From Alphaproteobacteria bacterium bin95 (GTDB lineage: Bacteria > Pseudomonadota > Alphaproteobacteria > Bin95), in assembly GCA_002238885.1 (NCBI GenBank), contig MPNF01000001.1, positions 1 to 33,336 of the forward strand: a stretch of 33,336 bases of DNA. The letters are read 5' to 3'. The translations under genes were made by a program, and so were the position numbers. Position 1 is the first letter of the stretch, and each line of letters opens with the position of its first letter. The notes below the pieces were generated by a model. It was given only the letters and a program-made list of their open reading frames with translations, was not told the DNA's origin and made no database searches. Positions 1 through 33,336 of the stretch are shown in pieces.

Positions 1-1
1 G

Positions 2-85
2 GCCGCAGCCGAGGTGCTGGCGCTGTTCCGGACCGTCGAAACCTGGCCCGAGCCGGCGCTCTCGCTCATCGCCCGGCCCAGCTGA
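2..85 (+). CDS. C-terminal end of an unidentified protein (partial)
   Basis: An open frame enters from the left edge in frame 2 and ends at the TGA at 83-85, giving 27 residues ending in SLIARPS. The stop lies 16 nt before the start of the next gene, and a GGAGGA ribosome site for that gene sits in between, which is usual operon spacing. Too little remains to assign a family. A partition ATPase would be a natural partner upstream of ParB-like genes, but nothing seen here proves it. Confidence 0.35.
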   Translation, partial: AAAEVLALFRTVETWPEPALSLIARPS

Positions 86-101
86 AAGACCGGAGGACCC
101 C

Positions 102-1010
102 ATGTCGAATATCGCTAGCTTCAACCGATCCCTTGAACGCATCCAGGAGAAACAGTCCAGGAACCGCGAACAGGTCGAGGTGCCGAACGCGATCCGCCCC
201 CGTCATTCCCTGGGCGTCCCGATCGCAGACATTGTCGTCGAAGGCCGACTACGCGCCGTCGACCGGGCCGCGGCGGCACACCTCGCCGAATCCATGGACC
301 GGCAGGGGCAACTGGTTCCGATCAGCGTCCGAACGCTTGACGAAGGCGGCTTCAAGCTTGCCGCCGGCGCCCACAGGATTGCCGCCGCCAAGCTGCTTGG
401 ATGGGTAGAGATCGAGGCTTTCCTGATCGATGACGTTCCCGAGGACGAGCTGGTCCTCCACGAAATCGACGAGAACCTTTACCGGGCGGAACTCGATCCT
501 TTCGACCGCGCCCGATTCCTCGCCATGCGAAAACAAGTCTACCAGCGCCTGTATCCCGAAACCGGGCATGGCGGCGACCGTAAGAGCTTGGCATATCGGG
601 AGAATATCAAAAGCCAGAATTCAGCTTTTGATTCTGAAACGCCCCCGAGCTTCGCCGAAGCTACCGCCTTGTCCACTCCCTTCTCACCAAGCACGATCAA
701 ACGAGCGACCCGCATCGGCGAGAGCATCATTCCCGAATTACAGGATGCCCTTGCCGAGACCCCTATCCGGAAGCGAGAGGGGGACCTCTACCGCATCGCC
801 GGCATGGACGGGGATGAACAACAGCGGCTGCTCACCCGCCTCCGCGACGCGGAGGAACCTCCCGCGAGCTTGTCGGCCTTGAAGAAAGACCCGACATCCA
901 CCCCTCCGCGTCCGGGCAATGTCGACCGCCTCAAGAAGCTGTGGACCAAGTCCTCCGAGCTCGAGCGCACCGAGTTCCGGGAATGGCTCGATCTGCAGGG
1001 AGGCGAGTGA
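102..1010 (+). CDS. ParB-like N-terminal-domain protein, copy 1
   Basis: 302 residues with a ParB/Srx fold in the N-terminal half. The nucleotide-binding motif GAHRIAAAKLLGW is at residues 89-101 and the ENLYRAELDPFDRA box at 124-137. Family members bind CTP and/or DNA and act in partition, regulation or as nucleases. A conserved RKQVYQRLYP...GGDRKS stretch follows, and the C-terminal half is helical and basic/acidic, ending with an LW...EFREWL motif. The start is supported by GGAGGA six bases or so upstream. The protein is clearly paralogous along its whole length to the product of 1228-2124 (same boxes, REGDLYRI(A/S)GM, terminal LW..A/S..E...F..WL). A role in plasmid partition or regulation is inferred; the exact function is not shown. 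Confidence 0.85.
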   Translation: MSNIASFNRSLERIQEKQSRNREQVEVPNAIRPRHSLGVPIADIVVEGRLRAVDRAAAAHLAESMDRQGQLVPISVRTLDEGGFKLAAGAHRIAAAKLLGWVEIEAFLIDDVPEDELVLHEIDENLYRAELDPFDRARFLAMRKQVYQRLYPETGHGGDRKSLAYRENIKSQNSAFDSETPPSFAEATALSTPFSPSTIKRATRIGESIIPELQDALAETPIRKREGDLYRIAGMDGDEQQRLLTRLRDAEEPPASLSALKKDPTSTPPRPGNVDRLKKLWTKSSELERTEFREWLDLQGGE

Positions 1011-1045
1011 TGCACGCCCCACTCACCTGGAAAAGGTAAAGACCG

Positions 1046-1228
1046 ATGACTGTACCGGACGCCCAAGCTATCGCCGACATCGACCGGAGTCTGAATCGGG
1101 GCGGCCTCACCGCTCTTGGCCGCGCTCAGCTCATCGTCAAGCGCAAGGAAATCTACGATCGGCTGCACCCGGCAGGCGGACATTCGGAGCCGCCTCAACC
1201 TCGGCCCACCCCGGAGGAAGATGACTGA
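1046..1228 (+). CDS. 60-residue mini-ParB-like protein
   Basis: This short gene sits between the two ParB-like paralogues. Its stop overlaps the start of the second one (TGATG at 1226-1230), which suggests translational coupling. Residues 11-45, beginning IDRSLNRGGL and ending RLHPAGGH, align without gaps to the region of ParB copy 1 beginning IDENLYRAEL and ending RLYPETGH, with about 15 identities in 35. It therefore carries the third ParB box and following helix but no nucleotide-binding domain. A purine-rich stretch (AAAAGGTAAAG) precedes the ATG. It could be a remnant, a regulator or a dimer partner of its neighbours. Reality as a gene is supported by the coupling and the conserved segment; function is unknown. 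Confidence 0.65.
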   Translation: MTVPDAQAIADIDRSLNRGGLTALGRAQLIVKRKEIYDRLHPAGGHSEPPQPRPTPEEDD

Positions 1229-2124
1229 TGGACGGGTCCGTACCAGCCCACTCAGTACTCAGGGAAGAGCCTCGCCAGACCGTGCTGGTGGCGCTGGACA
1301 GCATCGACTTCGGCGACAGGCTGCGCAGCGTCAACCAGGCGGCCATCACCCACATCGCCGAGTCCATTCGCCGGCACGGCCTTCAGAACCCAGTCCAACT
1401 TCGTTCCCTTGGCAACGACCGCTACGGCCTCATCGCCGGCGGGCACCGCTGTCAGGCCATGCGCTCGCTGGGGCAGAACAAGATCGAAGCCTTCGTGCTC
1501 GACCACCTGGACGCCGACCAGATGGCCTTGCTGGAGATCGACGAGAACCTGATGCGGTCCGAGCTCCATCCGCTGGACCGCGGGCGTTTCCTGTTTCGGC
1601 GAAAGCAGATCCATGAACGCCTCTACCCCGCAACAAAGCGCGGCGGCGATCGCCAGAGCGCCGAGTACAAGGCGGGCGAGCATCCGAAAAGCTTCGTCGC
1701 CGAGACAGCGAGCTTCACTCCTTTCAGCACCTGGACGATCCGGCGCGCGCTTCGCATCGGCGAGAAGATCCTGACCGAGCTGCAGGACGAACTCGCCGAG
1801 ACCGCGCTCGCCTGGCGCGAAGGCGACCTCTACCGGATTTCCGGTATGAACGAGGAAAAGCAAACCGGGGTCCTCGATGCCCTGCGCGACGCCGAAGAAG
1901 AACCCAGGACGCTCTCACAACTCATGCGCGGTCACGGCGATGATGATGAGTCGCCGGAGATCCCGTCAGGCGAACCGGAAGCCGACGCCCCCGGAGAAAA
2001 CACGACCCTTCAACACCTCCAGACGCTATGGATCGAGGCGACCGAAGAAGAACAGGAACAGTTCATCGCCTGGCTCGAACTCATGAAGGCCCGGCAGGGC
2101 GCGGGAGAGCCTTCCCCTGCCTGA
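1228..2124 (+). CDS. ParB-like N-terminal-domain protein, copy 2
   Basis: 298 residues, paralogous to the product of 102-1010. Motifs are GGHRCQAMRSLG at residues 71-82 (in place of GAHRIAAAKLLG) and ENLMRSELHPLDRG at 106-119, then RRKQIHERLYP and GGDRQS. The C-terminal part is acidic and ends with a LQTLWIEA...FIAWLEL segment shared with copy 1. The start codon overlaps the previous stop by one base. Two diverged but collinear ParB-type proteins in tandem are unusual for a simple partition locus. They may form a heteromer or serve as regulators of plasmid genes. ParB fold is certain from the motifs; activity is inferred. Confidence 0.85.
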   Translation: MDGSVPAHSVLREEPRQTVLVALDSIDFGDRLRSVNQAAITHIAESIRRHGLQNPVQLRSLGNDRYGLIAGGHRCQAMRSLGQNKIEAFVLDHLDADQMALLEIDENLMRSELHPLDRGRFLFRRKQIHERLYPATKRGGDRQSAEYKAGEHPKSFVAETASFTPFSTWTIRRALRIGEKILTELQDELAETALAWREGDLYRISGMNEEKQTGVLDALRDAEEEPRTLSQLMRGHGDDDESPEIPSGEPEADAPGENTTLQHLQTLWIEATEEEQEQFIAWLELMKARQGAGEPSPA

Positions 2125-2433
2125 CCGTCTAACATATCCTGATGCTGTCATCTGCCTTTCCGGGCGTGCCCTGGCCAAGCCGAATTCAAAGGTGAAAAAC
2201 CCTCACTTTGAATTTTCCGCCGCCGGGAGCGAAGGTGAAACAGCGTCGTTTCGTTGCCCGGTTGTCTCCTCCCGATCCTCTCTTGCTGCGGCCCCGTTTT
2301 CTGCCTGTCACGATCCACGCCGCGACAAGGAGTCGAAGAAAAGCGGTCGAGGGGCGTACAGGCTCGGTCCGGGACACCGCTTCCCCCGCGGCCTGTCGAA
2401 CCCTATATTCCCCGGAAGAATGGAGGTCCTGCC
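2125..2433. other. 309-bp gap with palindrome and possible control sites
   Basis: No convincing gene lies here. The left part is AT-richer than its surroundings and holds the palindrome at 2183-2214 and a GTGAAACA octamer at 2235-2242. Near the right end TATATT (2403-2408), with TTCCCC 16 bases before it (2381-2386), could be a weak promoter for the coiled-coil gene. GGAGGT at 2422-2427 is its ribosome-binding site. Open frames that cross the gap have no ribosome site and look like GC-driven read-through. Confidence 0.5.
2183..2214. promoter_or_regulatory. Near-perfect AT-rich palindrome, candidate operator or ParB site
   Basis: The left arm (aattcaaaggtga) pairs with the right arm (tcactttgaatt) over 12 bases with one bulged G and a 7-base centre. 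An AT-rich stem without a following T run is not a good intrinsic terminator, so an operator or centromere-like site is more likely. It lies 58 bases after the stop of the second ParB-like gene. Binding by those proteins is inference only. Confidence 0.4.
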
Positions 2434-2964
2434 ATGGACGCCATCAAGGACACCCTCAAACCCTGGCTGGTTCCCGCCGTTATCGTGGCTGTCTTCGGCC
2501 TCGGACTGGCACCCGTCTACGTCATGCTCGGCAGCATCGAGCGCAAGATCGGTTCCGCTCGGACAGAACTCGGCACCCGTATCGACAAGACCCGCGACGA
2601 ACTCAAGGGCGACATCCGGGCACTCAGCGAGCGTCTCGACAAGACCCGCACCGAACTCAAGGGCGAGATCAACATGGTCCGAACAGATCTCAAGGGCGAC
2701 ATCCAGACGCTCAGCGAGCGTCTCGACAAGACCCGCACCGAACTCAAGGGCGAGATCAACATGGTCCGGACAGATCTCAAGGCCGAAATCCACTCCCTGG
2801 GCACCCGCCTCGACAGCACCCGCGACGGCCTCGACCGGCGCATGGAGGCAACGACCGCCCGCGTCGATGCGCTCGCCATCCGCGTTGACGCCGTGGAGCG
2901 CGGCGACGCGCCGAAGGGAGCTCAAGGCAGCGGCACTCCGGACCCGGTCGCCCCGCCTCAGTAA
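2434..2964 (+). CDS. Membrane-anchored coiled-coil protein with 29-residue repeats
   Basis: The ATG at 2434 is chosen because GGAGGT ends six bases upstream; an in-frame ATG at 2254 has no such site and would add a poor N-terminus. The product is 176 residues. One hydrophobic segment (WLVPAVIVAVFGLGLAPVYV, about residues 10-30) is followed by a long charged heptad region built of repeats such as LDKTRTELKGEI and LSERLDKTR. Two 29-residue units are almost identical at DNA level (2623-2796). The likely topology is a short cytoplasmic tail, one membrane helix and a long coiled coil. It resembles generic plasmid and phage membrane coiled-coil proteins; function is unknown. The gene at 29461 encodes a protein of similar architecture. 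Confidence 0.75.
   Translation: MDAIKDTLKPWLVPAVIVAVFGLGLAPVYVMLGSIERKIGSARTELGTRIDKTRDELKGDIRALSERLDKTRTELKGEINMVRTDLKGDIQTLSERLDKTRTELKGEINMVRTDLKAEIHSLGTRLDSTRDGLDRRMEATTARVDALAIRVDAVERGDAPKGAQGSGTPDPVAPPQ
2623..2796 (+). repeat. Tandem 87-bp direct repeat inside the coiled-coil gene
   Basis: Unit 1 is 2623-2709 and unit 2 is 2710-2796. They are identical over the first 59 bases, differ by one base at position 60, and diverge only near the 3' end. The period is 29 codons, so the reading frame and roughly four heptads are preserved. Degenerate flanking units (LGTRIDKTRDEL before, LGTRLDSTRDGL after) show earlier rounds of the same duplication. Confidence 0.9.
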
Positions 2965-3137
2965 TCCCGACAACAACCGGCCCGGCGCAGCATCAGCACC
3001 TGCAGCCGCCCTCACCGGCGCCCCGAACGAACCGCCCGGGCTCGACGGGGCGCCGGAACTTCAGCAACGGATACCGACCGGGCTCCGGACCGGACCATCA
3101 CCCGGCCGCCCTGCCGTGCCGGGCGGGAGACCCTGAC

Positions 3138-3647
3138 ATGGCCAAACGCCGCTATGCCGCCCGCGACGCCGAAATCAGCCGCGCGATTTCGAGCGGACAG
3201 AGCATCCCCTCTATCGCCGAGGATTACGGCCTTTCGCGCTCCACCGTTTACGGCATCGCGCGCCGCGAGGGCTGGACCTGGCCCCGCGGCCCGGCTCAAA
3301 TTCCGCGCTTCTGCGACCTGCCCGGCTGCACCAACAAGATCCCCCGGTCAACCAACCGCTACTGCTCCCACACCTGTTTCGTCGCCTCCCGGCGCCTCCA
3401 TCTCCAAGAGTGCGCCAACTGTACGAGGCCCGTGAATCGGGGCAGCGCCAAGTTTTGCTCCCGCTCCTGCTATCACGCGTTCTCGCGCCGGTACTGGGCT
3501 GTCGCCAACGGCGACCGCAATGGAAGAATCGCCCGCGACGCTGCCTCCGGCACACCGCACAGCCGCATTGCGTCCTGCCATGGCATTCACCCCAGAACCG
3601 TGTCGAACATCGTTGTCCGACCGGCCCCGGACGATGAGCATTCCTGA
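3138..3647 (+). CDS. HTH / double zinc-finger / HTH protein of unknown function
   Basis: 169 residues. Residues 23-45 form a resolvase-type helix-turn-helix (SIAEDYGLSRSTVYGIARREG). Two Cys clusters follow: C59, C64, C76 and C80 (CSHTC), then C92, C95, C107 and C111 (CANC...CSRSC). Both have the spacing of small treble-clef or zinc-ribbon fingers. A second HTH-like segment (SRIASCHGIHPRTVSNIV) closes the protein near residues 131-149. This layout suggests a sequence-specific DNA-binding protein, perhaps a regulator of the element. GGGCGGGAGA precedes the ATG. I do not recognise a named family. Confidence 0.7.
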   Translation: MAKRRYAARDAEISRAISSGQSIPSIAEDYGLSRSTVYGIARREGWTWPRGPAQIPRFCDLPGCTNKIPRSTNRYCSHTCFVASRRLHLQECANCTRPVNRGSAKFCSRSCYHAFSRRYWAVANGDRNGRIARDAASGTPHSRIASCHGIHPRTVSNIVVRPAPDDEHS

Positions 3648-3707
3648 GAGGCGCCGGCCGCTTCTCTCCACCGACCACGACCGATACCGCCACCGGAATG
3701 ACGCGCA

Positions 3708-4427
3708 ATGACAAACTCACCGCCATGGCTCTCTGCCCTGCGACCCGCTCTCGCAGCAGGAGCTGTCCTGCTCTGCCTTGCCCCCGCCTCGGCCGAAACA
3801 CTTACCGGCGATGTACGCGTCATCGACGGCGATACCCTGGCCGTCGCCGGACAGCGCATTCGCCTCGAAGGGATAGACGCCCCCGAGACCCGTCAGACCT
3901 GCAACCGGCGCGGCCGCAACTGGGCTTGCGGAAAGGCGGCCACCCAGGCCATGCACAAGCTCGTCGGCCGCAACACGGTGCGTTGCCAGGTCAGCGGGCG
4001 CGGAAAATACGGCCGAGCTCTCGGGACCTGTTTCGCCAACGGACAGGACCTGCAGCAGAAACTCGTTCGTCAGGGCCTCGCTCTCGCATACCGGCGCTAC
4101 TCAACCCGCTATGTACCCGACGAGGACGCGGCTCGCGAAGCGCAACGCGGCCTGTGGTCCGGTTCCTTCATCGAACCCTGGCGTTGGCGTCGCCACCGGC
4201 AAAGTCGCAGCAACCCAACGAATCGCCGCCCACCCCGCACCGCGCCGCCGCAAAGCGCCGCAGGCGAATGCCCCATCAAGGGCAACATCTCCGCAAGCGG
4301 CCGTATCTTTCATGTTCCTGGCGGCAAATATTACGAGCGGACCGGGATCGACGAATCGCGCGGAGAACGATGGTTCTGCAGCGAGGCCGAGGCGCGTTCC
4401 GCCGGCTGGCGCCGGTCCCGCAGATAG
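3708..4427 (+). CDS. Secreted thermonuclease-family protein, ExoI-like
   Basis: 239 residues. An N-terminal signal peptide (hydrophobic AAGAVLLCLAPASA, cleavage likely after A29) is followed by a staphylococcal-nuclease domain, about residues 30-155, with VIDGDTLAV, LEGIDAPETR and GRALG. R52, E60 and R103 keep the spacing of the catalytic Arg-Glu-Arg of staphylococcal nuclease (R35, E43, R87). The C-terminal part (CPIKGNIS...FHVPGGKYYERT...ERWFCSEAEARSAGWRRS) is a conserved Cys-containing tail common in rhizobial ExoI-like nucleases. It should degrade nucleic acid in the periplasm or outside the cell. The ribosome site is weak. A 338-codon open frame starting 10 bases upstream in another frame is overlapping noise except for its last 89 codons (next gene). 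Confidence 0.88.
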   Translation: MTNSPPWLSALRPALAAGAVLLCLAPASAETLTGDVRVIDGDTLAVAGQRIRLEGIDAPETRQTCNRRGRNWACGKAATQAMHKLVGRNTVRCQVSGRGKYGRALGTCFANGQDLQQKLVRQGLALAYRRYSTRYVPDEDAAREAQRGLWSGSFIEPWRWRRHRQSRSNPTNRRPPRTAPPQSAAGECPIKGNISASGRIFHVPGGKYYERTGIDESRGERWFCSEAEARSAGWRRSRR

Positions 4428-4444
4428 CCCCCGGGAAAACATCC

Positions 4445-4714
4445 ATGCCACTCGTGCGCATCGAAATCTCGCACCTCGTGACAGACGAACCCACGTGGCT
4501 CCAGGAGTGGGACGGAACCGAGGTCACCACCACCCGCCTTCCGAACGCCGACCCCGAAGCCGGCGACCTGGGCGACTGGGGCGGCTACGAATTCAACGAG
4601 GCATACGAAGCCACCTTCTCGACCTGGAGCCCCCGGGAAGTCGCCGAACACATCATCGATCTACAGGAAGGCGCCGGCTTCAGCGCCCGCCTTCTTCCCC
4701 CGGACCCAAGGTGA
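4445..4714 (+). CDS. Small acidic hypothetical protein
   Basis: 89 residues (MPLVRIEISHL...). The start is the ATG 17 bases after the nuclease stop, preceded by a short CCGGGAAAA purine patch. The sequence is acidic and rich in aromatic residues (LGDWGGYEFNEAYEATFSTW), with a helix REVAEHIIDLQEGAG. No signal peptide, cysteine pairs or known motif are visible. It is probably co-transcribed with the nuclease. I cannot assign a function. Confidence 0.5.
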   Translation: MPLVRIEISHLVTDEPTWLQEWDGTEVTTTRLPNADPEAGDLGDWGGYEFNEAYEATFSTWSPREVAEHIIDLQEGAGFSARLLPPDPR

Positions 4715-4898
4715 GAGCCCTCCAGCCCCCACGCCCCCGATACCAGGCGCTTCAGCAATCGCCAGTCCTGCTGCGACAACCGGAACCTGCGCCCACCCGC
4801 CGATTCCGTCTTCCTTCCGCAAACACGCATCCGATACTCTCTTCAAGCAGCCGGGTCATCCTATCGCCGGCTCCAGTTTCGATGCACCGGGTTCCAAA

Positions 4899-6545
4899 AT
4901 GACCGACGACCGTCTCAATCTGTCGCGCACCGCCATCTATGCGCGCTATTCCTCCCCCCGTCAGAAGCCCACCTCGATCGACGACCAGCTCCGCGACTGC
5001 GCGCAATACGTCGTGTCGCGCTCCGGCGCGGTTCATGCCGAGTACCGCGACGCCCGGCAGTCCGGAAGCCTCAGCATCTATTTCCGCAACGGCATCCAGT
5101 CACTGCTCGACGACTGCCGGGACGGCCGCTACAGCGCCGTGTGCGCCGAATCCCTCGACCGCATAACCCGTGACCAGCGCGACATAGCCGAAGTCTACAA
5201 GCAGCTTGTCTATTTGCAGGTGCCCATTGTCACACTCGAAGAAGGCATAATCACGGAGCTCCACGTCGGCCTGAAGGGAACCATGAACGCCATGTTCCTT
5301 CGAAGCCTCTCCGAAAAGACCCGCCGCGGCCAACGGGGTGTCGTCCGGAAAGGGCGAATGATCTCGCGGGCTCCTTTCGGCTACAGGAACGCCAACCGCA
5401 TAGAAGGGTCCAAGGTGGAACGCGGCCTCCGCGAGATCGATCCCGACAAAGCCGCCATCGTACGCAGGATCTTCGACCTCTACGCCAAGGGCACCTCGGC
5501 CAAGGCAATAGCTGCACTTCTGACAGCGGAAGGCATCCCGACACCGCGTGGAGGCACGACATGGCGCCACCACACCCTCGTCGGCATGAACGCCCGCTCG
5601 GCCATACTGTCGAACCGCACCTATATCGGGGAGATCGTCTACGGCGCGACCCGGACAGTCCGCAACCCCACCACCGGCCGTCCGGTGTACCGTCCATGCA
5701 CCGAAGAAGAACCGGAAACCAATATCGTCCCCGCGCTCCGCATCATCGACGACGAGACGTGGAACATCGTCCAGGACCGTATCCTCGCGACCTCCCGGCC
5801 CCGAAAGCCGCCGCCCGGACTGCCAGCGCTCCCGAAGGGCGCCAAACCCCTGACACCCGTTCTGCGATGCGCCCATTGCGGTGGAGGCATCAACTCACTC
5901 GCCAGGGACCGCTGGGCCTGCGTCGCCAGCCGCGCCCGGAAGGGGTGCCAGGCAAGAACCTTCGTGCTGCGAGACCTGGAGACCCTGGTCGCCAAACGCC
6001 TCGCGCAGTGGATAGGCCGGCGCACCAGATGGGACCGGGTTGTCGGCGAGGCCCTCGCCGCCCTCGCGCGCCGGCGCAGCGACCTGCAGGAACGGATCGA
6101 TCTCAACCGGCAGCAGACGCACCGCATGGTCCAGGTCATCAAGGACGTCGAGGCCCCTCCGTCGATCGTCGCCGAGATCGCGGCTCTCGACCGCGAACAT
6201 GCAATCCTGCTCGACGAGCTTTCGCAAGCGGAAGCAGCCCGGCTGCCGTCATCCCGAACCGAACACCTCAAACCCGCGCTGCTGGCGAAGGCCGGAGAAC
6301 TGCGCGAAGACACGCAAAACACCCACCCTTACACACGGCTCAGAGCCGCCCACCGGCTATCCCGGCTGCTGGATGCCATAGAGCTTTCCGCAGGCGACGA
6401 ACCGGGCAGGCCGAAACTGCGCATCCGCCCGAACGTCCTGGCGCTCCTCGACTGGACGAAAGCTTCCTTGCCGCCGGAATCCGGCCTGCAACCCGTCCCG
6501 AGCCCTACTCAGAAAGCGCACGCCTCAACACGCTCGACGGGTTGA
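4899..6545 (+). CDS. Large serine recombinase / site-specific integrase
   Basis: 548 residues. The resolvase catalytic domain (about 10-150) has AIYARYSSPRQ with the nucleophile at S18, SIDDQLRDC, and LDRITRDQRD. The 'recombinase' domain (about 165-295) contains APFGYR, IFDLYAKGTSAKAIAALL and LSNRTYIGEIVYG. A zinc ribbon uses C324, C327, C341 and C350, and the remaining 200 residues are helical and coiled-coil-like. Such enzymes integrate or excise mobile DNA or invert segments through a 5'-phosphoserine intermediate. The start is near the only plausible initiation point, though the ribosome site is weak. The 3' end overlaps the convergent HU gene by 41 bases. No attachment-site duplication can be identified within this window. 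Confidence 0.92.
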   Translation: MTDDRLNLSRTAIYARYSSPRQKPTSIDDQLRDCAQYVVSRSGAVHAEYRDARQSGSLSIYFRNGIQSLLDDCRDGRYSAVCAESLDRITRDQRDIAEVYKQLVYLQVPIVTLEEGIITELHVGLKGTMNAMFLRSLSEKTRRGQRGVVRKGRMISRAPFGYRNANRIEGSKVERGLREIDPDKAAIVRRIFDLYAKGTSAKAIAALLTAEGIPTPRGGTTWRHHTLVGMNARSAILSNRTYIGEIVYGATRTVRNPTTGRPVYRPCTEEEPETNIVPALRIIDDETWNIVQDRILATSRPRKPPPGLPALPKGAKPLTPVLRCAHCGGGINSLARDRWACVASRARKGCQARTFVLRDLETLVAKRLAQWIGRRTRWDRVVGEALAALARRRSDLQERIDLNRQQTHRMVQVIKDVEAPPSIVAEIAALDREHAILLDELSQAEAARLPSSRTEHLKPALLAKAGELREDTQNTHPYTRLRAAHRLSRLLDAIELSAGDEPGRPKLRIRPNVLALLDWTKASLPPESGLQPVPSPTQKAHASTRSTG

Positions 6546-6786
6546 ACTTCACCCGCTTGCCGGCCGGGACCACGATCGGCTCGCCCGTCTGCGGATTGCG
6601 GGCCCGCGTCTGGGCATGATGGATCACCCTGAACGACCCCAATCCCCTGACCTGCAATCCCTCGTTTTCCACCAGCAGTTCCGTCTGCGATTCGACCACT
6701 GCCGTCACGATCCGCTGAGCCGCCACGTTCGAAATACCGAGCTTCTCCTGCACCCGAACCGCCAGAGCCCGCCTCGACGCCACCAT
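6505..6786 (-). CDS. HU/IHF-family DNA-binding protein
   Basis: 93 residues from the ATG at 6786, which follows GGGAGAAGGT; an ATG 72 bases further upstream is in frame but lacks such a site. The hallmark beta-arm region reads LGSFRVIHHAQTRARNPQTGEPI, followed by VPAGKRVKFNPS, close to the HU/IHF consensus with RNP at the arm tip. It should dimerise, bend DNA and act as an architectural factor. Its neighbour across the shared 3' end is a large serine recombinase, so a role in recombination synapsis is possible, though HU proteins are also common as plasmid-encoded silencers. Confidence 0.9.
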   Translation of the reverse strand: MVASRRALAVRVQEKLGISNVAAQRIVTAVVESQTELLVENEGLQVRGLGSFRVIHHAQTRARNPQTGEPIVVPAGKRVKFNPSSVLRRALSE

Positions 6787-6863
6787 CACCTTCTCCCGAG
6801 CACTTGCAAAGCCATTCCATAAACGGTGCCCGGCAACGCTGTCCAGCAGACAGGCCATTTGTC

Positions 6864-6891
6864 AAACAAAACCCCCCGCGAACGCGAGGGG
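6864..6891 (-). terminator. Intrinsic terminator after the 113-residue gene
   Basis: Read on the minus strand, a GC-rich hairpin (CCCCTCGC / GCGGGGGG, loop GTTC, one T-G wobble) is followed directly by TTTTGTTT. It starts 24 bases after the stop codon of the gene at 6916-7257 and before the HU gene, so HU probably has its own promoter. Confidence 0.75.
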
Positions 6892-6915
6892 CTTGCCACG
6901 ACTTCCGAGCCAATA

Positions 6916-7257
6916 TCAGTCTTCAGGCGGCGTCCATTCCTTCCCGGTTTCCTTCCGGAAACGCTCCCTGGCTTTCCCGCGCAGCTCGACGTAACAGTTC
7001 AGCTGTCCGACCATTGCCGTCGGCGCACTTCCCGACCCGCCGCTTGCATCGACGCTCCGTTCCATCGCCTTTACCCGCTCATCGAACACGCCCACCACAC
7101 TGCCGAGCATCCCTTCCCTGTCCGCCTCGATCACCGCCCCGTCGGGAACGACGTTCTTCAGCATCAGGTCGAACATCTCATCGACCGCCGCGAGCTGATC
7201 CTCCGTCACGACCGCCGCCGACGACCGGCTTCCCTGCGTCATACCCCGATCCGCCAT
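6916..7257 (-). CDS. Stand-alone copy of the helical domain found in the 1041-residue SLOG protein
   Basis: 113 residues. Residues 21-108 align with two stretches of the divergently encoded giant protein at 7433: a helix, then PDG....ADREGMLGSVVGVFDERVKAMERSVD, then a segment ending in ET..EW. The counterparts there are PDN...SDRAELLWGMVHALE and PDG...DQREGLLWGFVNVFNE. No enzyme motif is visible, so I take it as a protein-protein or ligand-gated helical module. It has its own promoter (7290-7318) and terminator (6864-6891). The ATG at 7257 is taken; another at 7242 is possible. Being divergent from its larger relative suggests a regulator or partner. Confidence 0.75.
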   Translation of the reverse strand: MADRGMTQGSRSSAAVVTEDQLAAVDEMFDLMLKNVVPDGAVIEADREGMLGSVVGVFDERVKAMERSVDASGGSGSAPTAMVGQLNCYVELRGKARERFRKETGKEWTPPED

Positions 7258-7289
7258 CCTTCATTTCCCTCCCGCTAAACCGCCACCCC

Positions 7290-7318
7290 ACTAGAATCCA
7301 ACGATTTCGAACCGTCAA
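7290..7318 (-). promoter_or_regulatory. Putative sigma70-type promoter for the 113-residue gene
   Basis: On the minus strand TTGACG (7318-7313) and TCTAGT (7295-7290) are separated by 17 bases. The downstream ATG at 7257 is 33 bases from the -10 box. The -35 fits the alphaproteobacterial consensus well; the -10 matches four of six positions. Confidence 0.55.
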
Positions 7319-7370
7319 GGTTTCCTCGACCCAACGGCGCATCGCGTCCACGCACTTTGTACCCGGTTTC

Positions 7371-7399
7371 TTGACTTCCAAATTCAACAGGATTCCCAT
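7371..7399 (+). promoter_or_regulatory. Putative promoter for the giant-gene operon
   Basis: TTGACT (7371-7376) is followed after 17 bases by TCCCAT (7394-7399), 34 bases before the ATG at 7433. The -35 is good and the -10 weak. It lies in the 175-base divergent gap, which is AT-richer than the coding DNA around it. Confidence 0.4.
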
Positions 7400-7432
7400 C
7401 GTCTCTCAAAACCCTCTCAGGGAGCTGGACCG

Positions 7433-10400
7433 ATGGCCGATCCATTCGACACCGAGACCTCGCGAGGCGACGATCCGCTCGACCGCCCCGACCTCGAAGA
7501 CATCGACTACCACGAGGAATACGACCGGCCCGACTCCCTCGACCCTTCCGACCAGCAGGCCTCATCCCACACCAGTTTCATCATGGACGGCGCCAGGGTT
7601 CACGGCGTCACGCCCGGACAGGACGAGCACGACACCCGCGACATCTACGACGCCGACGACGCCACCGCCGGCATCGAAGCGATCGTCGATATCCTTGCCG
7701 GCCGTATCGCACCCGACAACTCACCCATTGCCAGCGACCGCGCCGAACTGCTCTGGGGCATGGTCCACGCCCTTGAATCCCAGTCCCGCAATCTCCAGTA
7801 CCGGATCGACAACGACCTGAAGGAGCACGAGGACCTCCGCTATGCCGAGGGCGTCAGCGAGACCAGCGACGAAGCGCTGGCCAAGGTCCTGCATCGACTG
7901 GTCAACTACAACGACCGCGCTGACGCATTCACCAGGCTCCGGCGAGTTGCGGCAAGCCGTTACCGCCACCATACCGGCGAAGTCTGGCGCTCGCGCCGGC
8001 GCACCGACACCGCCGCCGCCTCGCCGCGCATCGACATGCGCGATTTCAAGAAATCCCGCGAATGGCGCAACCAGCATGACGGAATCCGCGTCGCCGTCAC
8101 CGGAAGCCGCGAGGCTCCCTCCCCCGACTCCGTTCGCCAGGCCCTGGACGCTCTCCTGCGCACTCATGGCCGCGAGCTCGTCATCGTCCATGGCGGACAC
8201 AAGATCGGGATCGACGCGATCGCTTCGGAATGGGCCCGGCAGAACGACGTCCGGACTGCCGTCTATCGTCCCGACTTCAAGGACGTCACCCCCTATATCG
8301 CCCTCGCGCGCCGAAATCGCCAGATGGTCAAGGACGGCCTGACCTCCGTTCTCTCCTTTTCTCCGGCCAGGGTCGCCCAATCCTCCGACGTGGTCGTTCA
8401 GGCCCGGAAGGGGAACATTCCTGTCGAGATCGTCCGCCCCGGCAGCACCCAGACGCAGCGCCTCGCCTCGTCGACCGACTCCCTCGCCGCCTACCGGCCC
8501 GACCCTACCGCTGCCCGCCAGCGGTCCGAACCCGAACCGGCCGCCGAGCAGGACGAGCTGCGCAACACGCGCCAGGCCCGCCCGAACACATATTTCGACC
8601 AGGACGAAACCACCCGCGCCCTCAGGGACACGGTGCGCATTCTCGTCGACCGGATCACGCCCGACGGCTACCAGTTCGAGGACCAGCGCGAGGGGCTGCT
8701 CTGGGGCTTCGTCAACGTCTTCAACGAACAGACCCGGCGCCTCGACCGCGCCATCGCCGCGGTGAACCGCGACACCGAGATCGCCCCGACCGACAAGGAG
8801 GCCGCGCGCGAAGCCCTCGTGGAACGCAAGCATGTCTTCGAGGAGCTTCATTCCGCTGCATGCGCCCTCTATTTCGACGAGACGCGGCGCGTCTGGGACA
8901 CGAAGGCGCGCGACAAGCTTCCTCCCGTCACATCCACCAAGCTCGAATTCGAAGCCTTCGTGAAGAACCGCGAACGCACGCTTCATGCAGCCCAGGCTCC
9001 CGAAGGCGCCGTCGTCATCGTCCACGGCGACAAGATCGAAGGGAAGCCCGAACTCTTCCACTACGAACAGCTCTCCCAGCAACTCAACGCTATCCGCGAG
9101 AAGCACGGCGAGATCATCGTCGCCCACGGCGCCTACAGCCAGGGCGTCGACAAGCTCACCGCGATGTGGTGCGAAAACAACGGCGTCAGCCAGATCCAGT
9201 GCCCGCCGAAATACGCGCGCTACAAGAACTCCAACAACCCGGCCGCCCGCGCCGCGTTCGAGCGCAACCGCGAAATGTTCACCATGCCGAATGTCCGCGA
9301 GCTCGTCATATTCGGCGAGGCCGCCAGCGGCACCGCAGCCAACATGCTGGAGCTCGCCGAAAAAGCGAACCAGCAGGTCGCCCGGGACGCCCAATGGAAC
9401 GCCCGGCAGGATGCCGGTCCGCGAGCCGACGCCGCGCCTGCCCTCATCGACATCACGCGGACCCGCTTCGACCCCGCCCTGCCGGAGCGCACCGAGATCA
9501 ACGACCGCTATGTCGAGTTGCTGGAAGCAGCCGAGCAAAAGCCCCGGCTCATCCCGTACCAGGAGAACTTCGAGGAATTCCACGCTCTGGTCTCCCAGGC
9601 CATCTCCTCCCAGAACCAACCGCCTGCCTATACCCGCAAGCTCATCGACCTCGACAAGCGCCTGACGGCCGACGTCAAGTGCGCAGCGGAGATCCGGGAC
9701 GTTCAGAGCGCCATCGTCGATCTCAGCAACCAGCTCGGCCATTTCAACGGCGCCGTCCGGAACGCCGAACCCGGGTTCGCCGAGTCCACCCCCCACTACG
9801 ACGCCTTCGTCGACGACTGCACCCGCTGTCTCGAGCAATGGAACGCCCTTCAGGCCAACCCCGACATGCAGCCCCACCTGGAGCATCTCAACCAGCCCTT
9901 CCTGGACAGCCGCGTCGAAGGCCTGTCCGCGCATGCCCGCTATACCCCGCCGGCACAAACCGCAGCGCCGGAACTCGCAGAGGGTCCGCCGGCGCACGCG
10001 CAGCACCCCATCGTCAGCGAATATCGCCAGCTGCTCGAGCAGGCGAACAACAAGCCCGAGCTGCTTGCCTACCAGCCCACCTTCCAGGAGTTCCGCGAAA
10101 CGGTCCGCCGGGCCAGGGACGACGCCAACGAACATCCCGACATGGTCAAGGCCCTGGACCGGCTCTCAGCCACCCTGAACCTCAGCGACACCAACCGCTC
10201 GTATGCCAACACCCTTGCCAGGCGGCTGGTCGAGTCCACCAAGCAGGCCTTCGCCCTTGAGACATGGGCCGCCGACCAGCCCGGCCGCAAGATCCAGGAC
10301 TCCGACCAATTCGAGGCCTGGAGAAAGTCCACCGACACTCTCCTCGACGAACACCGCGCGATGAGCCGCGACCGCAGCCTGGCTCCGCACCTGAACGACC

Positions 10401-10558
10401 GCGAGGAGGTCCGGACCTTCTTCGACCGTCGCATCTCCTACATCTGCGAGGAACGCTTCGCCGCGCTGCCCAAGACGGACCCTACCCAGCAAAGGGCCCA
10501 GCAAGCCCAGAAAACCCGGGAAGCCGAGCAAGAGCAGAGCATGGGGATGAGCATGTAG
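7433..10558 (+). CDS. 1041-residue double-SLOG (DUF2493-like) protein with shared C-terminal module
   Basis: Order of parts: acidic N-terminus (1-70); helical domain A1 (about 75-185); SLOG domain 1 (about 217-310) with RVAVTGSRE, IVHGGHKIGIDAIASEWA and RRNRQMV; helical domain A2 (about 390-488); SLOG domain 2 (about 526-645) with VIVHGDKIEG, IVAHGAYSQGVDKLTAMW and FERNREMF; then two related helical repeats (about 690-835 and 858-1012). It ends QSMGMSM. SLOG domains are Rossmann-like folds that bind or process nucleotides and NAD-derived ligands in conflict and signalling systems. The C-terminal half is shared with the next gene, so the two probably act together. The start is supported by GGGAG nine bases upstream. 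A ligand sensor is likely; catalysis cannot be judged. Confidence 0.85.
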   Translation: MADPFDTETSRGDDPLDRPDLEDIDYHEEYDRPDSLDPSDQQASSHTSFIMDGARVHGVTPGQDEHDTRDIYDADDATAGIEAIVDILAGRIAPDNSPIASDRAELLWGMVHALESQSRNLQYRIDNDLKEHEDLRYAEGVSETSDEALAKVLHRLVNYNDRADAFTRLRRVAASRYRHHTGEVWRSRRRTDTAAASPRIDMRDFKKSREWRNQHDGIRVAVTGSREAPSPDSVRQALDALLRTHGRELVIVHGGHKIGIDAIASEWARQNDVRTAVYRPDFKDVTPYIALARRNRQMVKDGLTSVLSFSPARVAQSSDVVVQARKGNIPVEIVRPGSTQTQRLASSTDSLAAYRPDPTAARQRSEPEPAAEQDELRNTRQARPNTYFDQDETTRALRDTVRILVDRITPDGYQFEDQREGLLWGFVNVFNEQTRRLDRAIAAVNRDTEIAPTDKEAAREALVERKHVFEELHSAACALYFDETRRVWDTKARDKLPPVTSTKLEFEAFVKNRERTLHAAQAPEGAVVIVHGDKIEGKPELFHYEQLSQQLNAIREKHGEIIVAHGAYSQGVDKLTAMWCENNGVSQIQCPPKYARYKNSNNPAARAAFERNREMFTMPNVRELVIFGEAASGTAANMLELAEKANQQVARDAQWNARQDAGPRADAAPALIDITRTRFDPALPERTEINDRYVELLEAAEQKPRLIPYQENFEEFHALVSQAISSQNQPPAYTRKLIDLDKRLTADVKCAAEIRDVQSAIVDLSNQLGHFNGAVRNAEPGFAESTPHYDAFVDDCTRCLEQWNALQANPDMQPHLEHLNQPFLDSRVEGLSAHARYTPPAQTAAPELAEGPPAHAQHPIVSEYRQLLEQANNKPELLAYQPTFQEFRETVRRARDDANEHPDMVKALDRLSATLNLSDTNRSYANTLARRLVESTKQAFALETWAADQPGRKIQDSDQFEAWRKSTDTLLDEHRAMSRDRSLAPHLNDREEVRTFFDRRISYICEERFAALPKTDPTQQRAQQAQKTREAEQEQSMGMSM

Positions 10559-10655
10559 ACCCGCGCACACAGCGCGCCTCCCATGCTGCCAACATCTGAC
10601 CCCCGGGCCCGCGCCACACCCGACCCGGGCGCCATTCGACACCACCCGGCCAGCC

Positions 10656-13600
10656 ATGCCCGACTACACCACCGGCGATATCTTCACCTCAGGCTGCCAG
10701 GCGATCGTGAACCCGGTAAACTGCGTCGGCGTCATGGGCGCCGGGCTCGCCCTGCAGTTCAAGCGCCGGTTCCCGGACAACTTCACATCCTACGCCGACG
10801 CCTGCCGCGCCGGTTCCCTCGCGCCCGGCCGCATGCATGTCTTCGACACCGGCGCCGAGCACCCGCGTTACATCGTCAACTTCCCCACCAAGCGCCACTG
10901 GCGCGACCCCAGCCGGCTCGACGACATCGCCCGGGGACTGGATGCGCTCGACCGCGTCATCTCCGAACACGGCATCCGGTCCATCGCGATCCCGCCCCTC
11001 GGCTCCGGTCTCGGAGGGCTCGCCTGGGATGAAGTACGCCCTCTCATCGCGGACCGGCTTGCCCATCGCGAGGATCTCGAACTCATTGTCTACGAGCCGC
11101 ACCGTTCGATGACGAAATCCGGGCTGTCAACGCCGTCTCCCTCTACCCTCCTCTGGGCCGGCATCGGCGCCCGCAAGACGCCCCAAACCGTCCTTCAGGA
11201 CATGACCGCCCTTTCCCGGTCCCTGGCCGAGGCCGGCTGGCATCTTTCGTCCGGAGGCGCGCACGGCGCCGACTCCGCTTTCGCCTCCGGCACTCCTGCC
11301 GCCCAACGCACAGTCTGGCTGCCCTGGCGTGGCTACAACGACCTCTCAGGTCCCGATTGCCACGTCCCCTCCCGCGAGCGAATGCAGCAATGCCTCGCAA
11401 TAGCCGAACGCCTCCATCCCGCATGGCACAAATGCTCCCAGGGCGCCCAAAAGCTTCACGCCCGCAACGTCGCCATTCTTCTCGGACCCAGCCTGGATCG
11501 ACCGGTAGACGCTGTCGTCTGCTTCACCGAAAACGGCGCGATATCGGGCGGAACCGGCATGGGCCTGCGGATCGCGGCCGAACATGGCATCCCCGTCTTC
11601 AACCTCGGCTCCATGACCATGCACGCGGCATGGGACGGGCTTCAGCAGCTTCGCCATACTCTCGCCGCCACCCACACCGACATGGCGAAAACCGCTGCGA
11701 CCCTCGTTCCCACCGATCCAAAGTCCATGGCCCGGGTCGTGCACCTTCGCGACGCGCCGCCCGACGCCATCCGCATCGATCGCCGGACCCAGTGGGGCAA
11801 TCCCTTCCGGATAGGACCCGACGGCACCAGAGAAGAGGTAATCGCCAAATACCGCGACGACCTCTGGAAACGCATCCACGCAGGCAACATCGATCTGGCC
11901 GAACTTGCCTCCCTCAACGGAAAGAGCCTGGCTTGCCACTGCGCCCCCCTACCATGTCACGGCGATGCCCTCGCCGAGGCCGCAGCATGGGTCGTCGCCA
12001 ACAAGCACCAGACCACCGAGACCAACCTCGCCACAGCTTCAGCACCGTTGCCGTCGTCTGCTTCCCTGCAGACATCCGCGCGCACCTACCAGGCAGCCGA
12101 AGCCTGCGTCTTCCGTTTCACCAAGGCGGACTGGGGCGTCTTCAGCAACTTCGCTTCCCTGCCAAACCCTGTCTCCGCAGCCGGGCAAACCTGGCCCACA
12201 TCCGAGCACCTGTACCAAGCCGCCAAGTTCCGTCTGTCCCCGCACGTGCAGCATCAGATCGCCGCAGCCCCCTCCGCCCGCGACGCCGCCAAACTCGGCC
12301 GCAGCCGAACCAACAAGCCCGACGGCGACTGGATACCCCGGCGCACCGACGCCATGCGCTGGGTCATCCGGATGAAGCGAGAGGCGAACCCCGAGCTCAT
12401 CGACTCCGCCCTTGAACGCACCGGCGACAGACCGATCGTCGAATACTCCGGACATGACACCTTCTGGGGAGCTAAACCCGACGGCGCCAGTCTCGTCGGC
12501 CGCAACGTCCTCGGCCGCCTCTGGATGGAACTCCGCGAGCAGATTCGCGACGGCGATCCCCGTGCCCGGGCCGCGGCATGGGACAACCCCCTCACGCCCC
12601 TCGCCGTTGCCCCCACCGACCCTGCACAGGACGAACGCAACCTCATAAACCGGACCTATCGCGCCCTGCTCGCCGCGTCGAACAACGACCCGCACCTCAT
12701 CCCCTACCAGGACGATTTCGACGACTTCCGCTCCATCCTTTCCGGCGCCATCGAAACCGAAGGCCAGCCGCCGCCATATATGGAAAAGCTGCGCGAACTC
12801 GACCGCCGCCTGCAGGCCGATATCGAGCGCAAGGAGACGCTCACCGCAATCCAGCGAGACACCATCGACCTCAACGCCCAGCTCTCCTGGCTCAACCGGG
12901 CCGCAGAGGCCTCGAACAGCACCGCGATCTTCGATCTCCCCGACTACCCCGCTTTCGTCCAGGACGCCGCCAAATGCCTCGACCGCTGGACCGCATTCCA
13001 GGCCGACCCCGAAACCCGCCCGCATATCGAACGCCTCAATGACAAGGTTCTCGACACCCGTGTCTGTCTGCTGTCCATGCACGTCCCTTCACCCGAACCC
13101 GCAATGACCCCGAGGACCGCCGATCGCCACGATATTTCGTCCCCTTCGCAACACCCGATCGTCCGGGAATACGCCGCGCTGCTCCAGCAAGCTCACAACA
13201 AGCCCGAGCTGCTCGTCTACCAGCCGGCCTTCCACGCACTCCGGGAAAACGTCCACCGCGCCAGGAACGACCCCGCCCAGCATCCCGACATGGCCGAGGC
13301 GCTCGGACGTCTCTCCGCCCAGCTCGAACGAAGCCACGAAGCCCGGGCGACCGTCGCGACCCTCAGACGCCGGCTCACCGAGTCAGCCAACGAAGCGCTG
13401 GACATCGACAGCTGGGCCGCAGAGCAGGGCAACAAGACCGTCCACGACTCGCCCCGCTACGACGCCTGGCGAACCAATGCCGACGCCCTCATCGACGAAT
13501 ACCGATCAATGGCGCGCGACAGCACCCTGGCGCCGCATGTCAACGACCGCGAGGAAGCCCGCCAATTCCTGCAGCGCCGCGTCGCATTTCTCTCCGACGA

Positions 13601-13700
13601 CCGCTTCGCCCGCATTCCCATGCTGCAGTCCTCCGAAGAAGAAGCCCTGCACATGGCCCGCGCCGAGGACCTCGAACAGGGCATGAGCATGAGCATGTAG
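10656..13700 (+). CDS. 1014-residue macro / SLOG / DUF4326 / NADAR fusion protein
   Basis: Residues 1-150 are a DarG-like macro domain: NPVNCVGVMGAGLALQFK, NFPTKRHWR (K79 matches the catalytic lysine region of DarG) and IPPLGSGLGGLAW. Residues 165-320 are a DprA-like SLOG domain (WAGIGARKTP, LSSGGAHGADSAF, WLPWRGYN, LHARN, FTENGAISGGTGMGLRIA). Residues 360-447 are DUF4326 (VVHLRDAP, WGNPFRIG, LACHCAPLPCHGDALAE). Residues 482-635 are NADAR (FSNFASLP, TWPTSEHLYQAAKF, FWGAKPDG, GRNVLGRLW). Residues 660-1014 are two helical repeats as in the upstream protein, ending QGMSMSM. Macro and NADAR relatives remove ADP-ribose from thymidine and guanosine of nucleic acid. I infer a multi-substrate ADP-ribose eraser or sensor. 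It lies 97 bases after its partner gene. Confidence 0.88.
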   Translation: MPDYTTGDIFTSGCQAIVNPVNCVGVMGAGLALQFKRRFPDNFTSYADACRAGSLAPGRMHVFDTGAEHPRYIVNFPTKRHWRDPSRLDDIARGLDALDRVISEHGIRSIAIPPLGSGLGGLAWDEVRPLIADRLAHREDLELIVYEPHRSMTKSGLSTPSPSTLLWAGIGARKTPQTVLQDMTALSRSLAEAGWHLSSGGAHGADSAFASGTPAAQRTVWLPWRGYNDLSGPDCHVPSRERMQQCLAIAERLHPAWHKCSQGAQKLHARNVAILLGPSLDRPVDAVVCFTENGAISGGTGMGLRIAAEHGIPVFNLGSMTMHAAWDGLQQLRHTLAATHTDMAKTAATLVPTDPKSMARVVHLRDAPPDAIRIDRRTQWGNPFRIGPDGTREEVIAKYRDDLWKRIHAGNIDLAELASLNGKSLACHCAPLPCHGDALAEAAAWVVANKHQTTETNLATASAPLPSSASLQTSARTYQAAEACVFRFTKADWGVFSNFASLPNPVSAAGQTWPTSEHLYQAAKFRLSPHVQHQIAAAPSARDAAKLGRSRTNKPDGDWIPRRTDAMRWVIRMKREANPELIDSALERTGDRPIVEYSGHDTFWGAKPDGASLVGRNVLGRLWMELREQIRDGDPRARAAAWDNPLTPLAVAPTDPAQDERNLINRTYRALLAASNNDPHLIPYQDDFDDFRSILSGAIETEGQPPPYMEKLRELDRRLQADIERKETLTAIQRDTIDLNAQLSWLNRAAEASNSTAIFDLPDYPAFVQDAAKCLDRWTAFQADPETRPHIERLNDKVLDTRVCLLSMHVPSPEPAMTPRTADRHDISSPSQHPIVREYAALLQQAHNKPELLVYQPAFHALRENVHRARNDPAQHPDMAEALGRLSAQLERSHEARATVATLRRRLTESANEALDIDSWAAEQGNKTVHDSPRYDAWRTNADALIDEYRSMARDSTLAPHVNDREEARQFLQRRVAFLSDDRFARIPMLQSSEEEALHMARAEDLEQGMSMSM

Positions 13701-13710
13701 ACTGCCACCC

Positions 13711-15222
13711 ATGCCCCAGGAACGCCTCTCTCCCCAGGAACTTTCCAGAATGCTGGCCCAGCAGACCGAGAGCGTCTGCCGCCACTATCTCCCCGCCGGC
13801 AAGAAATCCGGCAACAGCTGGGTCGTCGGCAACCTCTTCAACGAGCCAGGGCGCTCCCTCACCGTCTGCATCAAGGGAGAAGCGAGAAAGCTCGGCCGCT
13901 GGACCGACCATTCCACCCAGGAATACGGCGATCTTCTCGACCTGATCCGCATCAACCGCGGTCACGCGAGCCTCGGCCCGGCCATGGCCGAGGCCCGCCA
14001 TTTTCTCGGCATCGCCAACCACGCCCCGACCCGCGCCGCAAGGCCGAATGGCGCCCGCCCGGCGCCCCCCGCACCGCCGCCCGACGAAAAGACAACCGAT
14101 CCGCCCGCTACCCCGTCCGAGCACAGCTCCCGACTGCTATGGGACCGCTGCCAGTCCCTTCCCGGCACCCTCGGCGAACTCTACCTCCACTCCCGGTCCA
14201 TCGACGACGCCGACCACCCCGCGCTCCGCTTCGACAAGGCGCTGCAATACCGCGAAGACACCCACATATCCCACTGGCCGGCCATCGTCGCCGCGCTAAC
14301 CGACCTCGACGACCATGTCCTCGCCGTTCACCGGACCTGGCTCGAACCCGGGGGCCTCCGCAAGGCCGACCTCCCGTCGCCCCGCAAGATGCTCGGCTAC
14401 TCGAAGGGCGCCGGCGTCCGGTTCCGGAACAACCTGCTTCCCGACTGCGACATCGTCATCGGCGAAGGCATCGAGACCGTCCTTTCCATCCTCCAGGCGC
14501 TCCTGGAATCCGCCGGCATCGCCACCCTTTCCGCGACCCTCATGCCGCGCATCCTCGTTCCGCCCACCAACGGCCGCATTCTCATCGCCGCAGACCGCGA
14601 TCCCGCCGGCTACGCCGCCGCCCTGAAACTCAAGAGCCGCCTCGAAGCCGAGAAGCGAACCGCCGAACTCATCCTGCCAAAGGATGCCGACTTCAACGAC
14701 GACCTCGTGTCACTCGGCCCCGACGCCCTGTTCGCCCATATCAGCGTCCAGCTCCGCCAATCGTCCAGAGCGCTACCGACGGCCCGACCGCACGAACCCC
14801 CACCCACTCCAACGTCCGAGCCCGTCCTCGCTCTCGCACCCACCGTGCCGTCCATCGACACCGCCGACTACCATCTCATTCCCCTGCAGGACATCGACCG
14901 CTCGAACCTCATGAAGGTCACGGCCTTCCAGGGCATCCCGCGACCGCACCAGGTACTTGCAGCGGCTTCCGCCTATGCCGATATCGCGCGGATCGCCGCC
15001 GACCGGTCGGGTATAACCAGGGTTCTGATCCTTCCCGCCAGCTACATGGCCGCCCCACTCGAGCGCGCCCTTCGCCGACACAATCTCGAACCCGTCCACC
15101 CCTATATCGAGACCGTCTACACCCGCCACGACGACGGCAACGTCTCGACCGCCAAACAGGTAACAGGCCTTATTCCGGCGCTTCCCACCGAAGACAACCC
15201 ACCCACCGACAGCGAATTCTGA
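13711..15222 (+). CDS. Toprim-domain plasmid primase-like protein (DUF7146 type)
   Basis: 503 residues, starting 10 bases after the macro/NADAR gene stop. The N-terminal third (about 20-90) looks like the primase zinc-binding region but without cysteines (GKKSGNSWVVGNLF, GRWTDHSTQEYGDLLDLI). The Toprim domain has the acidic motif IGEGIETVLS with E252 (and E255), and the DxD motif AADRDPAG with D295 and D297. About 140 extra C-terminal residues follow, of unknown role. Relatives are common on alphaproteobacterial plasmids and ICEs and are thought to make primers for conjugal or plasmid replication. Tight spacing places it in the same operon as the ADP-ribose block. Confidence 0.85.
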   Translation: MPQERLSPQELSRMLAQQTESVCRHYLPAGKKSGNSWVVGNLFNEPGRSLTVCIKGEARKLGRWTDHSTQEYGDLLDLIRINRGHASLGPAMAEARHFLGIANHAPTRAARPNGARPAPPAPPPDEKTTDPPATPSEHSSRLLWDRCQSLPGTLGELYLHSRSIDDADHPALRFDKALQYREDTHISHWPAIVAALTDLDDHVLAVHRTWLEPGGLRKADLPSPRKMLGYSKGAGVRFRNNLLPDCDIVIGEGIETVLSILQALLESAGIATLSATLMPRILVPPTNGRILIAADRDPAGYAAALKLKSRLEAEKRTAELILPKDADFNDDLVSLGPDALFAHISVQLRQSSRALPTARPHEPPPTPTSEPVLALAPTVPSIDTADYHLIPLQDIDRSNLMKVTAFQGIPRPHQVLAAASAYADIARIAADRSGITRVLILPASYMAAPLERALRRHNLEPVHPYIETVYTRHDDGNVSTAKQVTGLIPALPTEDNPPTDSEF

Positions 15223-15304
15223 AGGCTCAGTGGAGCAGGGAAGGCGCGATCCGCAGCCGGAGAGCCGGCGCGGGCGCCCTCTTCCTGCATCCATGGAGCC
15301 ATTC

Positions 15305-17620
15305 GTGAACGCACCCGCTTCCCAGCCCGACCTTCGGGCCATCCCCCTTGCCTGCCTCGTCCTCGCCCCAGAGAACGTCCGGGCGACTCCGCCGAGCCCG
15401 GCCGACCAGGCCCAGCTCACCGCCTCGATCAAGGCACACGGCCTCCTCGAAAGCCTTGTCGTGCGTCACGAAGACGACGCCGGCGACGGAACGGACCGGT
15501 TCGCCGTCGTAGCAGGGGGCCGCCGCCTCGCAGCGCTCAACCTGCTTGCCGACGACGGCGCCATTTCCACCACCCACCCCGTCCCGTGCCAGGTCGTCTC
15601 GAACGACAACACGGCCGAACTCTCGCTCGCCGAGAACGTCATGCGCATCCCGATGCACCCGGCCGACCAGGTCGTCGCGTTCAAGGCTCTCGCCGACACC
15701 GGCTCCACCTCCTCCGCGATCGCGGCCCGCTTCGGCGTCACCGAACGTCTCGTCGAACAGCGCCTGCGCCTCGGCAACGCCGCCCCGCAGCTGCTCGACG
15801 CCTATCGGGCCGACCGGTTCGACCTCGCCGTGCTGCAGGCCTTCGCGATCACCACCGACCACGAGCAGCAGCTTGCGGCCTGGAACCAGGTTGCCAACCA
15901 GGGCTACCGCGTCACCGCCTGGCAGGTGAAACGCATCCTCACCGAAGACCCCGTGCCCGCCAACATCTCCATCGCCCGCTTCGTCGGCGTAGACACCTAT
16001 GAGAGCGCCGGGGGCGCCGTCTTGCGGGACCTCTTCGCCGACCAGCACGAAAACGGGGTCTGGCTCGAGGACCGCACCCTCCTCGCCGAACTCGCAACCA
16101 CGAAGCTCCGCACCGTCGCAGACGAACTCGCCCAGCGCTGGAAATGGGCCGAGGCCGTCCTCGACACCGACTGGAGCACCACCGCGCAATACGGTCGCGT
16201 CCACCCCGTCCCCTCCGAAGCGACGGACGAGGAAGCGACGGAAATGCAGCGCATCGAGGCCCGCCAGCACGAGCTCGCCGACCTCGACGACGACCAGTGG
16301 ACCGAAGAGCTCATCGATGAAGCCGAGACCCTCGAGGCCCGCTATATCGCCATCGAGGCCACTATCGAGGCCCGCGCTTTCTTCCGCCCCGAAGACATGG
16401 CGATTGCCGGATGCATCGCATCGATCTCCCGCGACGGCACCCTTGAGGTCATTCGGGGCCTCGTGCGCACCGAGGACATTCCCGCCGACCGCGCCGCCAG
16501 CAATTCCGCCGATCCGGACCAGCCCCCCGTCACCACACCCGCGGGCTCCACCCCGGTCACCACCCCGGCTGCCGCACCACCCGACAAGGCCGCGCAGGCC
16601 CGGAAAGACGCCGGCGTCGGCATCGGCCTCGGCGACGACCTGCGCGCGATCCGCAACACGCAGGTCAAGCTGCACCTCTCCGGCAACTTCGACGCCGCCT
16701 TCGACCTCCTCCTCTTTCAGATGGCGCGAGCCGTCTTCACCCAGGCCTACCAGCCCGACTCCCTCGACATCGCTTTCCGGCCGACCGCCGACCGGCCTTT
16801 CGTGCGCGGCAACGACGACGATTTCGCGGACTGGAACCCCGCCGAAGCGCAGCTCGACGACGTCTCCCATCTCCGTTTCGACTGGATGGAGCTCGACGAC
16901 GACGGCGAAGCCTTCGCAGCCATGCAGGCCCTCGCCGACAGCGACAAGCAGGCCCTCTTCGCGGCTGCCGTCGCGCGCACGGTCAAGGGGCAGCTCGCCT
17001 TCGAGCATCAGGCCCGCCCCGAGCTCGAAGCAACCGTCGCCCGGCTCGATATCGATTTCGCCGCCGCCACCCGCCCGACGGCCGACATGTACTGGTCCCG
17101 CATCCCGAAGAAGCGGATCCTCGACATTGCCCGAGCCACGGTCGGTCCCGACTGGGCAACCGGCCACGGCAAGTTCAAGAAGCCCGAACTCGCCAGGGCG
17201 ATGGAAACCGCCTTCGCCGCAGGCGACACACCCCTCGGCGTAACCCCGGAGGCGCACAGCGCAGCACTGGCCTGGGCACTTCCCGGCTTCCGCCCCTACG
17301 ACGACGGCGCACTGCCGGACCCCCTGAACGACGAACCCGGACCGGAGACCCGGAGCAGCTCCCCTGCCAAACCGGCTGACCCCCGGCCCGATAGCCCTCC
17401 GGCCGAGCGCACGACCGCCGCGGACCACGAACCGTCCCCGCAGCCCGCCGACCCTGCGCACGACCGCAACGGCAGCGAGACCAACGACGTCATGGCCGCC
17501 ATCGACGCCATGAACCAGGTCCCCACCGCGGACGGAAGTCCCCGCGTCATCTTCGCGACGATCGCCGAACCGGCCGGCGCGAACGACGACGACCTCCCCG
17601 AGTTTCTCCGCAACGCCTGA
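15305..17620 (+). CDS. Large ParB/RepB-type protein
   Basis: 771 residues from the GTG at 15305, chosen because TGGAG ends six bases upstream; ATG at 15293 and GTG at 15230 are in-frame alternatives. Motifs are AGGRRLAAL (residues 70-78), LAENVMRIPMHPADQ (about 108-122) and a HTH (SSAIAARFGVTERLVEQRL, about 136-154), as in ParB/Spo0J/KorB. The rest is a long acidic region, a Pro/Thr-rich linker near 410-440 and a conserved block around 450-670. This long form is typical of plasmids and ICEs and differs from the two short ParB-like proteins at the left. It probably binds DNA; whether it segregates or regulates is open. The tail is low-complexity, rich in Pro, Asp and Ala. Confidence 0.88.
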   Translation: MNAPASQPDLRAIPLACLVLAPENVRATPPSPADQAQLTASIKAHGLLESLVVRHEDDAGDGTDRFAVVAGGRRLAALNLLADDGAISTTHPVPCQVVSNDNTAELSLAENVMRIPMHPADQVVAFKALADTGSTSSAIAARFGVTERLVEQRLRLGNAAPQLLDAYRADRFDLAVLQAFAITTDHEQQLAAWNQVANQGYRVTAWQVKRILTEDPVPANISIARFVGVDTYESAGGAVLRDLFADQHENGVWLEDRTLLAELATTKLRTVADELAQRWKWAEAVLDTDWSTTAQYGRVHPVPSEATDEEATEMQRIEARQHELADLDDDQWTEELIDEAETLEARYIAIEATIEARAFFRPEDMAIAGCIASISRDGTLEVIRGLVRTEDIPADRAASNSADPDQPPVTTPAGSTPVTTPAAAPPDKAAQARKDAGVGIGLGDDLRAIRNTQVKLHLSGNFDAAFDLLLFQMARAVFTQAYQPDSLDIAFRPTADRPFVRGNDDDFADWNPAEAQLDDVSHLRFDWMELDDDGEAFAAMQALADSDKQALFAAAVARTVKGQLAFEHQARPELEATVARLDIDFAAATRPTADMYWSRIPKKRILDIARATVGPDWATGHGKFKKPELARAMETAFAAGDTPLGVTPEAHSAALAWALPGFRPYDDGALPDPLNDEPGPETRSSSPAKPADPRPDSPPAERTTAADHEPSPQPADPAHDRNGSETNDVMAAIDAMNQVPTADGSPRVIFATIAEPAGANDDDLPEFLRNA

Positions 17621-17642
17621 CCGCTGTCCTACCGTCTTCCCC

Positions 17643-17674
17643 GCGCCCCGCCGGCATACCGCCGCGCGGGGCGC
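17643..17674 (+). terminator. Long GC hairpin between ParB-like and ATPase genes
   Basis: GCGCCCCG (17643-17650) pairs with CGGGGCGC (17667-17674), and the stem continues inward through CGGC/GCCG. No T run follows, so it could be a weak terminator, an RNA-processing stop or a pause site. It closely resembles the hairpin at 20150-20182 in both stem and tip. Confidence 0.45.
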
Positions 17675-17702
17675 ACGTCCCCCAGCCCCAACGGAGCCGT
17701 CC

Positions 17703-19439
17703 ATGATTTGCCCCAACACTGCCTTCGGCGCCCCGATCCGCGCCCGAATCCACGACAGCGCGATCAAGCGCGTCACACGTTTCTTCTCGTCCAGCCTCTC
17801 CGACATCTTCGCAGAGACATTCCAGAACGCCCGACGCGCCGGCGCCAACCGGGTCTGCATCACCGTCGCTCCGGACCGGCAGCGCAGCATCGTCACCATC
17901 ACCGATGACGGCGCCGGCATTCCCGACCCCGCGGTCCTGCTTTCCTTCGGTGAAAACGGCTGGTCACCCGACCTCGTCCGCTCCGAGGACGCCGCCGGCA
18001 TGGGCTTCATCGCGCTCGCCCGCCGCGGCTGCACCGTCCGGTCCCGCCCTCGCTCCGCGAACGGCCACCAATTCCCCGGCTGGACCGTCTCCCTCGACCC
18101 CGAGCATTTCACCGGCGACGCCGACGCCCTCGTCAACCGCGACGACCAGGCCCCCTGGCCGCATGGCACCGCCGTCTCCTTCATGTCCGACGACAGCCCC
18201 CACGCCATCCGCAACACCGTCACCCTCGCCGCGCGCTACTTCCCCGTTCGCGTTCACCTTGCCGGCCTCCCCGACTCCCCCGACGACGGCGAGGAAATCG
18301 AGCGGCGCCCGTTCCTGGACGGCTCAATCCACTCCGAGCGCTGGCAGGGCATCACGCTCGGCGTCTTCCGCAACAGGCGCCGCTCTTTCAGCGATCCGGA
18401 CATCAACTTCCACGGCGTCACGGTCTCCGCAGGCCTTCCCGATATTGCAGCGGCCAACGACGACAGCTGGTCCGTCCTCGCCGACATCCAGGACTGCCCC
18501 AGGCTCGAACTCGTCCTCCCTGCCCGCCGTGAAGTCGTCCATACCCCGTTTCTGGACGAGCTGCGCCAGGCCGCACGCCTCTGCATCTACCGCGCCATGG
18601 CCCGCCATCCCCATCCCGACCCCGCATTCGCCGACTGGCAACGCGCCCGTTCCGCCGGCATCCGCATACCGCCTGCCAGGCCACGCCTGCGGCCCTGGAA
18701 GCCCGGTATCGCCGACCCCAATGCCGGAGGGCAGATCCCCAACCGGACCGACGCCCCGAGCAGCGCCCTCCTCATGGCCTTCCACCCCGACCCGCCCGAA
18801 GCCCAGATGCTCTACCGCGCTCTCTGCCATGCCGACATGTCCCACCAGGTCTTCGAGACCGAAAACCGCCTCGAAGGCTACGACTGGTACGACAAGCTCG
18901 ACAGGATCACGGCAACCCCCGCCGAGGCGCTTCACCAGGGATCCTCCACCCCGATCACGGACTCCAACGCCGTCACTTTCGACGGCGAGCCCGTACTCGT
19001 CCCCGACCGCCCCGAAGACATCCTTGTCACGCTCCGCATCCACCACCCTGAGCGAGCGGACCGCTCCTTCACCATGGCGGCCGATCTTGCATTCCCCGGC
19101 GAACCCTACGCGTCGATCGACGAAGTCCAGCCCGTCGTCACCCGGGACAGCGGGCTCGAACCGCAGGAACTCGCCCAACTCATCTACTCGGCATACTTCT
19201 CCCCCTCCGAAGACTGGGAGGCCGATTCCTGGGAAACCCAGTCCGACCAGTTCATGCAAGACGCAATGACGCTCGCGACCGAGCTGCTCTGCGGCAAGCA
19301 CGAAGCCGTGCGCCACGCCCTCATCCAGGCCGCCAACCGCGATCTTCGCTGGATCGTTCCACCCGACGCCACCGCGACCGTCACCATCCGCGGCCGCGAC
19401 GTCACCGTCTCCCTCGACACCGGCAAGGAGGCCGCGTAA
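17703..19439 (+). CDS. GHKL-type (HSP90-like) ATPase
   Basis: 578 residues with CGGAG six bases before the start. The Bergerat fold is shown by the N box FAETFQNARRAGAN (E38 and N42), the G1 box DDGAGIP (68-74) and the G2 box GMGFIALARRG (99-109). The remainder contains an LVLPARREVVHTPFLDELR element like the second domain of GHKL proteins, then about 280 residues without known motifs. Gyrase, HSP90, MutL and MORC share this ATP-binding fold; MORC-like and HSP90-like members also occur in defence and plasmid loci. It sits 82 bases after the large ParB-like gene, with translational coupling to the next gene. Role in the element is unknown. Confidence 0.8.
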   Translation: MICPNTAFGAPIRARIHDSAIKRVTRFFSSSLSDIFAETFQNARRAGANRVCITVAPDRQRSIVTITDDGAGIPDPAVLLSFGENGWSPDLVRSEDAAGMGFIALARRGCTVRSRPRSANGHQFPGWTVSLDPEHFTGDADALVNRDDQAPWPHGTAVSFMSDDSPHAIRNTVTLAARYFPVRVHLAGLPDSPDDGEEIERRPFLDGSIHSERWQGITLGVFRNRRRSFSDPDINFHGVTVSAGLPDIAAANDDSWSVLADIQDCPRLELVLPARREVVHTPFLDELRQAARLCIYRAMARHPHPDPAFADWQRARSAGIRIPPARPRLRPWKPGIADPNAGGQIPNRTDAPSSALLMAFHPDPPEAQMLYRALCHADMSHQVFETENRLEGYDWYDKLDRITATPAEALHQGSSTPITDSNAVTFDGEPVLVPDRPEDILVTLRIHHPERADRSFTMAADLAFPGEPYASIDEVQPVVTRDSGLEPQELAQLIYSAYFSPSEDWEADSWETQSDQFMQDAMTLATELLCGKHEAVRHALIQAANRDLRWIVPPDATATVTIRGRDVTVSLDTGKEAA

Positions 19440-19744
19440 TGCCACGCCCCTTCACCGTCCAATGCTCGTACCCGGCCTTCCACACCTGCATCGTCCACGT
19501 CGAGGCCGACGACATCGGCGAGGCGCTCGAAAAAGCCCTCGCCGAAGCCGACCGCGACGATTCCTGGACCGACACCGGCCACTGCGGCGACATATACATC
19601 TACGCCGCCGCCGAAGGCGCCGTCGATGACCCGGCCGACCCCCGGATCACCATCGACATTCCCGAACGCTTCACGGAATACGGCCAGCTCACCCGGGCCC
19701 GGAACGCCGCCGCCATGGGCTCCGACCCGCCCTGCGATCCCTGA
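19439..19744 (+). CDS. Small hypothetical protein coupled to the GHKL ATPase
   Basis: 101 residues. The start overlaps the ATPase stop (TAATG at 19437-19441), so translation is likely coupled. The sequence FTVQCSYPAFHTCIVHVEADDIGEALEKALAEAD begins with two beta strands and a helix, as in small ferredoxin-like folds, and continues HCGDIYIYAAAEGA. Similar orphan proteins accompany these plasmid gene sets. No catalytic motif is evident. It may be an accessory subunit of the ATPase. Confidence 0.7.
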   Translation: MPRPFTVQCSYPAFHTCIVHVEADDIGEALEKALAEADRDDSWTDTGHCGDIYIYAAAEGAVDDPADPRITIDIPERFTEYGQLTRARNAAAMGSDPPCDP

Positions 19745-19841
19745 TCCCGCCTTCCCTCGCGCCTCCAGGAACGCCTTGACCCCGCCTGCATCCTGACTTA
19801 CCCGTCAACCCGATCCCGGAACCTTCCAGGGAGACCTGACC

Positions 19842-20093
19842 ATGACAGCCGCATTCGACACCCTGGCGGCTGCACAGCACATGGAAGACGCCGGCATGGA
19901 TCGCAAACATGCCGAAGCCATCGCAACAGCTATTCGCTCCGGTCAGGGAGAACTTGCGACCAAGGCTGGCCTCGACGCCGCCACCGGCCGGCTCGACACC
20001 CGAATAAATGCCTTGCAATGGATCTTCGGCACAAACCTGGCAATCAGCCTCGCCACCCTTGCCACCGTCCTCGCGACAGCATTCCGCGCCTGA
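19842..20093 (+). CDS. DUF1640-like small membrane coiled-coil protein
   Basis: 83 residues with a strong site (CAGGGAG) before the ATG. The N-terminal FDTLAAAQHMEDAGMDRKHAEAIA and the ELATKAGLDAATGRLDTRI coiled stretch resemble short bacterial DUF1640 (CCDC90-like) proteins. The C-terminal 20 or so residues (FGTNLAISLATLATVLATAF) form one membrane helix. It is the third tail- or head-anchored coiled-coil protein type in this window. Function is unknown; such proteins are frequent on alphaproteobacterial plasmids and phages. Confidence 0.65.
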   Translation: MTAAFDTLAAAQHMEDAGMDRKHAEAIATAIRSGQGELATKAGLDAATGRLDTRINALQWIFGTNLAISLATLATVLATAFRA

Positions 20094-20149
20094 TCCAACC
20101 CGGAATCGACACACCCCGCTCCAACCCTCCCAGCCCGCTCTACACGATC

Positions 20150-20182
20150 AGGCCCCGCGTCGGCACCTGCCGCGCGGGGCCT
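20150..20182 (+). terminator. Long GC hairpin upstream of radC
   Basis: AGGCCCCGCG (20150-20159) pairs perfectly with CGCGGGGCCT (20173-20182). A CGGC/GCCG pair extends the stem around an ACCT tip, leaving one bulged T. It starts 57 bases after the stop of the small membrane protein. The lack of a clear T run makes termination uncertain. It shares its design with the hairpin at 17643-17674. Confidence 0.5.
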
Positions 20183-20214
20183 TCCAATTCGACGGCCTAC
20201 CCGGCCGAACCTGC

Positions 20215-20247
20215 CCCGAAGGGTGAGCCGAGCGCCTTTCCTTCGGG
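20215..20247 (+). promoter_or_regulatory. RNA hairpin with GAGCC-GAGC loop upstream of radC (copy 1)
   Basis: CCCGAAGG (20215-20222) pairs with CCTTCGGG (20240-20247). The loop contains GTGAGCCGAGCG. It starts 91 bases before the RadC ATG. The same loop core, GAGCCNAGC, recurs at 23349 and 28021, each upstream of another gene, with stems that differ in sequence. Location and gene type match what is published for the radC RNA motif of proteobacterial mobile elements; I could not compare with the consensus. Confidence 0.6.
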
Positions 20248-20305
20248 TCGCAACCAGGCCGCCCCACAATCGCGAACCCTCCCCACCCCTGCCAGGACGC
20301 CTCCA

Positions 20306-21007
20306 ATGCTCCAACTCCACGAAGCAGCCCACTTTCCACCGACCTCGCTCCGCCCTCCCCAAGCCGCTTCTCCCCTGCCGACCATCTCCACCCCCAGCCG
20401 GGAATGCCAGCTCCTCGCCTCCCTGCTTTCCGGTTTCCTCGATCCCCTGCGTTCCCTTGAAGCCGCCCAGGCCCTTCTCGACAGTTTCGGCACCGCCGCC
20501 TCGGTTCTTTCGGCATCCCCTCACCGCCTCCGCTCGATCCCCGGCCTCGACCGGGCCGGAGTCATCGCGATCAAGACCGCCGAGGCCCTCTCCATCCTCC
20601 ATGCCGAAGCCGGCCTGCCCGACCAGCTCAATCCCGTCCTCGACAACTACGACCGCGTCATCAAGTTCTGCCGCTCCCGCCTCGGCCACAAACCGCGCGA
20701 GGAACTCCACATCCTCTTCCTCAACAAGCGCAACCGCCTTATCCGCGCCGAGACCCACCAACACGGCACGATCGACCACACGCCGGCATACCCCCGCGAA
20801 ATCTGCCGGCGCGCGATCGAGCTCGACGCCGCCGCCCTCATCCTCTGCCACAACCATCCCAGCCAGGACCCCACTCCCTCCCGAGCCGATATCGACATGA
20901 CCACCAGGATCACCGCCGCCGCGGCAACCCTCGGTATATCCGTCCTCGACCACATCATCGTCGCCGGACCCAACTCGATCAGCTTCAAGGCCAAGGGCCA
21001 CATCTAG
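20306..21007 (+). CDS. radC: RadC-family JAMM-domain protein
   Basis: 233 residues from the ATG at 20306; the open frame extends upstream, but that part is low-complexity and overlaps two hairpins. A helix-hairpin-helix-like segment (LRSIPGLDRAGVIAIK, about 75-90) precedes the JAMM domain, which has EELHILFLNKRNRLI (E133) and CHNHPSQDPTPSRADID. H182, H184 and D195 complete the metal-binding motif. The RadC family (DUF2466) is widespread on mobile elements, with no proven repair role; suggested activities are metal-dependent nuclease or anti-restriction helper. It opens the right-hand group of genes, preceded by two hairpins that may control it. Confidence 0.88.
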   Translation: MLQLHEAAHFPPTSLRPPQAASPLPTISTPSRECQLLASLLSGFLDPLRSLEAAQALLDSFGTAASVLSASPHRLRSIPGLDRAGVIAIKTAEALSILHAEAGLPDQLNPVLDNYDRVIKFCRSRLGHKPREELHILFLNKRNRLIRAETHQHGTIDHTPAYPREICRRAIELDAAALILCHNHPSQDPTPSRADIDMTTRITAAAATLGISVLDHIIVAGPNSISFKAKGHI

Positions 21008-21052
21008 TTTCCGCTCGATACTTCCCGCATCTCAACACAGGGAAACGACGCA

Positions 21053-21277
21053 ATGATCTGCGATCACCGATGGCACATCACCCTTGATGCAGCCAACACC
21101 CAGGAGAGGGTCTGCCGCGACTGCGGCCGCACCGAAAAGCGCTGGAACCTCAGCGACGTCCGTGCACGCAGCCCACACGCCTGGAGCCCCTGGAAAGGCA
21201 CCCTGCGAAACAGAAACACCCTTGAAGCGCGCAAATACGACGACGCCCTTCGAGCCAGCCTCATCCCGAAGGAGTAG
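21053..21277 (+). CDS. Small putative zinc-binding protein
   Basis: 74 residues, with AGGGAAA before the ATG. C3 with H5 or H8, and the CRDCGRTE knuckle (C21, C24), could bind one zinc ion as in a short zinc ribbon. The remainder is basic and Trp-containing (WNLSDVRARSPHAWSPW). It lies 45 bases after radC. No family name can be given; a nucleic-acid-binding role is a guess from composition. Confidence 0.6.
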   Translation: MICDHRWHITLDAANTQERVCRDCGRTEKRWNLSDVRARSPHAWSPWKGTLRNRNTLEARKYDDALRASLIPKE

Positions 21278-21306
21278 CTCAGCACTTCCAGGCGCACGCC
21301 CAACAG

Positions 21307-21325
21307 GGCGCGGGCGCACCGCGCC
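21307..21325 (+). terminator. Short GC hairpin between two small genes
   Basis: GGCGCGG (21307-21313) pairs perfectly with CCGCGCC (21319-21325) around a five-base loop, 29 bases after the preceding stop. There is no T run; it could be a processing or pausing signal. Confidence 0.3.
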
Positions 21326-21357
21326 TCCGACACCCCTCCAACCGCCTGGAACCTCCC

Positions 21358-21729
21358 ATGGACCTTGTCACCCCCGAGATCCGCGAACAGCTGATCGCAA
21401 ACGGCCGCAACCCTGACGGCAACCACGTCCCCGCCGTCAAATGGTTCAACCCGGTCGGCGCCGCCACATGGCTGATTACCGACGCCGACCCCGAGGACCC
21501 CGATATCCATTTCGGCCTGGCCGACCTCGGATTCGGATGCCCCGAACTCGGCTCAGTACGGCTGAGCGAGCTTCAGAACTACGAGGGCCCCTTCGGCCTC
21601 GGTATCGAGCGCGACCTCTTCTTCACGGGCCGCCACCCGATATCCGTATATGCCAAGGCTGCCCGCGACGCCGGCCGCATAGTCGAATCCGGCCCCGAGC
21701 TCGACGCCGCCGCCAAACCCTCCGCCTGA
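21358..21729 (+). CDS. DUF2958 domain protein
   Basis: 123 residues beginning MDLVTPEIREQLIANGR, then HVPAVKWFNPVGAATWLITDADPEDPDIHFGLADLGFGCPELG-type text, which is the conserved core of DUF2958. The family is small, soluble and almost confined to plasmids, ICEs and phages, where it often neighbours radC, ardC or methylase genes. Function is unknown. The last 20 residues are a loose Ala-rich tail. The methylase gene follows after a hairpin. Confidence 0.85.
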   Translation: MDLVTPEIREQLIANGRNPDGNHVPAVKWFNPVGAATWLITDADPEDPDIHFGLADLGFGCPELGSVRLSELQNYEGPFGLGIERDLFFTGRHPISVYAKAARDAGRIVESGPELDAAAKPSA

Positions 21730-21742
21730 ACTCCCCACCCTG

Positions 21743-21776
21743 TCGCCCGTGCATCCGCGCACGGGCGATCCCTTCC
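21743..21776 (+). terminator. Putative terminator before the cytosine methylase gene
   Basis: TCGCCCGTGC (21743-21752) pairs perfectly with GCACGGGCGA (21759-21768) around ATCCGC. A pyrimidine run with several T residues follows (TCCCTTCC). It begins 14 bases after the DUF2958 stop, the best-placed plus-strand terminator or attenuator in this part. Confidence 0.55.
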
Positions 21777-21806
21777 TTCTCTCCCCATCCAACCGGAGGC
21801 ATTTCC

Positions 21807-23312
21807 ATGCAGCTCGTCGACAATTTCGCGGGCGGAGGCGGCGCCTCTCTCGGCATCGAGCAGGCACTCGGCAGACCCGTCGACATCGCCGTCAACCATG
21901 ACGCCGAAGCCGTCGCCATGCACCGCGCCAACCACCCGCGCACCGCCCACTACCTTCAGGAAGTCTGGAACGTCGATCCGGCAGCGATCGCACGCCGAGG
22001 CCCCATCTCGCTTGCCTGGTTCAGCCCCGACTGCACTCACCACAGCAAGGCCAAGGGTTCCGCTCCCATACGCCGTGAGGGACTGCGGAGCCGGGACCTT
22101 GCATGGGTCGTCATCCGATGGGCCCGCGAAGCGCAACCGGCAGTCATCATGCTCGAAAACGTCGAGGAATTCGCCAACTGGGGCCCCCTCGTCGCCGGCC
22201 GCCCCGACAAGACGCGCGCCGGCCAGACATTCCGCCACTGGATCCAGGCGCTCCGCGATGCCGGGTATGACGTGGAATGGCGCGAGCTGCGCGCCTGCGA
22301 TTACGGCGCCCCCACCTTCCGCAAGCGCCTCTTCGTCATCGCACGCCGCGACGGCCTCCCGATCGCCTGGCCCGACCCGACCCACGGACCCGGGCGCAAT
22401 CCCTACCGCACCGCCGCCGAATGCATCGACTGGAACCTGCCGGTCCACTCGATCTTCCTCAGCACCGCCGAAGGCCGCAAAGCCGGCGTCCGCCGGCCGC
22501 TTGCCGACAATACCCTCTCCCGCATCGCCCGAGGCCTTCGCCGCTACGTCATCGAGGCCGACAGGCCCTTCATCGTCCCCGTCACCCATGCCGGAGACCG
22601 GCGCATCTACTCGATCGACGACCCGGTCCGCACCGTTACCGCCGCCAGGCGCGGGGAACTCGCGCTCGTCACCGCCCACATGGCCCAGCACAATACCGGC
22701 ATGACAGGCCACGCCTGCGCCGAGCCCCTCAGCACCATCGTCGGCCGCGGCTGCAACCAGAACCTCGTCACCTGCCTGCTTACCCGCGAGTTCGGAGGAA
22801 GCACCGGCCAGACCATCGACCGTCCGGCTGCCACCGTCATGCCGCGAGGCGGCGGAAAGACCGGACTGGTTGCCGCCAGCCTTTCGCACCTCCATGGCAG
22901 CAACACCAATGGCGGCGACGGCGACCTCCGCCGTCCCATGAACGCCATCCTGGCCGGAGGACAGCACAAGGCCCTCCTTGCCGCCTTCCTCACCAAGTAT
23001 TACGGCACCAATGTCGGGTCCCCGCTCCACGACCCTTGCCCGACCGCGACCGCCCGCGCCCGTTTCGGCCTCGTCACCGTCGACTCCCAGGACTACACGA
23101 TCAACGACATCGGCATGCGGATGCTGGCCGCGCGCGAGCTCTTCCGCGCCCAGGGCTTCCCGGACGACTATCGCATCCAGGCCCTCGTGTCCGGCAAGAT
23201 GCTGACCAAGGAAGCCCAGATCCGCATGTGCGGGAACTCCGTGTGCCCGCAAATGGCGCGCGCCCTCGTCACGGCCAACGTCCTCCGGTCTTCCCTGCCG
23301 CTCGCAGCCTGA
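21807..23312 (+). CDS. DNA cytosine C5 methyltransferase (phage/plasmid type)
   Basis: 501 residues from the ATG at 21807, which has GGAGG eight bases upstream; a longer open frame starting earlier overlaps DUF2958 and is not used. Motif I is VDNFAGGGGASLGIE. Motif IV is FSPDCTHHSKAKG with nucleophile C76; the PDC form instead of PPC is usual in mobile-element enzymes. Motif VI is LENVEEF (E117, N118) and motif VIII is YGAPTFRKRLFVIAR. Motifs IX-X are represented by ARELFRAQGFP and IRMCGNSVCP. No cognate restriction enzyme is seen, so it probably protects the element from host restriction or marks its DNA. Middle residues 230-400 form the target-recognition region. Confidence 0.92.
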   Translation: MQLVDNFAGGGGASLGIEQALGRPVDIAVNHDAEAVAMHRANHPRTAHYLQEVWNVDPAAIARRGPISLAWFSPDCTHHSKAKGSAPIRREGLRSRDLAWVVIRWAREAQPAVIMLENVEEFANWGPLVAGRPDKTRAGQTFRHWIQALRDAGYDVEWRELRACDYGAPTFRKRLFVIARRDGLPIAWPDPTHGPGRNPYRTAAECIDWNLPVHSIFLSTAEGRKAGVRRPLADNTLSRIARGLRRYVIEADRPFIVPVTHAGDRRIYSIDDPVRTVTAARRGELALVTAHMAQHNTGMTGHACAEPLSTIVGRGCNQNLVTCLLTREFGGSTGQTIDRPAATVMPRGGGKTGLVAASLSHLHGSNTNGGDGDLRRPMNAILAGGQHKALLAAFLTKYYGTNVGSPLHDPCPTATARARFGLVTVDSQDYTINDIGMRMLAARELFRAQGFPDDYRIQALVSGKMLTKEAQIRMCGNSVCPQMARALVTANVLRSSLPLAA

Positions 23313-23348
23313 CCTCCCCCGGGCGGCGCCGGCCGCGCAAACTCCCGA

Positions 23349-23378
23349 CCCGAAGGTAGAGCCAAGCCCTTTTCCGGG
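23349..23378 (+). promoter_or_regulatory. RNA hairpin with GAGCC-AAGC loop upstream of the methylase-helicase gene (copy 2)
   Basis: CCCG (23349-23352) pairs with CGGG (23375-23378) and AAGG (23353-23356) with CCTT (23368-23371), leaving a TTC bulge. The loop is TAGAGCCAAGC. It starts 37 bases after the methylase stop and 100 bases before the next ATG. See the copies at 20215 and 28021. Confidence 0.55.
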
Positions 23379-23448
23379 CCCATAGACGACCGGCGAGAGG
23401 CCCACGGGCCCCGGCGTCATTATCCTCTCCACTTCCGGGAAATACTCC

Positions 23449-26400
23449 ATGATCGACGCCCAGCCAGCGCCCGCCGCCTCCCCGCACACCCCTCTTCCCG
23501 CCTCTGGCGGCATCGCCAACTCCCGCTCCGAACGCGCCGCCGCAATCTTCTCCGCGGCCCAGCGCCTCGTCCCGAATCTTGCCTCCGGCCGGGCTCTCGA
23601 CGCTCCCACCCTGCGCATCGTCATGACCGATGCCTTCGGCGCGTCAGACAGCGACGGCGCCTGGCTCTGGAAGGACGCCTACGAAGCCGCCGAAGCCGCT
23701 GTCATCATCTTCCTCCACCGATACGCCCGGGCACTTCAACAGCGCGCCGCCGCCGAAGGCCCCGGCAAGATGCTCTCCATGCTCGAAGCGCTTGCCGCCC
23801 TCGAGCCGTCCCATTCACGGCGCTCCGAGGACCAGGTCCGCCTGCAGCAGTTCTCCACCCCGCTGCCGCTTGCCTACGCGACCGTCAAGGCCGCCCACAT
23901 CTCGCCCGACGATATCGTTCTCGAACCCTCCGCCGGCACCGGAATGCTGGCCGTCATGGCCCGGATGAGCATGGGCGACAACGCAGGGTCCCACCTGCAC
24001 CTCAACGAGATCGGCGCCACCCGGGCCGCCCTTCTGCGCCTTCTCTTCCCCGACCTTCCGGTCAACGCCGTCAACGCCGAAACCATTGCCGACCGGCTGC
24101 CCGGGATCCGGCCGACCGTCGTCGTCATGAACCCGCCCTTCTCCGCCACCCCCGCCGGCTCGCCCACCACCCCCCCGCCATTCTCGGCCACTCCCGGCGT
24201 CTCGACAACCAGCCACCAGGCAGACCTGCGCCATGTCCGGTCCGCATTCTCCATGCTCCCCTCCGGAGGCCGCCTGGCTGCAATAACCTCCGCCCATTGC
24301 ACCCCCGGAGACCGCGCCTGGCAGAAAGCCTTCGATAACGCCGATCCCCCCGCCCGCGTCCTCTTCACCAGCATCGTCGACGGCCGCGTCTACGCCCGGC
24401 GCGGAACCAGCTTCGACACCCGCCTCACCGTCCTCGAGCGCAGCGACCAGCCTTCCCTTCCTGTCGACCCCGCAGCCCGCGCCCGGTCCGCCGCCGAACT
24501 CCACGACGCCTGCATGGCCACCATCCCCGCTCGCCTTCCCATCGTCACCGCATCGCCGCGTCCGACCCTCGGCGCCGACCTCTTCGGCCACTCCCTCTCC
24601 CCGGCTCCTGCGTCCAACCCCGACTCCACCAATTCCGACAACGACAACGAGCCTGCCTCGCGCTGGGGCCCTGTCGCACCATTGGCCATCGCCGGTCCCG
24701 CAGCCGACCCCAACACCGAATCCGGCAACAACGACGCTTCTGGCGCCTACGAACCCTGGCGTCCCGGTCCCATCCGCATTCCGGGTGCTGCACCCCATCC
24801 CACGCCCCTGGTCCAGTCATCCGCCATGGCCGCGGTTCCCCACCCTCTCACCGCCCACCGCCCGCTTCTGCCAACCCGCATCGTCTCCGAAGGCCTGCTG
24901 TCCGACGCCCAGCTCGAGAGCATCGTGCTTGCGGGCGAAGCGCACTCCCGCAACCTCCCCACCTGGTTCCGCATCGGCTCCGGCTGGGAAACCGTCCATC
25001 TCTGGTCCACCGACGACAACGCCAATGCCGTCCCGGAAGGCCATCCAGCAACCATCGCCGACTCCGACGAGACCTTCTCCGACCCGGTCCAGTTCCGGCG
25101 CGGCTGGATGCTCGGCGACGGCACCGGATGCGGCAAGGGCCGCGAAGTCGCCGCGATCATCCTCGACAACTGGCTGAACGACCGCACCCGCGCCCTCTGG
25201 CTCTCGGAATCCGACAAGCTTGTCGAAGACGCCCGCCGCGACTGGACCTCTATCGGCGGCCGCGAGAGCGACGTCGTCCCCGTCTCCAGATACCGCCAGG
25301 GCGCCCCTGTCCAGCTCAAGGACGCCGTTCTCTTCTCCACCTACGCCACCCTCCGCTCACCCTCCCGCCAGGGCAAGCGCTCCCGCCTGGAACAGATCGT
25401 CGAATGGCTCGCCGGCAGCCTCGACGAAGCGGACCGCCACGCCTTCGACGGCGTCATCGTCTTCGACGAGTCCCACGCAATGGCCAACGCCGCCGGCGCC
25501 AAGAGCAATCGCGGCGCCGTCAAGCCATCCCAGCAGGGCAGGGCAGGCCTTCGCCTGCAGAACGCGCTCCCGAACGCCCGCATCGTCTATGTCTCCGCCA
25601 CCGGCGCCAGCACCGTCCCGGGCCTGGCCTATGCGTTCCGCCTCGGACTCTGGGCCGCCGGCGAAACCCCCTTCGCCGAACGCACCGAGTTCGTCGCCGC
25701 CATGGAGGCCGGAGGCGTCGCCGCAATGGAAGTCGTCGCACGCGACCTCAAGGCTCTCGGCCTCTACCAGGCTCGCGCTCTCAGCTACGCCGGCGTCGAG
25801 GTCGATATCCTCGAACACCCGCTCACCCCGGAGCAGCACCGCATCTACGATTCCTACGCCGACGTCTTCTACATCATCCACAACAACCTGCAGGACGCAC
25901 TTCGCGAGAGCGGCATCATGCAGGGCGACGACACCCTCAACCGCAACGCGAAGTCCGCGGCCCTCTCCGCCTTCGAAGGCATGAAGCAGCGCTTCTTCGG
26001 CCATCTCCTCACCGGAATGCAGTGCCCCACCGTGATCCGCTCGATCCAGAGCGACCTGGACGCCGGCCGTTCCGCCGTCATCCAGCTTGTCTCCACCGGC
26101 GAGTCGCTCATGGAACGCCGGATAGCCGAAATCCCCACCTCCGAGTGGAACGACCTGTCGATCGACCTCACCCCAAGGGACGGCGTCCTCACCTACCTCC
26201 AGTACGCCTTTCCGGTCCAGCTCCAGGAAGCCTTCACCGACGACGAAGGCAACCTCCTCAGCCGTCCCGCCGTCGACGCGGACGGCATGCCGATCCTCTG
26301 CCAGGCCGCCATCCAGCGCCGCGAAAAGCTGATCGAGCAGATTGCCGCCCTCCCGCCGATCCCGACCGCGCTCGACCAGATCGTCCACCATTTCGGCCAC

Positions 26401-27987
26401 GAGGCCGTCGCCGAGATCACCGGCCGCTCGCGCCGCGTCCTTCGCATCACCGACTCCGACGGCGAACGCCTCGCACTCCGCCGGCGCCCGGCCTCCGCAA
26501 GCCTCGCCGAGACCTCCGCCTTCATGTCGGGCGAAAAGCGCATCCTGGTCTTCAGCATGGCCGGAGGCACCGGCCGCAGCTACCACGCCGACCTGTCCTC
26601 CGGAAACACCGAGCGCCGCGTCCACTACCTCATGGAACCCGGATGGCGCGCCGACAAGGCCATCCAGGGCCTCGGCCGCACCCATCGCACCCACCAGGCA
26701 TCCGCCCCCCTGTTCCGTCCCGTCACCACCGACGTGAAGGGCCAGCGCCGCTTCATCGCCACCATCGCGCGCCGCCTCGACAGCCTGGGCGCCATCACGC
26801 GGGGCCAGCGGAACTCCCAGTCCTCAATGGGCGACGGCAACGCCTCCCTCTTCCGCGAAAGCGACAACCTCGAAAGCCCCTACGCCACCGCTGCCCTGCG
26901 CCGCTTCTACATCGCCCTCCATCACGGCCGCATCGACGGCTGGTCCACCGAACGGTTCCAGGACCGCACCGGCCTCAAGATCGCGCATGAAGGCCAGCTC
27001 CTCGACGATCTGCCACCCATGCCGCGCTTCCTCAACCGACTGCTCGCTCTGCGCATCGACGACCAGAACCAGCTCTTCGCAAAACTCGAGGAACTCATCG
27101 AATCCAACATCGAACACGCCATCCAGGCCGGCACCTACGAGCTCGGCGTCGAAACCATCCGCGCCGAATCCGTCACCGTCCTCGCCCGCGAAACCCTGTG
27201 CGAGCACATCTCCGCCGGCACCACCACAGACATCGTAGAGCTCCTGCTGCGCAACCCCGTCGACTACACCAACGCCGACAACGCCCTCGACGCCGCCACT
27301 CGCCACCCCGCCGACGACGGCCTGCCGTTCCTTTGCATCAACAAGCAGTCCGGCCGCGCCGCCGTCATGCTGCCAGCGCCCACCCGCATCCAGGACGACG
27401 GCGGCATCCAGCCCCGCATACGCCTCCTCCGGCCCAGCTCCCGCTCCTACATGGCCAAGGCGGAATTCAGCGCTTCCAACTGGACCCGCGCCTCCGAGCA
27501 GAAGTGGCGCCCGCTCTGGGACGCCGAACTCGCCGGCCTCCCTACCCACCGCGAGACCCATATCCACCTCGCCGTCGGCCTACTCCTTCCCGTCTGGGAC
27601 CGCATCAAGTCCGACACCATGCGCGTCCGGCGCCTCACCACCGACGACGGCCAGGCCCTCATCGGCCGCCTGATCGAGGGCGACCAGGTCCGCGACGTCC
27701 GCCGCGCCTTCGGGCTCAGCGCCGGACCGCAGCTCACCGGCGACCAGGTCATCGACGCCGTCATGCACCGCGGCAAGTCCTTTGCGTTCAACAATGGCTG
27801 GCGCCTCGCCCGCCGGCGCGTGATGGGCGCGGACCGCATCGAGATCGCAGGCCCGGTCGACACCGACATCGCCGCCCTCAAGCTGGCCGGCTGCATCGTC
27901 GAGATCATCCAGTACCGCGCCCGGATCTTCGTTCCCGACGCCAGCGCCCTGCAACGCGTCCTGGACCGCTGGCCCCTCGATACCTGA
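23449..27987 (+). CDS. Methyltransferase / strawberry-notch-type helicase fusion
   Basis: 1512 residues. An N-terminal SAM-dependent methylase domain (about 120-330) has QFSTPLPLAY, motif I EPSAGTG (159-165) and NPPF (228-231), the signature of N6-adenine or amino methylases. A Pro/Ser-rich linker follows. The helicase part has GDGTGCGKGR as Walker A (556-565, K563), VIVFDESHAM as the DExH box (D673-H676), VYVSATGAS as motif III, and GLGRTHRTHQ near 1074-1083 as the motif VI equivalent. This is the strawberry notch superfamily 2 arrangement seen in plasmid and phage proteins. The last 400 residues lack known motifs. It probably moves along DNA and may methylate it; protection against restriction or a defence role are both possible. 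Confidence 0.9.
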   Translation: MIDAQPAPAASPHTPLPASGGIANSRSERAAAIFSAAQRLVPNLASGRALDAPTLRIVMTDAFGASDSDGAWLWKDAYEAAEAAVIIFLHRYARALQQRAAAEGPGKMLSMLEALAALEPSHSRRSEDQVRLQQFSTPLPLAYATVKAAHISPDDIVLEPSAGTGMLAVMARMSMGDNAGSHLHLNEIGATRAALLRLLFPDLPVNAVNAETIADRLPGIRPTVVVMNPPFSATPAGSPTTPPPFSATPGVSTTSHQADLRHVRSAFSMLPSGGRLAAITSAHCTPGDRAWQKAFDNADPPARVLFTSIVDGRVYARRGTSFDTRLTVLERSDQPSLPVDPAARARSAAELHDACMATIPARLPIVTASPRPTLGADLFGHSLSPAPASNPDSTNSDNDNEPASRWGPVAPLAIAGPAADPNTESGNNDASGAYEPWRPGPIRIPGAAPHPTPLVQSSAMAAVPHPLTAHRPLLPTRIVSEGLLSDAQLESIVLAGEAHSRNLPTWFRIGSGWETVHLWSTDDNANAVPEGHPATIADSDETFSDPVQFRRGWMLGDGTGCGKGREVAAIILDNWLNDRTRALWLSESDKLVEDARRDWTSIGGRESDVVPVSRYRQGAPVQLKDAVLFSTYATLRSPSRQGKRSRLEQIVEWLAGSLDEADRHAFDGVIVFDESHAMANAAGAKSNRGAVKPSQQGRAGLRLQNALPNARIVYVSATGASTVPGLAYAFRLGLWAAGETPFAERTEFVAAMEAGGVAAMEVVARDLKALGLYQARALSYAGVEVDILEHPLTPEQHRIYDSYADVFYIIHNNLQDALRESGIMQGDDTLNRNAKSAALSAFEGMKQRFFGHLLTGMQCPTVIRSIQSDLDAGRSAVIQLVSTGESLMERRIAEIPTSEWNDLSIDLTPRDGVLTYLQYAFPVQLQEAFTDDEGNLLSRPAVDADGMPILCQAAIQRREKLIEQIAALPPIPTALDQIVHHFGHEAVAEITGRSRRVLRITDSDGERLALRRRPASASLAETSAFMSGEKRILVFSMAGGTGRSYHADLSSGNTERRVHYLMEPGWRADKAIQGLGRTHRTHQASAPLFRPVTTDVKGQRRFIATIARRLDSLGAITRGQRNSQSSMGDGNASLFRESDNLESPYATAALRRFYIALHHGRIDGWSTERFQDRTGLKIAHEGQLLDDLPPMPRFLNRLLALRIDDQNQLFAKLEELIESNIEHAIQAGTYELGVETIRAESVTVLARETLCEHISAGTTTDIVELLLRNPVDYTNADNALDAATRHPADDGLPFLCINKQSGRAAVMLPAPTRIQDDGGIQPRIRLLRPSSRSYMAKAEFSASNWTRASEQKWRPLWDAELAGLPTHRETHIHLAVGLLLPVWDRIKSDTMRVRRLTTDDGQALIGRLIEGDQVRDVRRAFGLSAGPQLTGDQVIDAVMHRGKSFAFNNGWRLARRRVMGADRIEIAGPVDTDIAALKLAGCIVEIIQYRARIFVPDASALQRVLDRWPLDT

Positions 27988-28020
27988 CCTCCTTCCGCCA
28001 GACCACCCAGCCCACCGCGT

Positions 28021-28048
28021 CCTGAAGCCGGAGCCTAGCGGCGTCGGG
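28021..28048 (+). promoter_or_regulatory. RNA hairpin with GAGCC-TAGC loop upstream of the MoxR gene (copy 3)
   Basis: CCTGAAGCC (28021-28029) pairs with GGCGTCGGG (28040-28048), including one wobble and one A-G mismatch. The loop is GGAGCCTAGC. It lies 33 bases after the helicase stop and 88 bases before the next ATG. The loop core matches the other copies while the stem sequence differs. Confidence 0.5.
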
Positions 28049-28108
28049 GCGCGGCCCGGGACCCAGCGCGGACCCAGCCGCGCGCACCCCTTACCCGCGA
28101 GCAACCCA

Positions 28109-29134
28109 ATGCCTGAACCGATCAACGTCTCCGCCGACTACTCGCTGAAGCCGAGCGAGCTCGCCGATACCCTCTCGCTGCTTGTCGAGGCCCGCGAGCC
28201 CTGCATGGTCTGGGGCCAGCCCGGAATCGGCAAAAGCGACATCGCAGACGCCGTCGCCGCCGCCACCGGCCGCCGCTACATCGACGTCCGCGCCCTGCTG
28301 CTCGATCCCGTCGACCTGCGCGGCATCCCCTGGCGCGACAAGAACGACCGCACCCGCTGGGCCTCGCCCGAGTTCCTTCCCCCGTCGAACGACAACGGCC
28401 GCTTCCTCATCAACCTGGAGGAACTTCCCTCGGCCGTGCCCATGGTCCAGGCCGCGCTCTACCAGCTCGTCCTGAACCGCCGCATCGGCGAATACGAACT
28501 GCCCCCGGGCGCGTCCCTGATCGCCTGCGGCAACCGCGAGAACGACCGGGGCGTCGTCCACCGCATGGTCGCCCCGCTGGCATCGCGCTTCGTCCATCTG
28601 GAGCTCAAGTCCGACCACCGGGACTGGTGCGCATGGGCCGCCGGCGCCGGCATTGCGCCCGAGGTCATCTTCTTCATCTCCTGCCGCCCCGAACTCCTCA
28701 ACGACTTCGACCCCCAGTCGAAGGAGAAGGCCTTCGCCTGCCCCCGGACCTGGCACAAGGTCTCCAACATCGTGAACCAGCGCGCCGACCTCGACCCGAA
28801 CATCGAGCGCGCACTCTTCCGCGGCGCCGTGGGCGAAGGCCCCGCCGTCGTGTTCTCCGCCTTCCTGAAGATCTGGCGCGAGATCCCGCACCCGGCCGCC
28901 GTGATCGCCGATCCGGACAATGCCGAAGTCCCGACCGAATCCGACGTCCTCGTCTCCCTCTGCGGCGCGCTCTACAACATCGCCGACGACACCAACTTCG
29001 ACGCGATCGTCGCCTATGCCCGGCGCCTCCGCCGCGAGATCGGCGAGTTCCTCGTCACCATGTCCCTGAAGCGCGATCCCAGCCTGCAGAAAACCGCGGG
29101 CTTCATCCGCTGGGCCGCAACCCGCACTCAGTAA
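28109..29134 (+). CDS. MoxR-type AAA+ ATPase
   Basis: 341 residues. Walker A is GQPGIGKS (36-43). The Walker B position reads LINLEEL (about 100-106), with Glu in place of the usual Asp. DVRALLLDPVDLRGIP, RRIGEYELPPGASLIACGNREND and the arginine-finger region PLASRFVHLEL are typical of the MoxR/CobS group. These ATPases work with VWA-domain partners as chaperones that insert metals or remodel complexes. The VWA and DUF3150 genes follow at 30934 and 30035, separated from it by a short remnant and a membrane-protein gene. The ribosome site is weak, and the upstream hairpin may govern expression. Confidence 0.88.
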   Translation: MPEPINVSADYSLKPSELADTLSLLVEAREPCMVWGQPGIGKSDIADAVAAATGRRYIDVRALLLDPVDLRGIPWRDKNDRTRWASPEFLPPSNDNGRFLINLEELPSAVPMVQAALYQLVLNRRIGEYELPPGASLIACGNRENDRGVVHRMVAPLASRFVHLELKSDHRDWCAWAAGAGIAPEVIFFISCRPELLNDFDPQSKEKAFACPRTWHKVSNIVNQRADLDPNIERALFRGAVGEGPAVVFSAFLKIWREIPHPAAVIADPDNAEVPTESDVLVSLCGALYNIADDTNFDAIVAYARRLRREIGEFLVTMSLKRDPSLQKTAGFIRWAATRTQ

Positions 29135-29460
29135 GCCTCCGACCCAAGCCTGTCCACCAGCAACCGAAAGGAAAAGGGCGATGAAATTCGCGATCGACAA
29201 GCGGCTGTTCGGACAGGCGGTCCGCTCCGCGCACGCCATCGTGCAGATGCCGGTGCGCGTCTGACCGCTCCGGCGCTTCCGTCTCCCCTGTCCCGGCCCT
29301 GGCGGCTTCGATGCCGTCAAGGTCGGCAAGGAGCTTGTCGGCGTCGCGCCCGACCTCGATCGACCCCGCTTCTGAAGGGAAGGAAAGCCGGATCCGGACG
29401 AACCTGTTGAATCCAGAATCCGGCGCGTCCTTGAACCCGTGCGCAAGAGGGAATAAGTCA
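29135..29460. other. 326-bp gap with gene remnant
   Basis: Apart from the 27-codon frame at 29181-29264, no gene with a ribosome site is found. The frame of that remnant stays open for another 36 codons after its TGA, to 29375, which may be chance in GC-rich DNA. The right end carries AGAGGGA for the gene at 29461. The gap separates the MoxR gene from its expected partners and looks like a deletion or insertion scar. Confidence 0.5.
29181..29264 (+). pseudogene. Possible internally deleted beta-clamp (dnaN-like) remnant
   Basis: A strong purine-rich site (AAAGGAAAAGGG) precedes a 27-codon frame, MKFAIDKRLFGQAVRSAH then AIVQMPVRV and stop. The first part resembles the N-terminus of DNA polymerase III beta subunits (MKF.I.R..F..A), and the last part their usual C-terminus (..Y..MP.RV). 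This would fit a gene that has lost about 340 internal codons. The match is short and judged from memory of the family, so it could also be an unrelated small peptide. Confidence 0.35.
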
Positions 29461-29910
29461 ATGCCCGACATGACCCCGGCAGAACTCCAGACATTCGCCG
29501 TGACCGATCCCGAAGCGGCAACCGCAATGGCTACCATCTCGATGGCCGAGTTCACGTCCGCTTTGGCCAACTCCACTGCTGCTATGGCGGTTTCCACAGC
29601 CTCCCTTGTCGATGTCACCATTGCCCTGGTCGCCGCCAGCCTCTTCGTCGGCCTCCTGCAGGTCGGCGTCGTCTGGCGCGGCATCGACAAGATGGTGGAA
29701 GCCGGCGAGAAACGCGACAAACGCTTCCAGGAGTCCATGGATGCCGAAGCAAAACGGCACAAGGAAGCCATGGATGCGCTCGCTGCCGAACGCGCCGCTA
29801 CCGAAAGTCGCCACAAGCAGGCCATGGAAGCCGACGAACGGCGCCACGAGCAGAACATGAAGGCCCTCGATGCCCTCATCCGGAATACCGCTCCGGGAGC
29901 CCCCGCCTAG
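29461..29910 (+). CDS. Membrane-anchored charged coiled-coil protein
   Basis: 149 residues from the ATG at 29461, with AGAGGGA eight bases upstream; the frame is open further left but without a start signal. An Ala/Thr-rich N-terminus leads to one membrane helix (DVTIALVAASLFVGLLQVGVV, about residues 51-71). A highly charged helix follows, full of Lys, Glu, Arg and Ala (EAGEKRDKRFQESMDAEAKRH, HKQAMEADERRHEQNMKALD). It resembles the protein at 2434 in plan but not in sequence. Its position between MoxR and DUF3150 genes may reflect a later insertion. Function is unknown. Confidence 0.65.
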   Translation: MPDMTPAELQTFAVTDPEAATAMATISMAEFTSALANSTAAMAVSTASLVDVTIALVAASLFVGLLQVGVVWRGIDKMVEAGEKRDKRFQESMDAEAKRHKEAMDALAAERAATESRHKQAMEADERRHEQNMKALDALIRNTAPGAPA

Positions 29911-29969
29911 CCGGTTCCCGCCGGCGCCGCAGCCGGCCGCCCCGCCGACATCGCTGTAAACGCCAATCG

Positions 29970-29998
29970 CGGGCCCTGCGCAAGCAGCGGCCCGTTTT
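29970..29998 (+). terminator. Putative intrinsic terminator before the DUF3150 gene
   Basis: CGGGCCCTGC (29970-29979) pairs with GCAGCGGCCCG (29984-29994), with one bulged G around a GCAA tetraloop, and TTTT follows. It lies 60 bases after the preceding stop and 37 bases before the next start, so it could terminate the first transcript or act as an attenuator for the second. Confidence 0.65.
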
Positions 29999-30034
29999 CG
30001 CATCCCCCATCCCCGACATCATCGGAGACCCCCC

Positions 30035-30934
30035 ATGGACCTCACCCGGGACGCCATGCTCGTCAGCCTGCGCATCAACAACTGGTCCGGGCGCCGCTAC
30101 GACCGCGAAGCCAGCCAGGACGTCACCGCGCGAAACGACGCCGACCCGAGCGCCGGCCGCTTCAACAAGCGCCTTCTGCCGAAAACCGCCTTCGCCGACA
30201 TGACGAAGACGATGAGCAAGGCCCGCACCCTCCACTACGAGAACTCCCTGCCCTGGGACGACACCGGCGCGCGCCTCCTCACGGTCGCGAATTACGACCA
30301 CTACACCGCCACCATCGACGAACTCTCCGAACAGCTCGTCCGCGAACGCAATGTTTTCATCGCCGAATACGGACCCAATATCGACCAGGCACGCATCGGC
30401 CTGGGCGGACTTTTCCGTATCGAAGACTATCCGAGCCAGGACTCGCTCAGGCACCGCTTCGCCATCCGCTACCGCATCGTGCCGGTCCCGGACGCCGAAC
30501 ATTTCATCGCGGACCTCGCCGCCGGCGATGCGGACCGCGTCAAGCGCGACATCGAGAACCTCGTCCAGGAACGCCTCGAAGACGCGATCACCGACCTCTA
30601 CAAGCGCCTTGGCGAAGCCGTGGACCACGTCGTCCAGCGCCTCGACGTCGACGCCGAAGGCAAGCCGCTGATCTTCAGGAACAGCCTGATCGGCAACATC
30701 CGCGACCTGGTCGATATCGTGCCGCGGCTCAACATCTTCGGCGACCAACGCCTCGCCCAGCTCTGCCAGCAGGTCAAGGACCGCATCGCCAGCGTCGATC
30801 CCGACGAGCTCAGGCCATCGTCCTCGTTCAACCCGGCCACGCGCCAGCGCGTCAAACGCGACGCCGAGGACCTCGCCGCGAAGTTCGCCGGCTACTTCGC
30901 CCCGCCCGGCGCCGCCCTCAAGGAAGCCGCCTGA
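30035..30934 (+). CDS. DUF3150-like protein
   Basis: 299 residues (MDLTRDAMLVSLRINNWSGRRYD...). The N-terminal INNWSGRR, RFNKRLLP and the ARTLHYENSLPWDDTGARLL stretch match the DUF3150 type found beside MoxR ATPases and VWA proteins in plasmids and phages. The central part is helical (VKRDIENLVQERLEDAITDLYKRL). The stop overlaps the VWA start (TGATG), so both are probably made together as partners. The start is the first ATG after a C-rich stretch, with CGGAGA about eight bases before it. Biochemical function is unknown; an adaptor between ATPase and VWA protein is an inference from synteny. Confidence 0.65.
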   Translation: MDLTRDAMLVSLRINNWSGRRYDREASQDVTARNDADPSAGRFNKRLLPKTAFADMTKTMSKARTLHYENSLPWDDTGARLLTVANYDHYTATIDELSEQLVRERNVFIAEYGPNIDQARIGLGGLFRIEDYPSQDSLRHRFAIRYRIVPVPDAEHFIADLAAGDADRVKRDIENLVQERLEDAITDLYKRLGEAVDHVVQRLDVDAEGKPLIFRNSLIGNIRDLVDIVPRLNIFGDQRLAQLCQQVKDRIASVDPDELRPSSSFNPATRQRVKRDAEDLAAKFAGYFAPPGAALKEAA

Positions 30935-32253
30935 TGACCTCCCGCGCCCTCAACGACGCCGCGACACGCCTCAGCAGGTGCGTCACGGCCCTGCTCCAGG
31001 ACCAGCCCTTCTTCGGCAACCTGACCCTTCGCCTGCCTCTCCGGCCGGACCTCAGCCGCCAGACCATCGCGAGCGACGGCAAGGAGATCCGCTTCTCGCC
31101 CGAATGGGTGACCGATACCGAAGCCGACCTCCTGAAGACCGCTCTGGCCCGCATCGTCACCGCCTGCGCGCTGAAACACCACACACGCCGGCGAAACCGG
31201 GATCCGCAGGTCTGGCAGCTCGCCTCGCAACTCGTCACCCATCCCCTCCTTCAGGATGCCGGCTTCACCCTTCCCGAAGGCGCCGAGTGCTGGCCGGACT
31301 GCAGCGTCGAGGAGGCCTACAACCGGCTGATCGAAAACGATCCCGGCAACCCCGATCCCACTGCCGATCCCGACAACGCGCAGCCTCCGGCCGACGCCAC
31401 CGGCAACTCGCCCTCCCCACCCGGTCCGGACTCCGGGTCCGACGACGACGACCCGACCGACCCCGGCCCCGAAGACACTTCCAGCGACGCCGGCGACGGC
31501 GACGGCACCTCCCATTCTTCCGGGACCAGCTTCGATCCCTCCGGCACCGGCGAGGTCCTCGACGCCGACGAGCGCGCCGGCGCGACCCGGCCTGCCGATC
31601 TCGCGATCGAGGAGCAGACCTGGGACGAGGCCATGCACCAGGCCGCCCAGCTTGCGCGCGTCCAGGGCAACCTTCCCGGCGCCATCCAGGAAACCGTCGA
31701 CAACGCCCACAGGAGCGTTCTCGACTGGCGCTCGCTCCTGCGCCGCTACCTCACCGACGCCGCAAGCGCCGACTATTCCTGGAGCGCCCCCAACCGCCGC
31801 TATATCGACAGCGGCCTCTATCTGCCCTCCATCCGCTCCGAGGGCATCAACGAGATCGCCATCGTCATCGACACCTCGGCCTCGCTGCCGTCTCGCGTCC
31901 TCGACGAATTCTGGGCCGAGATCCGCGAGATCGCGACCGACGTCCGCCCGGAGACCCTCATTCTCCTCCAGGTCGACTCCGTTCTCCAGGACGCCTGCGA
32001 ATACGCCGCCTCCGACCTGCCTGACAGCATCACGCTCAAGGGACGCGGCGGCACAGACTTCCGCCCGGGCTTCGAATGGCTGGAACAGCAAGGCCGCCAT
32101 CCCGGCTGCTGCATCTATCTCACCGACATGGAGTGCGACAGCTATCCCGACGCCGAGCCCCTCTTTCCGGTCATATGGGTCAACTACGGCCCAACCCCGG
32201 ACGAGTACTGCACCGAGCCCTGGGGCGAGCGCATCGACATGCATCTTGCCTGA
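30934..32253 (+). CDS. VWA-domain protein, DUF2201-like, with degenerate metallopeptidase motif
   Basis: 439 residues. The N-terminal domain keeps the family text around CALKHHTRRRNRDPQVW and LLQDAGFTLPEGA. The place where relatives have the metal-binding HExxH reads RIVTA (73-77), so peptidase activity is unlikely. A long acidic linker, rich in Asp, Pro, Gly and Ser (about 130-215), follows. The VWA-like domain (about 305-420) has an intact MIDAS: DTSAS (D313, S315, S317), RGGTD (T374) and D398 in YLTDME. It should bind a divalent ion and a partner protein, most simply the MoxR ATPase at 28109. The start overlaps the DUF3150 stop. CobT and ViaA are functional analogues. Confidence 0.82.
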   Translation: MTSRALNDAATRLSRCVTALLQDQPFFGNLTLRLPLRPDLSRQTIASDGKEIRFSPEWVTDTEADLLKTALARIVTACALKHHTRRRNRDPQVWQLASQLVTHPLLQDAGFTLPEGAECWPDCSVEEAYNRLIENDPGNPDPTADPDNAQPPADATGNSPSPPGPDSGSDDDDPTDPGPEDTSSDAGDGDGTSHSSGTSFDPSGTGEVLDADERAGATRPADLAIEEQTWDEAMHQAAQLARVQGNLPGAIQETVDNAHRSVLDWRSLLRRYLTDAASADYSWSAPNRRYIDSGLYLPSIRSEGINEIAIVIDTSASLPSRVLDEFWAEIREIATDVRPETLILLQVDSVLQDACEYAASDLPDSITLKGRGGTDFRPGFEWLEQQGRHPGCCIYLTDMECDSYPDAEPLFPVIWVNYGPTPDEYCTEPWGERIDMHLA

Positions 32254-32451
32254 CCCCACCAGCCCCCCTTCCCCATCGGTCGAGCTTCAGGAAAGCCCTC
32301 CTTCTGCGAATCCCTTGGGCCGATCGCCCTGTCCATACCAGGACCCGCCATCCGTCCCCAAAGCCCCGGAAGAGCCTCACGCATGCCCCCTGCACGACAG
32401 GACACGGGCTGACAACCTCAATTCGATCCTTGCACAGAAAGGCCTCCGCCG

Positions 32452-32994
32452 ATGACCCCCGAACCCGGACTCCCCGAGATTCCCGACCGTCTTTCCGATC
32501 TCATCCGCCTCGCCATTGACGGCGCCCGCAGCCTCGACAGCTCCGTCTATACGCCGTCATACAATAGCTGGCACACCCCGTTCTCCGACGCCAAATGCCA
32601 TTTCTGCGACGCTGGCGCCGTGATCGCCGCAACCCTCGTGCCGGCCTGCGACCGGTATAAGGGCTACCTGAATCTCAGGCCGAACGACTTCCCTCACCCT
32701 TGGAAGCACGCCCTTCTCGCTCTCGACGCCGCCCGCGAAGGCGACGTCTACCTGGCCTATGCCCATCTCGGTCACGCCCACTGTCCGGGCGAGCCCATCG
32801 ACGACACCCCTTACGACACGACCGTCCAGGACATCCTCGACACGCTCGGCCCGAACGGGAAATCCGAATACGGCGACTGGGACGCCTTCCACGTGCATCT
32901 CGCCTGGATGGAGGAACTCGCATCCCGGCTCGATCGCATCGAGCCCTCCGACCTTCCCGACCCGGCCATCGCGCAGATGCCGCCGCGCGCCTGA
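32452..32994 (+). CDS. Hypothetical protein
   Basis: 180 residues, start after AGGCCTCCGCC (a poor ribosome site). There is a CHFCDAGAVIA segment (C49, C52), further Cys and His (C66, HLGHAHC) and NDFPHPWKHALLALDAAREGDVYLAYAHLG, which reads as a pair of helices. The Cys/His pattern might hold a metal, but spacing fits no family I can name. Similar orphans occur on alphaproteobacterial accessory replicons. The 198-base gap before it holds no clear signal. Confidence 0.6.
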   Translation: MTPEPGLPEIPDRLSDLIRLAIDGARSLDSSVYTPSYNSWHTPFSDAKCHFCDAGAVIAATLVPACDRYKGYLNLRPNDFPHPWKHALLALDAAREGDVYLAYAHLGHAHCPGEPIDDTPYDTTVQDILDTLGPNGKSEYGDWDAFHVHLAWMEELASRLDRIEPSDLPDPAIAQMPPRA

Positions 32995-33068
32995 GCGATC
33001 CAGCACCCGCCCGTCCCCGCATCCCCTTCCCGATCGCCCACAATCCCCTCCAGACACCGGAGCCGCCC

Positions 33069-33336
33069 ATGCCCCGCAACCTCCATCCCCCGGAGCCCGG
33101 CCACTATTCCCCCTGGGGACCGGTCGACGCCGCCATACCCTTCGCCGAGGGAATCGTGTCCGTCCACACCCCCTCCCATGGCGGGATATGGCTCTCCAAC
33201 GACCGTCTCGCCCAAATGCCCCCCGACGAACGCTCCACCGACGGCTGGTACGAGGAAGACTGCGAAGCCGCCTTCCCCCTCCGCCGCTTTCGCGACGAGG
33301 TCCTGCACGTCTGTCCCGCGCACAAGCTCGATCCCT
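33069..33336 (+). CDS. DUF7007-like protein, N-terminal part (cut by window end)
   Basis: 89 codons run off the right edge. CGGAG six bases before the ATG supports the start. The text SPWGPVDAAIPFAEGIVSVHTPSHGGIWLS, followed by DGWYEEDCEAAFPL, matches the start of plasmid and phage DUF7007 proteins. Their SPWG, HGG and WYEED signatures are conserved, but the role is unknown. It continues the plus-strand gene series. Confidence 0.6.
   Translation, partial: MPRNLHPPEPGHYSPWGPVDAAIPFAEGIVSVHTPSHGGIWLSNDRLAQMPPDERSTDGWYEEDCEAAFPLRRFRDEVLHVCPAHKLDP

Follow-up and report, generated by a model that had tools for sequence, protein, structure and literature searches.

The window analysed here, 33,336 nucleotides in length, is a whole contig, and every gene that could be identified on it from homology is encoded on the + strand. 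These genes encode two ParB proteins, a serine recombinase, two large proteins with a shared C-terminal module, a Toprim primase, a ParB-like protein, an HATPase, RadC, a C5-methylase (Dcm), a strawberry-notch helicase, a MoxR ATPase, and DUF3150 and DUF2201 proteins. No relaxase or T4SS gene is present on the 33-kb contig, and no virion gene was recognised in the window. The features that bear on our interpretation are collected in Table 1.

Table 1. Positions of the polyprotein gene, its domains and neighbouring features in the window.
Feature	Position	Strand	Evidence
Upstream partner: two YAcAr/YspA SLOG domains and the same C-terminal module and tail (…QSMGMSM)	7433..10558	+	Pfam YAcAr E 6e-28, two stretches
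C-terminal module of the upstream double-SLOG partner	9482..10555	+	profile/sequence comparison
Polyprotein gene, Macro-SLOG-DUF4326-NADAR-C-terminal module	10656..13700	+	ORF (ATG, 1014 aa); Pfam, NCBIfam, PHROG and PADLOC matches
DarG-type macro domain, residues 1-150	10656..11105	+	PDB 5m3i/5m31 E 5e-45/7e-44; NF048014, PDLC02990
DprA-like SLOG domain, residues 163-340	11142..11675	+	PHROG 768 E 2.7e-49
DUF4326 domain, residues 367-441, ACHCAPLPCHGD motif	11754..11978	+	PF14216 E 8.5e-24
NADAR domain, YbiA-type (E517, K524, E625)	12123..12548	+	PF08719 E 5.4e-23; alignment to E. coli YbiA 2b3w E 2e-22; own-genome search
C-terminal module, residues 655-1014, two helical copies, relaxase-like	12618..13697	+	common to about a dozen proteins; TrwC relaxase matches; hhalign; AF2 pLDDT 83
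Extreme C-terminal tail AEDLEQGMSMSM, candidate piece of a T4SS translocation signal	13662..13697	+	tail conservation, relaxase-derived PSSM
Toprim/DUF7146 primase-like gene, 10 bp downstream of the polyprotein	13711..15222	+	Pfam; collinear in sister elements
Backbone block: MoxR-type ATPase, DUF3150, DUF2201	28109..32253	+	collinear with G007:C234, 80-95% protein identity

The original prediction had named Macro, SLOG, DUF4326 and NADAR domains, in that order, and this arrangement is borne out by Pfam, PHROG 768 and the DarG models. The Pfam matches to Macro (residues 18-129, E 1.6e-21), DUF4326 and NADAR (residues 490-631) are all over the cut-off. The SLOG domain is matched by DNA_processg_A (residues 167-336) with an E value of 1.8e-4, which is below the cut-off, and by the 'DprA-like' PHROG 768 over residues 166-326. 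It is also approximately 60% identical to stand-alone SLOG proteins from related genomes, where relatives were sought with a SLOG-NADAR alignment (A3). SLOG and DUF4326 as a sequence query against PDB gave no significant match. None of the four domain signatures of the 1014-aa protein is due to chance.

The catalytic residues of the two outer domains are preserved. Residues N22 and K79 of the macro domain line up with those of solved DarG macro domains, and the NADAR domain carries E517, K524, FWG at 603, GRNVLG at 615 and E625, of which E517, K524 and E625 align with YbiA. The residues singled out earlier from the sequence alone (K79, E517, FWG and GRNVLG) are therefore present, and alignment revealed no loss of catalytic positions in either domain. 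A match to NF053876 ('NADAR family anti-phage protein') has an E value of 4e-38 and falls below the cut-off. DarG macro domains reverse thymidine-linked ADP-ribosylation, NADAR proteins reverse guanine-linked ADP-ribosylation, and the conserved residues support a predicted role of the polyprotein as a dual ADP-ribose eraser.

Two features qualify the kind of eraser that is predicted. The N-terminal macro domain of DarG, with N22 and K79/80, has its counterpart in the polyprotein, but the C-terminal DarT-binding domain of DarG is missing: the DarG models NF048014 (E 3.5e-68) and PDLC02990 (E 4.2e-69) cover residues 3-155 alone, with NF048014 matched over profile positions 3-155 of 338 (score 230 versus a cut-off of 250) and PDLC02990 over positions 3-152 of 329. 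Likewise, the NADAR domain linked to DarT1 (DarG1) shares with the polyprotein a catalytic Glu-Lys pair spaced by seven residues (E517 and K524), but has Asp in the last strand where the polyprotein has Glu625 (WMELRE), as does YbiA. Glu rather than Asp at this position is the criterion for the YbiA type (PMC11125620), to which we assign the NADAR domain on this sequence feature, and not to the DarT1 type. YbiA-type NADARs, from which the polyprotein differs in that its domain is part of a multidomain chain, hydrolyse guanine-ADPr in vitro (PMC11543638, PMC11125620). The dual eraser chemistry proposed originally is thus upheld as regards its catalytic residues, but the NADAR is not of the DarT1 type and DarG is represented by its macro half alone.

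No DarT gene was found in the window or in its genome bin (G000, 75% complete), in agreement with the earlier observation that none was in view, and the immediate neighbours of the polyprotein gene are those of the SLOG protein and the primase rather than an adjacent darT. Among the congeners, DarT is absent from all but G002, which carries a DarT-DarG pair (G002:C261), so that members of the genus can meet a threat of this kind.

The four-domain reading was incomplete in that it overlooked the last approximately 360 residues (~650-1014), which are the strongest clue to the presumed action of the protein in a recipient cell. This part of the protein is not a linker, but a two-copy, all-helical module with the tail …GMSMSM. 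Its identity to the module of the upstream double-SLOG protein is 43-44%, and the module also occurs in about ten other multidomain proteins of the genus, including some from the same genome, whose N-terminal parts differ (SLOG-DUF4326, SLOG-NADAR, YAcAr or unrecognised). Complete two-unit copies are all located at the extreme C-terminus and are closed by a short tail (SMSA, SMSI, GMSM, SMGM or GMKL) that is preceded by an Arg/Glu-rich stretch. The Met of this tail is invariant (14/14 module tails), and the pattern M[SG]x-end is found in 12 of 14 module tails versus only one of 328 background tails. Partial copies are present near the N-termini of a few module proteins (L071/L072, residues ~22-240), and copies are also found within the C-terminal halves of relaxases, not always at the relaxase ends.

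An AlphaFold2 model built from 14 sequences depicts two all-helical units (pLDDT 83). Foldseek comparison of the module with PDB and BFVD gave no significant match and no known delivery domain, nor did the module as a sequence query against PDB give any significant match. Residues 640-1014 have no Pfam match, and no BID structure appeared in the Foldseek or profile results; BID, or any other known fold, is unsupported as an assignment for this region. Among 385 alphaproteobacterial genomes, the module is confined to the genus of the window, the one other match being marginal (E 8.6e-4). Searches of 50,697 phage records (INPHARED) and 72,556 plasmid records (PLSDB) for the module yielded no match.

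Several comparisons suggest that the module is remotely related to the C-terminal part of relaxases from the same genus. TrwC/MobF relaxases are plentiful there, with three matches in the window's genome and 23 in G002. The MobA/MobL family, which is absent from the window's bin and rare in the genus, was set aside as the relevant relaxase family in favour of TrwC. When the window-module HMM was searched outside the module proteins, it matched 11 places, of which 10 are TrwC relaxase genes or copies truncated by contig ends (E 1e-10 to 1e-4), and the remaining one is an unassigned 61-codon frame (G003:C149); the best match of this HMM to reversed ORFs had an E value of 0.12. The reversed-database control of the relaxase-side profile (rc) was left out on account of artefact matches, apparently antisense frames of its own members. 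With hhalign, the window-type module and the relaxase C-region are matched at a probability of 66-76% (E 2e-5 to 6e-5, identity 15-16%), and the score of 46.5 compares with at most 32.5 in 40 block-shuffled controls and 15-17 in reversed controls. When the relaxase-type module was modelled with AF2, the order of helices in its first half proved similar. Two sister plasmids, G005:C5 and G006:C229, each carry a relaxase and a SLOG or SLOG-NADAR protein that are alike over their last approximately 190 residues (E ~1e-44 to 1e-48). Homology between cargo and relaxase ends is direct for these sister proteins (L068/L070) but remote for the window protein.

The tails themselves are comparable to those of relaxases (SREEGGGMSVL, SREEDTGLSMS, KQDRGISL and ERSEGGGIKL), although the two sets differ in detail (SMSA versus GxSx or GISL). 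When a PSSM built from relaxase tails alone was applied to the 14 module tails and to 328 background tails, 13 of the module tails reached the top 3.4% of the background, and three outscored every background tail. The only low-scoring tail belongs to an overlapping alternative-frame ORF and is no true module end. The top seven background tails include two from C-terminal fragments of relaxases, two from SLOG/NADAR polyvalent proteins and two from adjoining Uma2-related proteins.

The mobile-element context that was originally proposed is supported by sister contigs. Contig G007:C234, from a congener, opens with the C-terminus of a module protein (…SEQAEEQYSISA), which is followed by Toprim, MoxR (95% identical), DUF3150 (86%) and DUF2201 (80%) genes, and further along it carries a DarG-like macro gene (64%) and a MobF relaxase gene. 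The rest of this contig is collinear with C304 of the window's genome, in which the relaxase region is 80% identical. There are no shared end k-mers, and hence no overlap, between the window and G000:C304, and their contiguity is suggested only by where homology to G007:C234 breaks off and starts again, at 7144 in the case of the window and at 7372 in that of C304, respectively. Because both are collinear with G007:C234, C261 and C304 of the window's genome are plausibly parts of one conjugative element, and it is through homology and synteny only that the window is linked to conjugation genes. A second, related element that follows an identical operon plan is present in the same bin (C286).

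Related elements also carry unfused forms. At four loci (L220, L233, L234 and L238), neighbouring genes separately encode SLOG, Macro-NADAR or NADAR, and DUF4326 proteins that have neither module nor tail, and at L230 only SLOG and DUF4326 were seen as separate genes. Since these functions adjoin even as separate genes, the SLOG, Macro/NADAR and DUF4326 activities belong together whether or not they are fused, and the relaxase-like end is particular to fused proteins. At L220, the strawberry-notch helicase is 66% identical to that of the window, and an ORF with a relaxase-like tail is located nearby.

We judge it somewhat more probable than not (roughly 0.55) that the polyprotein is a 'polyvalent' cargo of a MobF-type conjugative element, which would be delivered by a T4SS and would process ADP-ribose and NAD-derived nucleotides to erase DarT-like marks, NAD-derived signals, or both. 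This reading draws on what the sequence gives directly, namely the domain content, the residues, the shared C-terminal module, the relaxase relation and synteny, and it agrees with the counter-defence role originally put forward, which is retained as a best guess. The coupling protein would recognise the polyprotein by its C-terminal module or by the tail, just as it recognises the relaxase, and the polyprotein might then enter the recipient by way of the T4SS, either together with the transferred strand or before it. Once there, the macro domain would strip thymidine-linked ADP-ribose and the NADAR domain guanine-linked ADP-ribose, while SLOG and DUF4326 could bind or degrade NAD-derived signals such as cyclic ADP-ribose variants and ADPr phosphates. 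DarT-like or TIR/NADase-type defences might thereby fail to block establishment of the element. The tail need not be the signal, because the MobF relaxases that have been studied (TraI) have internal translocation signals (PMC8406263).

More generally, and with slightly less than even confidence, we propose that the conjugative elements found in this genus supply recipients with ready-made ADP-ribosylation erasers and NAD-signal enzymes, injected by means of an apparently undescribed helical delivery module related to MobF relaxases with a C-terminal S/G-M-S-x tail. If true, conjugation would here, in a first such case, co-deliver effectors of the antitoxin (eraser) type that counter ADP-ribosylation- or NAD-based immunity. 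Plasmids face the immunity of the recipient before they express genes of their own, and a pre-loaded protein that erases DNA ADP-ribosylation and breaks down NAD-derived alarm signals would be effective immediately. With the shared module as a probe, a whole class of cargo delivered by conjugation could be sought in MobF systems, and one could ask whether ends derived from relaxases are a general mark of injected proteins.

Parts of this proposal have precedents. Fusions of Macro, SLOG, NADAR and DUF4326 domains in phages have been proposed to counter NAD/ADPr-based immunity (Iyer et al. 2022, PMC9503650), and thus the original view that the layout was undescribed does not hold for the domain mix. 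As in those viral fusions, the same four domain families are here fused on an invasive element. However, the polyprotein resides on a conjugative-type bacterial element, is a single chain of 1014 aa, and has a DarG-type macro domain and a relaxase-like C-terminal module with its tail; viral contigs gave only macro relatives, mostly stand-alone and DarG-like, and none with the four-domain layout. Polyvalent proteins are large multidomain proteins of phages and conjugative elements that are predicted to be co-delivered with DNA (Iyer et al. 2017, PMC5512222). The polyprotein likewise combines several effector domains in one mobile-element protein, its presumed co-delivery being suggested by the module and tail only, but it differs in its set of domains (Macro, SLOG, DUF4326 and NADAR, whereas no ArdC-N or zincin peptidase domain was found) and in that its relaxase-related end is recognisable. 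VbhT of the Bartonella plasmid pVbh, in which a FIC toxin is joined to a relaxase-derived BID, is co-translocated with plasmid DNA (PMC5675462). Both are cargo enzymes that bear a relaxase C-terminal module (terminal reassortment), although translocation has been shown for VbhT and is predicted here, and the polyprotein has erasers in place of a toxin and a MobF-relaxase-type helical module with no detectable BID. Proteins of the F plasmid pED208 pass into recipients and suppress a response of the recipient (PMC8406263, PMC11288057), but these proteins (ParA/B, SSB and PsiB) and the plasmid family differ from those considered here. Relaxase-derived ends on cargo are therefore known already, as is the domain mix from phages; the combination of erasers with a MobF-relaxase-type module appears to be new.

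Of the alternatives, the one we take most seriously, while giving it somewhat less than an even chance, is that the main targets are diffusible NAD-derived signals or RNA-repair intermediates (cADPR, ADPr-phosphates) rather than ADP-ribosylated DNA, so that the macro and NADAR domains would work on small molecules. The DUF4326 and SLOG partners, together with the argument made for the phage versions (Iyer 2022, PMC9503650), point in this direction, as do the lack of DarT in the bin and the failure of E. coli YbiA, a NADAR of the same type, to rescue DarT1 toxicity in cells (PMC11125620). On the other hand, the macro domain is specifically DarG-like (E 5e-45, with K79 and N22 kept), DarG-type macros are thymidine-ADPr hydrolases, and one congener does carry a DarT-DarG pair. 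Small-molecule targets would also be compatible with delivery, and to that extent overlap with the polyvalent-cargo reading.

It seems unlikely that the polyprotein instead stays in the donor or new host as a multi-antitoxin or ADPr-clearing enzyme, with the module serving to dock it to the relaxosome, plasmid DNA or partner proteins. Such a role would suit the module copies near N-termini and inside relaxase C-terminal halves, as well as the unfused, tail-free SLOG, Macro-NADAR and DUF4326 genes on similar elements. It fits poorly with a near-invariant extreme tail that resembles those of relaxases, and with the finding that cargo with a different C-terminal region shares both that region and the tail with its own relaxase.

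We consider a phage or phage-plasmid, in which the module would be a virion-packaging region, very improbable, even though DNA viruses are the best-known source of the four-domain mix and polyvalent proteins do occur in phages. The module is unmatched in the phage and plasmid records, its relatives are relaxases and the collinear contig carries one of the MobF type, while the backbone of ParB, serine recombinase, RadC, Dcm methylase and strawberry-notch helicase includes no recognised virion gene. Least probable of all is a plain antitoxin whose DarT-type toxin is encoded elsewhere than on this contig, for although the macro domain is DarG-like and sequence past the contig ends is unseen, the DarT-binding domain is missing, DarT is lacking in G000 and in every congener except G002, and the genes visible on both flanks are those of the SLOG protein and the primase.

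Relatives that bear a name in these comparisons are MAGs, designated as Alphaproteobacteria, Rhodospirillales or Defluviicoccus sp. With COS and RHO tentatively taken for sponge codes, several of these MAGs apparently come from sponges (e.g. Spongia_Bin9).

The window's own bin holds a second element (contig G000:C286, loci L061 and L102) with the same plan, encoding YAcAr2-module, 559-aa-module and SLOG-DUF4326-module proteins together with Toprim, strawberry-notch helicase, Dcm and HATPase. The strawberry-notch protein of the window is conserved across related elements, and the window itself encodes three ParB-like proteins. The product of the gene upstream of the polyprotein gene is as plausible a candidate for delivery as the polyprotein, and would act as an NAD-nucleotide sensor or hydrolase. 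The ADRGLSL ends of the two Uma2-family proteins, from sister-plasmid loci L070 and L068, constitute a relaxase-like tail, and we consider these proteins candidate delivered nucleases. A short frame (G003:C149:842-952, L205) matches the C-terminal module profile (E 1.9e-6) and is assigned to neither a relaxase nor a module protein.

Congener contig G002:C261 (L240) carries a DarT-DarG pair, in which the DarT domain lies at the C-terminus of a 701-codon frame; this may be a longer fusion or simply an extended frame. The two stand-alone macro genes are additional DarG-like genes on elements of the window's type.

Features of the window and related contigs
Feature	Location	Strand	Remarks
Double-SLOG module protein	window 7433-10558		two YAcAr/YspA SLOG domains, then the polyprotein's C-terminal module and tail
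Strawberry-notch (AAA_34/Helicase_C_4) protein, 1512 aa	window 23449-27987		methyltransferase-like region at N-terminus
ParB-like protein	window 102-1010		
ParB-like protein	window 1228-2124		
ParB-like protein	window 15230-17620		
Uma2-family putative nuclease	L070:12038-12988	-	adjoins polyvalent protein; ends ADRGLSL
Uma2-family putative nuclease	L068:10833-11552	-	adjoins polyvalent protein; ends ADRGLSL
Stand-alone DarG-like macro gene	G000:C304:2248-2685		64-65% identity; near MobF relaxase; without DarT
Stand-alone DarG-like macro gene	G007:C234:8947-9384		64-65% identity; near MobF relaxase; without DarT
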